Shown: in pieces, positions 1 through 64,000 of the stretch
Numbering within the stretch: the first letter of the stretch is position 1
Layout: each line of letters starts with the position of its first letter
Assembly: GCF_017813395.1 (NCBI RefSeq)
Contig: NZ_JAGIZB010000001.1
Coordinates: forward strand, 394,341-458,340
DNA from: Pararoseomonas baculiformis
GTDB taxonomy: Bacteria > Pseudomonadota > Alphaproteobacteria > Acetobacterales > Acetobacteraceae
DNA: 64,000 nucleotides
Reading direction: 5' to 3'
Translations under genes and position numbers: made by a program
Notes under the pieces: generated by a model
Told to the model about the DNA's origin: nothing
Database searches by the model: none
The model's input: the letters and a program-made list of their open reading frames with translations, nothing else

Positions 1-148
1 CCGCCGCATGCTCCACCCGGCCGGGCGCGGGGAAGTGCTGGGGCAGTTCCACCTGATGCGCCGCGCGCGGATGCAGTGCCGCATCGAACAGGATGGCCCG
101 GGTCGAGGTCGTGCCCTGGTCGAGCGCCAGCAACCCATCCGCACCCAT
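1..148 (-). CDS. glpK: Glycerol kinase, N-terminal part (cut by window edge)
   Basis: Reading the reverse strand from the ATG at 148 gives an open frame to the window edge (49 codons) starting [20 protein letters not shown]. The DQGTTSTR segment is the phosphate-binding motif of FGGY-family glycerol kinases, and the following helix and PGRVEH-type segment fit the same family. The enzyme phosphorylates glycerol to sn-glycerol 3-phosphate in the cytoplasm. Only the first tenth of a roughly 500-residue protein is present, so other FGGY kinases cannot be fully excluded, though DQGTTS is the typical glycerol kinase form. It is divergent from the GST gene with only 40 bp between the start codons. 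Confidence 0.85.
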
Positions 149-188
149 GCGCTTCCCCCCGCGTGATTCCGGGCGCAGCATAGGTGCC

Positions 189-887
189 ATGGCCGTGATC
201 CTCCATGACCTCTGCGGCGCCGATCCGAGCCGCCGCTTCTCCCCCTATTGCTGGCGGGTGCGCATGGCGCTCGCCCATAAGGGCATCCCGCACGAGACGC
301 GCCCCTGGCGCTTCACCGAGAAGGACGCCATCGCCGATGCGGGCACGGACAAGGTGCCCGTGCTGCGCCACGGGGATCAGATGGTGCATGAGAGCTGGAG
401 GATCCTCGAATATCTTGAGGACCACTGGCCCGGCGCACCCAGCCTGTTCGGCGGCGAAGGCGGGCGCGCCCTGGCCCGCTTCGTGAACACCTGGTCCGAC
501 GCGGTGATGATGCCGGGCCTGGTACGCCTGATCGTCTCCGACATCCCGGCCCATCTGGCGCCCGCGGATGCGGAGTATTTCATCCGCACGCGGGAGGCCC
601 GCTTCGGCAAGCCGCTTTCCGAACTGACCGCGGACCGGGACCGCGCCGTGGAGGCCTTCCGGCGCGACCTTCACCCGCTGCGCATGGTGCTGCGCGAGCG
701 GCCCTGGCTCTCCGGCCTCACGGCAGGCGCGGCGGACTACATCGTCTTCGGGCCGCTGCAATGGGCGCGCTGCGTCTCCGCCTTTCCCGTGCTGACGCCG
801 GATGACCCCATTCATGCGTGGCGTGGCCGGCTGCTGGACGCCTTTGGCGGTCTGGCCCGCTCCGCACCGGCCGAGGACCAGACCTAA
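189..887 (+). CDS. Glutathione S-transferase family protein, beta-etherase (LigE)-like
   Basis: A 232-residue protein with an N-terminal thioredoxin-like GST domain. It has SPYCWR at residues 18-23 (active-site region), the cis-proline in KVPVL at P57 and the glutathione-binding E68-S69 of VHES, followed by an all-helical C-terminal half. The form [16 protein letters not shown] resembles the LigE/beta-etherase branch, from memory of that family. The ATG at 189 is chosen over the in-frame 93 start because 93-188 overlaps the divergent glpK start and adds a low-complexity tail with no family match. Substrate cannot be told. The next gene begins 5 bp downstream, so co-transcription is likely. 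Confidence 0.85.
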
Positions 888-892
888 CCCCA

Positions 893-1822
893 ATGGGCCC
901 CTGGCTGGACGCCTTCCTGCCCGCCTTCGGGATGATCGCGCTCGGCGCCTTCCTGAAGCGGCGGCTGCTGCGGGAGGATGCGGTCTGGGCGGGGATCGAG
1001 AAGCTGGTCTTCTGGGTCCTGCTGCCCTGTCTGCTCGCCTCCTCGATCAGCGCGGTGGATCTCGGCAGCCTGCCCGTGGGCGGGATGGCGGCGGCCCTCT
1101 GGATCACCCTGCTCATCGGCACCGGGGCCTCGCTGCTGCTGGCCCGGGGGTTCGGCCAGGCGCACCCGGCCGCCACCTCCGTGCTGCAGGCCGGGATTCG
1201 CTTCAACAACCTGCTGGGCTTCGCCATCGCAGGGGCGGTGTTCGGCATGGCGGGGAACGGGCTGGCGGCGGTGGCCACCGGGCTGATCGTTCCCTGCGTG
1301 CAGGTCATCATCACCTTCGTCTTCGCCATGGGCGGTGGGCGGGCACGGCCCAGGCCCCTGGCCATGCTGCGCCAGATGGCGCTGAACCCGCTCATCATCG
1401 GCTGCGCCGCGGGCTTCGCCATCTCGGCCCTGGGTGGGCTGCCCCCGGGGGTGGCGCCGCTGGCCCGCATCCTCGGCCAGGCATCGGTCGCGCTGGGCCT
1501 GCTGGCGGTGGGGGCCGCCCTGGGCGCGGAATCCGTTCGGGACAGGATCACGCTGCAGGGCGCCACCGCCGCCTGGAAGCTGCTGGCCATGCCGGCACTG
1601 ACCCTCGCCTTCTGCACCCTGTTCGGGCTGGACGCGCTGCCCACGGCGATCGCCACCCTCTTCATGGCGCTGCCCACCGCCTCCACCGCCTATGTGATGG
1701 CGCGGATGATGGGCGGCGACGCGCCCATCATGGCGGCCATGACCACGCTCCAGCATCTGCTGGCCGTGGCCACCCTGCCGGTCTGGCTGCTCATCCTGCG
1801 GGCCATCCTGCCCCTGCCCTGA
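893..1822 (+). CDS. AEC family (auxin efflux carrier-type) transporter
   Basis: A 309-residue, very hydrophobic protein with about ten predicted membrane segments in two repeats. The N-terminal half has LPCLLASSIS and NNLLGFAIAGAVFG, and the C-terminal half has LPTASTAYVMARMMGG, the conserved end of the AEC family (TASxxYVxA). AEC carriers move organic anions such as malate, malonate or auxin. The ATG at 893 lies just after the GST stop and matches the family start; the longer frame from 818 overlaps GST. Substrate is unknown. Its neighbours, GST upstream and a Bug receptor downstream, give little guidance beyond organic acid handling. Confidence 0.88.
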   Translation: MGPWLDAFLPAFGMIALGAFLKRRLLREDAVWAGIEKLVFWVLLPCLLASSISAVDLGSLPVGGMAAALWITLLIGTGASLLLARGFGQAHPAATSVLQAGIRFNNLLGFAIAGAVFGMAGNGLAAVATGLIVPCVQVIITFVFAMGGGRARPRPLAMLRQMALNPLIIGCAAGFAISALGGLPPGVAPLARILGQASVALGLLAVGAALGAESVRDRITLQGATAAWKLLAMPALTLAFCTLFGLDALPTAIATLFMALPTASTAYVMARMMGGDAPIMAAMTTLQHLLAVATLPVWLLILRAILPLP

Positions 1823-1935
1823 TGCCGGGCCGGGAGGCCGCCATGGCCAGGGCGCGAAACGCCGCCTTGCCCGTGATTGGCGCGGCGGGGTCCCTGCCCC
1901 ATGATGGGGGACCGATCCATTGGGGAAATCACCGA

Positions 1936-2916
1936 ATGCTGACGCGACGCGGCCTCGCGCGCGGGGCCCTAGGCCTTGGCGCCGCCTCCTTCACCCCCTC
2001 CCTGGCGGGTGCGCAGGGCAATTGGCCGGAGCGTCCGCTGCGCCTGGTGATCGGCTATCCGCCGGGCGGCGCCTCGGACCTTTTCGGGCGGATGATCGCG
2101 GGGCAGGTCGGCCCGCGGCTCGGGCAGAATGTGGTGGTGGAAAACCGCCCCGGCGGCGGCGCCGTGGTGGCAAGCGAAGCCGTCGCCCGCGCGCCCGCCG
2201 ATGGCTACACGCTGCTTCATGTCGACAACGGCATCCTCGTCTACAACCCCGCCCTCTATGCGCGCCTGCCCTATGACCCGGACAAGGACCTGGCCGGGGT
2301 GGGCTTCATCGGCCGTTTCCCGCTCTTCCTTGTGGTGCGGGCGGACAGCCCGATCACCGACCTGGCCGGCTATATCGCCGCCTCCAGGACGCGGGCGCCG
2401 ACCTATGGCTCGCCCGCCGTCGCCTCCCCGCACCACCTGGCCATGGAGATGTTCAAGCGCCGCGCGGGATTCGACGCGACGCATGTGCCCTATCGCGGCG
2501 GCCCGGCAGCCATGCAGGACCTGCTGGCCGGCACGGTGGACAGCGTGATGATCGATTGCGCCACCGGCACCGCCTTCATCCGGGACGGAAAGGTGCGCGC
2601 CCTCTGCGTGCTGAGCGAGGCACGCTCCCCCACCAGCCCGGATGTGCCGACGACGCGGGAGCTCGGCCATGCCAATGCCATCGCCTATGGCTGGCAGGGC
2701 GTATCCGTGCCCGCCGGCACGCCGGCACCGGTGATCGCGCGGCTTTCGGCGGAGCTGGCGCGCGCCATTGCGTCCGACGAAATCCAGGCGCGCTTCACCA
2801 CGCTGGGGATCGAGCGGGCCAACTACTCCCCGGCCGAGTTCGCCGCCTTCGTGCAGCGGGAGAATACGGAATGGCGCCCGCTGATCCGGGAACTGGGCAT
2901 CCGGCTGGACAGCTGA
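1936..2916 (+). CDS. Bug family tripartite tricarboxylate transporter receptor (periplasmic)
   Basis: A 326-residue solute-binding protein. Residues 1-28 are a signal peptide with RR near the start (MLTRRGLARG...), ending AGAQG, so Tat or Sec export is possible. The mature part begins WPERPLRLVIGYPPGGASD, the standard Bug opening, and has VVVENRPGGG, PADGYTLL and VPYRGG. Bug proteins bind carboxylates or other small anions and feed TctAB-type permeases. No TctA or TctB is in the window, so this is an orphan receptor here. The ATG at 1936 is required for the signal peptide; upstream in-frame codons run back through the AEC gene. Confidence 0.92.
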   Translation: MLTRRGLARGALGLGAASFTPSLAGAQGNWPERPLRLVIGYPPGGASDLFGRMIAGQVGPRLGQNVVVENRPGGGAVVASEAVARAPADGYTLLHVDNGILVYNPALYARLPYDPDKDLAGVGFIGRFPLFLVVRADSPITDLAGYIAASRTRAPTYGSPAVASPHHLAMEMFKRRAGFDATHVPYRGGPAAMQDLLAGTVDSVMIDCATGTAFIRDGKVRALCVLSEARSPTSPDVPTTRELGHANAIAYGWQGVSVPAGTPAPVIARLSAELARAIASDEIQARFTTLGIERANYSPAEFAAFVQRENTEWRPLIRELGIRLDS

Positions 2917-2944
2917 ACGAAACACCTGTGCGGAGCGTGATCCG

Positions 2945-2961
2945 CCGGGGCCGCGCCCCGG
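2945..2961 (+). terminator. GC-rich hairpin after Bug gene
   Basis: A perfect 7-bp inverted repeat, CCGGGGC-CGC-GCCCCGG, starts 28 bp after the Bug stop codon. No T-run follows, so it is a weak intrinsic terminator candidate or an mRNA end-stabilising hairpin. Confidence 0.4.
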
Positions 2962-3054
2962 GGTGGCCACGCGCCGGGCAGCCCGTTAGGTAGCGTATCG
3001 GCCCGCCCCGCCCCCGTTGCGTGGCGGCTCAACCACCTTGGGAACCAGACGCCC

Positions 3055-4095
3055 TTGCTCAGTCGCTTCCGTTCCGTGGCGCGCGGCCTGCGACGCACCT
3101 CGCCCTTTCACATCCTGGGCAAGCTGCAATCGCTCGAGCTCGCCTCCCGCGCCGCCGAGCGCAACGCGGAGCTGGCGGGCTGGAACACGAAGGTGATGGG
3201 CTCCGCCCTCGCCAGCCGCCTCTACGAGGCCGGGCTGGCCGGCCACCTGGCTCCCCTGCCCCCCGAGCCTGTGGAAACCGGCTTCGGCGGCCGGCTCTGC
3301 CGGCAGGAGGATATCGAGAGCCACTGGCTCCGCCACTGGTGCGGGCAGATCGGCTTTATCCCCATGTACCACCGCAAGGTCTGGGAGGATTGCTACGCGC
3401 TGCAGGCGTTGCATGAGCGCGGCATGATGGCCCCGGGGCGCCGGGGCCTGGGCTTCGCGGTGGGCGCGGAATGGCTGCCGAGCTTCCTGGCCGCGCGGGG
3501 CGCCGAAATCCTGGCGACCGATATCGATGCCAACGACCTGCGCGCCCGGAACTGGATCGAGACCGACCAGCATGGCGGCCGGGTGGAAACCATCTTCAAG
3601 CCTGGGCTGATCGACCTCGACACCTTCAACGAGCGCGTCTCCATGCGCGCCGTGGACATGAACACCATCCCCGAGGACCTGCACGGGGGCTTCGACTTCC
3701 TCTGGTCCATCTGCTCGCTGGAGCATTGCGGCTCCATCCGGCAGGGCCTCGACTTCGTGGTGGAATCCATGAAGTGCCTGCGCCCCGGCGGGGTGGCGGT
3801 GCACACCACCGAGTTCAACATGAGCCCGACCGGCCCCACCCTTGAGGAAGGCGTCACCGTCCTCTTCCAGCGCCACCATATCGAGGAACTGGGCACGCGC
3901 CTGGCCCAGGCAGGGCACCGCATGCTGCCGATGGACTACGACACCGGCACGGGCATCCTGGACCAGTTCGTGGACCTGCCGCCCTATCCGGGCAATGATT
4001 CACCCCTGGCCATTCCGGAAGCGCCGCATCTGCGGCTTTCGATCCAGGGGCTGGTCTCCACCTCGATCGGCTTCATCATCGAGAAGGGCCGCTGA
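3055..4095 (+). CDS. SAM-dependent methyltransferase-like protein
   Basis: A 346-residue soluble protein. The middle part resembles a class I methyltransferase: GRRGLGFAVGAEWLPSFLAARGAEILATDID (about 125-155) fits the SAM-binding GxGxE/Q loop and the acidic end of beta 2, and FDFLWSICSLEHC followed by LRPGGVAVHTTEF fits the later strands. The last third is less conserved. Homologues often sit in polysaccharide or glycosylation loci, but nothing nearby supports that here. The start is a TTG, as no ATG precedes residue 44 (KVMGSA); the true start could be elsewhere. Substrate unknown. Confidence 0.7.
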   Translation: MLSRFRSVARGLRRTSPFHILGKLQSLELASRAAERNAELAGWNTKVMGSALASRLYEAGLAGHLAPLPPEPVETGFGGRLCRQEDIESHWLRHWCGQIGFIPMYHRKVWEDCYALQALHERGMMAPGRRGLGFAVGAEWLPSFLAARGAEILATDIDANDLRARNWIETDQHGGRVETIFKPGLIDLDTFNERVSMRAVDMNTIPEDLHGGFDFLWSICSLEHCGSIRQGLDFVVESMKCLRPGGVAVHTTEFNMSPTGPTLEEGVTVLFQRHHIEELGTRLAQAGHRMLPMDYDTGTGILDQFVDLPPYPGNDSPLAIPEAPHLRLSIQGLVSTSIGFIIEKGR

Positions 4096-4380
4096 CCCGG
4101 CGGTCCCGGCGGTTCCAGGAGTGGACTTGAGGCTTTTGGAATCCCGTCGGGCTGGCACGGATACGGTGGAACAGAGGTTCCCTGATTCCCGATCCTGCCC
4201 TGCAGGTGCCTCCGTTCATGGATCGGGGGCACAGAGCCAGCCGAACCGCTCCAACACGCAGAGACATAATGGGTCGAAGGCACCGCCTTCGAGGGTCCCG
4301 GAGAGAGGAAGACCGCACGCCGGGCCGGGAAGCCGGTGGACAGCCCGGCACTGGTCATTTCGGTCAAGGCCAGCGCAAAT
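4096..4380. other. Non-coding stretch at the left edge of an atypical islet
   Basis: This 285-bp stretch has no credible gene. It holds two short perfect inverted repeats: GGAAC-AGAG-GTTCC at 4168-4181 and CGAAGGC-ACC-GCCTTCG at 4275-4291. The second could form an RNA hairpin about 90 bp past the end of the leftward lipoprotein gene. Base composition drops here compared with the neighbouring genes. No att-like direct repeat was found by eye. Confidence 0.5.
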
Positions 4381-5136
4381 CTACATAGGCGGCATCTCAG
4401 GCGGTGGTGCCGGCGGGATCGGCATGACGCCTGTGCGAAGATACTCGTCCATGCAGGCTTCCTCTGAACGGCTGCCAGCGATCGTCGCAATGGCGCCTAT
4501 GAGCCCGAGCATTGCGGCGCCTCCGCCGGGGTTCTGCGAACTGCAGATCGCCACAGCCCGGCGATCCCGGACTTCCCTGGTAGCCAAGTCCACGATGGCC
4601 TTCGTCCGCGCAGGATCGGCCCGCGTTGAGCGAGCGATAGCGGCGTCCACGTCGGGCGAGCCGCTGAGTGCGAGCTGAACGAAGGGTCTGAGCTCTGGCG
4701 GGGCGATCGAGTGTTCGGCAAGAACTTGCGGGCTACTCACTCGGGTCAGATCAACCGCTGGAGGGCGACAGGACACGCAGGGAAACGGTTGCAGCATGTA
4801 CGGGATATCGACGGTGAGCTCGCTTCCCCGCCGGCCCTGCCAAGGGAAGAAGGCCTGATTGAAGCGGCTATTGTTCTTGGTATCACGGAAGCAGAGCGGC
4901 TGCGGGCGTCCGTTGTGCTGGAACAGCACCGGGCTAGTGGAGCAGAATTCTTCCTGTCCATCCGCTCGAGACGGAACAAGAACTTGCTGCGGCCGCACCC
5001 GGACGCTTGCGGTCCAGTTGATGCGCCCTTCCGGGGCACTTGTGATTACAGCTATTTCGTTCCGAGTGGACTGTTCGATATTGGCCGTCGCGCATGCTGC
5101 AAGGCTTAACAGAGTGAGAAGAACGGCGTAGCGCAC
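4381..5136 (-). CDS. Putative lipoprotein of unknown function
   Basis: A 251-residue protein with a clear lipoprotein signal: MRYAVLLTLLSLAAC, lipobox LAAC with C15 as the lipidated cysteine. The start is a GTG at 5136 preceded by GGGAGG seven bases upstream. The mature protein has a mixed body with cysteines in PFPCVSCRPP, a hydrophobic helix near LGLIGAIATIAG and a proline-rich tail (PIPPAPPPEMPPM). I do not recognise a family. Codon use has many more A/T third positions than neighbouring genes, which suggests recent acquisition or weak selection. It is transcribed away from the small gene at 5220. Confidence 0.7.
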   Translation of the reverse strand: MRYAVLLTLLSLAACATANIEQSTRNEIAVITSAPEGRINWTASVRVRPQQVLVPSRADGQEEFCSTSPVLFQHNGRPQPLCFRDTKNNSRFNQAFFPWQGRRGSELTVDIPYMLQPFPCVSCRPPAVDLTRVSSPQVLAEHSIAPPELRPFVQLALSGSPDVDAAIARSTRADPARTKAIVDLATREVRDRRAVAICSSQNPGGGAAMLGLIGAIATIAGSRSEEACMDEYLRTGVMPIPPAPPPEMPPM

Positions 5137-5219
5137 GGCGGAGCCTCCCTAGGAAGCGTTCATCCTGGAATCCTCCGACGCACAGGGCAAACCTGCGGAC
5201 AGCACAGGAGGGAGGGCGG

Positions 5220-5727
5220 ATGGCGATTGTGAGCCAAGTGACCGAAGCCGTCTTCCGGTCCCGCTTCGAGAGTCAGATGACCGCTGGGGCCCATGCTGCC
5301 GCTGCCTTGATGACCAAATTGGCTGAGGCGGTGGAGGTCCGAGGAGCGGGTCGGCTCCCAAACCAAAACCGCCGGCGCGTGGGTGAGGCAGAACGACCGC
5401 GATACTCAGGCGGCGGAGAAGGCGCGCCTTCGGGGTGCAGGGCGCGCAGTTGCTTGGCGCATTGGGCACGGGCAGCGCATAGCGGGCGCGGTGCTCACGG
5501 TGGGCACGCTGATTGCGCAGTTCGTCGGTAGCATGTCTTCGGCGGATGCGTTCACCAAGGCCATTGAGGACCAATCAACCGCCTATGACGCGATAGAGGC
5601 GGCATGGAAGCGGCGCCGCCCCGGGATCGACGAGGAGGCCGCCAAGGTCGTCCAAGTGGCCGACTACTATGCCTCCCTCACCGCCGAGCAGCGCCGGGGC
5701 GCGGAATTGGTACTCCGGCGGCAGTAG
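5220..5727 (+). pseudogene. Small unknown protein, probably frameshifted near 5335
   Basis: A strong Shine-Dalgarno (AGGAGGGAG, 5206-5214) precedes the ATG at 5220, which opens a frame reading MAIVSQVTEAVFRSRFESQM then TAGAHAAAALMTKLAEAVE. Soon afterwards that frame turns into arginine/glycine-rich text. From about 5340 the +1 frame gives sensible protein (EERVGSQTKTAGAW, then from the GTG at 5383 RQNDRDTQAAEKARL), a hydrophobic segment AGAVLTVGTLIAQFVG and a charged helical C-terminus ending at 5727. One protein of about 168 residues with a single frameshift explains both parts. Alternatives are a separate gene from GTG 5383 (114 residues), a sequencing error, or programmed shifting. No family recognised. 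Confidence 0.5.
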
Positions 5728-5744
5728 GCGCAGCTTGAGGCGAC

Positions 5745-5771
5745 GGGGGAGGAGGAGTTCCCTCCTCCCCC
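5745..5771. terminator. Bidirectional hairpin between the small gene and maeB
   Basis: A perfect 11-bp GC-rich inverted repeat, GGGGGAGGAGG-AGTTC-CCTCCTCCCCC, lies between two convergent genes (stops at 5727 and 5785). It has no T-run but its position suits a shared terminator. Confidence 0.6.
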
Positions 5772-5784
5772 TGTGCCGAAAGCG

Positions 5785-8103
5785 CTACTTCACCAAAGAG
5801 TCATGGGCCGCGAGGCAGGCCATATCCAGGATGTTGTTCACCCCGGCCGCGATCGAGAGGATCTGCGCCGGCTTGGAAAGCCCCATGAGCAGCGGCCCGA
5901 TGGCGGGGGCGCTGGTCAGGCGGGGGATGGCCTTGGACAGTATATGGGCCGCGTGCAGCCCCGGCATGACAAGCACATTGGCCGGGCCGGTGAGGCGGCA
6001 GAACGGGTAGAGGCTTTGCAGGCTGGGGTCGAGCGCGACATCGGCCGCCATCTCGCCCTCATACTCGAAGCCCACATCACCGCGCGCATCCAGCAGCTCC
6101 ACCGCGTCCCGCACCGTCTTGGGGATCACGCTGCCGCGCGGGTCCCCGAAACTGGAGAAGGAGAGGAAGGCCACGCGCGGCTCCAGGCCGAGGCGGCGGG
6201 CCTGGGCGGCGGATTGCACCGCGATTTCGGCCAGGGTCTCGGGATCCGGGCGCTCATGGATGGCGGTATCGGCCAGCAGCACCGTGCCCACGCGGCGGGT
6301 CAGCAGCATCGTCAGCCCGAAGAGCACGCCCTTGCCGCCATCCGATGCCGGGGCCGGGTCGATGGCCAGGCTGATCTGCTTCAGGCTGGCCGCGTAGGAG
6401 CGGGTGGTGCCGGTGATCATCGCATCCGCATCGCCCATCGCCACCATGCAGGCGGCGAAGATGTTGCGGTCCAGGTTCACCGCGCGCTGCGCATCGCGGA
6501 ACAGGAAGCCCTCGCGCTGCTTCCGGGCATAGAGGTATTCCGCATAGCGCCGGTTGCTGTCGGACCGCGCGGCGTTGTGGAGCTCGATGCCATCCGGCAG
6601 CGGCACGCCGAGCGCGGCCACCGTCGCCGTGATCCGGTCCTCGCGACCGACCAGGATGGGCGTGCCATAGCCGGCGTTGCGGAAGGCGATCGCGGCGCGG
6701 ATCGTCTTCTCCTCCTCGCCCTCGGCGAAGACGACGCGGCGCGGGTTCTGGCGCACGCGCTCGGTGATCGCCTCCAGCGCGCCGCCGGCCGCGTCCAGCT
6801 TCTGCGCGAGCGACCGGGCATATTGCTGCAGGTCGGTCATCGGCTTGCGGGCGACGCCGCTTTCCATCGCCGCCTTCGCCACGGCGGGAGACACGCGGGA
6901 GATCAGCCGCGGGTCGAAGGCATGGGGGATGATGTATTCGGGGCCGAAGCGCAGCCCGGCGCCACCGCCGGCCCCCGCCACCTCCTCCGGCACGTCCTCC
7001 CGCGCCAGCATCGCCAGCGCCTCGGCGGCCGCGATCTTCATCGCCTCGTTGATGGTGGTGGCGCGCACATCCAGCGCCCCGCGGAAGATGAAGGGAAAGC
7101 CGAGGACGTTGTTCACCTGGTTCGGGTAGTCGGAGCGCCCGGTGGCCACGATGCAGTCCGGGCGCGCGGCCTTCGCCTCGTCCGGGGTGATCTCCGGGTC
7201 CGGGTTGGCCATGGCGAAGATGATGGGCTGGTCCGCCATCGCCTTCACCATCTCCTGCGTCACCGCGCCTTTCTTCGAAAGGCCGAAGAAGGCGTCCGCA
7301 CCGCGCAGCGCCTCGGTCAGGGTGCGGACCTCGGTCTCCGCGGCATGGGCGGATTTCCACTGGTTCATGCCCTCCACCCGGCCGCGGTAGAGCACGCCCT
7401 TGGTGTCGCACATGATGATGTTCTGCGGCCGCATCCCCATGGCGCGCAGCAGCTCGGCGCAGGCGATGGCGGCCGAGCCCGCGCCGTTGATGACAAGCTT
7501 CGTGGTCTTCAGGTCGCGGCCTGTGAGATGGCAGGCATTGATGAGCCCCGCCGCGGCGACGATCGCCGTGCCGTGCTGGTCGTCATGGAAGACCGGGATG
7601 TCCATGATCTCGCGCAGGCGCTGCTCGATCACGAAGCATTCTGGGGCCTTGATGTCCTCCAGGTTGATGCCGCCGAAGGAGGGGCCGAGAAAGCGGACGC
7701 AGTTCACGAACTCGTCCACGTCATAGGCATCGACGCAGAGGTCGATGGAATCCACGTCGGCGAAGCGCTTGAACAGCGCCGCCTTCCCCTCCATCACCGG
7801 CTTGCCGGCCACCGCGCCGAGATCGCCGAGGCCGAGCACCGCCGTGCCGTTGGAGATCACGGCCACCATGTTGCCCTTGGCCGTGTAGTCATAGGCGAGC
7901 GACGGGTCCCGGTGGATTTCCAGGCAGGGCTCGGCCACGCCTGGCGAGTAGGCGAGGGACAGGTCGCGCGCCGTGGCGAGCGGCTTGGTGAGGCGTATCT
8001 CCAGCTTGCCGGGCTTGCCCTCGGCGTGGAGCGCCAGCGCTTCCTCACGGGTGATGCGGGCGGTGCGGGAATCCCCGGATCCGGTGCGGCGCGCGTCGTC
8101 CAT
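5785..8103 (-). CDS. maeB: NADP-dependent malic enzyme with C-terminal phosphotransacetylase-like domain
   Basis: A 772-residue fusion typical of MaeB/Tme. Residues about 15-400 form the malic enzyme: [38 protein letters not shown] and a nucleotide-binding GAGSAAIAC. Residues about 430-772 form the phosphate acetyltransferase-like domain ([31 protein letters not shown]), which in this family is regulatory rather than a transacetylase. It converts malate to pyruvate and CO2 with NADP. The ATG at 8103, with GGGAGA upstream, is preferred to the in-frame 8202 start. In rhizobia tme lies beside mutS-glnD (from memory); here one binding-protein gene separates them. Confidence 0.95.
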
Positions 8104-8251
8104 CGTCAATCTCCCGCTGTCCAACTCATTCCTGGGCGCCAGGACCGCCGCATTTAGCGTGCCGTTGTCCGCACGGGAATGAACCCGGCGAGATTTTTGC
8201 ATGCTGCACTGCGGAAGCTGCGCTGCGGGACGAAGCCGCCCCGCCGCTTCC

Positions 8252-9844
8252 TCAGCTCCGCCGGACGCTCCAGGGATAGGGCGTGCTGCCCTCCAGCAGC
8301 CCGGTCAGGTCCCGCCGGAAGGCCGTGCGGATGGTGAACTGGCCCAGCGGCACGGTGGAGACCTCCTCCAGCGCCAGCCGGTTCAGCGCCTCCGCGGCCC
8401 GGGCACGGCCCGCCTCGTCCGGGGCATCCAGCCACTCCGCCGTCAGCGCCTCGGCCTTGTCGCTCTTCCACCAGCCGAACCAGCCGGCCTCGCCCTGGCC
8501 GCGGATCAGCGGCGACATCGCAGGGCTGCCATAGGTGTTGGAGGTGCCGGTGGTGTGGAAGATGCTCCAGCCGCCCCTCTCCACGGGTTCGCGCGAGTTG
8601 CGGCGCTGGATCACCGTGCCCCAGTCGCTCTCGGCCAGTTCCACATTCATCCCGATCCGGCGCAGCGCGTCGTTCGTCACCTGGCCCAGCGGGCCGATAT
8701 CCGGGAAATCCGTGGGATTGATGATGACGACCTTCTGGTTCGCATAGCCCGCCTCCCGCAGCGCCGCCCGGGCCGCGTCCAGGCTGCCGGGCATCAGGTC
8801 CGGATGATCCTTGTAGTAGGGGGTGCGCTTGGGGAAGAGGCTGCGCGTATCGGTCCAGACGGAGGTGTCATCCCCCTGGGCCGCGCGCATGTAGTTCTCC
8901 TGGATCGCCGAGAGCCGCACGGCCTGGCGCAGCCGCACGTCATTGAAGGGCGGCTGCAGGCAGTTCAGCCGCATCAGGGCCATGCGGCCCTCCACATCCA
9001 GGATCTCCTGCCGGATCTCGCGGTTGCGGGCCAGCATCGGGCGCAGGTCGGACAGCGGGCGCTCCCACCAGTCCACCTCGCCATTGTTCAGCGCCGCCGC
9101 GGCGGTGGAGGCATCGGGGATCACGTGCCACTCGATCCGCTGCATATGCGCGACCTTGCCGCCCGAGGCACGCTCCGGCGGTTCCTGGCGCGGCACGTAG
9201 CCGTCGAACTTCTCATACACCACGCGGGAGCCGGAATTGTACTCGCCGGGCAGGAAGCGATAGGGGCCGGAGCCGACCATCTCCGTCACCGCCCGCGTCG
9301 ATTCCGTCGCGGCCAAGCGTTCCGGCATCATGAAGCAGACGCTGGCATCGGGCTTGGCCAGCGCATCCAGCATCAGCGGGAAGGGCCGGCTCAGCCGCGC
9401 CTCGAAGCTGCGGTCGTCGATCACCCGCCACTCCTCCACCCGGCGGGCCATGAGCTGGCCGAAGGGGTCGCGCACCGACCAGCGCTTGATGCTGGCCACG
9501 CAATCCGCCGCCCGCACCGGCTCCCCGTCATGGAAGCGCAGCCCCTCCCGCAGGCGGAAGCGCCAGCGGCGGCCGTCATCCAGCACCTCATGTCCCTCGG
9601 CCATCTGCGGCTGGGGGCGGTTCCGGGCATCCACGGCATAGAGCGTGTCGAACACGTAGTAGCCGTGGTTGCTGGTGACGGTGGCGGTGGTCCAGACCGG
9701 GTCCAGGCTGGTCAGGTTCGCCTGGGGCACGAAGCGCAGCGTGCGCGCGCGCATGTCCTGGCCCAGCGCCGGGGCGGCCAGGCCACCCGTTCCACCCATC
9801 AACGCCACGCCGGCACCGGCGCGAAGCAGGCTTCGCCGATTCAT
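8252..9844 (-). CDS. ABC transporter substrate-binding protein, peptide/nickel (family 5) type
   Basis: A 530-residue periplasmic binding protein. Residues 1-29 carry a twin-arginine-like signal (MNRRSLLRAGAG..., ending APALGQD). The mature part has the family 5 layout: LRFVPQANLTSLDPVWTT at the start, MAEGHEVLDDGRRWRFRLREGLRFHDGEPV, and C-terminal RRDLTGLLEGSTPYPWSVRRS. The start at 9844 fits GAGGAG nine bases upstream; the ATG at 9853 would abut the Shine-Dalgarno. Such proteins bind oligopeptides, opines or glutathione. No permease or ATPase gene is adjacent, so it is an orphan. It interrupts what is a maeB-mutS pair in other alphaproteobacteria. Confidence 0.9.
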   Translation of the reverse strand: MNRRSLLRAGAGVALMGGTGGLAAPALGQDMRARTLRFVPQANLTSLDPVWTTATVTSNHGYYVFDTLYAVDARNRPQPQMAEGHEVLDDGRRWRFRLREGLRFHDGEPVRAADCVASIKRWSVRDPFGQLMARRVEEWRVIDDRSFEARLSRPFPLMLDALAKPDASVCFMMPERLAATESTRAVTEMVGSGPYRFLPGEYNSGSRVVYEKFDGYVPRQEPPERASGGKVAHMQRIEWHVIPDASTAAAALNNGEVDWWERPLSDLRPMLARNREIRQEILDVEGRMALMRLNCLQPPFNDVRLRQAVRLSAIQENYMRAAQGDDTSVWTDTRSLFPKRTPYYKDHPDLMPGSLDAARAALREAGYANQKVVIINPTDFPDIGPLGQVTNDALRRIGMNVELAESDWGTVIQRRNSREPVERGGWSIFHTTGTSNTYGSPAMSPLIRGQGEAGWFGWWKSDKAEALTAEWLDAPDEAGRARAAEALNRLALEEVSTVPLGQFTIRTAFRRDLTGLLEGSTPYPWSVRRS

Positions 9845-9984
9845 CCCGAACATCTCCTCTCGGTGCCCCCTCGCCGGGCCTTTGGACGAAGCCTGCCCTC
9901 CGGGTGCCACAGGCCGCAAGCTTTGCGAGGGGCGTGGCCAGGGCCTGCTGGACCGATCCCGCGCCCCAACCTAGGAGTCCTCCC

Positions 9985-12717
9985 ATGGACTCCGTCCCGC
10001 CGATCCCCAGCGCCCCCATCCCGAATCCGGCCGGCGCGACCCCTGCACTGGCCCAGTGGTTCGCCGCCAAGCAGGCGCATCCCGATGCCCTGCTCTTCTT
10101 CCGCATGGGCGATTTCTTCGAACTGTTCTTCGGCGATGCCACGACGGCCGGGGAGGCGCTGGGCCTCGCCGTCTCCCACCGGGGGGAACACCAGGGCCAG
10201 CCCGTGCCCATGGCCGGCGTGCCCGTGCATGCCATGGAAGCCTACCTCGCCCGCCTCATCCGCCGTGGCTTCCGGGTGGCCATCTGCGAGCAGATGGAGA
10301 CACCCGAGGCCGCCAAGGCCCGCAAGGCGCCGGCCGTGCGGCGGGAGGTGGTGCGCATCGTCACCCCCGCCACGGTCACGGAGGAGGCGCTGCTGGAGGG
10401 CGCCCGCCCCTCCTGGCTGCTGGCCCTGGCGCCCGAGGGGGCGGAGCGGGTCGGCGCCGCCTGGCTGGATGTCTCCACCGGCCATGTCTGCACGGAAAGC
10501 GTGGCGGCGGCCGAACTCGGCGCCCTTCTCGCCCGGCTGGACCCGGCCGAGGTGGTGGCGCCTGGATCCCTGGCCGCCGGCGATGCGCTGACCCCGCTGG
10601 GCGGGCTGGTGCGCGAGGCCGCCCCGCCGCGGGACGGCGCAAGGCTGGCCGCCGAGGCCTGGGGTGTGGCGAGCCTTTCCGCCTTCGGCAGCTTCACCGA
10701 GGGCGAGGCCAATGCGCTGGCCATGGCGCTGGACTATGTGCGCGGCGCCTCGGGCGGCACCCTCCCCCGCCTGGCCCCGCCCGAGGCGCGCGGAGGCGAG
10801 GGCACCTTGCGGATGGATGCGGCCACGCGCCGCAGCCTGGAGATCCTGAAGGCCGAGCGCGGCGGCAAGGACTGCCTGCTGGGCGCCGTGGACCGGACGC
10901 TGACCGCCGCCGGGGCCCGGGAACTGGCCGCCCGCCTCGCCAGCCCCCTGGCCGAGGCCGCCCCGATCGCCGCCCGGCATGATGCGGTGGCGTTTCTCCT
11001 CGCCGCCGGCTCGGTGCGCGCCGCGCTGCGGGATTCGCTGAAGGGTGCCCCGGACATGGCCCGCGCCCTGGGCCGCCTTTCCGTCGAGCGCTTCTTCCCG
11101 CGCGACCTCGCCAGCCTGCGCGACGGCCTCGCCCGCGCCGAGGCCATGCAGGCCGCCTTGCGGGACGCTGCGGGCGTGCCTCCCATCCCGCCCCTCCTGG
11201 TGGCAGCAGGCCAGGCCCTGGTGCCGGGGAACTCCCCCCGCGCCGAGCTCGACCGCGCCTTGGCCGGGGAGCTGCCAGCCAGGCTGGAGGATGGCGGTGT
11301 GGTCGGCCCCGGCTATGACGGGGAGCTGGATGCGCTCCGCCGCCTGCGGGACGATGCGCGCGGCGCCATCCTGGCGCTGCAGATGGATCTGGCCCAGGCC
11401 TGGGGCGTCGCCAGCCTGAAGATCCGCCACCACCAGCAGCTCGGCTTCCTGGCCGAGGTTCCGGCGGCGGCCGGCGAGATCCTGCTACGGCAGAAGCCCG
11501 CCCCCGGCCCCATGGCCCCGGTGCACCGGCAATCCATGGCCAGTGCCCACCGCTTCACCTGCGGCGCGCTGACGGATCTCGACCGCAGGCTTTCCCAGGC
11601 GCGTGACGAGGCCTCGCGCCGGGAGGCGCTGGTGATCCGCCATCTCCGCAAGCTCTGCCTGGACGCCGCGCCCGCCATCGCCGCGGCGGCACGGGCCGTG
11701 GCAGAGATCGATGTCCATGCCGCCTCGGCCGAGCTGGCGGCCTCCGGCGGCTGGTGCCGGCCGGACATGCCGGATCGCCCGGATTTCTGCATCGCCCAGG
11801 GCCGCCACCCCGTGGTGGAGGCCGCGCTGCGCCGGAACCGCGGCCCCGCCTTCGTGCCGAACGACGCCGATCTCTCCCCGGGCCGCCGCCTCTGCCTCCT
11901 CACCGGCCCGAACATGGCCGGCAAGTCCACCTATCTCCGCCAGAACGCCCTTATGGTCGTCCTCGCCCAGGCCGGGCTCTACGTGCCGGCCGAATCGGCA
12001 CGCATCGGGCTGGTGGACCGGCTCTTCTCGCGCGTCGGCACGGCGGACGACATCGCCGGCGGCCGCTCCACCTTCATGGTGGAGATGAGCGAGACGGCGG
12101 CCGTGCTGAACCAGGCCGGCCCCCGCTCCTTCGTGGTGCTGGACGAGGTCGGGCGCGGCACCGCCACCTGGGACGGCCTCGCCATCGCCTGGGCGGTGCT
12201 GGAGGCGCTGCATGACCGGCTTCGCTCCCGCACCCTCTTCGCGACCCATTTCCACGAGCTGACGGCGCTGGCCGGGAAGCTGCCGGAACTCGCCCCCGCC
12301 GCCATGAAGGTGCGGGAGCACCGGGGGCAGGTGGTGTTCCAGCACCTGGTCGGCCCCGGCGCCTCGGAACGGTCCTGGGGGCTGCATGTCGCCCGCCTTG
12401 CCGGCGTGCCCCGGGATGTGGTGGGGCGGGCAGAGGCGGTGCTGGCCTCGCTGGAGGAACGCGCCCGGGGGCTGGACCCGCTCTCCGGCGAGCTTCCTCT
12501 CTTCGCCGCCGCCCCGGCCCGGAATCACGCCCCCGGTCCTTCCCCCGCCCGCCCGGAGCCGGACCCAGATCCCCTGCGGGAGGCGCTGGAAGCCCTGGAC
12601 CCTGATGCGATGGCGCCACGCGAGGCGCTGGAAGCCCTCTACCGGCTGAAATCCATGCTTACGGGTCACGGGATGGCTGTTGCGCCGCAGCGCGACTCCT
12701 TATCTTCCGTCGAATGA
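9985..12717 (+). CDS. mutS: DNA mismatch repair protein MutS
   Basis: A 910-residue mismatch sensor. The mismatch-binding Phe-x-Glu is F44-F45-E46 in RMGDFFELF. The ATPase domain has Walker A GPNMAGKST at 641-649, the signature ending in STFMVEMSE, Walker B FVVLDEVGRGT and the HFHEL switch. A C-terminal tail ends FRL-type helices (LEALYRLKSML). It binds mispairs and recruits MutL in the cytoplasm. The ATG at 9985 follows TAGGAG and gives the normal family N-terminus; the 9904 start adds untypical sequence. The stop codon overlaps the glnD start by 4 bp (ATGA), so the two are translationally coupled. Confidence 0.97.
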   Translation: MDSVPPIPSAPIPNPAGATPALAQWFAAKQAHPDALLFFRMGDFFELFFGDATTAGEALGLAVSHRGEHQGQPVPMAGVPVHAMEAYLARLIRRGFRVAICEQMETPEAAKARKAPAVRREVVRIVTPATVTEEALLEGARPSWLLALAPEGAERVGAAWLDVSTGHVCTESVAAAELGALLARLDPAEVVAPGSLAAGDALTPLGGLVREAAPPRDGARLAAEAWGVASLSAFGSFTEGEANALAMALDYVRGASGGTLPRLAPPEARGGEGTLRMDAATRRSLEILKAERGGKDCLLGAVDRTLTAAGARELAARLASPLAEAAPIAARHDAVAFLLAAGSVRAALRDSLKGAPDMARALGRLSVERFFPRDLASLRDGLARAEAMQAALRDAAGVPPIPPLLVAAGQALVPGNSPRAELDRALAGELPARLEDGGVVGPGYDGELDALRRLRDDARGAILALQMDLAQAWGVASLKIRHHQQLGFLAEVPAAAGEILLRQKPAPGPMAPVHRQSMASAHRFTCGALTDLDRRLSQARDEASRREALVIRHLRKLCLDAAPAIAAAARAVAEIDVHAASAELAASGGWCRPDMPDRPDFCIAQGRHPVVEAALRRNRGPAFVPNDADLSPGRRLCLLTGPNMAGKSTYLRQNALMVVLAQAGLYVPAESARIGLVDRLFSRVGTADDIAGGRSTFMVEMSETAAVLNQAGPRSFVVLDEVGRGTATWDGLAIAWAVLEALHDRLRSRTLFATHFHELTALAGKLPELAPAAMKVREHRGQVVFQHLVGPGASERSWGLHVARLAGVPRDVVGRAEAVLASLEERARGLDPLSGELPLFAAAPARNHAPGPSPARPEPDPDPLREALEALDPDAMAPREALEALYRLKSMLTGHGMAVAPQRDSLSSVE

Positions 12718-15443
12718 ACACTGCTGGCCTCGGCGCCGCCGAAGCCCCGGCCACGACGTTACCGGGGCTCGAGGGGCTGCATTCCGCCCCGCCTCCCCCC
12801 CGCGACGCGGCCCTGGGGCTGCTGCGCCGTCATCTCAGCCGCATCCAGGGCGGGATGCAGGAACGGTTCGAGCAGGAGAACCTGCCGGGCCTCGTGGCCG
12901 CGCGTGCCCTGGCCAGCGAGATGGACGGGCTGATCGCCACCATCCTCCGCTACAGCCTGGCCGCCACCGCCGGGCCAGGGCCGGCCCCCGCCTTCGCCCT
13001 CGCGGCCACGGGCGGCTATGGCCGCGGCACGCTGGCGCCCTATTCGGATATCGACCTTCTTTTCGTCTCCGACGCGCCGCTGGACGCGGCCGGGCGCCGG
13101 GCGGTGGAGTTCATGCTCTACCTGCTCTGGGATCTCGGGGTGAAGGTCGGGCATGCCACCCGCTCAGTCGCTGAATGCATCGAGGACGCAAGGTCCGACA
13201 CCACGGTCCAGACCGCCCTGCTGGATGCCCGCTTCCTGGAGGGCGACCAGGGCGTCTATGCCCGCTTCGAGGACGCCTTCACCGCCGCCCGCCAGGAATG
13301 GGGCCTGGGCCAGTTCCTGCACGCCAAGCAGATCGAGCGCGGCCTGCGCCATGCCCGCTACGGGGACAGCCCCTATCTGGTCGAGCCCCATATCAAGGAG
13401 GGGCGCGGCGGGCTGCGGGACCTGCAGACCATGTACTGGTTGGCCCGCTATGCCTTCGGCGTCGAGAAGATGTGGCAGATGGTCGGGCCCGAGAGCCCGG
13501 GCGGCGGGCTGCTGACGGCGCAGGAGGCCCGCGCCTTCCGCCGCGCCTGGTCCTTCCTCTGGTCCGTCCGCTTCCACCTCCACTATGTCACCGGCCGGGC
13601 CGAGGAGCGCCTGACCTTCGACCTGCAGCCCGTGGTCGGCGCCCGCATGGGCTACACCCGCCATGGCAAGCAGGACGGGGTGGAGCGCTTCATGAAGCAC
13701 CTCTTCCTCACCGCGCGCGAGGTGGTGCGGCTGAAGCGCCTGCTGGAGCCGGCGATCGAGCGGGCGGCGCTGGGCATGCCCGCCCTGCAGCCCGCCGCGG
13801 ACGAGGCGATGCGCCAGGCCGGGCTGACCCTGGCGGATGGCAAGATCCTCTTCGCCCCGGACCATGACATCGCGGCCGACCCGGCGGTGATGCTGCGCAT
13901 CATGCGCTTCGCGCGCGACCGGGGGCTGGAGATCCATCCGCTCGGCCTGCGCGCCCTCATCCGCAATGCGCGCTACGCCACGCGCCTGCGCGGCCAGGCG
14001 GCCGCGAACACCCTCTTCCTCGATATCCTGGCCGGCAAGCAGAGCGCCCGCTGGCTGCGCGCCCTGAACGAGGCCGGGGTGCTCTCCAGCCTCATCCCGG
14101 AATGGGCCCGCATCGTCGGGCTGATGCAGTTCGACACCTATCACGTCTTCACCGTGGAGGAGCACACGATCGAGGCGGTGGGCGTGCTCAACGCGCTGGA
14201 GCGGGGGGAGCTGGACACCATCGCCCCCGTGGCCTCGGAGCTGGTGGGGCAGCTGCAATCACGCCGCGCCCTCTATGCCGCCGTGCTGCTGCATGACATC
14301 GCCAAGGGACGGGGCGGCGACCATTCGGAGCTGGGCGCCGGGATCGCCCAGGAGCTCTGCCCCCGCCTCGGCCTTTCGCCCGAGGAGACCGAGACCGTCT
14401 CCTGGCTGGTGCTGAACCACCTGCTGGTCAGCCAGACCGCCTTCAAGCGCGACATCGACGATCCCAAGACCATCCTGGACCTGGCCGAGGTGGTGCAATC
14501 GCCCGAGCGGCTGCGCCTGCTGCTGGTGCTGACGGTCTGCGACATGCGCGCCGTCGGGCCCAAGGTCTGGAACGGCTGGAAGGCCACCCTGCTGCGCGAG
14601 ATCTACTGGCGCGTGGCCGAGGTGCTGGCCGGCGGGCTTTCCGTGCCCGAGCGCGACGTGCGCGTGGCCCGCGCGCGGGAGGCGGCCTCGGCCGCGCTGC
14701 AGGGCCGCCCTCAGGCGGAGATCGACCATTTTCTCGGCCTGGGCTACCCGGGCTACTGGCTTTCCTTCGACCCGGAAACCCATGCCCGCCACGCCTCCAT
14801 GATCCGGGAGGCGGAGGCGACCGGCGCGCCGCTGACCGTCCGCACCGAGGTGCTGGAGGACCGGGCGGTGACGGAGGTGACGGTGTACACGGCCGACCAT
14901 CCCGGGCTGTTCAGCCATATCGCGGGCGCGCTCGCCGTGGCCGGGGCCAGCATCGTGGATGCCCGCATCCATACCATGACCAACGGCATGGCGCTGGACA
15001 CCTTCTGGGTGCAGGACGCGGCCGGCGGCGCGCTGGACGCCCCGCACCGCCTCGCCCGGCTCTCGGTGATGGTGGAGCAGGCGCTCTCGGGCCGGATGCG
15101 GATCATGGACGAGATCCGCAAGGTGAAGCGCGAGCCCGCCCGGCTTCGCGCCGTGACGGTGCCGCCCCGCGTGGTCATCGACAACCACGCGAGCAACACC
15201 CACACCGTGATCGAGGTGAATGGCCGCGACCGCCCGGGGCTGCTGCATGACGTGACGGCCGCCATATCCGCCCAGGGCGTGCAGATCGCCTCCGCCCATG
15301 TCACCACCTATGGCGTGCGGGCGGTGGACGTCTTCTACGTGAAGGATCTCTTCGGCCTGAAGGTGGAGAACGAGCGCAAGCTGGACAGCCTGCGCGGCGC
15401 GGTCCTCACGGCCCTCACGGCGGAGCCTGCCCCGGCCGCCTGA
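12714..15443 (+). CDS. glnD: [Protein-PII] uridylyltransferase / uridylyl-removing enzyme
   Basis: A 909-residue bifunctional nitrogen sensor. The nucleotidyltransferase motif ATGGYGRGTLAPYSDIDLLF (about 98-118) has the G-G...D-x-D pattern. The HD domain (VLLHDIAKGRGGDHSELG) performs deuridylylation. Two C-terminal ACT domains (VTVYTADHPGLFSHIAGAL and VIEVNGRDRPGLLHDVTAAI) sense glutamine. It modifies PII proteins and so controls glutamine synthetase and NtrBC. It has no obvious Shine-Dalgarno and starts inside the mutS stop, consistent with coupling. Length is usual for alphaproteobacterial GlnD. The mviN/murJ gene that often follows in this group is absent. Confidence 0.97.
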   Translation: MNTAGLGAAEAPATTLPGLEGLHSAPPPPRDAALGLLRRHLSRIQGGMQERFEQENLPGLVAARALASEMDGLIATILRYSLAATAGPGPAPAFALAATGGYGRGTLAPYSDIDLLFVSDAPLDAAGRRAVEFMLYLLWDLGVKVGHATRSVAECIEDARSDTTVQTALLDARFLEGDQGVYARFEDAFTAARQEWGLGQFLHAKQIERGLRHARYGDSPYLVEPHIKEGRGGLRDLQTMYWLARYAFGVEKMWQMVGPESPGGGLLTAQEARAFRRAWSFLWSVRFHLHYVTGRAEERLTFDLQPVVGARMGYTRHGKQDGVERFMKHLFLTAREVVRLKRLLEPAIERAALGMPALQPAADEAMRQAGLTLADGKILFAPDHDIAADPAVMLRIMRFARDRGLEIHPLGLRALIRNARYATRLRGQAAANTLFLDILAGKQSARWLRALNEAGVLSSLIPEWARIVGLMQFDTYHVFTVEEHTIEAVGVLNALERGELDTIAPVASELVGQLQSRRALYAAVLLHDIAKGRGGDHSELGAGIAQELCPRLGLSPEETETVSWLVLNHLLVSQTAFKRDIDDPKTILDLAEVVQSPERLRLLLVLTVCDMRAVGPKVWNGWKATLLREIYWRVAEVLAGGLSVPERDVRVARAREAASAALQGRPQAEIDHFLGLGYPGYWLSFDPETHARHASMIREAEATGAPLTVRTEVLEDRAVTEVTVYTADHPGLFSHIAGALAVAGASIVDARIHTMTNGMALDTFWVQDAAGGALDAPHRLARLSVMVEQALSGRMRIMDEIRKVKREPARLRAVTVPPRVVIDNHASNTHTVIEVNGRDRPGLLHDVTAAISAQGVQIASAHVTTYGVRAVDVFYVKDLFGLKVENERKLDSLRGAVLTALTAEPAPAA

Positions 15444-15508
15444 CCGGTGGCGGGGACAACCCCTCCCCTCCCGGGGCGTTCCCTCCGGGAGAGATGGAGG
15501 AGGTGAGC

Positions 15509-15799
15509 ATGGCCGAGGATCGCAAGAGCAGGGTTCCCGGGGATTTGGAGAACTGGGGCACGGAGACGAAGAATGCCCGCCCCTCCAGCGTCGGGCAGCA
15601 TGATCCGCTGCGCGATGACAATGGCGACGATTCCGGGCCGGGCCTGGATCCGCAGGACTACAAGAACCCGGACCACGCGGACGAAGCCTCCCACGGGCCG
15701 GCCGGCCACCATGCCACGGTGCCGGTGAAGGAGGCTTCCGAGATCAAGCCGGGCGCGAAGCGCGACGCCCCGCCTCTCCGTGGCACGGTGGAGGATTGA
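15509..15799 (+). CDS. Small hydrophilic protein of unknown function
   Basis: A 96-residue protein with no hydrophobic segment, rich in Asp, Glu, Lys, Gly, Pro and His (GQHDPLRDDNGDDSGPG..., HADEASHGPAGHHAT). It is probably disordered. The ATG at 15509 sits after GGAGGAGG with good spacing and is preferred to the in-frame ATG at 15494, which overlaps that site. I recognise no family. It lies 65 bp after glnD in the same direction. The strong ribosome site and frame-consistent codon use support it being real. Confidence 0.6.
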   Translation: MAEDRKSRVPGDLENWGTETKNARPSSVGQHDPLRDDNGDDSGPGLDPQDYKNPDHADEASHGPAGHHATVPVKEASEIKPGAKRDAPPLRGTVED

Positions 15800-15803
15800 G
15801 TGC

Positions 15804-15833
15804 CCCGGGCCATGGCTGGCGCCCTGGCCCGGG
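15804..15833. terminator. Hairpin between convergent genes
   Basis: CCCGGGCCA at 15804-15812 pairs perfectly with TGGCCCGGG at 15825-15833 (9 bp, 12-nt loop). It lies between the stop of the small hydrophilic protein and the stop of the leftward iclR gene, so it could serve both. Confidence 0.5.
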
Positions 15834-15842
15834 ATCACCACT

Positions 15843-16676
15843 TCAGGACATGAGCAGGCGCGACTGCGATTTCATCTCCTGCCGGGTCAGCGCGTGCCGC
15901 AACGCTTCCGCAAGCTCCGCCAGGCGTGGCCCCACATCGGATCGCAGCCGTGCCACGCTCAGGGTCACCGAGGCGGAACCGCAGTTGATGGCGTAGGGCA
16001 CCGAGCCGTCCGGCCCCAGCAGCGGTGCGGCCGCGGTGTTGTAGCCCTTGTGCAGCACCCCGTTGTTGATGATGAAGCCGCGCGCCCGGTACTCGGCCAG
16101 GGCCTGCGCGAAGCCGGCCCGCGCCTTCTCCCAGCGCGGCCCGTCCTTTGCTTCCATTTCGGCGATGGCGCGGGCGCGCTCCTCGTCCGACACGCCGGCC
16201 AGCCAGGCCCAGCCCAGTGCCGAGCTGGAAAGCGGCACGCGCGAGCCCACGCGAAGATTCAACAGCAGGCGGTTGTTGCTCTCGCAGCGCTGCAGCATGA
16301 CCATGTCCACGCCGTCGCGCGCCGCGAGGCCGCCGGCGCCCTCGAAGGCATCGGCGAGTTCCTGAAGATGCGGCCGCGCCACCTCCGCGATGCCGAGCCC
16401 GGCAATGGCGCTGTGGCCCAGCCGAAGTGCCGCGAGGCCGGGGCGCAGCTTCTCACCCGCCACCGTCACGAGCACGCCCATCTCCAGCATCGTGTGGCAG
16501 AGACGCCAGACGGTCGGCTGGGGAAGCTTCGTCATCCGCGCCAGGTCGGAGCCGCTCAGCTCGGGCTGGTCGGGCGTGAAGCATTGGAGAAGTTGCAGCC
16601 CGCGCGCCAGGGCCGTGACGAACTGGCGGTCCTTGGCTTCGTCGGCCTGGGGAGGGGCGGCTTTGGTGCGGGCCAA
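15843..16676 (-). CDS. IclR family transcriptional regulator
   Basis: A 277-residue regulator. The N-terminal winged helix-turn-helix is at about 22-85 (ARGLQLLQCF, then LSGSDLARMTKLPQPTVWRLCHTMLEMG). The C-terminal IclR effector domain follows (ARPHLQELADAFEGAGGLAARDGVDMVMLQR..., PLSSSALGWAWLAG). It binds DNA as a dimer or tetramer, usually as a small-acid-responsive repressor or activator. It is divergent from the OYE-lactonase-CoA-transferase genes, its likely targets. A perfect 15-bp palindrome lies in its upstream region next to its own -10 box, pointing to autoregulation. The same palindrome recurs over the next 14 kb. Confidence 0.93.
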   Translation of the reverse strand: MARTKAAPPQADEAKDRQFVTALARGLQLLQCFTPDQPELSGSDLARMTKLPQPTVWRLCHTMLEMGVLVTVAGEKLRPGLAALRLGHSAIAGLGIAEVARPHLQELADAFEGAGGLAARDGVDMVMLQRCESNNRLLLNLRVGSRVPLSSSALGWAWLAGVSDEERARAIAEMEAKDGPRWEKARAGFAQALAEYRARGFIINNGVLHKGYNTAAAPLLGPDGSVPYAINCGSASVTLSVARLRSDVGPRLAELAEALRHALTRQEMKSQSRLLMS

Positions 16677-16755
16677 GAACGGGGTCTCCGGATCGGGAAT
16701 GTGGCGCGGGACGGTTTACGCCCGGCCGATCGCGTGGCTAACATCGCAGCAAGCG

Positions 16756-16761
16756 ACTATA
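16756..16761 (-). promoter_or_regulatory. Probable -10 box of iclR
   Basis: On the reverse strand this reads TATAGT, five of six matches to the sigma-70 -10 consensus, 79 bp upstream of the iclR start codon. The -35 region is a poor T-run near 16779-16785. The palindrome at 16764-16778 fills the spacer. Confidence 0.5.
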
Positions 16762-16763
16762 GC

Positions 16764-16778
16764 ATTCGCACAGCGAAT
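16764..16778. promoter_or_regulatory. Candidate IclR operator, site 1 (iclR / OYE intergenic)
   Basis: A perfect palindrome ATTCGC-ACA-GCGAAT between two divergent genes, 87 bp from the iclR start and 74 bp from the OYE start. It is the best copy of a motif seen five times in this block. Binding by the adjacent IclR protein is inferred from position. Confidence 0.65.
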
Positions 16779-16852
16779 AAAAAAGAGCTGGATTGTCCCT
16801 TCCTCCGTGCCGCGCCCAGGCGGCGGGAAGGGCGGGAGGAAAGATCACGCCC

Positions 16853-18028
16853 ATGCCGCAGGCCCCCCTGCTCTTCGAGCCGCTTGCGCTGCGTGGCCTC
16901 ACGCTGCGGAACCGGATCGTCCTCTCCCCCATGCTGACCTATGCCGCCGAGCGGGGCCATGTCACGGATTGGCACCTGATGCACCTGGGGAAGTTCGCCG
17001 CCGGCGGCACCGGGCTGGTCTTCATGGAATCGACCAAGGTGGATCCGCGCGGCTGCACCACGCCGCGCGATCCCGGGCTCTGGAAGGATGAGTTCATCCC
17101 CGGGCTGGAGCGGATCACCCGCTTCGTCAAAGGGCATGGCGCGGCAATCGGACTGCAGCTCGGCCATTCCGGCCGCAAGGCCCGCAACTCCGTGCCCTGG
17201 GAAGGGCGCGCCCCCCTGGCCAGCCACCCCGGGCTGGACGACGGGGCGGAGTGGGAGCTCGTGGCGCCCAGCGCCATCGCGGCCAGCCCCGCCGCCGCGG
17301 TCCCGCGCGCCCTGAGCATCCCCGAGATCCAGGACATGGTCGCGTGCTGGGGCGCCGCCGCCAGCCGTGCCCACCGCGCCGGCTTCGACGTGCTGGAGGT
17401 GCATGGCGCCCATGGATACCTGCTGCACCAGTTCCTGTCCCCCGCCGCCAACCGGCGGGAGGACCGATATGGCGGCAGCCCTGAGAACCGGATGCGCTTC
17501 GCGGTGGAGGTGGTGGAGGAGGTGCGCCGCCACTGGCCGGCCGAGAAACCCCTGTTCTTCCGCGTCTCCGCCATCGATGAGGATGGCGGCTCGATCGAGG
17601 AGACGGTGGCCCTCTGCCGCGTGCTGCGCGCCAAGGGGGTGGATGTGATCGATTGCAGCTCGGGCGGCATGACGCCCCGCTCCATCGTCGATCCGGCGGA
17701 CCGGCCGGGCTATGGCTACCAGGTGCCCCATGCCGCCCGCGTGCGGGCCGAGGCCGGGATCGCCAGCATGGCGGTTGGGCTGATCGTGCATGCCGACCAG
17801 GCCGAAGCGATCCTGCAGCAGGGCAGCGCGGATCTCGTCGCGATCGGGCGCGAGATGCTGCACAACCCGAACTGGTCGCTCGACGCCGCCCAGAAGCTGG
17901 GCGTCGGCAACGCCTTCGCCGCGATCCCGCCAGCCTATGGCTACTGGCTCGAGAAGCGCGACAGCGCCGGCTTCGGCGGGCGTCCCTCCACCTGGCAGGC
18001 CGGCATCGAGCCGGCCCGCGCCCCCTAG
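16853..18028 (+). CDS. NADH:flavin oxidoreductase, Old Yellow Enzyme family
   Basis: A 391-residue single-domain FMN TIM-barrel enzyme. The N-terminus LFEPLALRGLTLRNRIVLSPM is the OYE opening; GLQLGHSGRKA, EVHGAHGYLLHQFLSPAANRREDRYGGSPENRMRF and the C-terminal phosphate-binding VAIGREMLHNPNW follow. It lacks the Fe-S and FAD domains of 2,4-dienoyl-CoA reductase. OYEs reduce activated C=C bonds of enones or enoates; the exact substrate is unknown. The ATG at 16853 follows GGGAGGA. It is the first of three close genes (OYE, SMP-30 lactonase, CoA-transferase), likely controlled through the palindrome at 16764. Confidence 0.92.
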   Translation: MPQAPLLFEPLALRGLTLRNRIVLSPMLTYAAERGHVTDWHLMHLGKFAAGGTGLVFMESTKVDPRGCTTPRDPGLWKDEFIPGLERITRFVKGHGAAIGLQLGHSGRKARNSVPWEGRAPLASHPGLDDGAEWELVAPSAIAASPAAAVPRALSIPEIQDMVACWGAAASRAHRAGFDVLEVHGAHGYLLHQFLSPAANRREDRYGGSPENRMRFAVEVVEEVRRHWPAEKPLFFRVSAIDEDGGSIEETVALCRVLRAKGVDVIDCSSGGMTPRSIVDPADRPGYGYQVPHAARVRAEAGIASMAVGLIVHADQAEAILQQGSADLVAIGREMLHNPNWSLDAAQKLGVGNAFAAIPPAYGYWLEKRDSAGFGGRPSTWQAGIEPARAP

Positions 18029-18046
18029 CGCCAGGAAGGCGAGCCC

Positions 18047-18934
18047 ATGCCCAAACTTCCGCAACCCGAGATCGAGGTGGCACACCAGGGCGGCGACCTC
18101 GTCGGGGAATGCCCGATGTGGCACCCCGTGGAGCAGCGCCTGTACTGGGTGGACACGCGCCGCCCCTCGCTGCAGCGGCTGGAAACGGACGGCACGGCCC
18201 GCCGCTGGCCCATGCCCAGCAATATCGGGTCCTATGTCTTCCGCCAGGGCGGCGGCGTGCTGGCCGGGCTGAAGCAGGGCTTCGCCACCATCGACCTGGA
18301 AACCGGCGCGATCACGCCCGTCCTCGATCCCGAGCCCGACCGGCCGGAGAACCGCCTGAACGACGGCCGTTGCGACCGGCGCGGCCGCTATTGGTGCGGC
18401 TCTCGCGATCCCGGGGACGAAAACCCGGGTGGATCGCTCTACCGGCTCGATCCGGGCTTCTCCTGCGAGCGGATGGATACGGGCTTCATCGTCTCCAACG
18501 GCATGGCCTTCAGCCCGGATGACCGGACGCTGATCTTCGGCGACAGCCGCGGCGAGACGATGTGGCGCTACGACCTGGACATGGAGTCCGGGCGGATCAG
18601 CAACAAGCGCGTCTTCCTCTCCACGGCCGGCCTGCCCTGGCGCGTGGACGGCGCCACCTTCGATGCGGAAGGATATTACTGGTGTGCCCTGATCGGGGAT
18701 GGCGCGGTCGGGCGCTTCGATCCGGAAGGAAGGCTGGACCGCATCGTGCGGTTGCCCGTCTCCCATCCGACCATGTGCAATTTCGGCGGGCCGGATCTCG
18801 ATGTGCTCTACGTCACCTCCGGCACCGTCTTCCTGAACGAGGTGGAGCGGGCGCGGCAGCCCCTGGCCGGCGCGGTCTTCGCGCTGCGCGGGCTGGGCGT
18901 GCGCGGCGTGCCCGAGCCGTTCTTCGCAGGATAG
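18047..18934 (+). CDS. SMP-30/gluconolactonase family hydrolase
   Basis: A 295-residue six-bladed beta-propeller. The divalent metal ligands of the family are visible: Glu in VGECPMWHP (about 20), Asn in FIVSNGMAFSPDD and Asp in WRVDGATFDAEGYYW. Members hydrolyse sugar lactones or other lactones in the cytoplasm. It starts 18 bp after the OYE stop and is followed 8 bp later by a CoA-transferase, so it is in one operon. In this context it may open a lactone formed from the pathway acid rather than a sugar lactone; that is inference. Confidence 0.92.
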   Translation: MPKLPQPEIEVAHQGGDLVGECPMWHPVEQRLYWVDTRRPSLQRLETDGTARRWPMPSNIGSYVFRQGGGVLAGLKQGFATIDLETGAITPVLDPEPDRPENRLNDGRCDRRGRYWCGSRDPGDENPGGSLYRLDPGFSCERMDTGFIVSNGMAFSPDDRTLIFGDSRGETMWRYDLDMESGRISNKRVFLSTAGLPWRVDGATFDAEGYYWCALIGDGAVGRFDPEGRLDRIVRLPVSHPTMCNFGGPDLDVLYVTSGTVFLNEVERARQPLAGAVFALRGLGVRGVPEPFFAG

Positions 18935-18942
18935 GGCGGTTG

Positions 18943-20166
18943 ATGAACGATCTTCCCGGGACCATCGCGACGGCGGAAGGGGGCCCTCTCCAGGGGCTTC
19001 GGGTGCTCGACCTGTCCCGCCTCGTCTGCGGCAATGTGCTGACCATGCTGCTCGGTGATTTCGGCGCCGAGGTGGTGAAGGTGGAGGAACCGGGGCCGGG
19101 CGACCCGCTGCGCGCCTGGATCGCCGATGGGGTGAGCGCCCATTGGAAGGTCTATGGCCGCAACAAGCGCAGCATCGCGCTGAACCTGCGCAGCCCCGAG
19201 GGGCGCGCGGTGCTGGAGCGGCTGATCGCCCGGGCCGATGTGCTGGTGGAAGGCTTCCGCCCGGGCACGCTGGAGCGCTGGGGCCTGGGGCCGGAGCTGC
19301 TGCTGCAGCGGCACCCGGATCTCGTCATCCTGCGCATCTCGGGCTTCGGGCAAACGGGCGCCTACCGGATGCGGCCGGGCTATGGCTCGCTGATCGAGGG
19401 CCTGTCCGGCTTCGCCTCGCGCAACGGCTTCGCTGACCGCCCGCCCCTGCTGCCGAGCTTCCCGCTGGCCGACATGGTCGCGGGAATGATGGGCGCCTTC
19501 GCCACGGTCACGGCGGTGCGGGCACGGGAAGCCGGCGGCCGCGGACAGGTTGTCGATCTTTCGCTGCTGGAACCGATGGTCGCAATGTTCGGGGCCGACG
19601 CGCTGCTCCAGGGGCTGACGGGCACGGTGCGTGGCCGCACCGGCAGCCGCGGCAGCTCCGCCGCGCCGCGCAACACCTATCGTACGGGTGACGGAAACTG
19701 GCTGACCATCTCGGCGCCCATGCAGTCCATGGCCGAGAAGCTGTTCGACGCGATGGGGCACCCCGAGATGAAGCGCGACCCGCGCTTCGAGACGAACAGC
19801 GCGCGCATGGCGAATGTGGAGGCGCTCGACGCCGCGATCACCGCCTGGCTCGCCTCGCGCAGCGCAGCGGAGGCCTGGGCGACGCTGGACGCGGCAGGCG
19901 TGACCGCCGCCCCGATCTACGACGCGGCGCAGCTTGCCTCCGATCCGCATGTCGTTTCGCGCGGGGTGTTCCGCACGGTGGCGGACACGGAGCTGGGCAA
20001 GGTGGTGATGCCGGATGTCACGCCGCGCCTCTCCGCCACGCCCGGATCGGTGCGGCGCCCCGCCCCGGCCGTGGGAGGGGACAGCCGGGCCATCCTGGCC
20101 GAGGCGGATTACGACGAGGCCGAGATCGCCGCCCTGATCGCGTCGGAGGTGGTGGCAGAGGGCTGA
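18943..20166 (+). CDS. CaiB/BaiF family (family III) CoA-transferase, copy 1
   Basis: A 407-residue family III CoA-transferase. The CoA-binding opening [42 protein letters not shown] is typical, as are NKRSIALNLRSPEGR, ADVLVEGFRPGTLERWGLG and the stretch LPSFPLADMVAGMMGAF, whose Asp is the expected catalytic carboxylate. It moves CoA between carboxylates, so here it probably activates an imported acid. Third gene of the OYE operon. A second, clearly different copy is at 27149. Acid specificity cannot be predicted. Confidence 0.93.
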   Translation: MNDLPGTIATAEGGPLQGLRVLDLSRLVCGNVLTMLLGDFGAEVVKVEEPGPGDPLRAWIADGVSAHWKVYGRNKRSIALNLRSPEGRAVLERLIARADVLVEGFRPGTLERWGLGPELLLQRHPDLVILRISGFGQTGAYRMRPGYGSLIEGLSGFASRNGFADRPPLLPSFPLADMVAGMMGAFATVTAVRAREAGGRGQVVDLSLLEPMVAMFGADALLQGLTGTVRGRTGSRGSSAAPRNTYRTGDGNWLTISAPMQSMAEKLFDAMGHPEMKRDPRFETNSARMANVEALDAAITAWLASRSAAEAWATLDAAGVTAAPIYDAAQLASDPHVVSRGVFRTVADTELGKVVMPDVTPRLSATPGSVRRPAPAVGGDSRAILAEADYDEAEIAALIASEVVAEG

Positions 20167-20231
20167 AGGAAGCGCGGCCCGCCGAGCTGCGCGAAGACAT
20201 CTGTAAGCAGAAGCGCGTCAAGCAAATGAAA

Positions 20232-20247
20232 GGGGCCCTAAGGCCCC
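20232..20247 (+). terminator. Short hairpin in the leader of the Bug gene
   Basis: GGGGCC-CTAA-GGCCCC, a 6-bp GC stem, lies 65 bp after the CoA-transferase stop and 19 bp before the Bug start. There is no T-run. It could attenuate read-through between the two genes or only mark the mRNA. Confidence 0.35.
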
Positions 20248-20265
20248 GCCAAGGGAGAGAAGCGC

Positions 20266-21228
20266 ATGAAGAACATCCTGGGGGCGATCCTCGGAACAGC
20301 CCTTTGCGTCGCGGCCTGTGGCGGGGCGGCGGCGCAGCCCGCCGCGCCCTATCCGGACCGCCCGGTGCAGATGGTCGTCTCCTGGCAGGCAGGCGGCGTG
20401 GTGGACACCATCGGGCGGGCCCTGGCGCAGGCGATGTCGGACCTGTCCGAGGGACGCTTCGTGGTCATCAACCGCGACGGTGCCTCCGGCATCGTCGGGG
20501 CCCAGGCGGTCTCCAGCGCAAGGCCCGACGGCTACACCATCGGCTTCGGCCCCATCACGCCCATCACCACCGCTTCCCATACCGTGCGCGGCGTGCCCTT
20601 CACGGTCGATTCCTTCGAATATGTCTGCAAGGTCTTCGAGAACGTCCTTGCCGTGAGCGTGGCGGAGACATCGCCCTTCCGCAGCATGCCCGAGCTCATC
20701 GCGGCCATCCGTGCACGGCCGGACACGATGACCTATGGGCATTTCGGCACCAACAGCCTGGGGCACATCTCCTTCGCCAACATCGTCCGCGGCCTGTCGC
20801 TGCGCGTGACCGACGTGCCCTTCCGCGGAGAGACGCCGATCTATCCGGAGATGCTCAGCGGCCGGCTCGATTTCGGCATGGGCACGGTGGGCGGCGCGCG
20901 GGGCAAGCCGGTGCGCCTGCTCGCCGTGTTCGGGGACCAGCGGAGCGCCGCAGCGCCGGATGTCCCGAGCACGCGCGAGCTGGGTCTGCCAACCCTCCAG
21001 CCGGTCCTCTCCGGCATCACCGTGCCGCGTGGCACGCCGGCCGCGATCACGGAACGGCTTGAGACCCTGTGCCGCCAGGGCACGGAGGAGAGCTCCTTCC
21101 GGACCGTGATGGGCCGGCTCGGCGAGCCGATCCTCTATGCCGGGCAGGAAGCCTTCACCGCCCAGGCGCGGCGCGACAATGCCGAGAAGATCGAGGTCGT
21201 GCGCGCCCTGGGCCTCGTTCCGCAATAG
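20266..21228 (+). CDS. Bug family tripartite tricarboxylate transporter receptor
   Basis: A 320-residue periplasmic solute receptor with an N-terminal signal (MKNILGAILGTALCVAACGG...). An AACG sequence inside the signal may be a lipobox, which would make this a lipoprotein, unlike most Bug proteins. The mature part opens YPDRPVQMVVSWQAGGVVDTIG and has ARPDGYTIGFG and VPFRGETPIY, all Bug marks. It follows the CoA-transferase by 99 bp in the same direction and probably imports the acid processed by this operon. No cognate TctA/TctB is present. Confidence 0.9.
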   Translation: MKNILGAILGTALCVAACGGAAAQPAAPYPDRPVQMVVSWQAGGVVDTIGRALAQAMSDLSEGRFVVINRDGASGIVGAQAVSSARPDGYTIGFGPITPITTASHTVRGVPFTVDSFEYVCKVFENVLAVSVAETSPFRSMPELIAAIRARPDTMTYGHFGTNSLGHISFANIVRGLSLRVTDVPFRGETPIYPEMLSGRLDFGMGTVGGARGKPVRLLAVFGDQRSAAAPDVPSTRELGLPTLQPVLSGITVPRGTPAAITERLETLCRQGTEESSFRTVMGRLGEPILYAGQEAFTAQARRDNAEKIEVVRALGLVPQ

Positions 21229-21230
21229 GC

Positions 21231-21253
21231 GGGCCGGGGCACCGCCCCGGCCC
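21231..21253. terminator. Bidirectional hairpin between Bug and HMG-CoA lyase genes
   Basis: A perfect 10-bp inverted repeat GGGCCGGGGC-ACC-GCCCCGGCCC sits directly between two convergent stop codons (21228 and 21258). Confidence 0.6.
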
Positions 21254-21257
21254 CTCC

Positions 21258-22214
21258 TCAGGCAGCCTGGCGGAAGGCGTCCAGGCTGCCGGCATGGATC
21301 AGCTCGCTCGGCAGCTGGTGGCCGACGATGGCTTCCGCCATGCGCCCGACCTCGATCAGCGCATCGAGATCCACCCCGGTCTCGATGCCCATCTCGTGGC
21401 AGAGCAGCACCAGCTCCTCCGAGCAGATATTGCCTGCCGCCCCCTTCTGCCCGGCGAAGGGGCAGCCGCCCAGGCCGCCGACGGTTGCATCGAACCGGTC
21501 GATGCCCATCTTCAGCGCGGCATGAGCATTGGCGACCGCGAGGCCCCTGGTGTCGTGCAGGTGCAGCGTGATGTTCTTCTCGGGCCAGCGTGCGCGCACC
21601 TCGCCGATCACGCGCTCGATCCGCCCCGGCATGGCCCAGCCCATCGTGTCCGCCAGCGAGAAATCGGTGATCTCGGCCCCGGCCTCGGCGGCGATGGCGA
21701 GGCCATCCTCCAGCGTGCTGATCACCTGCGCGGGCGTGATGTCGCCCTGGTAGTTGCAGCCGAAGGCCGCCATCACGCCGATGCGGCGGACCGGCACGCC
21801 ATGGGAGAGGTGGAGCGCGGTCTGCTTGCGCATGGCCGCGAGGTTCTCGGCATGGGTACGGTTGAGGTTTTTCTTCGTGAAGCCCTCGGACGCCGTCAGC
21901 GAGATAGATCCGGCGATGGTGAGCTTGTCGCGGAAGGCCAGCGCGCGGTTCAGGCCGCTCTCATTGAACCACAGCGCGGTGTAGCGCACACCCGGCTTCG
22001 CCCTGAAGCCGGCAACCGTATCCTCGGCGTCGGCCCAGCCCGGCACCACCTTCGGGCTGACGAAGGAGCAGACCTGGATGTGGTCGAGCCCGGTCTCGGC
22101 CAGCGCCTCGATCAGGCGGATCTTGTCGGCGGTCGCGATCGGCCCCGGCTCGATCTGGAAGCCCTCGCGCGGTCCCTCCTCCTGGATGTGAACGCGCTTC
22201 GGAAGGTCGGACAT
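21258..22214 (-). CDS. Hydroxymethylglutaryl-CoA lyase family protein
   Basis: A 318-residue TIM-barrel lyase of the HMGL-like family. The N-terminal EEGPREGFQIE (family DGxRDGxQ), the metal-binding HLHDTRGLA and the signature GGLGGCPFAGQKGAAGN with the active-site cysteine are all visible. True HMG-CoA lyases cleave HMG-CoA to acetoacetate and acetyl-CoA; close relatives cleave citramalyl-CoA or other 3-hydroxy-3-methylacyl-CoAs. Given two CoA-transferases and hydratases nearby, a related acyl-CoA is plausible. Start taken at the ATG at 22214; an upstream in-frame ATG exists but has no better ribosome site. Divergent from the Bug gene at 22432. Confidence 0.88.
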   Translation of the reverse strand: MSDLPKRVHIQEEGPREGFQIEPGPIATADKIRLIEALAETGLDHIQVCSFVSPKVVPGWADAEDTVAGFRAKPGVRYTALWFNESGLNRALAFRDKLTIAGSISLTASEGFTKKNLNRTHAENLAAMRKQTALHLSHGVPVRRIGVMAAFGCNYQGDITPAQVISTLEDGLAIAAEAGAEITDFSLADTMGWAMPGRIERVIGEVRARWPEKNITLHLHDTRGLAVANAHAALKMGIDRFDATVGGLGGCPFAGQKGAAGNICSEELVLLCHEMGIETGVDLDALIEVGRMAEAIVGHQLPSELIHAGSLDAFRQAA

Positions 22215-22350
22215 GGAAGTGTTCCCCGTGTTCTTGCGCCGCATGCCTGGAGCCGGTGACGCGGCAGGATCCGCCCTGATGCCGGAACGGGCCGCGCAAG
22301 GCCATTGAACACTCCGCACCAAACAAGGCAATCTGAATTTCAAACAGCCT

Positions 22351-22365
22351 ACTCGTCCCGCGAAT
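22351..22365. promoter_or_regulatory. Candidate operator, site 2 (HMG-lyase / Bug intergenic)
   Basis: ACTCGT-CCC-GCGAAT; the right half is identical to site 1, the left half differs at two positions. It is 66 bp upstream of the Bug start and 136 bp from the lyase start. Confidence 0.5.
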
Positions 22366-22431
22366 GAAAGCGGGCGGGAGACGCCGAAGCATCCATCGAA
22401 GGATGCGCGGCCATCAGGAGAGGACGCCCTC

Positions 22432-23409
22432 ATGCTCAACCGACGCAACCTCGTGGCCCTGGCGGGCCTCGCCGGCCTGGGACATGCCGCAGGAGCCCAG
22501 GCGCAGGCGGAGGCCTTCCCCAACCGCCCGATCCGTCTTGTCGTGCCCTACACGCCCGGTGGTTCGGTGGATCTGATGGCGCGGGCCTTCGGGACGCGCT
22601 TCTCGCAGGTCACGGGGCAGCCGACGGTGGTGGAGAACCGGCCAGGCGCTTCCACCATGCTCGCCACGGAGTATGTCGCGCGCGCGACGCCCGATGGATA
22701 CACGGTCCTGTCCGGCGGCACGCAGCTCGCGCTGATGCCGCATCTGGGAACACGTACCCCCTATGACCCGGACCGCGACATCGTTCCCGTGGCGGTGCTC
22801 ACCATCGTGCCCTATCTGCTCGTGGTGAACCCCTCGCTTCCTGTGCGCACCGTGAAGGAGCTGATCGCCTATGCGAAGCAGCGGCCGGGGGAACTGAACT
22901 ACGCCTCCTTCGGCGTGGGCGGCGCCGGGCACCTGGCGGCCGAGATGTTCAACATGCTGACCGGCGTCGAAAGCGTGCATATCCCCTATAACGGCACGGC
23001 CCCCGGGCTGAACGACGTGATGGGCGGGCGCGTGGCCATGAGCTTCTGCACCATCCCGCCCGCCATCCCCGCCATCGAGGCCGGGCGCCTGCGCCCCCTT
23101 GGCCTGACGGGAACGCAGCATCTTTCCGCGCTGCCCGGCGTGCCCACCATCGAGGAAGCCGGCGTGCCGGGCTATGAATGCGTGAGCATGAACGTGATGT
23201 TCGCGCCAAGCGGCGTGCCGGCGGACCGCCTGCAGCGCCTGAACGAGGCCGTGACGACGGCGCTGCGCGAGCCCGAACTGCGGAAGCTGCTGGAGGAGCA
23301 GGGATTCGTTCCCGCCGAGCCGATGAACCCGGCCCAGACCAAGGTCAGCTTCGACACCTCGGTCGCGAAGCTAGTCCAGATTATCAAGAAGGCCAATATC
23401 CGCACCTGA
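22432..23409 (+). CDS. Bug family tripartite tricarboxylate transporter receptor
   Basis: A 325-residue periplasmic receptor. Signal peptide about 1-26 (MLNRRNLVALAGLAGLG..., cleavage near AQAQA). Mature part opens FPNRPIRLVVPYTPGGSVDLMAR, with VVENRPGAS, TPDGYTVLSGG and IPYNGTAPG. This is a standard Bug protein, binding an unknown carboxylate. It is divergent from the HMG-lyase gene and shares a control region containing operator site 2, so it is likely co-induced with the pathway. It is a monocistronic unit ending at a strong convergent hairpin. Confidence 0.93.
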   Translation: MLNRRNLVALAGLAGLGHAAGAQAQAEAFPNRPIRLVVPYTPGGSVDLMARAFGTRFSQVTGQPTVVENRPGASTMLATEYVARATPDGYTVLSGGTQLALMPHLGTRTPYDPDRDIVPVAVLTIVPYLLVVNPSLPVRTVKELIAYAKQRPGELNYASFGVGGAGHLAAEMFNMLTGVESVHIPYNGTAPGLNDVMGGRVAMSFCTIPPAIPAIEAGRLRPLGLTGTQHLSALPGVPTIEEAGVPGYECVSMNVMFAPSGVPADRLQRLNEAVTTALREPELRKLLEEQGFVPAEPMNPAQTKVSFDTSVAKLVQIIKKANIRT

Positions 23410-23422
23410 CGCGGAACACGCG

Positions 23423-23454
23423 CCGCGGGGCCGGCCTGTGCGCCGGCCCCGCGG
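23423..23454. terminator. Strong bidirectional hairpin between Bug and acyl-CoA dehydrogenase genes
   Basis: A perfect 13-bp, all-GC inverted repeat with a 6-nt loop (CCGCGGGGCCGGC at 23423-23435, partner at 23442-23454) between convergent stops at 23409 and 23463. It is the strongest such hairpin in the window. Confidence 0.7.
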
Positions 23455-23462
23455 AAAGCGGT

Positions 23463-24668
23463 TCAGGCCACGCGCCGCTCGGGCTCCGCGGCCACCGGCT
23501 CCACCGGAACGGGCTGGCCGAGAACGACATGGCCGGGGCGGTCGATCAGCGCTTCCGCGATCCGTGCGCGATGCTCATAGGTCGTGCCGAGCCGCATGCC
23601 CCAGGCGGCCACGCGCCGGTACCAAAGGTGCAGGTCCAGATCCATCATGAAGCCGATGCCGCCATGGATGATCTGCGCGTTGCGCGCCGAGGCCAGGCAC
23701 TTCTCGTTGCAGAAGGCCTTTGCCTGCGACACCTCGACGCTGTGCGGCAGCCCCTCATCCATGCGCCACAGCGCCTCACAGGTGAGTAGCTCGCCGCCAT
23801 CGATCCAGATGACCATGTCGGCGCACATATGCTGGATGGACTGGAAGGCACCGATCGGCTGGCCGAAGGCCTCGCGCATCTTGGCATAATCGATCGCCAG
23901 CTCGGCATCCTTTCGCGCGGCGCCCAGCATCTGGGCGCAGAGCAGGGCCGTCGCCCTGTCCAGCATGCGCTCGACGATCGGCCATGCCTCGTCCGCGCGC
24001 CCGATCATGTTCGCGGCGGGAACACGGACCTGGTTGAAAAGGACCTCGCTCTGCTTGTCCTTGGCCGTCGTCACGAGCGGCGTCTGCGAGATGCCGTCGG
24101 ACTTCGTATCCACGATGAAAAGCGATAGCCCCGCGTTGCTGCCGCGCGCCGGCGCCGTGCGGCAGACGACGAGGCACTTGTCCGCGGCGACGAAGTTGTC
24201 CACGAACATCTTGCGGCCCGAGAGGACATAGTCCCCCCCCTCGGCAGTGGCGGTCATCGTGACCGCTTCCGGCCGTGCACGCGGATCCTCCTCGGCGAAG
24301 GCCCAGGTCAGCACCTGCTCCCCGGCCACCACCGCGGGCAGGATGGCCTCGCATTGCGCCCTGGTGCCGGCCTCGGCGATCGTCAGCGCGGCCACGCAGG
24401 TGCTGTGCAGCGGAAGCGGCGCGACGGCGCGGCCGACCTCCTGCAGGATCAGGCCGAGATAGACCAGCGGCATTTCGGAACCGCCATAGGCCTCGGGAAG
24501 CGAGATTCCCTGCCAGCCCAGCTCCGCCGCCTTGCGCCAGAGGTCGGGGGGATAGCCGAGCGGGTCGGCCTCCATGGCACGCACGAGCTGCGGCGGGCAT
24601 TCCCCGTCCAGGAAGCTTCGCGCCGATGTGCGCACCATTTCCTGTTCGTCGGTCAGCAGGACATCCAT
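23463..24668 (-). CDS. Acyl-CoA dehydrogenase family protein, subunit-like copy B
   Basis: A 401-residue flavin dehydrogenase with the three-part family fold: helical N-terminus (LLTDEQEMVRTSARSFLD), central beta domain (LTWAFAEEDP..., GGDYVLSGRKMFVDN) and C-terminal helices (REAFGQPIGAFQSIQHMCADM, QIIHGGIGFMMDLDLHLWYRR). The central motif TWAFAEEDP replaces the usual xTEPxAGSD, so FAD or substrate contacts are unusual. It follows the other dehydrogenase by 40 bp. Such unequal pairs often form heteromers in which one subunit is catalytic; that is suggested, not shown, here. Last gene of the leftward cluster. Confidence 0.9.
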   Translation of the reverse strand: MDVLLTDEQEMVRTSARSFLDGECPPQLVRAMEADPLGYPPDLWRKAAELGWQGISLPEAYGGSEMPLVYLGLILQEVGRAVAPLPLHSTCVAALTIAEAGTRAQCEAILPAVVAGEQVLTWAFAEEDPRARPEAVTMTATAEGGDYVLSGRKMFVDNFVAADKCLVVCRTAPARGSNAGLSLFIVDTKSDGISQTPLVTTAKDKQSEVLFNQVRVPAANMIGRADEAWPIVERMLDRATALLCAQMLGAARKDAELAIDYAKMREAFGQPIGAFQSIQHMCADMVIWIDGGELLTCEALWRMDEGLPHSVEVSQAKAFCNEKCLASARNAQIIHGGIGFMMDLDLHLWYRRVAAWGMRLGTTYEHRARIAEALIDRPGHVVLGQPVPVEPVAAEPERRVA

Positions 24669-24708
24669 GTCAGTGGTCCATCATCCCGTTCTGTCTGGGG
24701 CGGTGCGT

Positions 24709-25950
24709 CTAGTTGCCCGCGGCCTTCTGCCGGCGCGGGCCCGGCATGCCGAGGCCGCGGCGCGCCACCTGGTCCCGCATGATCTGGACGCCGCCATGAT
24801 TGACGCCCGACTGGAAGGCACCGAGGACGTTATGCGCGAAGACGCCCTCCTCCACCGCATGCGGGGAGCCCCTGAGAAGCTGCGCATAGGGCCCGAGCAT
24901 CTGCGTGATGGCTTCCGTGGTGCGCACGCCGTGCTCCGGCGCCCACACCTTCTCCGCCGCGCCCTCATAGCTGAAATCGCGGCCGCGCTGGACGATGGAC
25001 ATGCTGCGCATCGTCATCAGGCGGCAAACCTGCGCCTCGGTCCAGAGCTCCGCCACCTTGTCGCGGATCGCGGGGTTGTCGGCATACCCCTCGAGCCTCG
25101 TCTCCTTGAGCCAGTTGACGATATCCTCGTCCCGCCGGACGGACATGACGTAGCGGAAGGCGCCGACCCGATCGAGGTTCAGCCCGTCCGCCGCCACCTT
25201 CCAGCCCTTGTTCTCCCCGCCCAGCAGCGTGCTCTCATGCACGCGCACATTGTCGAAGAAGGTCTCGTTCGTCCGCGCCTCGCCATAGGTTGTGCCCAGC
25301 GGCGCGCGGGGATTGTTCTGGATGGACCAGAGCGGGCGCACGGTCACGCCCGGCGTGTCCAGCGGGAAAATGAAGATGGACAGGCCCTCGCGCTTCGGCA
25401 GCGTGGGGTCGGTGCGCGCCATCAGGTAGATATGCGTCGAGAGATGGCCCGAGGTTGTGTAGATCTTCTGGCCGTTGATCACGAAATGGTCGCCATCCCG
25501 TGTCGCGCGGCAGCGGAGGCCGGCGAGGTCCGCGCCCGCCTGCGGCTCGGTAAAGCCAAGGGCGAAGGTGATCTCGCGGCTGATGAGCCGGGGGATGTAG
25601 TAGCGCTTCTGCTCCTCGGTGCCGGCGGCCATGATCGCCGGCGCGCCGCTGCCGCTGAGGCTGATGTTGAGGCCGACCCGCATGAAGGCCTCCTCGACGA
25701 TGTACTGGCTGATGCGGTCGCCGCCCTGGCCGCCATATTCCTTCGGATAGGCGATGCCGAGCCAGCCGCGGTCAAGAAGCTTGCGGTAGAGTTCCCGCAT
25801 ATGGGAGCCGAAGGGGTCGCCCGTTCCCCCGCGCATCACGTCGTCCTGCGCTTCCTTGTCCCGGAGCACATCGGGCGTGACATGCTCCTGCACGAAGGCC
25901 TCGACCTGCCTCCGCAGTTCTTCCTGTTCAGGCGTGTATCCGAAGTTCAT
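24709..25950 (-). CDS. Acyl-CoA dehydrogenase family protein, subunit-like copy A
   Basis: A 413-residue acyl-CoA dehydrogenase. It begins MNFGYTPEQEELRRQVEAF and keeps the standard FAD/substrate motif ALGFTEPQAGADLAGL, then HFVINGQKIYTTSGHLS and a helical C-terminal domain. It oxidises acyl-CoA to 2-enoyl-CoA, passing electrons to ETF. With copy B it forms a likely heteromeric pair. It lies 157 bp downstream of the MaoC genes and has its own palindrome (26015-26029) 64 bp before its start, suggesting a promoter here. Chain length or branching of the substrate is unknown. Confidence 0.92.
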   Translation of the reverse strand: MNFGYTPEQEELRRQVEAFVQEHVTPDVLRDKEAQDDVMRGGTGDPFGSHMRELYRKLLDRGWLGIAYPKEYGGQGGDRISQYIVEEAFMRVGLNISLSGSGAPAIMAAGTEEQKRYYIPRLISREITFALGFTEPQAGADLAGLRCRATRDGDHFVINGQKIYTTSGHLSTHIYLMARTDPTLPKREGLSIFIFPLDTPGVTVRPLWSIQNNPRAPLGTTYGEARTNETFFDNVRVHESTLLGGENKGWKVAADGLNLDRVGAFRYVMSVRRDEDIVNWLKETRLEGYADNPAIRDKVAELWTEAQVCRLMTMRSMSIVQRGRDFSYEGAAEKVWAPEHGVRTTEAITQMLGPYAQLLRGSPHAVEEGVFAHNVLGAFQSGVNHGGVQIMRDQVARRGLGMPGPRRQKAAGN

Positions 25951-26014
25951 GGCATTTCCCGCTATGGGAGGTCAGGAGGCCTGGCCCTCGTTGCGCACCG
26001 GCCTTGCCGCCGTT

Positions 26015-26029
26015 ATTCGCAGAGCGACT
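26015..26029. promoter_or_regulatory. Candidate operator, site 3 (upstream of acyl-CoA dehydrogenases)
   Basis: ATTCGC-AGA-GCGACT; differs from the site 1 half-sites at one position. It is 64 bp upstream of the acyl-CoA dehydrogenase start, inside the 157-bp gap that separates it from the MaoC genes. Confidence 0.55.
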
Positions 26030-26107
26030 GCTCTATTCTTGGCATCACGGTAGGCGCGCGGGTCCTGGCCGGTCAAGGAATTCACCGGTTCCTGGGATCC
26101 GGCGGCC

Positions 26108-26596
26108 TCAACCGGATGTGGGGGGCACGAAGGGATAGGGAACGGCCGGGCGCCCCCGATAGGGCAGGGCGACCACGGCGGAACCCGGCGTGGATTCAAC
26201 GCCGTTCTCGTTGGTGATGCCGACGTCAAGCTCGACCAGCCCGTAATCCGGCGTTTCCTGCTTGCCTGTCACCTTCGCCCAGATGGAGAGCCTTTCGCCG
26301 GCGAGGTTCATCGCCCGGAACTGGAACCGGACCTTCCAGGCCCAGCCCTCGCGCCCCGCCCATTCCTTCAGGAGCTGCGCGATGAACTGCTGCTTGAGCG
26401 AACCGTTGATGAGCAGGCCCGGAAGCTTGTCATGCCCCGTCGCGAAGGGCTGGTCGTAATGGATCTTGTGCCAGTTCTCCATCGCGGCGGACCAGCGCAT
26501 CAGATGCGGCGTGGTGAGGGGCCCCTTGCCGAGCGGGGCGACCATGTCCCCGATGGAGACGTCCTCGAAATCCAGTCTCTCGCGCATGCTGCTCAC
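26108..26596 (-). CDS. MaoC-like hotdog dehydratase, C-terminal-type half
   Basis: A 162-residue single hotdog-fold protein. The segment LTTPHLMRWSAAMENWHKIHYDQPFA holds the hydratase-2 type helix with the Asp/His pair (H-x-D), and LLINGSLKQQFIAQLLKEWAG follows. R-hydratases of this kind add water to trans-2-enoyl-CoAs. Its ATG overlaps the stop of the other MaoC half by 4 bp, so the two are made together and probably form one heterodimeric hydratase. Start may alternatively be the ATG four codons in (MRERLDF). It acts logically after the acyl-CoA dehydrogenases. Confidence 0.85.
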   Translation of the reverse strand: MSSMRERLDFEDVSIGDMVAPLGKGPLTTPHLMRWSAAMENWHKIHYDQPFATGHDKLPGLLINGSLKQQFIAQLLKEWAGREGWAWKVRFQFRAMNLAGERLSIWAKVTGKQETPDYGLVELDVGITNENGVESTPGSAVVALPYRGRPAVPYPFVPPTSG

Positions 26597-27111
26597 CGCC
26601 GGATGATGGTCTTGCGCGCGCGCAGCAGCAGCTGGCCCGCCTCGGTCGTGAATTCGGTTTCGATGATCACGAGAAGCATCGGGCCTGACCGCGTCTCCTT
26701 CTCCTGGATATCGGCATACCGGGACTTTTGGAGCACGCGCTCGCCATGCCGCGCATAGGCGAAGAACTCCACCTCCGCCCCGCCGTTCAGCAGCGCGAGG
26801 CCGTGCAGCGGAAGCTCGGGCAACCCGTTGCCCACGCCCATGACGATGCCATCGAAGTCAGGATCATGCGCGCGTTCGGTCAGCACGTCCGGTGCGCCGA
26901 AGGGGGTGCGGAACATGAAGGAGGGATAGAGGGGCGGGGCAACCGCGCCGCCGTAGCGCGCGCCCGCCTCGGCCGACGCATAGGCAGGGTCGGGGTCCAT
27001 GATGGCCTGGGCGTAGCGGCGCACCGCGCCGGGCTCTATGGCGTCGCAGGCCAGGAAGGGCTCGCCCTCCCGCCCGATATAGGCTCGCACCTCGTCCGTC
27101 AGCAGCGGCAT
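26593..27111 (-). CDS. MaoC N-terminal-type (FAS1-like) dehydratase half
   Basis: A 172-residue protein of the FAS1-like dehydratase domain family: GREGEPFLACDAIEPGAVRRYAQAIMDPDPAYA at the start, then APPLYPSFMFRTPFG and GGAEVEFFAYARHGERVLQKSRYADIQEKETRSGPMLLVIIETEF. In related pathways this half lacks the catalytic H/D pair and shapes the substrate site of a heterodimer with the catalytic MaoC half, encoded immediately downstream with a 4-bp overlap. It lies 37 bp after the CoA-transferase gene, so the three form one operon. Confidence 0.85.
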   Translation of the reverse strand: MPLLTDEVRAYIGREGEPFLACDAIEPGAVRRYAQAIMDPDPAYASAEAGARYGGAVAPPLYPSFMFRTPFGAPDVLTERAHDPDFDGIVMGVGNGLPELPLHGLALLNGGAEVEFFAYARHGERVLQKSRYADIQEKETRSGPMLLVIIETEFTTEAGQLLLRARKTIIRR

Positions 27112-27148
27112 TCCGGATCCATCCTCCCGTTCATTCCCGCCCTGGCGC

Positions 27149-28384
27149 CTATCCGGCCTGCCGGGGCAGGTCGCCCTCGCGCCAGCCTTCGTCGAGGCCG
27201 ATCACGCCACGCGATGCCAGCGCCTCGATCTCCGCCTCGGCATAGCCGACCGCACGCATGACCTCGGCCGTGTGCTGGCCAAGCCGCGGCGGCGGGAGGG
27301 CTATCGCAGCCGGCGTCTCGCTGAGCTTCACCGGCAGCCCCGCCATCCGCATGGCGCCGAGGCCGGGCAGGTCGATTTCCGCCACCATCTCGCGGGCCGC
27401 TACCTGTTCCTCGGCCACCACCTTGTCCAGGCGGTTGATCGGGCAGCACGGAACCTCGTTCGCCTTCAGCAGGACTTCCCACTGCGCGACGGGCTTCGTC
27501 GCCACAACGCCGCCGATCAGCCCGATCAGCTCGGCCCGGTTGGCAACCCGGCGCGCCGCATCGCTGAAGCGCGGGTCATCCACCCATTCCGGCCGCTCCA
27601 GCGCCGCGCAGAGGCCGCGCCACATGCGCTGGTTGAAGGCGGAGATGACGATCCAGTCGTCAGCCGCCTTGAAGGCCCGGTAGGTCGGGCTGGTGAGGGC
27701 GCCGCTGCCGCTCGGGCCCGGCACCTCGCCGGAGGCGAAATAGCGTGTCACGAAATGCGCGAGCATCGACATCTGGCCTTCGAGCAGCGAGGTGTCCACG
27801 CGCTGCCCACGCCCGGTCCGGTGCCGCGCCTCCAGGGCCATCATCACGCCGATCGTGCCGAGCATCCCGGCACCGATATCCGCCACCGACATGCCCATCT
27901 TCACCGGGCCGCCGCCTTCCTCCCCGGTGATGCTCATGCCGCCCGCATAGGCCTGCATGAAAAGATCGTTCGCCGGCTCCGCAGCCCGCGGACCGCTCGC
28001 GCCGAAGCCGCTGATGGAGCAGTAGATGAGGCGCGGATTCTCGGCCTGCAGGCTTTCCCAGTCCAGGCCGGCGCGGGCCAGGGCGCCGATGCGGTAATTG
28101 TCCACCAGGATATCGGCGCCCGCGATCAGCCGGCGCGCGACGGCGGCGCCCTCGGCGGATTTGAGGTCCAGCGCGACACTGCGCTTGTTGCGGTTCGCCG
28201 AGCCGAAATAATAGCCCATGGCGCCGGAGAAATGCGGCGGCCAGGAGCGGCTGTCATCGCCCGCGCCCACGCGCTCGATCTTCACCACCTCCGCACCGAA
28301 GTCGCCCAGCGTCATGGCGCAGAAAGGGCCGGCCATGGCGACGCCGACCTCGATCACGCGAAGTCCGGCCAGCGGCCCGCTCAT
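27149..28384 (-). CDS. CaiB/BaiF family (family III) CoA-transferase, copy 2
   Basis: A 411-residue family III CoA-transferase: [76 protein letters not shown], and [14 protein letters not shown] with the expected catalytic Asp. It is a different subfamily from copy 1, closer in feel to acetyl-CoA or succinyl-CoA dependent transferases acting on dicarboxylic or hydroxy acids, but this is a guess. It heads the leftward operon CoA-transferase, MaoC-N, MaoC-C. Its upstream region carries operator site 4 and a weaker tandem copy. Confidence 0.93.
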
Positions 28385-28475
28385 CGGAAACGCCGCAGGA
28401 TGCAGGTCGCGGGCAGCCTTTGCTGGAACAAGCTCTTCTCCCGGTGCCAGGGCCGCCGCGCCGGCAACCCGCTTT

Positions 28476-28490
28476 ATTCTCTGTGCGAGT
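28476..28490. promoter_or_regulatory. Candidate operator, site 4 (upstream of CoA-transferase copy 2)
   Basis: The reverse complement reads ACTCGCACAGAGAAT, two mismatches from site 1 with the same ACA centre. It is 91 bp upstream of the CoA-transferase start. A weaker similar element (TCTCGC-ATA-TCGAAA) follows at 28496-28510, so this may be a double site. Confidence 0.55.
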
Positions 28491-28556
28491 TATTCTCTCG
28501 CATATCGAAAAGGTTATAAGCGGATCGCCGGCCTGTAAACCGCAAAGCGCCGCAGG

Positions 28557-29918
28557 TCAGGCAGCGCGGGCCAGTTCCTTCGCCGCGCCCAGGGATGCGA
28601 TGCCGTTCAGCCTTTCGAACAGCGCCTCCGCGCGCGCGCCCTCGCCGGCGGCAGCCAGGCAGTCCATGAACTTCGCCCGCAGCTCGGCATCGCTCAACGG
28701 AAGTGTCGCGTGCCCGCGGGCCCGGCGCACGGATTCCTCGATCTGCTCGCCGCTGCGTAGCCGGACGCGAACAACATCCGCTGGAGCGTAGCCGGGCAGG
28801 TTGGGATCCGCCTCGTCGGTTGGGATGACGGTGACGCGCCGCATGAGGGCCTGCACATCGGGGCGCTGCACGAAACCGTCGGACAGTTCCACCAGCCCGA
28901 CCTTCCCGGCGATCAGCGCGCAGGCCATGTCGAACTGCGCGCTGAACTTCGCCTCCAGCCCGGTCTGGGGCAGCGCGTTGCGCAGCACGGCGGCATGGGC
29001 GCGGCTGATCACCACCTCGATCGCCTCCACGTCCTCCGCCCGGATCGGGCGGCGGGCGACAAGCGCCAGCATCGCGTCCGTCGCGCGGTGGCCGCAGTAG
29101 CAGATCGGGAACTTCTTGATGCTCAGCCCGTGCTCAAGGATCCGGAACTCGCTCCCGAAGCCCGGGTTCGGGCCATCGAGATTCAGCGTGCGGCCACGCG
29201 GCGAGATGGCATAGAGGAAGCCGCGCGGATGCTCGATGGCGTCGAGCGAGGCCGTCATCCCGGCCCCGGCCAGGCGCGCAGCCATCACGCCCGCATGGGC
29301 CGACCGCCCGGCATGGAAGGGCTTGGTCATCGTGCCGAAATTGGCACCCAGCCCGGCGCTCTGGGAGGCGCCCAGCGCGATGGCCTGCGCGGCCGTATCC
29401 GCATCCAGCCCGCGAAGCCGGGCGCAGGCGGCGGCGGCACCGACCGCGCCGAACACACCTGTCGGGTGCCAGCCCTTTTCGTGATGGTAATCCTGGTCAT
29501 GCGCGGTCAGCTCCGCCCACACCTCGTATCCGGCCACATAGGCCGCGACCATCTCGGCACCTGTCGCGCCGAGCGCCTCCCCCTCGGCCAGGATCGCGGG
29601 CACCAGCACGGTGCTGGGATGGCCGCGCAGCGCGACGTCATCATAGTCGAGCGCATGGGCGGCCGTGCCGTTGATCCAGGCCGCCTCCGGGGCTGGCGCG
29701 CGCAGCGGGCCGAAGGTGAGGGCCGCCTCGCCCTTCGGCCCGGCCACGCCGAGCGTGTCGCGAAGGATGCCGACCACCGGTTCGTCGCGGCCGGCGATCA
29801 TCACGCCCACGCAATCCACGAAACCGGTGCGCGCGACCGACGCCGCCTCCGCCGGGATGGCCTCGGGCCGCAAGCCGCTGACGAAGGCGCCGAGCGCCCG
29901 GGTGATGGAGCCGCTCAT
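28557..29918 (-). CDS. MmgE/PrpD family protein, copy 1
   Basis: A 453-residue MmgE/PrpD protein: ITRALGAFVSGLRPEAIPAEAASVARTGFVDCVGVMIAG at the start, WINGTAAHALDYDDVALRGHPSTVLVPAILA, WHPTGVFGAVGAAAACARL and FGTMTKPFHAGRSAHAGVMAARLA. Family members include 2-methylcitrate dehydratase and cis-aconitate decarboxylase, and dehydrate or decarboxylate tri- or dicarboxylic acids. The start ATG at 29918 matches the family N-terminus; the frame continues upstream to 30323 without family-like sequence. It is divergent from a second family member, with an operator-like site between them. Confidence 0.92.
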   Translation of the reverse strand: MSGSITRALGAFVSGLRPEAIPAEAASVARTGFVDCVGVMIAGRDEPVVGILRDTLGVAGPKGEAALTFGPLRAPAPEAAWINGTAAHALDYDDVALRGHPSTVLVPAILAEGEALGATGAEMVAAYVAGYEVWAELTAHDQDYHHEKGWHPTGVFGAVGAAAACARLRGLDADTAAQAIALGASQSAGLGANFGTMTKPFHAGRSAHAGVMAARLAGAGMTASLDAIEHPRGFLYAISPRGRTLNLDGPNPGFGSEFRILEHGLSIKKFPICYCGHRATDAMLALVARRPIRAEDVEAIEVVISRAHAAVLRNALPQTGLEAKFSAQFDMACALIAGKVGLVELSDGFVQRPDVQALMRRVTVIPTDEADPNLPGYAPADVVRVRLRSGEQIEESVRRARGHATLPLSDAELRAKFMDCLAAAGEGARAEALFERLNGIASLGAAKELARAA

Positions 29919-30300
29919 CGGATCAGCCCTCCCGGCCGCGATCGGGGACGGCGTCCCCATCCGGCCGCACCCGGCATTGCGTGGTTGGGCCGAGCGTCTT
30001 CGCGGCATGGCGCATGACCGGGCTTCCTCCTGTGCCGCCTGGACCTGTGCCGCCCGGGCCGGCGCGGGGCGCGATGCGCCTCCGGGGCAGCAAAAATCGC
30101 AGTGCGAATGAGATATTTGTTGCCTCAGGGCTACTCCCGGTCCATGCAGGGGGTCAAGAACTGCTTGGCGCATGTCCGGCGCCATTCCGGGAAACGGAAG
30201 GCAGCACAGAGGAAACGGGGACTCGGGTGACACCGACAATGGTTGCGGAGCGCCGCCTGGCGCTGCTTGCCACCCTGCATGGCAGCGGGGCGGCCCGGCG
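29919..30300. other. 382-bp control region between divergent MmgE/PrpD genes
   Basis: This gap holds operator site 5 (30095-30109) in a short AT-richer patch (about 30090-30125), the best place for promoters here. Farther right is a 21-codon frame at 30239-30304 whose TGA overlaps the TTG proposed as start of MmgE/PrpD copy 2. The frame of copy 2 is open back to an ATG at 30172, so the exact start is unsettled. No other element was seen. Confidence 0.5.
30095..30109. promoter_or_regulatory. Candidate operator, site 5 (between MmgE/PrpD genes)
   Basis: AATCGC-AGT-GCGAAT; one mismatch to each-half symmetry of site 1. Located 176 bp upstream of copy 1 and 62 bp upstream of the earliest possible start (ATG 30172) of copy 2. 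Confidence 0.55.
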
Positions 30301-31665
30301 TTGAGCGCGGCGGCCACGCCCACGCGTCAACTCGCCGCCTTCGTGGCAGGGCTCGATGCGGCCCGGGTCACGCGGGCGGAGCGGGAGCTTGTCGCGCGCG
30401 CGATCCTCGACACCGTCGCCGTCGGCATCGCCGCGCGGGACGAACCGGCCGCGCGCCTCGCCATGCTCCGGGCCAAGCAGCAGGGGAAGGGCCCTTGCAC
30501 CCTCTGGGCCGCGGGTGAGGCGACCGGCGTGCGGGAGGAGGAGGCAGCCTGGGCGAATGGCGTCATCGCCCATGTCCTCGATTTCGACGACGTCACCTCG
30601 GTCATGCGCGGCCACCCCTCGGTCGCGATGCTGCCGGCGCTTCTCGCCCTGGCCGAGGCGGAGGCGCTGTCGGTCGAGGACGTCACCATCGCCTATGCCG
30701 CGGGCTTCGAGGTGATCGCCGCGCTGTCGGTGTCCATGGCCGCGCCGCATTACGCGAAGGGCTGGCACAGCACGGCAACGATCGGCGCGATCGGCGCCGC
30801 GGCGGCCTGCGCCCGGCTCCTGCGGCTCGACGCCATCTGCACGGCGCATGCGATCGGCCTGGCCGTCACCCAGGCGGCGGGCACGCGCGCCAGCTTCGGG
30901 ACCATGGCGAAGTCGGTGCAGGCCGGGAACGCCAACCTTGCCGGGCTGCGCGCCGCGCGCCTGGCCCAGCTGGGCTTCGACGCGGCGCCGGAGGCGCTGG
31001 ACGGCGCCATGGGCTTCGCAAGCCTTGGCGGCGGCGCGCTGGTCCTGCCCGCCCTGGGCGGCGCCCTTCTCCGGCACGGGCTGGAGGTGAAGAAATACCC
31101 GCTCTGCTACGCCACCCACCGCGCGCTGGACGCGGTGCTGGACCTGCGCGCAGCGCATGGGCTGGGCCTGGCCGATGTGGCGGCCGTGCATGTGCACGCC
31201 TCGCCCGGCGCCCTGGCGCCGCTCATCCACCACCGGCCGGCAACCGGCCTCGATGCCAAGTTCTCCATGGAATACGCGATGGCAGCCGCGCTGGCGGATG
31301 GCGCGCCGCGCCTTTCGACCTTTTCGGACGCCGCCGTGCGGCGGCCGGCGCTGCAGGCCTTCCTCCCCCGCGTCACGGCCGACGAGGCCGAGGGCGCCCT
31401 GCTGCCGCGCTGGGCGGAGGTTTCGGTGCGGCTCCTGGATGGCCCCGTGCTGTCCCTGCGCCGGCATGCGCTGCGCGGCGGCGCCGAGGATCCGCTGAGC
31501 CGCGCCGAGCTGCTCGCCAAGGCGGAGGACTGCCTGGTCCATGGCGGCGGGATGGCGGAGGGGGCGGCGGCGCTGCTCTCCGCGATGGAGGATCCGGCCC
31601 GCGGGGCGGGCGATGCGTTGCGCGCCGGCCTGCTCAGCGGCGCCGTGCTGGAGGAGACGACCTGA
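30301..31665 (+). CDS. MmgE/PrpD family protein, copy 2
   Basis: A roughly 454-residue MmgE/PrpD protein: TRQLAAFVAGLDAARVTRAERELVARAILDTVAVGIAA, WANGVIAHVLDFDDVTSVMRGHPSVAMLPALLA, WHSTATIGAIGAAAACARL and LEVKKYPLCYATHRALDAVL. It is paralogous to copy 1 but clearly diverged. The TTG at 30301 is chosen because it gives the family-like N-terminus; an in-frame ATG at 30172 would add 43 low-complexity residues. Its TGA overlaps the ATG of the following Bug gene by one base (TGATG), so receptor and enzyme are translated together. That coupling ties this enzyme to an imported acid. Confidence 0.88.
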   Translation: MSAAATPTRQLAAFVAGLDAARVTRAERELVARAILDTVAVGIAARDEPAARLAMLRAKQQGKGPCTLWAAGEATGVREEEAAWANGVIAHVLDFDDVTSVMRGHPSVAMLPALLALAEAEALSVEDVTIAYAAGFEVIAALSVSMAAPHYAKGWHSTATIGAIGAAAACARLLRLDAICTAHAIGLAVTQAAGTRASFGTMAKSVQAGNANLAGLRAARLAQLGFDAAPEALDGAMGFASLGGGALVLPALGGALLRHGLEVKKYPLCYATHRALDAVLDLRAAHGLGLADVAAVHVHASPGALAPLIHHRPATGLDAKFSMEYAMAAALADGAPRLSTFSDAAVRRPALQAFLPRVTADEAEGALLPRWAEVSVRLLDGPVLSLRRHALRGGAEDPLSRAELLAKAEDCLVHGGGMAEGAAALLSAMEDPARGAGDALRAGLLSGAVLEETT

Positions 31666-32633
31666 TGCTCAATCGTCGGCATGTCCTGGCAGGTGCCGGG
31701 CTGCTCGCCCTGCCCGCGACGAGGCGATCCGCCCTGGCGCAGGAATGGCCGAACCGCCCTGTCCGCCTGATCGCCACCTTCGCGCCGGGCGGCGCGGCGG
31801 ACCAGCTCGCCCGCGACCTGGCGCAGATGATGGGGCCCGAGCTTGGCCAGACCGTGGTGGTGGAGAACCGCACGGGCGCCGCCGGCAATATCGGCACGGA
31901 GCAGGTGGCGCGGGCAACCGATGGCCACACCTTCCTGCTCTGCAGCACGGGGCCGATGACCTACCACCCCATCCTGTTCCGCTCCCTCACCTTCGACCCG
32001 CTGAAGGATTTCACGCCGATCGGCTTCGCCGCCCATTCGCCCAACATCCTGGCGGCGCGGAAGGATCTCGGCTGGACGCGGCTGGACCAGGTTCTGGACG
32101 CTGCGCGGGCCGCGCCAGGCCGGCTGAACTATGGCAGCGCGGGAAGTGGCACCACCCAGCACCTCGCGGGGGAGCTGCTGCAGGAGGTGACCGGCATCAG
32201 CCTGACCCATGTGCCCTATCGCGGCGGCGCCCCGGCCCTGCGCGACCTGCTGGGCGGGCAGCTTGAGCTTCTGGTCACCACCGGTTCGGGGGCGAACATG
32301 ATGCGGGAGGGGCGGATCACCCCCATCGCGACCATGGGTTCCACGCGGCTGGCGGCCCTGCCGGATGTCCCGACCATGCACGAGGCGGGGCTGGTCAATT
32401 TCTCGGCCACGGCCTGGTACGGCGTGGTGGGCCCGGCCGGCCTGCCGGATCCAGTGGTGGCCCGGATGTCCGGCGCGCTGCAGAAGGCCCTGCGGGATCC
32501 GGGGCTGGCCGCGCGGATGCGCGACCAGACGATGGATGTCGAGACCATGACGCCCGAGGCCTTCGCCGCGTTCATGACGGCCGAGCGCCAGAAATGGAAG
32601 CCGGTGGCGGAACGGCTTGCTGGAACCATGTGA
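31665..32633 (+). CDS. Bug family tripartite tricarboxylate transporter receptor
   Basis: A 322-residue periplasmic receptor. Signal peptide about 1-26 (MLNRRHVLAGAGLLALP..., cleavage near ALAQE). Mature part opens WPNRPVRLIATFAPGGAADQLAR, with VVVENRTGAAGNIGTE and VPYRGGAPALRDLLGG. The start overlaps the MmgE/PrpD copy 2 stop by one base. Very close in signal-peptide style to the Bug protein at 22432 (both begin MLNRR), suggesting paralogues. It probably captures the substrate of this locus. Confidence 0.93.
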   Translation: MLNRRHVLAGAGLLALPATRRSALAQEWPNRPVRLIATFAPGGAADQLARDLAQMMGPELGQTVVVENRTGAAGNIGTEQVARATDGHTFLLCSTGPMTYHPILFRSLTFDPLKDFTPIGFAAHSPNILAARKDLGWTRLDQVLDAARAAPGRLNYGSAGSGTTQHLAGELLQEVTGISLTHVPYRGGAPALRDLLGGQLELLVTTGSGANMMREGRITPIATMGSTRLAALPDVPTMHEAGLVNFSATAWYGVVGPAGLPDPVVARMSGALQKALRDPGLAARMRDQTMDVETMTPEAFAAFMTAERQKWKPVAERLAGTM

Positions 32634-32656
32634 CGCGGCAAGGGGACGGCGCCCAG

Positions 32657-32683
32657 GCGGGAGGAGGCGTGGCCTCCGCCCGC
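32657..32683. terminator. Hairpin between Bug and hrcA (convergent)
   Basis: GCGGGAGGAGG at 32657-32667 pairs with CCTCCGCCCGC at 32673-32683 with one mismatch and a 5-nt loop, between convergent stops. Confidence 0.45.
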
Positions 32684-32690
32684 GAGGGCC

Positions 32691-33785
32691 CTAGCCCAGC
32701 ATCCGCCCGATCACCTGGGCCGTGTAATCCACCACCGGGATCACGCGCCCGTAGTTGATCCGCGTCGGCCCGATCACCCCGATGGCGCCGACGATCTTCT
32801 CCTGCCCGTTGCGGAAGGGCGCCACCACCATCGACAGCCCGGCAGTGTCGAACACGCCGCTTTCGGCGCCGATGAAGATCTGCACGCCCTGGCCGCGCTG
32901 AGCCAGTTCCAGCAGGCGCAGCATCGTCTCCTGCGCCTCCAGCCGGTCGAAGAGGGACTGGATCTCCGCCACCCGCGCCGCCTGGTCCAGGTTCTGCAGC
33001 AGGCGGGACTGGCCGCGCAGGATGAGCGAGCCCCCTCCCCCGCCCGCCCAGGTGGCGAGGCCGGACTGGACCACCTGGTTGGTCAGCGTGTCCAGCGCCG
33101 TGCGGTTGGCCGCGATCTCGGCCTCGACGAGGCTTCTCGTGTCGTCCAGCGTGCGGCCGTTCAGCCGGGCGTTGAGGTAGTTGCCCGCCTGGGCCAGCGC
33201 GCCGGCAGGCAGGCCGGGCGGCACCTCGATGATGCGGTTCTCCACCTGCCCGCGGTCGCCCACCAGCACCACCAGCGCGCGGCCGGGGCCGAGGGCGACG
33301 AACTCGATATGGCGGATGTTGGATTCCGCATGGGGCGCGACCACGAGGCCCGCGGCGCCGGCCAGGCCAGACAGCATTTGCCCCGCCTCCGCCAGCGTGT
33401 CCTGCATGGAGCGGCCGGAGGCGGCGCAGCGGATGGCGATCGCCTCGCGCTCATCCTCGGTCAGGTCGCCGAATTCCAGCAGCCCGTCCACGAAGAGGCG
33501 AAGCCCGCGCTCGGTCGGCAGGCGGCCGGCGGAGGTGTGGGGCGCGTAGAGCAGCCCTGCCTCCTCCAGATCCGCCATGGCGTTGCGGATCGTGGCGGGA
33601 GAAAGGGAGAGCGGCAGGCGGCGGGACAGGGTGCGGCTGCCGACAGGCTCCCCGGTCTCGACATAGAGTTCCACCACCTGGCGAAGGATGGACGCGCTGC
33701 GGCTGTCAAGGCCAGGCAGGGAAACGCCGGCCGGGCTGGCCTTGGGGGGAATGATGCCGGGTCGCTGGTTGGGCTGGGCGCCCAT
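32691..33785 (-). CDS. hrcA: Heat-inducible transcription repressor HrcA
   Basis: A 364-residue HrcA. The N-terminal winged helix is at about 27-100 (SILRQVVELYVETGEPVGSRTLSRRLPLSLSPATIRNAMADLEEAGLLYAPHTSAGRLPTERGLRLFVDGLLE), the hallmark of the family, and the GAF-like domain ends with IGVIGPTRINYGRVIPVVDYTAQVIGRML. HrcA represses groESL and related heat-shock genes through CIRCE and needs GroEL for activity. No CIRCE was seen in this window. It is divergent from rph, a standard alphaproteobacterial layout, but the grpE that commonly follows hrcA is absent: the next gene is a convergent Bug receptor. Confidence 0.96.
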   Translation of the reverse strand: MGAQPNQRPGIIPPKASPAGVSLPGLDSRSASILRQVVELYVETGEPVGSRTLSRRLPLSLSPATIRNAMADLEEAGLLYAPHTSAGRLPTERGLRLFVDGLLEFGDLTEDEREAIAIRCAASGRSMQDTLAEAGQMLSGLAGAAGLVVAPHAESNIRHIEFVALGPGRALVVLVGDRGQVENRIIEVPPGLPAGALAQAGNYLNARLNGRTLDDTRSLVEAEIAANRTALDTLTNQVVQSGLATWAGGGGGSLILRGQSRLLQNLDQAARVAEIQSLFDRLEAQETMLRLLELAQRGQGVQIFIGAESGVFDTAGLSMVVAPFRNGQEKIVGAIGVIGPTRINYGRVIPVVDYTAQVIGRMLG

Positions 33786-33815
33786 TCGGTGCCTGCACTC
33801 CGTGACGGTTCTGGA

Positions 33816-33830
33816 CCCTAGAAGCTAGGG
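33816..33830. promoter_or_regulatory. Palindrome overlapping the hrcA -10 box
   Basis: A perfect inverted repeat CCCTAG-AAG-CTAGGG. It covers the -10 hexamer of the hrcA promoter, so a protein bound here would block transcription. It is not CIRCE. Confidence 0.45.
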
Positions 33831-33850
33831 AGCGGTCCGGGCAGCGTCAA
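33822..33850 (-). promoter_or_regulatory. hrcA promoter
   Basis: On the reverse strand, -35 TTGACG (33850-33845), a 17-bp spacer and -10 TAGCTT (33827-33822). Expected start of transcription is near 33815, giving a leader of about 30 nt before the ATG at 33785. Confidence 0.55.
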
Positions 33851-34223
33851 CGCAGCGTATCCATGGCGAAGGCTTCCCGTGGCTTATCCGCACCACGCCG
33901 CGGCAAACAACAACTTGCAGCCGATTTCATTCAGCAGATCGCAAGCTCGTGCTGCCACATTCCGTCACAGCCGGGACATTCTTCTGTCTCAGGCGGGGCT
34001 GCCCAATAGGGGCCTGTATGCCGGAGGGCGCCATGGGCGACACGCGGGACAGGAGCGGGAGCGAGAGGAACGGGGGCGGCCGCGGGCTTCCCTCCGCCGG
34101 GGCGTGGGCCACCATGCTGACCCTTTGGCTGCCGCCCACCGATCTCGGCGCGGCGGAGGTGGCGTTGACAGGGGCTGCGCAGGGCGTGTTCCTCCCGCCT
34201 CCCTGCCAGGAGAGGCCCGCCGA

Positions 34224-34961
34224 ATGTCCGACATCCCCGCCTGGGCTCGCCCCTCAGGGCGCGCCGCCGACCAGCTCCGGGAGCTGAAGCTCGAGCCGGG
34301 CTTCGCCCGCCACGCGGAGGGCTCCTGCCTCATCCGCATGGGCGTGACCGAGGTTCTCTGCACCGCCAGCGTCGAGGGACGTGTGCCCCCCTTCCTGCGC
34401 GGCAAGGGCCAGGGCTGGGTCACCGCCGAATACGGCATGCTGCCCCGCGCCACCCATACGCGCGGCGACCGCGAGGCGGCGCGCGGAAAGCAGTCCGGCC
34501 GCACCCAGGAAATCCAGCGCCTGATCGGCCGGTCGCTCCGCGCCGTGACCGACCTGAAGGCGATGGGCGAGGTGTCCATCGTGCTGGATTGCGACGTGCT
34601 GACGGCCGATGGCGGCACGCGCTGCGCCGCCATCACCGGCGCCTGGGTGGCGCTGCACCTGGCCCTGCAGCACTGCATGCGCTCCAACATCATGTCCACC
34701 AACCCGCTGCGGGACCAGGTGGCCGCCATTTCCTGCGGGATCCACCAGGGCAAGCCGGTGCTCGACCTCGACTATGCCGAGGACAGCAGCGCCCATACGG
34801 ATGGCAATTTCGTCATGACCGGCACCGGCGGGATCGTGGAGATCCAGGCCACAGCCGAGGGCGCGCCCTTCTCCGAGGCGGAGCTGACAGGCCTTCTCGC
34901 CCTGGCCCGCAAGGGCACGGCGGAGCTCTTCGCGGCCCAGCGCGTGGCGGTGGGGCTGTGA
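34224..34961 (+). CDS. rph: Ribonuclease PH
   Basis: A 245-residue phosphorolytic 3'-5' exoribonuclease trimming tRNA 3' ends. Recognisable parts are [43 protein letters not shown], the RNA-binding [45 protein letters not shown] and [20 protein letters not shown]. Length is normal. The ATG at 34224 follows AGGAGA. Its TGA overlaps the GTG start of rdgB by 4 bp (GTGA), so both are translated from one message. The hrcA gene is divergent on the left. Confidence 0.97.
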
Positions 34962-35572
34962 CACGCCGGCTGCTGGCGGAGAAGCGCCTCTGCCTTGCCA
35001 CCCATAATGCGGGCAAGGCGCGGGAGAATGCCGCGCTGCTCGCCGGGCACGGGATCGAGGTGGTGACGGCGGGCGAGCTGGGCTTGCCCGTGCCGGAGGA
35101 GACCGAGACCAGCTTCATCGGCAATGCCACGCTGAAGGCGCTGGCCGCCGCCCGCGCGAGCGGGATGGTCTCCATGGCCGATGATTCCGGCTTCTCCGTC
35201 GCAGCCCTGGACGGCGCGCCAGGCGTCCATACCGCCGATTGGGCGGAGCAGCCGGATGGCACCCGGGACTATGCCGCCGCGATGGCGAAGGTGGAGCGGC
35301 TGGCCCGGCATTCGCCGGACCGGAAGGCCTGGTTCTCCTGCGCCCTCGCCCTGGCCTGGCCGGATGGGCATGTGGAGGCCTTCCTGGGCGAGGCCCATGG
35401 CGAATGGGTCTGGCCACCGCGCGGGGAGAAGGGCTTCGGCTACGACCCGATCTTCGTGCCCGCCGGCGAGGCCCAGAGCTTCGCCGAGATGGATCCGGCC
35501 CGGAAGCACGCCATCAGCCACCGCGCCGCCGCCTTCCGCCTGCTGGCCGAGGCCTGCCTTCCCCGCGGCTGA
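34958..35572 (+). CDS. rdgB: Non-canonical purine NTP pyrophosphatase (RdgB/HAM1)
   Basis: A 204-residue XTP/dITP diphosphatase that removes ITP, dITP and XTP from the nucleotide pool. Motifs: [11 protein letters not shown] (substrate-binding SGNxGKxxE type), [24 protein letters not shown] with the catalytic [13 protein letters not shown] and [13 protein letters not shown]. The start is a GTG overlapping the rph stop. The rph-rdgB pair is widely conserved in alphaproteobacteria; the hemW gene that often comes next is replaced here by motB. Confidence 0.96.
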
Positions 35573-35573
35573 G

Positions 35574-35593
35574 GGCGCGGCATCAACCGCGCC
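35574..35593 (+). terminator. Hairpin after rdgB
   Basis: GGCGCGG-CATCAA-CCGCGCC, a perfect 7-bp stem followed by TTAACG, starting right after the rdgB stop. Confidence 0.5.
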
Positions 35594-35639
35594 TTAACGT
35601 CCCGGAGTCACCCTGCACCCGGGCAGCGGGTGCGGGGCC

Positions 35640-36644
35640 GTGGCGAGAGGCAGGGGCGAAGGCACGACCATCGTCATCCGGAAGGAGGAGGGCGGGGAAG
35701 GCGGCCATCATGGCGGCGCCTGGAAGGTCGCCTATGCCGATTTCGTCACGGCGATGATGGCCTTCTTCCTCCTGATGTGGCTGCTGAACGCCACCACGGA
35801 GGAGCAGCGCCGCGGCCTGGCCGACTACTTCAACCCGACCAATGTCATGGGCCAGCGCGCCAGCGGCTCCGGCCAGCCCTTCGGCGGTCGCACGCCGAAC
35901 GAATCGGGCCAGCTCGCCTCCAATGCCTCCTCCATGCGTGTGGAGACCGGCCCGCGCCCCGTCATCTTCGACCTGGAGGAGGATGACAGCGACAGCCCCG
36001 CCAGCCCGGTGGAGCGGCGGGAGGGGCCCAAGGGGGATGACGAGATCGCCACCCCCGCGCGGCTGATGGCGCAGCACGCACCCCCCGGCACTGGCCCCGG
36101 CGAGAACCAGGCAGGGCTCGCCCAGGCCTCCGCCGAGGCGCTGCGGGAGGAGCTGGCACGGCGCGAGCGCGACGCAATGGACCGCATGGCCGAGCAGATC
36201 CGGGCCGCGGTGCGGGAAGACCCCACCCTGGCCGATCTGGCACGCCAGCTCCGGGTGGAGCAGGTGCCCGAGGGCTTGCGCATACAGCTGCTGGACGGGG
36301 AACGAGAACCCATGTTCGCCCTGGGCGGCAATGCGCCATCGGAAAAGCTCCGCGCGCTGCTGGCCAAGGTCGCGGCGGTGATCAACCGCGTGCCGCATGC
36401 CGTGGCCATCACCGGCCATACCGATGCCACCCCCTTCCGCCCGGGGGCACGCTCCAACTGGGATCTCTCGGCCGAGCGCGCCAATGCCACGCGGCGCCTC
36501 CTGACCGAGGGCGGCGTGGCGGAAGCGCGCATCCGCAGCGTCACTGGCCTGGCCGGGCGCGAGCCGCTGATGCCCGAGAACCCGCAGAACGCCGCCAACC
36601 GCCGCGTCTCCGTGCTGCTGCTGCGGGAGAACCCGGCACCGTGA
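35640..36644 (+). CDS. motB: Flagellar motor stator protein MotB
   Basis: A 334-residue stator protein. A single membrane helix near residues 30-50 holds the conserved proton-path Asp in AYADFVTAMMAFFLLMWLLNAT. A long acidic linker follows, then a C-terminal OmpA-like peptidoglycan-binding domain (ITGHTDATPF..., WDLSAERANATRRLLTEGGV..., NAANRRVSVLLL). It anchors the stator to the wall. The start is GTG 35640, as no in-frame ATG precedes the membrane helix. The order motB then motA is the reverse of the enteric one, and the genes overlap by 4 bp (GTGA). No other flagellar gene is in the window. Confidence 0.93.
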   Translation: MARGRGEGTTIVIRKEEGGEGGHHGGAWKVAYADFVTAMMAFFLLMWLLNATTEEQRRGLADYFNPTNVMGQRASGSGQPFGGRTPNESGQLASNASSMRVETGPRPVIFDLEEDDSDSPASPVERREGPKGDDEIATPARLMAQHAPPGTGPGENQAGLAQASAEALREELARRERDAMDRMAEQIRAAVREDPTLADLARQLRVEQVPEGLRIQLLDGEREPMFALGGNAPSEKLRALLAKVAAVINRVPHAVAITGHTDATPFRPGARSNWDLSAERANATRRLLTEGGVAEARIRSVTGLAGREPLMPENPQNAANRRVSVLLLRENPAP

Positions 36645-37507
36645 CCACGGTCATCGGCTTCGTCCTGATGATGGTCACGGTCTTCGGCGGCTACACCTTG
36701 GCCGGAGGCAAGTTCGACATCATCCTGCACGCCCTGCCGCTGGAAGGGCTGATGATTGGTGGCGCGGCGGTCGGCGCCTTCGTCATGTCCAACTCGATGC
36801 ATGACGTGAAGCACACGCTCGCCGGCTTCGGGAAGATCTTCAAGGGCGCGCGCTACCACAAGTCCGACTACGTGGAGATGCTGTCGCTGCTCTACTGGTT
36901 CGTGCGGCTGGTGCAGACCAAGGGCGCCATGGCGCTGGAAGCGCATATCGAGAAGCCGGAGGACAGCCCGGCCTTCAACAAGTTCCCGAAGATCAAGGCC
37001 AACCACCACGCCGTGGCGATGATCTGCGACTACCTGCGGATGGTCGGCATGAATGCCGATGACCCGCACCAGATCGAGGATGTGATGGCGCGGGAGCTGA
37101 AGAAGCTGAAGGAGGAGGAGATGCACCCCTCCCACGCGATGCAGAGCATGGCGGATGCGCTGCCTGCGCTGGGGATCGTCGCGGCGGTGCTGGGGGTGAT
37201 CAAGACCATGGCCTCCATCGACCAGCCACCCACCGTGCTGGGCGGCATGATCGGCGGCGCGCTGGTGGGCACCTTCCTGGGGGTGCTGCTGGCCTATGGC
37301 GTGATGGGCCCCATGGCCGCCCGGCTGAAGGGGGTGGTGGATGAGGAAACCAAGTATTTCGAGGTGATCCGCGCCGTGCTGGTGGCGCATCTGCACGGCA
37401 ACGCGCCGCAGGTTTCCGTGGAAACCGGGCGGAAGATGGCCCCTTCCGCCTATATGCCCAGCTTTCAGGAGCTGGAAGCGGCGCTGCAGGATTTGCAGAT
37501 CGCCTGA
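36641..37507 (+). CDS. motA: Flagellar motor stator protein MotA
   Basis: A 288-residue four-helix stator protein. Helices at about 1-20 (VIGFVLMMVTVFGGYTLAGG), 33-52 (GLMIGGAAVGAFVMSN), 170-195 and 205-225. The prolines of the proton path are seen in LPALGIVAAVLGVIKTM and LLAYGVMGPMAARL; the cytoplasmic loop has LEAHIEKPEDSPAFNKFP. With MotB it forms the ion channel that turns the flagellum. GTG start inside the motB stop. The LEAHIE segment has Ala where enteric MotA has Arg (LERDIE), from memory of that sequence. Confidence 0.94.
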   Translation: MTTVIGFVLMMVTVFGGYTLAGGKFDIILHALPLEGLMIGGAAVGAFVMSNSMHDVKHTLAGFGKIFKGARYHKSDYVEMLSLLYWFVRLVQTKGAMALEAHIEKPEDSPAFNKFPKIKANHHAVAMICDYLRMVGMNADDPHQIEDVMARELKKLKEEEMHPSHAMQSMADALPALGIVAAVLGVIKTMASIDQPPTVLGGMIGGALVGTFLGVLLAYGVMGPMAARLKGVVDEETKYFEVIRAVLVAHLHGNAPQVSVETGRKMAPSAYMPSFQELEAALQDLQIA

Positions 37508-37527
37508 ACCGCGATACGCACGGGGCC

Positions 37528-37953
37528 ATGGAAGACACCGCCCCTTTTCACGACCTTCTCGGCATCACCGTGGATGAATGGCGCGACGGCTTCGCGCGCC
37601 TGGCCCTGGTGGTGGAGCGCAAGCACTTCAACCGCAGCGGCGTCCTGCATGGCGGCGTGCTGCTCGCCCTGGTGGACCAGGCCGGCGCCTATGCCGGGAT
37701 GTTCTGCACCGTGCCCGGCAATGTCCGGCGCGGCGTGACGCTGGATCTGAACACCCGCTTCACCGGCCAGGTGACAGAGGGGCGCATCACGGCGGAGGGC
37801 CGGGTGGTCACCGCCGGCCGCAACATCTTCTTCACCAGCACCGAGGTGCGCGGGCCGGACGGCAAGATCGTCGCCTATGGCTCCGGCACGCATCGCTGGC
37901 GCAGCGGCAGCCAGCTGCCCGAGGGCGTGCCGGCGGATTCGCCGCTGCGCTGA
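37528..37953 (+). CDS. PaaI-type hotdog thioesterase
   Basis: A 141-residue single hotdog protein. The central helix with RSGVLHGGVLLALVDQAGAYAG is the thioesterase signature (HGGxxxxLxDxA), followed by strands VTLDLNTRFTGQVTEG and FFTSTEVRGPDGKIVAYGSGTHRW. It hydrolyses acyl- or aryl-CoA thioesters. It begins 20 bp after motA but is not functionally related; it is probably the end of that transcript. Substrate unknown. A second hotdog protein is at 47080. Confidence 0.9.
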   Translation: MEDTAPFHDLLGITVDEWRDGFARLALVVERKHFNRSGVLHGGVLLALVDQAGAYAGMFCTVPGNVRRGVTLDLNTRFTGQVTEGRITAEGRVVTAGRNIFFTSTEVRGPDGKIVAYGSGTHRWRSGSQLPEGVPADSPLR

Positions 37954-38034
37954 CGCGGAAGGGGCGAGCCTTGCGCGCTTGCCCCCACCCTGCCGGCCGC
38001 TACTATCCCCTGTCGTTCCGGGAGAGATCATAAA

Positions 38035-39630
38035 ATGCCGCTGACCCGACGTGCCGTCCTGCAAGCCTCCGCCGTCGGCGCGGCGCTGCACCAGGCCGGT
38101 CCCGCCTTCGCGCAGACCCCCGCCGGCGTCCTGGTCGTTGCCAAGCAGATCAGCGACCTGACCAGCGTCGATCCCGGTGAGAGCTTCGAATGGAGCGGGG
38201 CCGAGATCTGCGGCAATGTTTACCAGAAGCTGGTGACCACGCCGAACAACGACCCGGCCCGCCTGACCGGGGAGCTGGCCGAGAGCTGGGCCGTGTCGGA
38301 TGACAGCCGGCGCTTCACCTTCCGGATGAAGGACGGCCCACGCTTTGCCTCCGGCAAGCCCGTCACCGCGGAGGACGCCGCCTGGTCGCTCCAGCGCGCG
38401 GTGATCCTCAACAAGTCGCCCGCCTTCATCATCAACCAGTTCGGCTTCACCCGGGACAACGTGGCCGAGCGGATCCGCGCGACCGATCCGCGCACCCTGG
38501 TCCTCGAGACCGCCGAGCCGACGGCGCCCAGCTTCCTGCTCTTCTGCCTGTCCGCCGTGGTCGGCAGCGTGATCGAGAAGGCGGCGGCCATGGGCAATGC
38601 CCGGGGCGATGACCTCGGCAATGCCTGGCTCAAGGCCAATACGGCCGGCTCCGGCCCCTATATGCTGCGCGCCTGGCGGGCGAATGAGAGCATCGTCATG
38701 GAGGCGAACCCTCACGCCACCGAGGCGCCCGCGACACGTCGCGTCATCATCCGCCACGTGGCTGATCCTTCCGTGCAGCTCCTCGGCCTCCAGCGCGGGG
38801 ATTTCGACATCGTCCGTAATCTCGGGGCGGAGCAGATCCGGCAGGTTTCGGAGGATTCGCGCTACAGGCTGCACGCCCAGCGGCGGGCGAGCGTGATGTA
38901 CCTGTCCCTGAGCCAGAAGGTGCAGGCATTCGCCCGGCCGGAGGTGCGGCAGGCCATCAAGATGGCGGTGGACTACGAGGGCATTCGCCGGAACATCGTG
39001 CCCACCACCTACGCGATCAACCAGAGCTTCCTGCCGCAGGGCCTGCCCGGCGCGCTGGCCGACACGCCCTTCCGGCAGGACCTGGCGGCCGCGCGGGCGC
39101 TGATGGCCAAGGCTGGCCTGGCCGAGGGCTTCGAGGCCAGCTTCGACTTCACGGCCGAGGCGCCCTTCATGGACATCGCCCAGGCCATCCAGGCCAATCT
39201 CGCGCAGATCGGCATCCGCCTGCGGATGAATCCCGGCGACAGCCGGCAGGTGGTCAGCCGCACCCGCGCGCGCCAGCACGAGATCGCGCTGGTGCAGTGG
39301 GGCAGCGACTATTTCGATCCGAACACCAATGCCGAGGCCTTCCTCATCAACACCGACAATGGTGAGGATGCCCGGAACAAGACGCTCGCCTGGCGGGCGA
39401 GCTGGCCGATCCCCGAGCTGAGCGCCCGCACCCTGGCGGCGCGAAAGGAAACCGACGCCGCGAAGCGGACCGCGATGTATGAGGAGCTGCAGCGCGAGAG
39501 CCAGCGCGAGAGCCCCTTCGTGATGCTTTTCCAGCTGATCGAGAACTCTGTCACCCGCGCCGCGGTAACGGGGCTGGATACCGGCCCGATGAGCGACCGC
39601 TACCGTTATCGCGGCGTCGTCAAGGCCTGA
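38035..39630 (+). CDS. ABC transporter substrate-binding protein, peptide (family 5) type
   Basis: A 531-residue periplasmic binding protein with a signal of about 26 residues (MPLTRRAVLQASAVGAAL..., cleavage near AFAQT). Family 5 marks: DLTSVDPGESFEWSGAEICGNVYQKLV, LAESWAVSDDSRRFTFRMKDGPRFASGKPVTAEDAAWSLQRA, and RPEVRQAIKMAVDYEGIRRNIV. Ligand is likely a peptide or other oligomeric nutrient. No permease or ATPase gene is beside it. It is the second orphan family 5 receptor in the window. Confidence 0.92.
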   Translation: MPLTRRAVLQASAVGAALHQAGPAFAQTPAGVLVVAKQISDLTSVDPGESFEWSGAEICGNVYQKLVTTPNNDPARLTGELAESWAVSDDSRRFTFRMKDGPRFASGKPVTAEDAAWSLQRAVILNKSPAFIINQFGFTRDNVAERIRATDPRTLVLETAEPTAPSFLLFCLSAVVGSVIEKAAAMGNARGDDLGNAWLKANTAGSGPYMLRAWRANESIVMEANPHATEAPATRRVIIRHVADPSVQLLGLQRGDFDIVRNLGAEQIRQVSEDSRYRLHAQRRASVMYLSLSQKVQAFARPEVRQAIKMAVDYEGIRRNIVPTTYAINQSFLPQGLPGALADTPFRQDLAAARALMAKAGLAEGFEASFDFTAEAPFMDIAQAIQANLAQIGIRLRMNPGDSRQVVSRTRARQHEIALVQWGSDYFDPNTNAEAFLINTDNGEDARNKTLAWRASWPIPELSARTLAARKETDAAKRTAMYEELQRESQRESPFVMLFQLIENSVTRAAVTGLDTGPMSDRYRYRGVVKA

Positions 39631-39636
39631 TGCCTC

Positions 39637-39659
39637 GGCGGGGCCATCTAGGCCCCGCC
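39637..39659. terminator. Bidirectional hairpin overlapping the SDR stop codon
   Basis: A perfect 9-bp stem GGCGGGGCC-ATCTA-GGCCCCGCC. The loop contains the stop codon of the leftward SDR gene; the binding-protein gene ends 7 bp before the stem. Confidence 0.55.
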
Positions 39660-40415
39660 CCAGTTCATCGTCAGCCCGCCATCCATCACCACGGTCTGGC
39701 CGGTGATGTATTCGGCATCGGGGCTGGCCAGGAACAGCGCCAGCTTGGCGATCTCCTCTGGCTGGCCGGCGCGGTGCCAGGGGATTTCCTTGAAGGAGGC
39801 CTCGCGCTTGGCGGGGTCGTCCAGCCGCTCCTGGGTCATGGGGGTCTGGATCAGACCGGGAGCGATGCCCACAACGTTGATCTTCCTCGGTGCCAGCTCC
39901 ACCGAAAGGCTGCGGACCAGCGAGCCCAGCCCGGCCTTGGACATGCCATAGGGCGCGCTCTCATCCGTCGGCAGGTGCTGGGCGACGGAGGTGATGTTGA
40001 TGATCTTGCTGCCCTCCGGCGGGTTGCCGCGCAGGAAGGCGCGGCAGCACCAGAGCGGGCCGAAGAGGTTGGTGCGGATCACCACTTCCGCATCCTCATC
40101 CGCCAGCTCGGCCACGGGCTTCTTGCCACCCATGCCCTTGCCGGCATTGTTCACCAGGATGTCCAGCCCGCCCAGCGCGCTGCGGGCAGCATCGAAGGCC
40201 GCATCGACCGCACGGGAATCCATCACGTCCAGCCGGGTGGTGAAGGCTCGCCGGCCCGCGGATTCGATACGCCGGGCGGTTTCGCCCGCGCCCGCCTCAT
40301 CCGTGTGGAAGGTGATGGCGAGGTCCGCCCCCGCCCGGGCGAAGGCCACCGCGATGGCCTGCCCGATGCCGGAATCCGCGCCCGTGATGAAGGCCCGCTT
40401 GCCCTGAAGGACCAT
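39648..40415 (-). CDS. Short-chain dehydrogenase/reductase (SDR)
   Basis: A 255-residue classical SDR. Cofactor motif FITGADSGIGQAIA at about 9-22, NNAGKG at about 88, then the catalytic Ser-Tyr-Lys region SVAQHLPTDESAPYGMSKAGLGSL, and PGLIQTPMT. It uses NAD(P)H and resembles glucose 1-dehydrogenase-like SDRs. The C-terminus (EYITGQTVVMDGGLTMNWGGA) is typical. Substrate unknown. It is transcribed alone, 60 bp from the next leftward gene. Confidence 0.9.
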   Translation of the reverse strand: MVLQGKRAFITGADSGIGQAIAVAFARAGADLAITFHTDEAGAGETARRIESAGRRAFTTRLDVMDSRAVDAAFDAARSALGGLDILVNNAGKGMGGKKPVAELADEDAEVVIRTNLFGPLWCCRAFLRGNPPEGSKIINITSVAQHLPTDESAPYGMSKAGLGSLVRSLSVELAPRKINVVGIAPGLIQTPMTQERLDDPAKREASFKEIPWHRAGQPEEIAKLALFLASPDAEYITGQTVVMDGGLTMNWGGA

Positions 40416-40475
40416 CCCGCCGCTCCTTGTGTGCCGGAGCCGATGAAGCGCCGGGCACCGAGGGCGGGTTGCGCC

Positions 40476-40748
40476 TCAACCCTTGCGGCGCAGCGTCCGC
40501 AGGTTGGCGGAAACGCGGCGGCGGGCCGGCTTGGCCGCCGCCTCCATCACCGCGGCCGGGCTTTCGCCCCGCATCGCGGCATGTCCGGCCGCGATCCAGC
40601 CATCCGCGAAGGCCTTCTGCTTCTCGATCGCCATCCGGGCCAGCTCCGCCCCGGAACTATCGGGGCGGGCCATCAGGTCCAGGCTTCGCAGGGTGAAGAC
40701 CCAGCCCGCCTGCCAGGCGAAGAGGCCCCAGTTGGCGGGGTTGTTCAT
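40476..40748 (-). CDS. Small helical protein of unknown function
   Basis: A 90-residue protein: a moderately hydrophobic first part (WGLFAWQAGWVFTLRSLDLMA), a helix rich in Ala (AELARMAIEKQKAFADGWIAAGHAAM) and a basic tail (KPARRRVSANLRTLRRKG). The pattern recalls short phasin-like or granule-associated proteins, but I cannot assign it. Its ATG overlaps the stop of the peroxiredoxin gene by 4 bp (ATGA), so it is coupled to that gene and is likely real. Confidence 0.6.
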   Translation of the reverse strand: MNNPANWGLFAWQAGWVFTLRSLDLMARPDSSGAELARMAIEKQKAFADGWIAAGHAAMRGESPAAVMEAAAKPARRRVSANLRTLRRKG

Positions 40749-41227
40749 AGCTTGGCCAACACGGCCTCGGCGCTGCTCACCTCGAAGGCGCCCGGCTGCT
40801 CCACGCCCAGGTAGCTCACCTTCCCGTCCTTCGCGACCAGGGCGAAGCGCTGGGAACGCACGCCCATGCCGCGGGCGGTCAGGTCCATTTCCAGGCCCAG
40901 GGCCTTGATGAAGGCGCCGGAGCCATCGGCCAGCAGCAGCAACTCGTCCTGCACGCCCTGGTCACGGCCCCAGGCCGCCATGACGAAGGCGTCGTTCACC
41001 GAGACGCAGGCCACGGTGTCCACGCCCTTGGCCTTCAGCGCCGCGGCCTGCTGGACGAAGCCGGGCAGGTGGCGGGCGGAGCAGGTGGGGGTGAAGGCCC
41101 CCGGCACGCCGAAGAGCACCACGGTCCCACTGCCGAGGAGGGTGGCGGTGTCCACCTCCTTCGGGCCTTCCGGGGTGGCCTGCATGATCTTGGTGGAGGG
41201 AATGGCGTCGCCGGTCTGGATAGGCAT
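40745..41227 (-). CDS. Peroxiredoxin, Prx5 (AhpE/PMP20-like) type
   Basis: A 160-residue thiol peroxidase. It begins IQTGDAIPSTKIMQATPEGPKEVDTATLLGSGTVVLFGVPGAFTPTCSARHLPGF, where the cysteine in PGAFTPTCS is the peroxidatic residue (about C49). SQRFALVAKDGKVSYLGVEQPGAFEVSSAEAVLA ends the fold. It reduces hydrogen peroxide and organic peroxides, probably with glutathione or thioredoxin. The next leftward gene overlaps by 4 bp. Divergent from yqgE. Confidence 0.94.
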   Translation of the reverse strand: MPIQTGDAIPSTKIMQATPEGPKEVDTATLLGSGTVVLFGVPGAFTPTCSARHLPGFVQQAAALKAKGVDTVACVSVNDAFVMAAWGRDQGVQDELLLLADGSGAFIKALGLEMDLTARGMGVRSQRFALVAKDGKVSYLGVEQPGAFEVSSAEAVLAKL

Positions 41228-41347
41228 GGGGGTCCTCAGGAACAGGGGGGCAGTTTCGGCGCCCGTTTCCCCTTCCTGTCAACACGCGGCTGCGCAATGC
41301 GGCACAAGCGGGTTGCAGCACCCCTTCCCTGCCGCCATCTTCCGGTC

Positions 41348-42040
41348 ATGACCCGGCGCACGAAGGACAAGGCTCCCCCGCCCCCGATCGAGGATGAGGA
41401 CGAGTTCGAGGAGATGGATGATCAGGAGGAGCAGGCCCCTCCCATCCAGCTTTCCCGCATGGCCAAGCCCGGCCCGGCGGAGGAGGGCTGGCTCGGCGGC
41501 CAGATCCTGATCGCCATGCCCAGCATGGAGGACCCGCGCTTCGCCCGAAGCGTGATCTGCCTCTGCGCCCACTCGCCCGAGGGCGCGATGGGCATCGTGC
41601 TGAACCGCGCCATCGAGAACCTGACCTTCGACGAGCTGCTGAAGCAGCTGGACGTCACCCCCATCCCGCCCCAGCGCCGGATCCGGCTGCATGCCGGCGG
41701 GCCCGTGGAGGGCGGCCGGGGATTCGTCCTGCATACCCAGGACTGGTCCAGCGAGGGCAGCCTGACCATCGAGGGCGGCTTCGCCCTCACGGCCAGCGTG
41801 GACATCCTGAAGGCCATCGCCAGCGGCGAGGGTCCGCGCCAGGGCTTGCTGGCCCTGGGTTATGCCGGCTGGGGCCCGGGCCAGCTGGAAAGCGAGATCG
41901 CCCATAACGCCTGGCTATCCGTCTCCCCGGACGAGGCCATCCTCTTCACCGAGGAGGACCAGGACGCGAAGTGGCGCCGGGCCCTGGCGAAGCTGAAGGT
42001 GGACCCGCTGCTGCTGGTGGATACGGCCGGGCGGGCCTGA
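41348..42040 (+). CDS. YqgE/AlgH family protein
   Basis: A 230-residue protein. An acidic N-terminal tail of about 45 residues ([15 protein letters not shown]) precedes the YqgE/AlgH domain: [59 protein letters not shown] and [23 protein letters not shown]. The molecular role of the family is unsettled; AlgH was linked to alginate regulation in Pseudomonas. The acidic tail is longer than in many members. ATG 41348 is the first in-frame start after the divergent peroxiredoxin region that gives this domain. Confidence 0.92.
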
Positions 42041-42147
42041 GGCCTGGGGCGGGTGCTGCTCCGGGGTTGACAGGGGGAGGCTGCCTGCCCCTCTTGCCGC
42101 CCCGAACGCATTCCCAGACCCCAAAGCCAGTTCAGGTTCCCTGCCCC

Positions 42148-43959
42148 ATGCACGCCTATCGCACCCATACCTGTGGCGCCCTCCGCGCCGCCGATGCCGG
42201 CCAGACCGTCCGGCTTTCCGGCTGGGTGCACCGCAAGCGGGACCATGGCGGCCTGCTCTTCATCGATCTGCGCGACCATTACGGCCTGACCCAGTGCGTG
42301 ATCCCGCAGGGTTCCGAGGTCTTCGCGGCCGCCGATGGCGTGCGGCCGGAGAGCGTGATCACGGTGACCGGCGAGGTGGTGGCGCGCGAGCCCTCCACCG
42401 TGAACCCGCGCCTGGCCACGGGCGAGATCGAGCTGCGCGTGCGCGAACTGGTGGTGCAGTCCGCCGCCGATGTCCTGCCCTTCCAGGTGGCCACCGATGA
42501 CGACGCGCCGGAGGAGATGCGGCTGCGCTACCGCTTCCTCGACCTGCGGCGCGAGCGCCTGCAGCGGAACATGATCCTTCGCGCCAGGGTCATCCATGAC
42601 ATCCGGGAGCGGATGATCTCCGCCGGGTTCAACGAGTTCCAGACACCGATCCTGACCAGCAGCTCGCCGGAAGGAGCCCGCGACTTCCTCGTCCCCGCCC
42701 GCCTGCACCCCGGCAAATTCTACGCGCTGCCCCAGGCGCCGCAGCAGTTCAAGCAGCTGACCATGGTGGCGGGCTTCGACCGCTACTTCCAAATCGCCCC
42801 CTGCTTCCGCGACGAGGCGGGCCGGGCCGACCGCACGCTGATGTTCTACCAGCTCGACGTGGAGATGAGCTTCGTCACGCAGGAGGACGTGTTCCAGACC
42901 ATGGAGCCCGTCATGCGCGGCACCTTCGAGGCCTTCGCCGCGGGGCGCGGGATGGATGAGGGCCCCTGGCGCCGCATCCCCTATGCCCAGGCAATGCTGG
43001 ACTATGGCTCGGACAAGCCGGATCTCCGCAACCCGCTGATCATCCGGGACGTGACGGAGCAGTTCGCCGGCTCCGGCTTCGGGCTCTTCGCCAGGATCGC
43101 GGCTTCGGGTGGCGTGGTGCGCGCCATCCCGGCCCCGGGCGCGGGCGGCAAGCCGCGCGGTTTCTTCGACAAGCTGAACGAGTGGGCGCGGGCCCAGGGT
43201 GCCGGGGGCCTGGGCTACATCGCCTTCGACGCCGAGGGCGCGAAGGGCCCGATCGCCAAGAACCTGGAGCCGGAGCGGGTGGAGGCCATCCGCGCCGCCT
43301 GCGGCATCGGGCCAGGGGATGCGGTGTTCTTCGCGGCCGGCAAGGTGGATGAGGCCGCGAAGTTCGCCGGCACCGTCCGCACCCGCATCGGCCAGGAACT
43401 GGAACTGATCGAGAAGGACGTGTTCCGCTTCTGCTGGATCGTCGATTTCCCGATGTTCGAGCTGAACGAGGAGACGGGGCAGATCGACTTCTCCCACAAC
43501 CCCTTCTCCATGCCCCAGGGCGAGATGGCGGCGCTGGAGAGCCAGGACCCGCTGACCATCCCGGCCTTCCAGTACGACATCGTCTGCAACGGCTATGAAA
43601 TGGCCTCGGGCGCCATCCGCAACCACAAGGCCGAAATCATGGTGAAGGCCTTCGGCATGGCGGGTTACCCGGAAAGCGCGGTGGAGGAGCGGTTCGGCGG
43701 CATGCTGAACGCCTTCCGCTACGGCGCCCCCCCGCATGGCGGCATGGCGGCCGGCATCGACCGGATCGTGATGCTCCTGGCCGAGGAGCCGAACCTGCGC
43801 GAGGTCAACATGTACCCTATGAACCAGCAGGGCGAGGACCTGATGATGGGGGCGCCGAGCACCGTGGAGCCCGGCCGCTGGAAGGAACTGCACATCAAGC
43901 CGGACCTTCCGCCCGCGAAGGATGCGGCGAAGGGTGCAACAGCGCCGAAGAACGCCTAA
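42148..43959 (+). CDS. aspS: Aspartyl-tRNA synthetase
   Basis: A 603-residue class IIb synthetase. The N-terminal anticodon-binding OB fold ([31 protein letters not shown]) is followed by motif 1, motif 2 near [28 protein letters not shown], an inserted GAD-type domain (about 285-420) and motif 3 ([14 protein letters not shown]). It charges tRNA-Asp; like many alphaproteobacterial enzymes without asparaginyl synthetase it may be non-discriminating. The motif 2 loop reads ADRTLMFYQ instead of the ADRQPEFTQ of E. coli. A -35-like TTGACA lies at 42067-42072 but its -10 is poor. Confidence 0.97.
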
Positions 43960-43988
43960 GTCAGAAGGCGAACCGGAAAGGCTCCTCG

Positions 43989-44849
43989 ATGCGCCTGCGC
44001 TCCTTCCTCGCTGCAACCTTCACCCTGGGCGCGGCCCTGGCCCTTGCCGGGCCGGCCCCCGCCCAGCCTACCGCCCCGGTGGCCAGCCAGGCCCCGGCCG
44101 CCCTGCCCGGCGCCCAGGACATGGTGGCGCACCGCGCCGCCTATCGCCTGAGCTTCGACAAGGCGCGGGACAATTCGGACGTGGCGCGGGCCGAGGGCGC
44201 GATGCTCTTCGAGGTGCTGGACGCCTGTGATGGCTGGGCCAGCCGCCAGCGCCTGACCATGCGCCTGCAGGACCGGGACGGGCAGACGCTCGAAACCGCC
44301 TCGGACTACTCCACCTGGGAAAGCAAGGACGGGCGCCGGCTGCGCTTCTCCCTCACCCAGATGACGGCGGGGGCGGTCAGCAACCGCGTCTCCGGCGAGG
44401 CGGTGCTGCAGCCCGATGGCTCCGGCACGGCCACCTATGAAAACCCCCGCCCCTCGCAGGAAACCCTGCCGGCGGGCACGCTGCTGCCCATGGCGCACAC
44501 CATCCGCGCCATCGAGGCCGCGCGGGCCAACCAGCGGATCCTCAACGTGCCCCTGATGGACGGCACCAGCGATGACGGGGCGCAGGACAGCACCACCATC
44601 CTCTCCCAATGGGGCCGGGATGCGGACGCCAAGGCGCGCTTCCCGCTGCTGGCCAACCAGGAAAGCGGCCGCATGCGGATCGCCTTCTTCGGCAAGGACA
44701 GCAATGGCGGCGGCGCCTCATCCCCGGATTACGAGGTGGGGCTGCGCTACTACGCCAACGGCGTGGCGGACGAGCTGAACATGGATTTCGGCGAGTTCTC
44801 GGTGAACGGGCGGCTGGAAACGCTGGAAGCCATTCCCGGCGGCTGCTGA
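43989..44849 (+). CDS. EipB-family (DUF1849) cell envelope protein
   Basis: A 286-residue periplasmic protein. Signal peptide about 1-26 (RLRSFLAATFTLGAALALAG..., ending PAPAQP). The mature part MVAHRAAYRLSFDKARDNSDVARAEGAMLFEVLDACDGW is the EipB/DUF1849 opening; AYRLS, the DGRRLRF region and YEVGLRYYANGVADEL follow. EipB of Brucella is a beta-spiral protein with a disulfide between a mid and a C-terminal cysteine; here C80 and the last residue C286 fit that pair. It supports envelope integrity. It begins 29 bp after aspS. Confidence 0.88.
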   Translation: MRLRSFLAATFTLGAALALAGPAPAQPTAPVASQAPAALPGAQDMVAHRAAYRLSFDKARDNSDVARAEGAMLFEVLDACDGWASRQRLTMRLQDRDGQTLETASDYSTWESKDGRRLRFSLTQMTAGAVSNRVSGEAVLQPDGSGTATYENPRPSQETLPAGTLLPMAHTIRAIEAARANQRILNVPLMDGTSDDGAQDSTTILSQWGRDADAKARFPLLANQESGRMRIAFFGKDSNGGGASSPDYEVGLRYYANGVADELNMDFGEFSVNGRLETLEAIPGGC

Positions 44850-44853
44850 GCCG

Positions 44854-44881
44854 GGCCCTTCCGCGCCGCGCGGCAGGGCCC
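44854..44881. terminator. Hairpin between eipB-like gene and porin (convergent)
   Basis: Arms GGGCCC at about 44854 and GGGCCC at about 44876, with further GC pairing inside, lie just after the stop of the rightward gene and before that of the leftward porin. Confidence 0.35.
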
Positions 44882-44930
44882 CTGGCGGGTGAGGTCCGGA
44901 GAGGGCAGGACCCACTCCGGGAACCCGGCA

Positions 44931-46109
44931 TCAGAGATTGAAGGCCGCGCGAAGCCCGACGGCCTGGAAGTCGCGGTTTCCATCCGCCAGCTTCGTGCGG
45001 CCATTCTCGTACTGGATCCCGAAGCGCAGCTTGTCGGTCGGGAACCAGGTCAGGCCGATGGTCCAGATATCCTGCCGGGCGCCGCCGTCCCCGTCCCTCA
45101 GATCCGCGACGCTGTAGCGGGCGGCCAGTTCCAACCCACCCATACCGCCATCGGGCTTGGGGCGCTTCCAGATGCCGGTTTCGTCCGAGCGCTCGCGGGG
45201 CTTGCCGAGGAGTGGGAAGGCCGCTTCGGCATACCAGCCCTCGTATCGGCGGGCGGGGCCGGTGGCCGCATCCACTTCCACGCGCTGCCACAGGGCCTCG
45301 ACATAGAGCGGCCCCATCCGGCCAGCGAGCTCGGGGCCTGCGGCCCAGGCGCTGCCGGCGCGGATGGTGCCGCTGTCCAGGAAGCGGCGGGAATCGATGC
45401 GCAGCTCGGGGTAGTCCCGCAGGCGGATGCTTTCCGGCCCCGGGCTGGTGCCAGGGTGGAACTGGGCCGCGCCGTTCAGCCCGACCTGCAGCTGCAGGCC
45501 GGACCATTCCGGCAGCAGCGCCACGGCGCGGCCGGCGACGCCGCGCTGCCGGTGGTCATGCGGGGTGGAGGCGACGCCGCCCGTGAGATAGGCGCTGGCA
45601 TTCCACCGCGCCCCCCCTTCCCCGAAGCCACCACGCGCCTCAAGCCCGGCTGCCAGCCGCGTGCTGCCACTCGCCAGGCTGGCCGCGATGTTGGAGATGG
45701 CGGCCCGTTCCATGAAGGGCAGGTCGAAGGAAGATCCGGCATATTCGGGCAGGTGCTGTGGCTGGAAGGCGCCGATGCGGATGGTGCCCCAGCCCAGCCC
45801 CGTATAGGCGAGCTGTGCCTCGTAGATGTTGTTGTAGTCGTTCGGGCTGGAACCGCCGAATTCCCAGATGAAGCGGGCGGTGAAATCCTCCCCCAGCCCG
45901 GCTTCCAGCCCCAGGCGCCCGCGGCGGAGATTGACGCCGCTGCGATAGCCTCCCGTGCGGTCCTGGCCGAAGAAGGAACCGGCATCCGCATCAAGCCGCA
46001 CCAGGGGCTCCAGGGTGAAGGCCCCCAGACGCAGGCTGGGCTTTCCATCCTCCCACTGGATGCCATCCGGGGCAGGCTGTGCCCCGGCCTGGTGCTGGGC
46101 CTGAGACAT
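44931..46109 (-). CDS. Phosphate-selective porin O/P (OprP) family outer membrane protein
   Basis: From the first ATG this is 392 residues of 16-strand beta-barrel-like sequence: LRLGAFTLEPLVRLDADAGSFF, GVNLRRGRLGLEAGLGEDFTARFIWEFGG, GAFQPQHLPEYAGSSFDLPFMERAAISNI and a C-terminal strand ending in Leu after AFN. These are OprO/OprP family features; the substrate may be phosphate, polyphosphate or other anions. Starting here leaves no signal peptide, which an outer membrane protein needs. In-frame sequence upstream to an ATC at 46157 supplies one, so the real N-terminus is probably there. It is monocistronic. Confidence 0.85.
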   Translation of the reverse strand: MSQAQHQAGAQPAPDGIQWEDGKPSLRLGAFTLEPLVRLDADAGSFFGQDRTGGYRSGVNLRRGRLGLEAGLGEDFTARFIWEFGGSSPNDYNNIYEAQLAYTGLGWGTIRIGAFQPQHLPEYAGSSFDLPFMERAAISNIAASLASGSTRLAAGLEARGGFGEGGARWNASAYLTGGVASTPHDHRQRGVAGRAVALLPEWSGLQLQVGLNGAAQFHPGTSPGPESIRLRDYPELRIDSRRFLDSGTIRAGSAWAAGPELAGRMGPLYVEALWQRVEVDAATGPARRYEGWYAEAAFPLLGKPRERSDETGIWKRPKPDGGMGGLELAARYSVADLRDGDGGARQDIWTIGLTWFPTDKLRFGIQYENGRTKLADGNRDFQAVGLRAAFNL

Positions 46110-46175
46110 GGCGGGGCTGGCAGCCAGCAGGGCTGCGAGGATCGGGAGCAGGCGGATCGGATCGTCCTCCGGTTC
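46110..46175 (-). other. In-frame signal-peptide extension of the porin with an ATC start candidate
   Basis: Reading in frame upstream of the porin ATG gives IRLLPILAALLAASPA followed by MSQAQ, a good signal peptide with cleavage after SQA. The first codon is ATC at 46157, with GGAGGA seven bases upstream (46164-46169 region). From the in-frame TAG farther upstream to 46109 there is no ATG, GTG or TTG. The extension therefore starts at ATC or a CTG, or the sequence has an error here. Confidence 0.5.
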
Positions 46176-46262
46176 CGGCAGCGGGCGGTTCCGCTGCGCC
46201 TGCCTGCCCTAGCATCCCCGCCTTGCCGGCTTGCCCTGCGACGGGATCACGATGACGCAAGC

Positions 46263-46287
46263 AGGGGCCGGGAGATGCCCGGCCCCT
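46263..46287 (-). terminator. Hairpin after the secreted Pro/Gln-rich protein gene
   Basis: A perfect 10-bp stem AGGGGCCGGG-AGATG-CCCGGCCCCT just past the stop (46309) of the leftward gene. Confidence 0.55.
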
Positions 46288-46308
46288 GGCTGAGCCCGGG
46301 GCCCGACC

Positions 46309-46857
46309 TCAGCGGGCCGGCATGGTCGCCAGCTTGTCGAGCAGCACGATGGCGGCATCGACGCAGGCGCGGGTCGGCTCGCCCTCGGCGCAGCGGACAT
46401 GCACCTCGGAGTTGCCGCTCTCCACATGGAAGCTGGCCGCGCGGGAGGGGCGGGGCGGGCGGTGATGGGGATGCATCATGCCCCCGTGTTGATAGGCATA
46501 GGGGCCCATCATCCAGGGGGCGTGGCCGTCAGGCCCTGGAACGCTCCCCTCCCTCATGCGCGGGCCACGCCCCTCGGAACCGGGGCCACGTCCATCCACC
46601 ATGCCGGACCCGCCGCCTTCGGCGCCCGGCCCACGCTGGCCAGGCCCGGACTGCGAGGGGGTGGCCGCGGCGGACGGCTGGGCCTGGGTCTGGCCCTGCG
46701 TTGTGGGCTGGGCCTGGCCCTGCGCCGTAGGCTGGGTCTGGGCCTGGTTCGCCGGGGGCGTCGGCGCGGTGGATGTGCCGGGGGCGGGCTGTGCCAGGGC
46801 CATGCCGGCGGCGCTGGTCAGGGCCAGGGCTGCGGCCAGGAGCGTGGGCTTGTGCAT
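46309..46857 (-). CDS. Secreted low-complexity Pro/Gln/His/Met-rich protein
   Basis: A 182-residue protein with a signal peptide of about 24 residues (MHKPTLLAAALALTSAAG..., cleavage near ALAQP). The mature N-terminal half has imperfect Gln-Pro-Thr repeats (QTQPTAQGQ, QPTTQGQTQ); the middle is Gly-rich; then HGGMMHPHHRPPRP, which could bind metal; the C-terminus has two cysteines (VRCAEGEPTRACVD) likely joined by a disulfide. ATG 46857 follows GGAGGT at good spacing; the frame from 47043 adds unrelated sequence. No family recognised. The Cys-containing end resembles short periplasmic domains in Acetobacteraceae only in general terms. Confidence 0.7.
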   Translation of the reverse strand: MHKPTLLAAALALTSAAGMALAQPAPGTSTAPTPPANQAQTQPTAQGQAQPTTQGQTQAQPSAAATPSQSGPGQRGPGAEGGGSGMVDGRGPGSEGRGPRMREGSVPGPDGHAPWMMGPYAYQHGGMMHPHHRPPRPSRAASFHVESGNSEVHVRCAEGEPTRACVDAAIVLLDKLATMPAR

Positions 46858-47079
46858 CGTGGGACCTCCATCGTCAGCGGCTTCGCCGGTGACGCCGCAG
46901 GAAGCATCCGGCCCGCGCCAGGGTTTCCCGGGCGCATGCCCGCGATACGCGGGGTTACGGAAGGGGGCCCCTGGTGGTTGGGGCAGCCGCGGCAGGACGA
47001 AGCCGGGGATGGGGAGGTTCGCGATGATGGCGCTGATCGCCACCGGATCGCCTCGCCCCTCGCCGCCCCTGTCCCGGCC

Positions 47080-47511
47080 CTATTCCGGCAGCACGGCGCA
47101 GGTGAGGCGGGAGACGCAGGCCAGGCGGCCATTCGCCCGGCGGATCTCGGTCTGCCAGACCTGGGTGGTCCGGCCGGTGTGGAAGGGGCGGCACTCGGCC
47201 GTGACCGTTTCCCCCTCCGGCACCGCTGCGAAGTGGTTGGCGTTGATCTCGATGCCCACGACGCGGAACCCCTCGGGCACCGCGAGGAAGGAGGCGGTGC
47301 TGCCCAGGGTTTCCGAGATCACGGTGGAGATGCCGCCATGCAGCACGCGCCAGGGCTGCACGTGGCGATGATCCACCGGCATGGTGGCGCGGAGATAATC
47401 CGGCCCGATCTCGGTGAAACGCAGGCCCAGATGGCCATGCGCGGTATCGCCGGAGCGGGCGTTCAGCTCCTCCGGCGTGGCGGTCTTCTTCCAGATCGGG
47501 GCGGTGCTCAT
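47080..47511 (-). CDS. Hotdog-fold thioesterase (PaaI/YdiI-like)
   Basis: A 143-residue hotdog protein: GHLGLRFTEIGPDYLRATMPVDHRHVQPWRVLHGGISTVISETLGSTAS, where the HGG helix and the Glu in SETLGS match the EntH/YdiI type (Glu as catalytic base). It hydrolyses acyl-CoA thioesters, for example in salvage or proofreading. Its start overlaps the stop of the upstream MATE gene by 4 bp (ATGA), so the pump and thioesterase are co-translated. Substrate unknown. Confidence 0.9.
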   Translation of the reverse strand: MSTAPIWKKTATPEELNARSGDTAHGHLGLRFTEIGPDYLRATMPVDHRHVQPWRVLHGGISTVISETLGSTASFLAVPEGFRVVGIEINANHFAAVPEGETVTAECRPFHTGRTTQVWQTEIRRANGRLACVSRLTCAVLPE

Positions 47512-48917
47512 GCAGGGATGGGGGCAAGGCGGCGGCCGGCCGTCAAGCCGCCGCGCCGTGAGAGCCGGGCCCAGCGCCAGGTCAGGGCCGCCGCCACCCC
47601 GCCCAGCCCGATCACCAGCCCGGCCCAGATCCCTGCCGGGCCGAAGCCCAGGGGATGCGCGAGGATCAGCGCGGCGGTGAAGCCAAGCGCCCAGTAGCCC
47701 AGGCCGGCAATCACCATGGGAACCTGCGTGTCATGCAGCCCGCGCAACGCGCCGGCCGCCACCACCTGCACGCCGTCGCTCAGCTGGAACAGGCCGGCGA
47801 AGAGGAGCAGCGTGCCGGCCAGGGCGGCGGTCTCGGGCGCCCCGGGGGCCATGGGGTCCAGGAAAATGCGGGTGAGCGCCCCGGGAGCCAGGAGCATCAT
47901 CGCCGCCATCGGCCCCATGAAGAGGGTGGAGAGCCCGATGGCCGTCCAGCCCGCGCGCCAGGCCGCCCTGGGGCGGGCCGCGCCGATGGCCAGGCCCACA
48001 CGGGCCGTGGCTGCCTGGGAAAGGCCGAGCGGGATGGCGAAGGTGGTGCTGGCGATCTGCAGGGCGATCGCATGGGCCGCTACCGCCTGCGCCCCGAAGG
48101 GCCCCATGACGAGGCCCACCGCGCTGAACAGACCAATTTCCAGCAGCATCTGGGCCGCGACGGGCAGGCCGAGCCGCAGTACCCGCAGCAGCCGCCCCGC
48201 CTCCAACCGCCAGAAGCGCCCGAAGACGCGGTAGCGCCGCAGCTTCCTGTCCCGGAGAATGAACAGGGCCAGGGCAACCACCATGAAGAGATTGGCCCCG
48301 GCGCTGGCGATGCCGGCCCCCTGCACGCCCAGGGCGGGGGCGCCGAGATGGCCGAAGATGAAAACCCAGTCCAGCAGCGCGTTCAGCGGCACCGCCAGCA
48401 CGCCGATGAGCAGGGGCGGCCAGGGCCGCTCCATCGCCGCCATGAAGCCGCGCAGCGTGAGAAACAGGCAGAAGGGGAAAATGCCCCAGAGCACGAAGCG
48501 CAGGAATTCCTGGGCATGGATCGCCAGGCCGGGCTCCTGCCCCAGGGCCCGCAGCACCGCGCCGCCGTGCCAGAGAAGCACCATGCCCGGCAGGGCCGCC
48601 AGCAGGGCGGCCCAGCCGCCGGCGCGCAGCGTGCGCCGCATCGCCCGCACATGGCCCACCCGCCGCCCCCGTTCCTGCGCCAGCATGGCCGCCGCCGCGA
48701 AGGAAAAGCCGAAGCCCGGCGCCAGCATGGTCCAGTACAGCGTGCCGGAGAGCGTGGCGGCCGCCAGCGCCTCGGTGGAGAGATGGCCCAGGAAGGCGGC
48801 ATCCGTGGCCAGCAGCGCCATCTGCGAGAGATTGGTGAGCGCCATCGGCCAGGCGAGGATCAGCGTGGCCCGCATTTCCGCCCACCAGGGGCTCCGCCGC
48901 TGTGCTTCCTCGATCAT
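47508..48917 (-). CDS. MATE family multidrug efflux transporter
   Basis: A 469-residue protein with twelve predicted helices in two similar halves. It begins with a short cytoplasmic tail, then ATLILAWPMALTNLSQMALLATDAAFLGHLSTEALAAATLSGTLYW, the MATE opening; later SAVGLVMGPFGAQAVAAHAIALQIASTTFAIPLGLSQAATARVG and ALRGLHDTQVPMVIAGLGYWALG are family hallmarks. NorM-type members export cationic drugs against Na+ or H+. It is coupled to the hotdog thioesterase. The 237-bp gap to its right holds no recognisable element. Confidence 0.94.
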   Translation of the reverse strand: MIEEAQRRSPWWAEMRATLILAWPMALTNLSQMALLATDAAFLGHLSTEALAAATLSGTLYWTMLAPGFGFSFAAAAMLAQERGRRVGHVRAMRRTLRAGGWAALLAALPGMVLLWHGGAVLRALGQEPGLAIHAQEFLRFVLWGIFPFCLFLTLRGFMAAMERPWPPLLIGVLAVPLNALLDWVFIFGHLGAPALGVQGAGIASAGANLFMVVALALFILRDRKLRRYRVFGRFWRLEAGRLLRVLRLGLPVAAQMLLEIGLFSAVGLVMGPFGAQAVAAHAIALQIASTTFAIPLGLSQAATARVGLAIGAARPRAAWRAGWTAIGLSTLFMGPMAAMMLLAPGALTRIFLDPMAPGAPETAALAGTLLLFAGLFQLSDGVQVVAAGALRGLHDTQVPMVIAGLGYWALGFTAALILAHPLGFGPAGIWAGLVIGLGGVAAALTWRWARLSRRGGLTAGRRLAPIPA

Positions 48918-49154
48918 GAAGGGAATGTAACCGCAGCCCGCCCTTTCCAGCCATGCATGGCCGGGGGGAGCACGGTTCCGCTCCGCGCAGGGCTCCTGCG
49001 GAAACCGGCACGCAACGTTCCGAAGGGCACATCAACAAAACCGCGCCTGCTGCGTTGCCCTGGCATGAAAGGGCCATCAGGCCCGCCGGCTCCACCGCCC
49101 CGCCCCGGTCATGCACCGGGTCGCGGGGTGATTTTATCTCGAAGTGGAACACGT

Positions 49155-51137
49155 ATGTCCGACCCATCACCAGCCGCGCGGAGCGCCGGTTCGCGGGCCC
49201 TGGGCCCGGTCTTCATCCTCTCGGCGGTGCTGATTGCCATCATCGTGACGTTCGGGGTCATCGCGCCCGAGACGGTGGGCCGGATCTTCACCGCGGCCCA
49301 GAGCTGGATCCTCAGCCGCCTGGGCTGGTTCTACCTGCTCTCCGTCGCCGTCTTCGTGGTGTTCGTGCTCTATCTCGCCCTGAGCAGCCATGGCCAGGTG
49401 CGGCTCGGGCCCAATCACTCGGAACCGGATTTCAGCTACGGCTCATGGTTTGCCATGCTGTTCAGCGCGGGCATGGGCATCGGGCTGGTCTTCTTCGGCG
49501 TGGCCGAGCCGGTGATGCACTTCACCACCCCGCCGATCGGCGACGGCGGGACGGTGGAAGCGGCGCGCGCCGCGATGCGCATCACCTTCTTCCACTGGGG
49601 CATACACGCCTGGGCGATCTATGCGGTGATCGGCCTTTCGCTCGCCTATTTCGGCTTCCGGCATGGCCTGCCGCTGACCATCCGCTCCGCGCTTTACCCG
49701 CTGATCGGGGACCGCATTCATGGCCCCATCGGGCAGGCGATCGACATCTTCGCCGTGCTGGGCACCATCTTCGGCGTGGCCACCTCGCTCGGCCTGGGGG
49801 TGCTGCAGATCAATGCAGGGCTGAACCACCTGACCGGCCTTCCCAGCACGCTGCTGGTCCAGGTGCTGCTGATCGCCGCGATCACCGGCGTCGCCACGAT
49901 TTCCGTGATGATGGGGCTGGATGCCGGCATCCGCCGCATCAGCGAGTTCAACATGGCCGTCGCCGCGATCCTGCTCGTCTTCGTCGCGGTGGCGGGCCCG
50001 ACCGTGTTCCTGCTGCAGGCGCTGGTGCAGAACACCGGCGGCTATATCGACCGGTTCTTCGAGCGCACCTTCATGCTCTATGCCTATGAGCCGAATGACT
50101 GGATCGCGGGCTGGACGCTGTTTTACTGGGCCTGGTGGATCTCCTGGTCGCCCTTCGTGGGCATGTTCATCGCGCGTATCTCGCGCGGGCGCACCATCCG
50201 CGAATTCGTGCTGGGCGTGCTCTTCGTCCCCACCGGCTTCACCTTTCTCTGGATGACGGTGTTCGGGAACACCGCCATCTCGCTCCAGCTCACCGGCGCC
50301 ACCACGGCGGTCTCGGAAGCGGTGGCGAACAGCGTGCCACTCGCCCTCTTCGCCTTCCTGGAGCAGTTCCCCTTCGCCACCCTCACCTCGGCCCTCGCGA
50401 CGCTGCTGGTGGTGACCTTCTTCGTGACCTCGGCCGACTCCGCGGCGCTGGTGATCGACACGATCACCTCGGGCGGCTCGGAGGAGACACCGGTCTGGCG
50501 GCGCGTGTTCTGGGCGCTGCTCTCGGGCCTGGTCGCGGCGGTGCTTCTCTCGGCCGGGGGGCTGCAAAGCCTGCAGACCGCGACCATCGCCAGCGCCCTG
50601 CCCTTCACCGTGGTGATGCTCGTCATCTGCTACGGGTTGTTGAAGGCGTTGCGGACCGAAGCGCTGCGCCAGAGCGTACAGCACGCCTCCCCCGCGCGGA
50701 TCGCGCCGGACCAGGGCTGGCAGGGGCAGCTGCACTCCATCCTGCACCACCCATCCCGGGCCGAGGTGCAGCGCTATCTCGCGGAGGTGGTGGCGCCTTC
50801 GCTGGAAGCGGTGTGCGAGGAGCTCCGGCGTCGCGGGGTGGACACCGCGATGCGGCGTGAGGAGGACCGCGTCGGCCTCGCGGCCATGCCGGGCACGCCC
50901 GATGAGTTCCGCTACGGCATCCGCGCCCGCGGCTATGCCCTGCCGAGCTTCGCCTATTTCGAGCGCGGCACCTATGCCACCAGCCGGGACCGCTACTTCA
51001 AGGCGGAGGTCTTCCTGCGGGAAGGCGGGCAGGGCTACGACATGATGGGCCAGCCGCGCGAGGTGCTGATCGCCGATGTGCTGGCGCAGTATGAGCGCCA
51101 CCTCGCCTACCGGCAGCTGGCCGGGCAGGCGGTGTGA
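49155..51137 (+). CDS. BCCT family choline/betaine/carnitine transporter
   Basis: A 660-residue transporter with twelve predicted helices. The helix 8 signature WTLFYWAWWISWSPFVGMFIARISRGRTIREF is the BCCT motif; SYGSWFAMLFSAGMGIGLVFFGVAEPV and VTSADSAALVIDTITSGG are also typical. A long cytoplasmic C-terminal domain of about 150 residues (from LRTEALRQSV) is the BetT kind that senses osmotic stress. It imports choline or betaines with H+ or Na+. ATG 49155 is the normal start; the open frame back to 47655 is antisense to MATE. The next gene overlaps by 4 bp. Confidence 0.95.
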   Translation: MSDPSPAARSAGSRALGPVFILSAVLIAIIVTFGVIAPETVGRIFTAAQSWILSRLGWFYLLSVAVFVVFVLYLALSSHGQVRLGPNHSEPDFSYGSWFAMLFSAGMGIGLVFFGVAEPVMHFTTPPIGDGGTVEAARAAMRITFFHWGIHAWAIYAVIGLSLAYFGFRHGLPLTIRSALYPLIGDRIHGPIGQAIDIFAVLGTIFGVATSLGLGVLQINAGLNHLTGLPSTLLVQVLLIAAITGVATISVMMGLDAGIRRISEFNMAVAAILLVFVAVAGPTVFLLQALVQNTGGYIDRFFERTFMLYAYEPNDWIAGWTLFYWAWWISWSPFVGMFIARISRGRTIREFVLGVLFVPTGFTFLWMTVFGNTAISLQLTGATTAVSEAVANSVPLALFAFLEQFPFATLTSALATLLVVTFFVTSADSAALVIDTITSGGSEETPVWRRVFWALLSGLVAAVLLSAGGLQSLQTATIASALPFTVVMLVICYGLLKALRTEALRQSVQHASPARIAPDQGWQGQLHSILHHPSRAEVQRYLAEVVAPSLEAVCEELRRRGVDTAMRREEDRVGLAAMPGTPDEFRYGIRARGYALPSFAYFERGTYATSRDRYFKAEVFLREGGQGYDMMGQPREVLIADVLAQYERHLAYRQLAGQAV

Positions 51138-52420
51138 CGGAGCCGGACGCGCCCGGGGCGCCTGCGGGAAGCCTGCGCCCCGTGGCCGCCCTGCTGGCCG
51201 GGGCGGCGCTGGTAATGCTGGGCAACGGGCCGCTGGCCACGCTGGTCAGCCTGCGGCTGGATGCGCTGGGCACGCCCCGCATCGCCACGGGCCTGATCAT
51301 GGCGGCCTATTTCGCCGGGCTCACCCTGGGATCCCTGCTGGCCTACAGGCTGGTGGCGCGGGCCGGGCATATCAGGGCCTTCGGCGCCTTCGCCTCGGCG
51401 GTCTCGGCGCTTGCCCTGGCCTATCCGCTCATCGGCCATCCGCTGCCCTGGGCGGCGCTGCGCATGGCGGAGGGCTTCTGCATGGCCGGGATCTTCATCT
51501 GCGTGGAGAGCTGGCTGAACGACCGGGCGACGCCGGCCACGCGGGGCAAGATCCTCGCCGCCTACATGATCTGCCTCTATTCCGGCCAGGCGGTGGGACA
51601 GTTCCTGCTGGGGCTGGACGAGGGGCCGGGGCGGCCGCAGGTCTTCATGCTCGTCTCGATCCTTGTCTCGCTGGCCGTGCTGCCGGTGGCGCTGACGCGC
51701 CAGGCGCCGCCCATCATGCCGGACGTGGCATCCCTGCCCGCGCGGCGCCTCTATGCCGCATCGCCGCTCGGGCTGGTGGGCACGATCGGCAGCGGGCTGA
51801 TCCTCGGGGCCATCTATGCGCTGGGGCCGGTCTTCGCCCGCGCGGCGGCGGGGCTGGAGGCGCAGGGGGCGGCGCTGTTCATGAGCGCGGTGATCTTCGG
51901 CGGCGTGCTGCTGCAATGGCCGCTCGGGCGCCTCTCCGATGCCTTCGACCGGAGGCGGGTAATCGCGGGCACGCTGGCCGCGCTGGCGGCTTCCGCCATG
52001 GTCGTGCCACTGCTCGCCCGGGAAGGCCAGGGCGCGCTCCTCGCCTCGGCGGCCCTGTTCGGCGGCTTCGCCTTCGCGCTCTATCCGCTCTGCGTGGCGC
52101 ATACCAACGATCACCTGGGGCGGCAGGAGCGGGTGGCGGCGAGCGGCGGGCTGGTGCTGGCCTATTCGGCGGGCGCCACGGCGGGCCCGCTGGCCGGTTC
52201 CACCGCCATGTCGGTGCTGGGGGCGCCAGGGCTCTTCGCCTATGCCGCCATCATCGCCGGGCTGGTGCTGGGCTTCGCCCTGTGGCGCATGCTGGCCCGC
52301 GCGCCCGTGCCGGCGGAACGCCAGGGGACCTTCCAGCCCGTGCCGGGCACCACGCCGCTCGCGGCGCCGCTCAACCCGCGGGGCGCACCACGGCTGGTCC
52401 AGCCGCCCGTGGGAGGGTGA
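51134..52420 (+). CDS. MFS transporter (YcaD-like)
   Basis: A 428-residue major facilitator with twelve predicted helices. Typical stretches are MLGNGPLATLVSLRLDALGTPRIATGLIMAAYFAGLTLGSLLAYRLVARAGHIRAF, RMAEGFCMAGIFICVESWLNDRATPATRGKILAAYMICLYSGQAVGQFLLG and QWPLGRLSDAFDRRRVI. The motif FICVESWLND is seen in the YcaD group of MFS proteins. The GTG start lies in the BCCT stop (GTGA), so they are co-translated. Substrate unknown; two transporters of different classes in one operon is worth noting. Confidence 0.9.
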   Translation: MTEPDAPGAPAGSLRPVAALLAGAALVMLGNGPLATLVSLRLDALGTPRIATGLIMAAYFAGLTLGSLLAYRLVARAGHIRAFGAFASAVSALALAYPLIGHPLPWAALRMAEGFCMAGIFICVESWLNDRATPATRGKILAAYMICLYSGQAVGQFLLGLDEGPGRPQVFMLVSILVSLAVLPVALTRQAPPIMPDVASLPARRLYAASPLGLVGTIGSGLILGAIYALGPVFARAAAGLEAQGAALFMSAVIFGGVLLQWPLGRLSDAFDRRRVIAGTLAALAASAMVVPLLAREGQGALLASAALFGGFAFALYPLCVAHTNDHLGRQERVAASGGLVLAYSAGATAGPLAGSTAMSVLGAPGLFAYAAIIAGLVLGFALWRMLARAPVPAERQGTFQPVPGTTPLAAPLNPRGAPRLVQPPVGG

Positions 52421-52531
52421 CGACCGGCCCGGGGGGGCTGCTGGCCGCCCCTCCCCGGCGGGTGTAACTTCAGGGGCGATCAGGGGCGGCCATGCCGAAC
52501 CAGCCCTGGCGACGACAAGGGGAGAGCTCAC

Positions 52532-53584
52532 ATGGCCCGTCCAGGCCGCATCGCCCGCCGTAGCGTGCTCGCATCGCCCATGCTGCTGCCCCTCGCCGCC
52601 GGCATCCATCCGGCCAGTGCCCAGCCCGCCGGGGTGGTGATGGACGAGATGCTGATCCCCGGCCGCGAGCCGGGCATGCAGCTCTACCTGCGGAACAAGC
52701 GGCCGGAGGCGCAGGCGCCGGCCCGGCCGGACCGCACCATCCTCTGCGTTCATGGCGCCACCTACCCGGCCAGCACCACCTTCGACCTGCCTCTCTCGGG
52801 CGTGTCCTGGATGGACTACATGGCCGGGCGGGGCTTCGATGTGTGGAGCCTGGACCTGACCGGCTATGGCCGCTCCACCCGTCCGCCCGCGGACCAGTCG
52901 CCGCCGCCCACGCGGGGCGAGCAGGCGGTGGCGGACATCGCCGTGGCGCTGAAGCATATCCGCGAGGCGCGCGGGGTGGCGAAGACCGGGCTGATCGGCT
53001 GGTCCTGGGGCACGACCCTCGTCTCCCGCTTCGCGGCCGACAATCCCGCCCTGGTGGACCGGCTGGTGCTCTACGCGCCGCTCTGGCTGCGGGATCCGAA
53101 CAAACGGGGCGCCGTGCCGGTGCCGGAAGGCCCGCTTCCCGCCTATCGCACCGTCACGCGCGCCCAGGCGCGTGAGCGCTGGATGAACGGGGTGCCGGAC
53201 AACAAGCGGGCCAACCTCATCCCGCCGGGCTGGTACGAATACTGGGCCGATGCGACCTTCGCGACCGACCCCGAGGGATCGCGCCAGGTTCCTTCCGTGC
53301 TGCGGGCGCCGAACGGGGTGCTGCAGGACCTGCGCGAACACTGGGATGCCGGGCGGCCCTTCTACGACCCCGCGAAGATCACCGTCCCGGCCCTGCTGGT
53401 GCTGGGCGAATGGGACCGGGACACGCCGCCTTCCATGGCGACGACGCTGTTCCCGCTCCTCACCAATTCTCCGGGCAAGCGGCTGGTGATGCTGGCCGAG
53501 GGCACGCATTCGATCATGCTGGAGCGCAACCGGGGCGCGCTCTTCCAGGCCGTGCAGGTCTTCCTGGAGGAGAGCTTCGCCTGA
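52532..53584 (+). CDS. Exported alpha/beta hydrolase
   Basis: A 350-residue hydrolase with a signal of about 31 residues that has a twin-arginine-like start (RPGRIARRSVLAS..., ending SAQ). The catalytic triad is visible: nucleophile Ser in GLIGWSWGTTL, Asp in LVLGEWDRDTPP and His in LAEGTHSIMLERN. The oxyanion region is LCVHGATYP. It probably cleaves an ester or lactone in the periplasm. A 111-bp gap separates it from the MFS gene. The FAH-family gene 47 bp downstream is likely in the same transcript. Confidence 0.9.
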   Translation: MARPGRIARRSVLASPMLLPLAAGIHPASAQPAGVVMDEMLIPGREPGMQLYLRNKRPEAQAPARPDRTILCVHGATYPASTTFDLPLSGVSWMDYMAGRGFDVWSLDLTGYGRSTRPPADQSPPPTRGEQAVADIAVALKHIREARGVAKTGLIGWSWGTTLVSRFAADNPALVDRLVLYAPLWLRDPNKRGAVPVPEGPLPAYRTVTRAQARERWMNGVPDNKRANLIPPGWYEYWADATFATDPEGSRQVPSVLRAPNGVLQDLREHWDAGRPFYDPAKITVPALLVLGEWDRDTPPSMATTLFPLLTNSPGKRLVMLAEGTHSIMLERNRGALFQAVQVFLEESFA

Positions 53585-53630
53585 GGGCGGGGCGACAGGC
53601 GGCCAGGACAGGAAAACGGATACAGACGCG

Positions 53631-54476
53631 ATGAAGCTGCTGCGATTTGGCGCGCCCGGCGCCGAGAAACCGGGATTGCTGGATGCGGATGGGGTGATCC
53701 GCGACCTTTCGGGCGTGGTGCCGGACCTGGCCGGCGACGTGCTCTCCCCCGAAGGCCTCGCGCGGCTGGCGGCGGTGAATACGGAGGAGCTGCCGATGGT
53801 CTCGCCCACCATGCGGCTGGGGCCACCTGTCGGGGGCACGCGCAACTTCGTGGCGATCGGGCTGAACTATGCCGACCATGCGGCGGAGAGCGGCGCGGCG
53901 GTGCCGAAGGAGCCGATCGTCTTCCTCAAATCCCTCAACTCCCTGGCCGGGCCGGATGACGACGTGGCCATCCCGCCGGACAGCCGGAAGACGGATTGGG
54001 AGGTGGAACTGGCCATCATCATTGGCACCCTCGCCCGGCGCGTCTCGCCCGAGGCGGCGCTGGAGCATGTGGCGGGCTACGCCATCTGCAACGACGTGTC
54101 CGAGCGCGAGTGGCAGATGGAGCGCGGCGGCACCTGGGACAAAGGCAAGAGCGCGGATGGCTATGGTCCCGTCGGCCCCTGGCTGGTGACGGCCGACGAG
54201 GTGCCGGATCCGCAGGACCTGGGCATGTGGCTGGAGGTGGATGGCAGGCGGATGCAGGATGGATCGACGCGCACGATGATCTTCGATGTGCGGACCATCG
54301 TTTCCTATGTCAGCCAGTTCATCACCCTGCATCCCGGCGACATCATCACCACGGGCACGCCGCCCGGCGTGGCCATGGGAATGAAGCCCCCCGCCTATCT
54401 GCGGCCGGGCCAGGTGATGCGCCTGGGGATCGATGGGCTGGGCGTGCAGACGCAGAAGACCGTTGCCGCCGAATAG
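53631..54476 (+). CDS. Fumarylacetoacetate hydrolase family protein
   Basis: A 281-residue FAH-fold enzyme: GLNYADHAAESGAAVPKEPIVFLK, DDDVAIPPDSRKTDWEVELAIIIG with the metal-binding acids (E-x-E pattern DWEVELA), and GDIITTGTPPGVAMGMKPPAYLRPGQVM. Relatives include ureidoglycolate lyase, 2-keto-3-deoxy-arabinonate and acylpyruvate hydrolases acting on 2-oxo acids. Mg2+ or Mn2+ dependent, cytoplasmic. The ATG at 53631 follows an AGGAAA site. Exact substrate unknown. Confidence 0.9.
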   Translation: MKLLRFGAPGAEKPGLLDADGVIRDLSGVVPDLAGDVLSPEGLARLAAVNTEELPMVSPTMRLGPPVGGTRNFVAIGLNYADHAAESGAAVPKEPIVFLKSLNSLAGPDDDVAIPPDSRKTDWEVELAIIIGTLARRVSPEAALEHVAGYAICNDVSEREWQMERGGTWDKGKSADGYGPVGPWLVTADEVPDPQDLGMWLEVDGRRMQDGSTRTMIFDVRTIVSYVSQFITLHPGDIITTGTPPGVAMGMKPPAYLRPGQVMRLGIDGLGVQTQKTVAAE

Positions 54477-54500
54477 GCGCCGGGCCGTGGGGAACAGATA

Positions 54501-54523
54501 GCCGGGGGATCGCCTCCCCCGGC
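54501..54523. terminator. Bidirectional hairpin between FAH and HpxZ-like genes
   Basis: A perfect 9-bp stem GCCGGGGGA-TCGCC-TCCCCCGGC between convergent stops at 54476 and 54528. Confidence 0.6.
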
Positions 54524-54527
54524 CCGT

Positions 54528-54908
54528 TCATTCCGGGACCACGCTCACATGCGCGGCGACGACCCGCCAGCCTTCGGGGAAGCGCACCCAGCTCTGGCTC
54601 TGGCGGCCCAGCCTTCCCGGCGCGTTCTCCCGCCGGAACATGGTGTTCGCCACCGCGAAGTCGCGGCCAAAGGTGGTGATCACCGTGCGCTCCAGCCGGC
54701 GCTCCAGCCCCATGGCGGGGCGTGCGCGGCGGAAGGCGCGGATCTCCTCCATGCCATAGAGGTTTTCCGCGGCGCCGTAGCGGATGGTCTCGGGCGCATC
54801 GCGGAACAGTTCCTCCAGGACCGGCACGTCATTGGTGACCAGGGCCTGCTCATAGCGGGCGAAGGCGGCCTCCACCTCGGCGCGGATCTCGGGGATGTCG
54901 ATCTCCAA
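54528..54908 (-). CDS. HpxZ/AtzH-like (DUF3225, NTF2-fold) protein
   Basis: A 126-residue NTF2-fold protein: IDIPEIRAEVEAAFARYEQALVTNDVPVLEELFRDAPETIRYGAAENLYGMEEIRAFRRAR and a C-terminal strand SQSWVRFPEGWRVVAAHVSVV. This is the HpxZ/AtzH group, which accompanies amidase genes in oxalurate or triazine degradation; no amidase is adjacent here. It may have a structural or small accessory role. The next leftward-transcribed gene upstream is an SDR, 11 bp away, so the two form an operon. Confidence 0.8.
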   Translation of the reverse strand: MEIDIPEIRAEVEAAFARYEQALVTNDVPVLEELFRDAPETIRYGAAENLYGMEEIRAFRRARPAMGLERRLERTVITTFGRDFAVANTMFRRENAPGRLGRQSQSWVRFPEGWRVVAAHVSVVPE

Positions 54909-54919
54909 AGGGCGTCCTT

Positions 54920-55876
54920 TCAGCGTCTCCGGGCCAACCAGAAGCCGATGATCCCGGCCGCGGCCAGCCAGGCCTTGGCGGGAATCCGGATGGCTGCCTC
55001 GCTCCGGAAGCCACCATAGACACCATGGTCGCGGGGAGCGGAGAAGAGATTGCCTTCCGTCGGCGCCGCCCTCGGGCCGCTGGAGAGGCCTTTCTTCATC
55101 GCCTTCCCTGCTGCCCAGCGAACCGGGGTGGGCGCGAGGGTGGCGGCGATGCGGAGCAGCTGGGCGGACCAGCCGACCGGCGCCGCCGAGCGGGGGCGGC
55201 GGATCAGTGAGACGATCGTCTCCGCTACCTCGAAGGGCGAGGCGATGGGGCCGCCCGCATCGATGCGGTGCCCGCTGTGGTTGGCGGCGTGGCGCAGGCC
55301 CGGCGTGTCCACCACCGCCGGGTAAAGATCGCAGACATGGATCCCCGGCCAGTCCTGAAGCTCACCCCGCAGGGACTCTGTGAAGCCGCGCAGCCCCGCC
55401 TTTGCCGCGCCATAGGAGGCGGCGAAGGGCGTGGGCACCCAGGAGCCGATGGAGAGGGTGTTGATCATCACCCCGTGGCGCTGGCGCTTGAAAACGGGCA
55501 GCACGGCGTGGGCGCCGTTCACCTGGCCGAGCAGGTTGATGCGCACGACCTGGGCGTGGGATTCGATCGGCACCTCCTCGAAGGTTCCAACCACGCCCAC
55601 GCCGGCATTGTTGATCCAGACATCGATCCGCCCGAAGCGGCTGAGCGCGGCTTCCGCCAGGTCGCGCAGGGCGCCGGGGTCGGTCACGTCGGTGGGCACG
55701 GCGATGGTCTCAGCGCCCAGGCGCTCGCATTCCTCGCGCACCGTCCTCAACGTGTCCGGCCGGCGGGATGCCAGAACGAGCCTGGCGCCCTCGCGCGCCA
55801 GGCGCTGGGCCGTCGCGCGGCCGATGCCGCTGGATGCGCCGGCGATCACGACGATCGCGCCCTGGATCCGGGGCAT
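54920..55876 (-). CDS. SDR family oxidoreductase with C-terminal membrane segment
   Basis: A 318-residue SDR. Cofactor motif VIAGASSGIGRATA at about 10-23, NNAGVG at about 90, catalytic region with Ser in NTLSIGS and Y-x-x-x-K in ASYGAAKAG. After the fold ends (about 235) comes a basic linker and a C-terminal hydrophobic helix KAWLAAAGIIGFWLARRR. That tail suggests membrane attachment, as seen in some long SDRs acting on lipids. NAD(P) dependent; substrate unknown. It is the first gene of the pair with the HpxZ-like gene. Confidence 0.88.
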   Translation of the reverse strand: MPRIQGAIVVIAGASSGIGRATAQRLAREGARLVLASRRPDTLRTVREECERLGAETIAVPTDVTDPGALRDLAEAALSRFGRIDVWINNAGVGVVGTFEEVPIESHAQVVRINLLGQVNGAHAVLPVFKRQRHGVMINTLSIGSWVPTPFAASYGAAKAGLRGFTESLRGELQDWPGIHVCDLYPAVVDTPGLRHAANHSGHRIDAGGPIASPFEVAETIVSLIRRPRSAAPVGWSAQLLRIAATLAPTPVRWAAGKAMKKGLSSGPRAAPTEGNLFSAPRDHGVYGGFRSEAAIRIPAKAWLAAAGIIGFWLARRR

Positions 55877-55962
55877 GAGCTCTCCTCCTGCTGCTGCGCT
55901 GGCGCATCAGACCGCCGGTGGTTAACCGGGCACGCCGCCACGGGTTCCCTTGGTGACTTGAC

Positions 55963-56463
55963 GTGGTTTCATGCGTTCACACCCTTGCCTCACGCAATGG
56001 ATCGTCCGTTGCGCGATTCGGAACGCAACATTTGATCAACCAGCCATTCGGACAGGCTCTGGCTGACGAAACCGGCCGCATCACCCAGGTGAACCGGGTG
56101 CTGTGCGATCTGCTCGGGCTGGACGTGCGTGCGCTGCTGGAACGCGGCATCCATGACATCACCCATTACGAGGACTGGCCGGGGAATGGGCAGAAGCTGG
56201 ACCGCCTACGGAAGCAGGACGAGCCATTCACCATCGTGAAACGCTATGTGCGCGCGGATGGCAGCATGGTGTGGGTGCAGAACTATGTCTCGATGCTGCG
56301 CGATGCCGAGGGCCGGCCCACCATGTCCGCGCTGATCCGCCCCGTGCTGCCGGCCGTGGGCGAGGCGCGGCGATGGGGTGAGGCGAAGCCTCCAGCCCTG
56401 TCCCCCACGGAACTGCATGCCATGCTGCGCCCCCGCATCGGGCCGAATGGGGTCCTGCACTGA
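55963..56463 (+). CDS. PAS-domain protein, single domain
   Basis: Up to 166 residues. A PAS domain spans about 28-135: FGQALADETGRITQVNRVLCDLLGLDVRALLERGIHDITHYEDW, then FTIVKRYVRADGSMVWVQNYVSMLRDAEGRP (PAC-like). There is no kinase, GGDEF or DNA-binding domain, so it may be a stand-alone sensor or partner. The GTG at 55963 is the earliest start; the TTG at 56032 would begin just before the PAS fold and may be correct, since residues 1-23 have no family-like content. Confidence 0.75.
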   Translation: MVSCVHTLASRNGSSVARFGTQHLINQPFGQALADETGRITQVNRVLCDLLGLDVRALLERGIHDITHYEDWPGNGQKLDRLRKQDEPFTIVKRYVRADGSMVWVQNYVSMLRDAEGRPTMSALIRPVLPAVGEARRWGEAKPPALSPTELHAMLRPRIGPNGVLH

Positions 56464-56481
56464 CCCCCCTCGCACCCGGCT

Positions 56482-57237
56482 TCAGCGGATGGCGAAGTCC
56501 CGCGGGCGGATGCCTGCGTGGAAATAGGTGATCATCGAGTAGATGTCGTAGACCGGACGGCCCGTGGCGCGCTGCACGGCTGCGGCATAGGGCGGCATGT
56601 TCGTGCATTCCAGCACGATGGCGCCTACCTCCGGATGCCGGGCGACGAGGCGCTGGGCGGCCTCCACCACATCCTGCTCGGCCAGATCGACATCCATGTC
56701 GTCCTTCTCGGCCTTGATGAGCACACGGAAGAACTCGCGCCCGCTCTCCGTGCCCTCCATGGGGATATCGAGTGGCACGCCCACGGCTTCGAGATGCCTC
56801 GGCGTGAGGGAGGAGCCGGAGACGGTGACGAGGCCGACGCGCTGCCCCGGCGGCAGCATGGCCTGCACCCATGGCACCTGCATCAGCGAGCTGGTGGCGA
56901 CGGGCACGCACACATGCGCGGCCAGTTCCTTCTGGAAGAGGGAGAGGAAGCCGCAATTGGTGGTGATGGCCTCGGCGCCAAGGGAGACGAGATCGGCGGC
57001 CGCCTCCAGGAAGGCATCCAGCAGCCCGTTCGCGCCGTTCAGCACCACCTTCTCCGGGCTCGCGCCGCGCACCACGCGGTAGAGCACCGGGAAGGGCCAG
57101 GTGCCGCCATTGCCCATGTCGCCATGGATGCGGGGGAAGCGGGCCTCAAGCATCAGGATGCCGAGCGGCGCGCCATAGATGGCCTTGCCGCCCTTCGCGA
57201 CGCCGCGCCGGGGAGAGGTGGTGGGGATGGCCGTCAT
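56482..57237 (-). CDS. Aspartate/glutamate racemase family protein
   Basis: A 251-residue member of the Asp/Glu/hydantoin racemase superfamily. The two active-site cysteines are seen in EAITTNCGFLSLFQ and VLECTNMPPYAAAVQ. The central part (VPVATSSLMQVPWV, RVGLVTVSGSSLTPRHL) fits the two-domain fold. It could racemise an amino acid or decarboxylate/isomerise a related acid. ATG 57237 is chosen because it fits between this and the next gene (7-bp gap); the longer frame runs inside the oxidase gene. Last gene of a four-gene operon with an FAD oxidase and a 2-hydroxyacid dehydrogenase. Confidence 0.85.
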   Translation of the reverse strand: MTAIPTTSPRRGVAKGGKAIYGAPLGILMLEARFPRIHGDMGNGGTWPFPVLYRVVRGASPEKVVLNGANGLLDAFLEAAADLVSLGAEAITTNCGFLSLFQKELAAHVCVPVATSSLMQVPWVQAMLPPGQRVGLVTVSGSSLTPRHLEAVGVPLDIPMEGTESGREFFRVLIKAEKDDMDVDLAEQDVVEAAQRLVARHPEVGAIVLECTNMPPYAAAVQRATGRPVYDIYSMITYFHAGIRPRDFAIR

Positions 57238-57244
57238 GGGCGCC

Positions 57245-58510
57245 TCAGCGGAAGCGTGTGGGGGCGAAGGGGGCGATATCGATCTCCGGCGCCTGGCCGG
57301 AGAGGAGGTGGGCCACGATACGCCCGGTGCGCGGCCCTGCCACCAGCCCGACATGACCATGGCCGAAGGCATGGATCACATCCGGGCAGCCGCTTGCGGG
57401 GGCAAGGACAGGCATGCCGTCCGGCGTGCTCGGGCGATGGCCGAGCCAGGTGGTGACGCGGTCCGCCGGATAGGGATTCGGCAGGGCGGGGAAGGCTTTC
57501 AGCAGGTGGTCGCGCAGGATCTCGGCGCGCTTCCAGTTGGGCGCGCCTTCCAGCCCCGCGATCTCCACCTGCCCCGCCGCGCGGAGGCCATCGGCCATCG
57601 GGTTCACCACCATCTTGGCCGGGCCGAGACCGATGGAATGGCGCGGGCCGACATTCACCCCGTGCAGCATGACGTGGTAGCCGCGCTCGGTTTCCAGCGG
57701 CACAGGATCGCCCAGCTGGGCGGCGAGCGGCGCGGAGCGGGCGCCGCAGCAGATCACGGCGGAATCGCAAGCGAGCATGCTGCCGTCGGACAGGGTGACG
57801 CCCTTCAGCCTGCCACCTTCCAGCCGGAAGCCGGTCGCGGCGGCCTTGCGGAGTTCCGCGCCGTTCCGCTGCGCAAGGGCGGCGAGGGCGGCGACGTAGC
57901 GGCCCGGGGAAAGGCAACGGCCCGCCTCCTCCGTCAGCACGGCGAAGGTATAGGCAGGGTCCAGGTCAGGCTCGGCAGCGCGCAGGGCCTCGCCTTCCAG
58001 CTCCGTCCAGGTGATGCCGACCTGGCGGCGGATACGCCAGCCCATCGCCTCGGCCTCGAAGCCGGCGCGGCTGTGCCAGGCATTCATCAGGCCCTTGTGT
58101 TCGATCAGCTCGGGGACGCCGGCTTCCTTCGCCAGGGCGGCATGGAGGATGGGGCTGTCCTTCAGCAGCGGGCGCAGGGATTGAGCGATGCGGAGAAGCT
58201 TCGCCTCGGTGGAACCGGCGGCGATATAGCGGAGCAGCCAGGGCAACGCCTTGGGGAAGTAGCTCCAGCGCACGGCCAGCGGGCCGAGCGGATCGCGCAG
58301 GAAGCCCGGCACCTTCTTCCACAGGCCCGGCGCGCTGGGCGGCAGGACGGAGTGGGAGGACAGCCAGCCCGCATTGCCGAAGCTGGCGGCCTGGGAGCCT
58401 CCGGGCTCCGCCGGCTCGATGATCGTCACGCGATGGCCGGCGCGGAGGAGCTCCACCGCGCTGGCCGCGCCTTCGATGCCGCAGCCGATGACGGCGACAT
58501 GCCGCGCCAT
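57245..58510 (-). CDS. FAD-dependent D-amino acid dehydrogenase-like oxidoreductase
   Basis: A 421-residue DAO-family flavoprotein. The dinucleotide motif is VAVIGCGIEGAASAVELLRAG at residues 4-24, followed by EPAEPGGSQAASFGNAGWLSSHSVLPPSAPGLW, which is the DadA pattern (SFANAG). The C-terminal FAD contact is FGHGHVGLVAGPRTGRIVAHLLSG. It oxidises D-amino acids to 2-oxo acids and passes electrons to the respiratory chain. The Glu in GCGIEG replaces the usual hydrophobic residue. The gene starts 5 bp after the 2-hydroxyacid dehydrogenase stop. Confidence 0.9.
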   Translation of the reverse strand: MARHVAVIGCGIEGAASAVELLRAGHRVTIIEPAEPGGSQAASFGNAGWLSSHSVLPPSAPGLWKKVPGFLRDPLGPLAVRWSYFPKALPWLLRYIAAGSTEAKLLRIAQSLRPLLKDSPILHAALAKEAGVPELIEHKGLMNAWHSRAGFEAEAMGWRIRRQVGITWTELEGEALRAAEPDLDPAYTFAVLTEEAGRCLSPGRYVAALAALAQRNGAELRKAAATGFRLEGGRLKGVTLSDGSMLACDSAVICCGARSAPLAAQLGDPVPLETERGYHVMLHGVNVGPRHSIGLGPAKMVVNPMADGLRAAGQVEIAGLEGAPNWKRAEILRDHLLKAFPALPNPYPADRVTTWLGHRPSTPDGMPVLAPASGCPDVIHAFGHGHVGLVAGPRTGRIVAHLLSGQAPEIDIAPFAPTRFR

Positions 58511-58515
58511 GGCGA

Positions 58516-59433
58516 TCAGGCCTCGCGCGCGATGCGGCGGCAATGCTCGAGGGCGGCCTCGATCAGGTTGTCGCTCGCCTCGGGCGTGCGGAAGGCGGAA
58601 TGGGCAGCCAGCGTCGCGTTCTCCACCTTGGAGAGGAAGTGGCCGGCGGGCAGCGGCTCCTCGGCATAAACGTCCAGGCCGATATGACGGAGCGCACCGG
58701 CTTCCACGGCCTTGGCCAGCGCCGCCTCATCCGTGATGGCGCCGCGGGCGGTGTTCACGAAGATGGCGTCCTTGCGCATCTTCGCGATGCGTCCGGCCGA
58801 GAGGAAGCCGCGCGTCTCGTCGTTCAGCAGCAGATGCAGCGAGACGACATGGCTTTCGGCCAGCAGCGTGTCGAGTTCGACGAACTCCACGCCCTCCGCG
58901 GCGCGCGGCGTGCGGTTCCAGGCGATCACGCGCATGCCCGCGCCGTTGCAGAGCCGCGCCATCTCCGCGCCGATGCCGCCGAAGCCGATGAGGCCCACGG
59001 TCTTGCCCGTCAGTTCCATGCCATCGGTGCGCAGCCACTTTCCGGCGCGGATGCCGCGATCCATGAAGGCCAGGCCCTTGGCTGCGGCCCACATCAGGGC
59101 GAAGGCCATTTCGGCCACCGCCGTGTCGCCATAGCCCTTGATGATATGGACCTGGATGCCGCACTCGGCCTCCAGCTCCTCCGGGTTCATGTAGCTGCGC
59201 GCGCCGGTGCCCAGGAACACCACATGCTTCAGCCCCTTGCACTGCTTGGCGATGGCCGTGGGCAGGTGAGTGTGGTCGATGATGGCGATCTGCGCATCGC
59301 CCAGCAGTGCCGGAAGCTGCTCGGAGGTGATGTCGGGCTGCTGGTTCACCTGCACGGGGATGTCGGTGGCGCGGTGCAGCCGCTCCGTCACGGCGCCGAG
59401 GGAGGGGCTGGCATCCACGAAGACGGCGCGCAT
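58516..59433 (-). CDS. D-isomer-specific 2-hydroxyacid dehydrogenase
   Basis: A 305-residue NAD-dependent dehydrogenase. NAD motif VGLIGFGGIGAEMARLC at about 145-161; the catalytic Arg in VNTARGAITDEAAL, the Glu in LDVYAEEPLP and the His in LAAHSAFRTPEAS are present. It interconverts a D-2-hydroxy acid and a 2-oxo acid; phosphoglycerate dehydrogenase-like. In this operon it could reduce the 2-oxo acid made by the D-amino-acid-type oxidase. It starts 29 bp downstream of the GntR gene. Confidence 0.92.
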   Translation of the reverse strand: MRAVFVDASPSLGAVTERLHRATDIPVQVNQQPDITSEQLPALLGDAQIAIIDHTHLPTAIAKQCKGLKHVVFLGTGARSYMNPEELEAECGIQVHIIKGYGDTAVAEMAFALMWAAAKGLAFMDRGIRAGKWLRTDGMELTGKTVGLIGFGGIGAEMARLCNGAGMRVIAWNRTPRAAEGVEFVELDTLLAESHVVSLHLLLNDETRGFLSAGRIAKMRKDAIFVNTARGAITDEAALAKAVEAGALRHIGLDVYAEEPLPAGHFLSKVENATLAAHSAFRTPEASDNLIEAALEHCRRIAREA

Positions 59434-59462
59434 GGGGTGTCCTTTCTGGCTGAGAGCGATGT

Positions 59463-60170
59463 TCAGGCGACCTCGCCCAGAGCCTGCGCGGCGAGGGCGT
59501 TGCCTGTGTAGATCTCCGCGAAGCCGGCGCGGATCGTATCGGTGATCTGGTCCAGGCGGCGGGCGATGTGCGTCTGCATCAGCGCCGCGGCCGCCTCGGC
59601 ATCCCGCGCGCGGAGATGGGCGGTGATGCGGCCATGCTCCTCCTGCGTCGCGGCGCGGCGGCCCTTGCGCATGTCGATCCAGCGAATGAAGCGGATCCGC
59701 TCGTTCAGGGAGCGGAGGGAACGCAGCATCTCCTCATTGCCGGAAAGCGCGGCGATGCGTTCGTGGAAGGCTTCGTCGAGGGCGAGGAGGCGGAGGGCTT
59801 CGGTATCCTCTTCCGGCGTGTCGCGGCTAAGGGCGGCGAACCCGGCCAGTTCGGCGAGCGCCGCATCATCCGCGCGCTCGCAGGCGAGGCGGAGGGCGGC
59901 GGTCTCCAGCATCGCCCGGTACTCGTAGAGGGTGAGGACGCGCGCGGGGTCCAGCGGACGCACGGTGTAGCCGCGATTCGGCTCGGTGGTCAGGAAACCT
60001 TCGGCCGCGAGACGGTTCAGCGCCTCCCGCAGGGGCGTGCGGCTGACGCCGAGCTGGCGGGCCAGCTCCACTTCGTTGATCCGCTCGGCCGGGCGCAGGC
60101 GATAGGTGACGGCCATGGCCTTCACCTGCTCATGCACACGGTCCGCGGATCGAGGGGAGGAGTCGTTCAT
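59463..60170 (-). CDS. GntR family regulator, FCD (FadR) subfamily
   Basis: A 235-residue regulator. Winged helix at about 10-75 (RLRPAERINEVELARQLGVSRTPLREALNRLAAEGFLTTEPNRGYTVRPL) and an all-helical FCD ligand domain (ALDEAFHERIAALSGNEEMLRSLRSLNERIRFIR) whose His and Asp residues usually hold a metal and bind a carboxylate. It is the first gene of the operon with the dehydrogenase, oxidase and racemase-like genes and probably regulates it. An imperfect palindrome just upstream of its start is its likely operator. Confidence 0.92.
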   Translation of the reverse strand: MNDSSPRSADRVHEQVKAMAVTYRLRPAERINEVELARQLGVSRTPLREALNRLAAEGFLTTEPNRGYTVRPLDPARVLTLYEYRAMLETAALRLACERADDAALAELAGFAALSRDTPEEDTEALRLLALDEAFHERIAALSGNEEMLRSLRSLNERIRFIRWIDMRKGRRAATQEEHGRITAHLRARDAEAAAALMQTHIARRLDQITDTIRAGFAEIYTGNALAAQALGEVA

Positions 60171-60185
60171 GGCCCCCGCCAGCCT

Positions 60186-60203
60186 GCATACAGTCCTGCA
60201 TGC
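60186..60203. promoter_or_regulatory. Candidate GntR operator
   Basis: GCATACAGTCCTGCATGC, an imperfect 18-bp palindrome (7 of 9 base pairs symmetric), 15 bp upstream of the gntR start. Position and symmetry fit an autoregulatory operator for the FCD-type regulator. Confidence 0.5.
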
Positions 60204-60236
60204 AGGTCAAGCGAGGCCGTGCGCCGATCGTGGCCC

Positions 60237-61106
60237 TCATCCCTGGCCGATGAGGTTTTCCAGATACTGGCCATAGCCGCTCTTGTTCTGCTTCGCGGCG
60301 AGGCCGCGCAGGGCGGCATCGTCGATGAAGCCCTGGCGCCAGGCGATTTCCTCGGGCGAGGCGATCTTCATGCCCGTGCGCTTCTCGATGGCGCGGACAT
60401 ACTCGCCAGCCTCCAGCAGGCTGTCATGGGTGCCGGTGTCGAGCCAGGCATAGCCGCGGCCGAGGCGGATCACGCGGAGCGAACCCTCCTCCATGTAGAG
60501 GCGGTTGAGGTCGGTGATCTCGAGTTCCCCGCGGGGGGAGGGCTTGAGGGAGCGGGAGAGCGCGGAGGCGCGTCCGTCATAGAAGTAGAGTCCGGTGACG
60601 GCCCAGTCCGAGCGCGGTGACCTTGGCTTCTCCTCCAGCGAGACGGCCCGCTGGGCCTCGTCGAACTCCACCACGCCGTAGCGCTCGGGATCGGCCACGC
60701 GGTAGGCGAAGACGGAGGCGCCGGGGCCCTCCACCTTGGCCTCGGCCATGCGGTCGTCCAGGTCATGGCCGTGGAAGATGTTGTCCCCCAGCACGAGGGC
60801 GGAGGGGGAGCCGGCCAGGAATTCCTCGCCGAGGATGAAGGCCTGGGCGAGGCCATCCGGGCGGGGCTGCTCCACATAGGTGAGGCGGATGCCCCACTGC
60901 TCGCCGGTGCCGAGGAGCCGCCTGAAGAGCGGCAGGTCATGCGGGGTGGAGATGAGAAGGATGTCCCGGATCCCCGCCAGCATGAGGACGGAGAGCGGGT
61001 AGTAGATCATCGGCTTGTCGAAGACGGGCAGGAGCTGCTTCGAGACGGCCATGGTCGCCGGATAGAGGCGCGTGCCACTGCCGCCGGCGAGGATGATGCC
61101 CTTCAT
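60237..61106 (-). CDS. rfbA: Glucose-1-phosphate thymidylyltransferase
   Basis: A 289-residue nucleotidyltransferase. It opens [45 protein letters not shown], with the GGxGTRL loop and catalytic KQ/K residues, then [13 protein letters not shown] and [18 protein letters not shown]. It makes dTDP-glucose from dTTP and glucose 1-phosphate, the first step to dTDP-L-rhamnose. The ATG at 61106 overlaps the rfbD stop by 4 bp. It is the last gene of rfbCBDA, read leftward. Feedback inhibition by dTDP-rhamnose is expected from the family. Confidence 0.97.
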
Positions 61107-62005
61107 GCCCTGGTCTTCTCCATCGGCCCGATAAGCGCGTCGAGGCAGCGCGAGAGGGATTGGCGCCAGTCCGCCGGCTGGATGCCGTGGATGCGTGCGA
61201 TGCGGCCGCAATCCAGTCGTCCGTCGGCCGGGCGGCGCGCGGGGGTGGGGTATTCGGCGGTCGTGATGGCGCGCAGCTCCGGCGTCTTCAGGCCACGCGC
61301 GGCGGCTTCGGCAAAGATCGCCTGGGCGAAGCCGTGCCAGCTGGTGTGGGGTGCGCCGGTGAGGTGGAAGACGCCAAGGCCTTCATCCCCGGCTTTCGCA
61401 TCCGCAAGGCGGGGAAGGATGCGGGCGATGGCATCCGCCAGGTCGGCCGCGAAGGTGGGCGCGCCCTGCTGGTCGCTCACGACCGAGACGAGCGCGCGCT
61501 CCTGGCCCAGGCGCAGCATCGTCTTGACGAAGTTGCCGCCATGCGGGCTGCAAACCCAGGCGGTGCGGAGAATGATGCTGCGGGGATTGGCGGCCATCAC
61601 CGCCCTCTCCCCTGCCAGCTTGGATTCGCCATAGACGCCCACCGGGCCGGTGGGCGCGTCCTCGGCATAGGGCGCGCCGCCATCGCCGGGAAAGACATAG
61701 TCGGTCGAGACATGGACGAAGGGGATGCCGCGCCGCGCGGCGGCCTCGGCCAGGAGGCCGGCACCGGTGGCGTTCACGGCGAAGGCGAGGTCGCGCTGGC
61801 TCTCGGCCCTGTCCACGGCCGTGTAGGCGGCGGCGTTGATGATGACGTCCGGCGCCGCTGCCTCGACCGCGCGCGCGATCGAGGCGGGGTCGGTCAGGTC
61901 CAGCTCCGGGGCTTCCCCGGCGACGGGCTGGTGGCCGTCGCGCGGGAGGCGTTCCATCAGTTCGATGGCGAGCTGGCCCGTGCGGCCGGCGACGAGGATG
62001 CGCAT
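61103..62005 (-). CDS. rfbD: dTDP-4-dehydrorhamnose reductase
   Basis: A 300-residue SDR-type reductase. Cofactor motif [20 protein letters not shown] at the start, [50 protein letters not shown] with the catalytic YGESK, and [22 protein letters not shown]. It performs the last step of dTDP-L-rhamnose synthesis. The start overlaps the rfbB stop by one base (TGATG), and its stop overlaps rfbA. Cytoplasmic. Rhamnose serves lipopolysaccharide or exopolysaccharide. Confidence 0.97.
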
Positions 62006-63075
62006 CAGGCCGCGCCCTTGGCCGGCTCGGGCAGGAGGCCGAGGCGCTCGCCGCTGTACTTGTTCTCGCGCAGCGGGCGCCACCAGGCCTCGTTCTCCAG
62101 GTACCAGCGGATGGTACGCTCGATCCCCTGCTCGAAGGTGACCGAGGAGCGCCAGCCCAGCTCGCGCTCGGCCTTGCCCGGGTCGATGGCGTAGCGGCGG
62201 TCATGGCCGGGCCGGTCGGCGACGAAGGTGATCAGCTCGCGCCGGGGGCGATCCGCGGGGCGGAGGCGGTCGAGCGTGTCGCAGATGGCGTGGACCACCT
62301 GCAGGTTCGTGCGCTCGGAGCGGCCGCCGATATTGTAGGTCTCACCCACCCTGCCCCTGGTCACGGCGGCGACGAGGGCGCGGACATGGTCCTCGACGAA
62401 GAGCCAGTCGCGGATGTTGCTGCCATCCCCATAGACCGGGAGCGGCACCCCCTCGAGCGCGTTGAGGGTGACCAGCGGGATCAGCTTCTCGGGGAAGTGG
62501 TAGGGGCCGTAGTTGTTCGAGCAGTTCGTGATGATGGTGGGCAGCCCATAGGTCTCGTGCCAGGCACGGGCGAGATGGTCCGAGCCCGCCTTGCTAGCCG
62601 AGTAGGGCGAGCGCGGGTCATAGGGCGTGGTCTCGGTGAAGACGCCGGTCGGGCCGAGGGAGCCGAAGACCTCGTCGGTCGAGACATGGAGGAAGCGGAA
62701 GGCCTTGCGGCGCGCCTCGTCATAGGTGGCCACGAGGCTCCGCGCCGCCTCCAGGAGGCTGAAGGTGCCCATGACATTGGTCTGGATGAAGGGTGCTGCC
62801 GAGGCGATGGAGCGGTCCACATGGCTCTCGGCCGCAAGGTGCATCACCGCATCCGGGGCGAAATCGGCGAAGGCGGTGCGCATGCGCTCGGCATCGCAGA
62901 TATCGGCCTGCAGGAAGGAGAAGCCGGGACGGCCCTCGCAGCCGGCGATGGTGCGGCGATCGCCGGCATAGGTGAGCTTGTCGATCACCAGCACCTCATG
63001 GCCGAGCTCGAGCACGAGCAGCCGCACGAGGGCCGAACCTATGAAGCCGGCGCCGCCGGTGACGATCACGCGCAT
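62005..63075 (-). CDS. rfbB: dTDP-glucose 4,6-dehydratase
   Basis: A 356-residue extended SDR. NAD motif [16 protein letters not shown] at 4-19, [14 protein letters not shown], the catalytic region [10 protein letters not shown] and [43 protein letters not shown], and [15 protein letters not shown]. It converts dTDP-glucose to dTDP-4-keto-6-deoxyglucose, the second step of the pathway. It lies 12 bp downstream of rfbC. Length is typical. Confidence 0.97.
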
Positions 63076-63087
63076 GGGGATGGAGCC

Positions 63088-63711
63088 TCAGAAAGCGTCG
63101 GGGAGGTCGCGCAGGCGCGGGTGGCGGCGATCCTTGTCCGAGAGGACAGGGCCGCCGGGGAGATCGGGCCAGGGAAGCGCCAGGTCGGGATCGTCCCAGG
63201 CCAGGCCGCGGTCGCACTCCGGCGCATAGGTGTCCGTGACCTTGTAGGCGACGATGGTGTCCGGCTCGAGCGTGACAAAGCCGTGCGCGAAGCCGGCGGG
63301 CACATAGAACTGCTCGCCCGAATCGGAGGAAAGCTGGCAGGCGATATGCTGGCCGAAGCTCGGCGAGGCGCGACGGATATCGACCACGATATCGAGGATG
63401 GTGCCCTGCAGCACGCGCACCAGCTTGCCCTGGGCACGAGGCGGAAGCTGGAAATGCATCCCGCGCAGCGTGCCCGGGGTAGCGGAGAGAGACTGGTTGT
63501 CCTGGACGAAGCTATCGGGAACACCCACCGCCTCAAAATCCGGGCGGCTATAGGTTTCCATGAAGTAGCCGCGATGGTCGCCAAAGCGGCGCACCGTGAT
63601 CAGGAGCGGACCCTGGATGCTGAAAGGCTGTGCGGTGACATTGCCGCTCTTGCGGATCTCACCGGGAGGGAGGACCACGCGCAACTCATGATCCGCCAAC
63701 TTAGCTTGCAT
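63088..63711 (-). CDS. rfbC: dTDP-4-dehydrorhamnose 3,5-epimerase
   Basis: A 207-residue cupin-fold epimerase. Core from ITVRRFGDHRGYFMETYSRPDF, then FVQDNQSLSATPGTLRGMHFQLPPRAQGKLVRVLQGTILDIVVDIRRASPSFG and FYVPAGFAHGFVTL; the catalytic His is in GMHFQ. It converts the 4-keto-6-deoxyglucose intermediate to its L-form. About 30 residues precede the usual start, so translation may begin later than the ATG at 63711. First gene of rfbCBDA; a weak -10-like TATGTT lies on the reverse strand near 63750. It faces away from the rRNA terminator side. Confidence 0.95.
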   Translation of the reverse strand: MQAKLADHELRVVLPPGEIRKSGNVTAQPFSIQGPLLITVRRFGDHRGYFMETYSRPDFEAVGVPDSFVQDNQSLSATPGTLRGMHFQLPPRAQGKLVRVLQGTILDIVVDIRRASPSFGQHIACQLSSDSGEQFYVPAGFAHGFVTLEPDTIVAYKVTDTYAPECDRGLAWDDPDLALPWPDLPGGPVLSDKDRRHPRLRDLPDAF

Positions 63712-63828
63712 TATCGACGCCCCAGCCCGCACCGCCCTCTAGGTTCATAACATATGAGGGTGCGGATCACGAGACAGAGATGAGCACGCCGTTTCAGTCC
63801 GCCTCAGCGCGTCCTTTCCTCTCACGCG

Positions 63829-63865
63829 AAAACCCGCTCGGCCTTTGTAGGGCTGAGCGGGTTTT
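63829..63865 (-). terminator. Intrinsic terminator of the rRNA operon
   Basis: A perfect 11-bp stem, AAAACCCGCTC at 63829-63839 with GAGCGGGTTTT at 63855-63865. Read leftward after the 5S gene it ends in TTTT, as an intrinsic terminator should; the stem would also work in the other direction. The 5S gene ends about 20 bp upstream. Confidence 0.8.
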
Positions 63866-63885
63866 GTGTTTGTCGTGTACAGATC

Positions 63886-64000
63886 TGGTCTGGTGGCCTG
63901 GCGCCGACCGACTCTCCCGCGTCTTAAGACGCAGTACCATGGGCGCTGGGGTGTTTCACGGCCGAGTTCGGGATGGGATCGGGTGTATCAACCTCGCTGT
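63886..64000 (-). rRNA. rrf: 5S ribosomal RNA (5' end cut by window edge)
   Basis: The reverse strand reads CCCGATCCCATCCCGAACTC, the strongly conserved 5S loop, followed by GGCCGTGAAACACCCCAGCGCC and, nearer the end, CATGGTACTGCGTC and GGGAGAGTCGG. The 3' end, with the CCACCAGACCA arm, lies near 63886. About the first 10-15 bases lie beyond the window. The 23S and 16S genes are expected to the right. No tRNA follows the 5S before the terminator. Confidence 0.93.

Follow-up and report, generated by a model that had tools for sequence, protein, structure and literature searches.

Five oriented three-box elements outline a predicted IclR-family regulon in a catabolic gene block of Pararoseomonas baculiformis

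Gene block and palindromes

We analysed a 64,000-nucleotide stretch of the Pararoseomonas baculiformis genome (referred to as "the window"), which contains a 16.8-kb block of predicted catabolic genes headed by a gene for an IclR-family regulator. This gene, iclR (15843–16676, minus strand), encodes a protein of 277 amino acids from a TTG start codon that is common to three relatives. Rightward from iclR, the block continues on the plus strand with oye (old yellow enzyme), sgl (SMP-30 lactonase-like), caiB1 and bug1 (16853–21228), which, on the basis of gene order and spacing only, probably form one transcript from a predicted oye promoter. Next are hmgl, an HMG-CoA-lyase-like gene to which no operator of its own is assigned (21258–22214, minus strand), bug2, encoding a TctC/Bug-type receptor (22432–23409, plus strand), and two acyl-CoA dehydrogenase genes, read leftward as acad2 then acad1 (23463–25950, minus strand). 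The right part of the block consists of caiB2 (CoA-transferase) with two small hydratase-like frames, maoC2 and maoC1 (26108–28384, minus strand), prpD1 of the MmgE/PrpD family (28557–29918, minus strand), and prpD2 with bug3 (30301–32633, plus strand), beyond which lies hrcA.

Among solved structures, the top match of CaiB2 is succinate-hydroxymethylglutarate CoA-transferase, and that of the hmgl product is HMG-CoA lyase; the top matches of PrpD1 are IDS-epimerase and IRG1/cis-aconitate decarboxylase, and those of the oye product are NADH:flavin oxidoreductases. The maoC2 product matches Pfam FAS1_DH_region and that of maoC1 matched no Pfam family, "MaoC" and "hydratase" being our own labels. 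Read from gene names and best matches, the enzymes point to a pathway in which a small di- or polycarboxylate would be taken up and then undergo CoA transfer, desaturation, hydration and cleavage of the HMG-CoA-lyase type. The 157-bp gap at 25951–26107 corresponds to a place, between acad2 and maoC1, where four relatives (G005, G012, G014 and G008) have a further Bug-type receptor gene. A 25-codon frame at 30227–30304 ends overlapping the prpD2 start (TTGA); a frame of equal length is present at the corresponding position in G005, G012 and G014 (GTGA or TTGA overlap), and it is possibly a coupled leader peptide.

The initial annotation described five copies of the palindrome ATTCGC-N3-GCGAAT, and a letter check confirmed all five, at 16764 (no mismatch), 22351 (two), 26015 (one), 28476 (two) and 30095 (one). 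Gene calls made in our analysis bear out their intergenic position. The proposed distance of 62–92 bp to a start codon holds for four sites; for the fifth, at 30095, it had been measured to what is probably the wrong gene (see below). The further statement that the rest of the window has no comparable copy has to be qualified: a palindrome at 47131 has a single mismatch, and it gives no match to the three-box profile described below. We would read the open minus-strand frame around this copy as a hotdog thioesterase, a reading with no family search behind it.

As a bare motif, the palindrome is common. Counted at ≤3 mismatches, it is not overrepresented in the 64-kb window (22 found, 31 expected), and at ≤2 mismatches the whole 5.25-Mb genome holds 163 matches per strand (46 for a control read backwards), so the bare palindrome was rejected as a genome-specific signal. 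These two counts favor the reading that the five copies are chance palindromes in a GC-rich genome, picked by eye. The genome-wide rate for ≤2 mismatches, without adjustment for intergenic base composition, predicts 0.52 palindromes for the 16.8-kb block and 0.043 for the 1,388 intergenic bases within it; the five that are present far exceed this rate (Poisson 2e-4 and 1e-9, respectively).

A third half-site and predicted promoters

When sites are aligned by target gene, a third half-site ("box3") is seen upstream of the palindrome at a gap of 5 bases; it is oriented like box2 and lies on the palindrome side facing away from the target gene. By sequence, each of the five palindromes is the core of a longer, oriented element, box3-N5-box1-N3-box2. 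A half-site matrix built from boxes 1 and 2 was applied to 28 sites at offsets of 0–20 bases, on both sides and in both directions; the window prpD1 site was oriented partly by box3 and the other 27 by gene alone. A gap of 5 is the unique peak, with a mean score of +2.7 bits and 22 of 28 sites positive; none of the other offsets and directions tested has a mean above −6.1 bits or more than 6 positive sites of 28. In the window, four of the five third boxes have a positive score; that of bug2 is negative, and the bug2 box3 is weak in three relatives as well. At 28476 we initially suspected a further complete palindrome at a distance of 20 bp, but rejected it for want of a fourth box: at the expected place (upstream 14, ATTCGC direction), 1 of 28 sites was positive, and the layout is not that of tandem palindromes 18–22 bp apart.

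We scanned the 110 bp upstream of each of the 28 palindromes with a simple sigma70 matrix whose weights we chose. The predicted promoter ends 4–11 bases before box3 across the 28 sites (5–9 bases in the window), and scores average 12.8, versus 10.3 in shuffled sequences (largest null mean 10.9). Taken singly, 17 of 28 reach p ≤ 0.05, including all those of oye (6/6), acad2 (4/4) and caiB2 (6/6); the weak classes are prpD1 (1/5), bug2 (0/6) and bug1 (0/1).

In the window, the predicted oye operator (16753–16778, plus strand; GCGACT-N5-ATTCGC-N3-GCGAAT) is preceded by a predicted promoter, TTTACG-N18-TAACAT (16715–16744, plus strand), that ends 8 bases before box3 (p below 1/300 versus shuffles). 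For bug2, the predicted operator (22340–22365, plus strand; TCAAAC-N5-ACTCGT-N3-GCGAAT) follows TTGAAC-N18-CAATCT (22305–22334, plus strand) by 5 bases; this promoter has a poor −10 and is not significant alone (p 0.10). The predicted acad2 operator (26015–26040, minus strand; AAGAAT-N5-AGTCGC-N3-GCGAAT) lies 6 bases beyond TTGACC-N18-TACCGT (26047–26076, minus strand; p below 1/300 versus shuffles), and that of caiB2 (28476–28501, minus strand; GCGAGA-N5-ACTCGC-N3-GAGAAT) lies 9 bases beyond TTTACA-N17-TAACCT (28511–28539, minus strand; p 0.007).

The palindrome at 30095 had been taken as a site of the rightward PrpD gene. This assignment was rejected, as box3 and the predicted promoter both point left, and the fifth palindrome most likely serves the leftward prpD1; by eye, the site aligns with the prpD1 operators of relatives. 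Its predicted three-box operator (30095–30120, minus strand; ACAAAT-N5-ATTCGC-N3-GCGATT) is the window's top match with the profile of the relatives, and the predicted promoter, TTGACC-N18-TAGCCC (30128–30157, minus strand), ends 7 bases before box3; it is not significant alone (p 0.14) and aligns with relatives by eye. No three-box operator was found in the window for prpD2 and bug3. A second operator for prpD2 was considered and rejected, there being one weak profile match (6.0 bits) in relatives and none in the window. Toward prpD2, at ~110 bp from their prpD1 operators, G005, G012 and G014 have a further palindrome with two mismatches (L036 2355, L037 16879 and L038 2644), where the window has none at ≤3 mismatches.

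Conservation and specificity of the element

Synteny of the block is retained in G005, G012 and G014; G008, Plastoroseomonas arctica and G203 have it in rearranged form, and G019, G099 and G397 have part of it. Comparison with orthologous loci, suggested in the initial annotation as a check, came out in its favor. Among 33 regions upstream of oye, bug2, acad2, caiB2 and prpD1 (5 from the window and 28 from relatives), all 33 contain the palindrome at ≤3 mismatches; 30 contain it at ≤2, and comparison with dinucleotide shuffles gives p ≤ 0.05 for 30, counts that are not independent because the genomes are related. At control starts in the window without a predicted operator, the palindrome at ≤3 mismatches was present in none of six. 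Of the genomes represented twice (L030/L036 and L031/L038), one copy was used. Left out of the 33 were P. arctica prpD1 and bug1, the bug1 genes of G203 and G008, which do have operators, G099 oye and prpD1, upstream of which there is no evident operator, and the G019 block genes except caiB2. The element also moves with the genes: bug1 carries its own palindrome copy in G008 and G203, and in G019, G099 and G397 the site is in the caiB2–iclR region instead of the iclR–oye region. In G099 and G397, whose regulators are 54–57% identical to that of the window, this caiB2–iclR copy has two mismatches and is accompanied, by eye, by a similar promoter and a third box. In G019, hmgl has a copy with three mismatches.

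We built a 26-position profile from 23 operators of relatives, with no window sequence in training. In the 64-kb window, all 10 matches at E ≤ 10 fall on the five sites. The best read is on the target gene's strand at 30095, 16754, 28476 and 22341; at 26015, the target strand gives 8.8 bits, slightly less than the 9.2 bits of a partial match on the wrong strand. The conservation in relatives argues strongly against chance palindromes, and the third box and the restriction of window profile matches to the five sites point the same way; we regard a chance origin as scarcely credible.

In the whole genome, where 150 of 347 candidates were scored, the profile gave two matches at E ≤ 10, both in the block. 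We also fitted a degenerate three-box pattern to the five sites; in the 5.25-Mb genome it matches five places, namely the five sites themselves, each on the target gene's strand, and its reversed control matches none. With one mismatch allowed, the pattern finds 12 places, 7 of them outside the block (control, 3); these seven may be chance or further regulon members. They include G000:C21:16240-16264, which holds ACTCGCCTAGCGAAT.

Sixty relatives were scanned with a cut-off of E ≤ 1 and 128 candidates scored in each. Of 34 matches, 20 are in the six regulator-bearing genomes, all of them in the block and all training sites except two (window prpD1 and G008 caiB2). Ten same-genus genomes without the regulator gave no match at this cut-off among the 128 candidates scored in each; the remaining 14 matches are in 10 of the other 44 genomes without it, the best, at 15.2 bits, being equal to some real sites. 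In held-out sequence, all six profile matches in 40 kb of G203 fall on the three sites that precede oye, bug2 and bug1, and in G099 and G397 three of seven fall in the caiB2–iclR region and four elsewhere. The G008 acad2 and caiB2 sites, both outside training, were also found by the profile.

The regulator and its predicted mode of action

The product of iclR belongs to the IclR family, with Pfam HTH_IclR and IclR_C matches over the cut-offs (PF09339, 45.6 bits versus 22; PF01614, 69 bits versus 24). Its best NCBIfam match is the PcaR/PcaU/PobR model TIGR02431, at 129.2 bits versus a cut-off of 284.75; by sequence, the regulator is related to this subfamily but is not filed there. Orthologues at ≥50% identity occur in 6 of 60 relatives, and any match at E ≤ 1e-40 in 10 of 60; across 397 genomes of the family, matches reach E ≤ 1e-65 in 10. 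CaiB2 at ≥66% identity is found in the same six genomes as the regulator, with a 44% match in one more; the HMG-CoA-lyase-like family has a broader distribution (21 of 60). Ten orthologues share the recognition helix, LPQPTVWRLCHTM, unaltered even where identity falls to 52%, and seven relatives at 34–37% identity have a different helix; in this comparison, L026 repeats L021, and the second regulator of G019 was not seen apart. G019 carries a tandem pair of iclR copies (L043 12383–13899), with identities of 54% and 50% to the iclR of the window, and the Azoarcus loci L033 and L034 have only a 36–37% regulator.

With 16 IclR_C matches in the genome, the sites could instead belong to another IclR protein, and the adjoining iclR would then be incidental. 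We consider this improbable. One site lies in the iclR–oye control region, and in G019, G099 and G397 a site lies in the caiB2–iclR region; moreover, the regulator co-occurs with the block, and recognition helix and motif are conserved together. The initial proposal that one regulator, most simply the IclR protein encoded at 15843, controls five transcripts is thus supported by sequence conservation at orthologous and rearranged loci, by the co-occurrence and conserved helix, and by membership of the site in a known class of IclR motifs.

Several features of the element have counterparts in described systems. The motif listed for PcaR of Corynebacterium glutamicum, an IclR-family regulator of protocatechuate genes, is GTTCGC-N3-GCGAAC (Table 1, PMC8222616); it shares the core TTCGC-N3-GCGAA with the sites described here, whereas its outer letters are G..C rather than A..T, and the third box present here is absent from the Table 1 listing. 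The consensus of the 23 operators, ATTCGCN3GCGAAT, contains the core TYCRY-N3-RYGRA of the published IclR group 1 motif, GKTYCRYW3-4RYGRAMC, and its outer letters match none of the four listed group 1 subgroups (such as WTT-11-AAW). Three-box sites are described for 32 IclR orthologous groups, including PcaU (PMC8222616); as in the window, these sites combine an inverted pair with a third box, the directions alternating. The box3–box1 spacing, counted in letters, is that of the published second arrangement (TGRAACAN1-2TGTTYCA), with different letters at the spacer ends, so the element falls in the three-box class, with bug2 box3 weak. The comparison with the 32 groups covered site layout, which is also in line with the additional half-site of PcaU, PobR and HmgR. 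Lastly, the IclR repressor PheR of Sphingobium sp. SHPJ-2 acts on a catabolic promoter, where its footprint spans −21 to +23 relative to the start of transcription (PMC13273656). The sites in the window resemble it in their placement, here relative to a predicted start; unlike them, PheR has the key motif GCAACG, a single operon and phenanthrene as effector.

Our preferred reading, which we consider probable, is that the five three-box elements are operators of the IclR protein and that this protein would repress transcription from the predicted oye, bug2, acad2, caiB2 and prpD1 promoters. Because each predicted promoter ends just before box3, transcription would start at or just before this box, and bound protein would cover about +1 to +26. 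A dimer or tetramer on the three half-sites would block initiation or early elongation until released by a pathway metabolite, and the genes would stay off until substrate appears. Start-site repression is the likely mode, given that the predicted sigma70-type promoters end 5–9 bases before the window operators. The oye operator may also act on iclR itself: a possible iclR −10 (TATAGT, 16756–16761, minus strand), predicted by eye, lies within its spacer and box3, so self-repression is plausible.

PcaU and PobR are activators, and the best NCBIfam match of the regulator, below cut-off, is to the model that includes them. The same IclR protein might accordingly act on the same three-box sites as an activator or dual regulator. 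The IclR family includes both kinds, and an extra direct half-site is described for PcaU, PobR and HmgR (PMC8222616). However, the operators are downstream of the −10 of promoters that are themselves predicted, a place suited to blocking, and the region from −21 to +23 is covered by a repressor in the case of PheR (PMC13273656). We therefore consider an activating or dual role unlikely, and repression remains the reading we adopt.

A literature search, with most subscription journals outside its scope, returned no paper on a Roseomonas IclR regulon or on an IclR regulator with these enzymes. In our judgment, and as far as the cited sources extend, the motif core, the three-box layout and start-site repression are each already known for IclR regulators, and the regulon itself is new. 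We judge it a well-supported regulon, with binding and repression predicted. In this way, five palindromes found by hand lead to a regulon that can be tested, complete with regulator, oriented operator, predicted starts and gene list. More tentatively, a single IclR repressor may govern the whole of an undescribed, branched di-/polycarboxylate or lactone pathway from at least five polar three-box operators at the transcription start; the side of box3 would tell which gene is controlled, and the operators would mark the extent of the pathway, having followed its genes through rearrangements. Since operator copies stay with genes after rearrangement, as for bug1 in G008 and G203, they suggest which enzymes cooperate, and they offer a handle for finding the substrate of a CoA-dependent pathway in Roseomonas-type bacteria.
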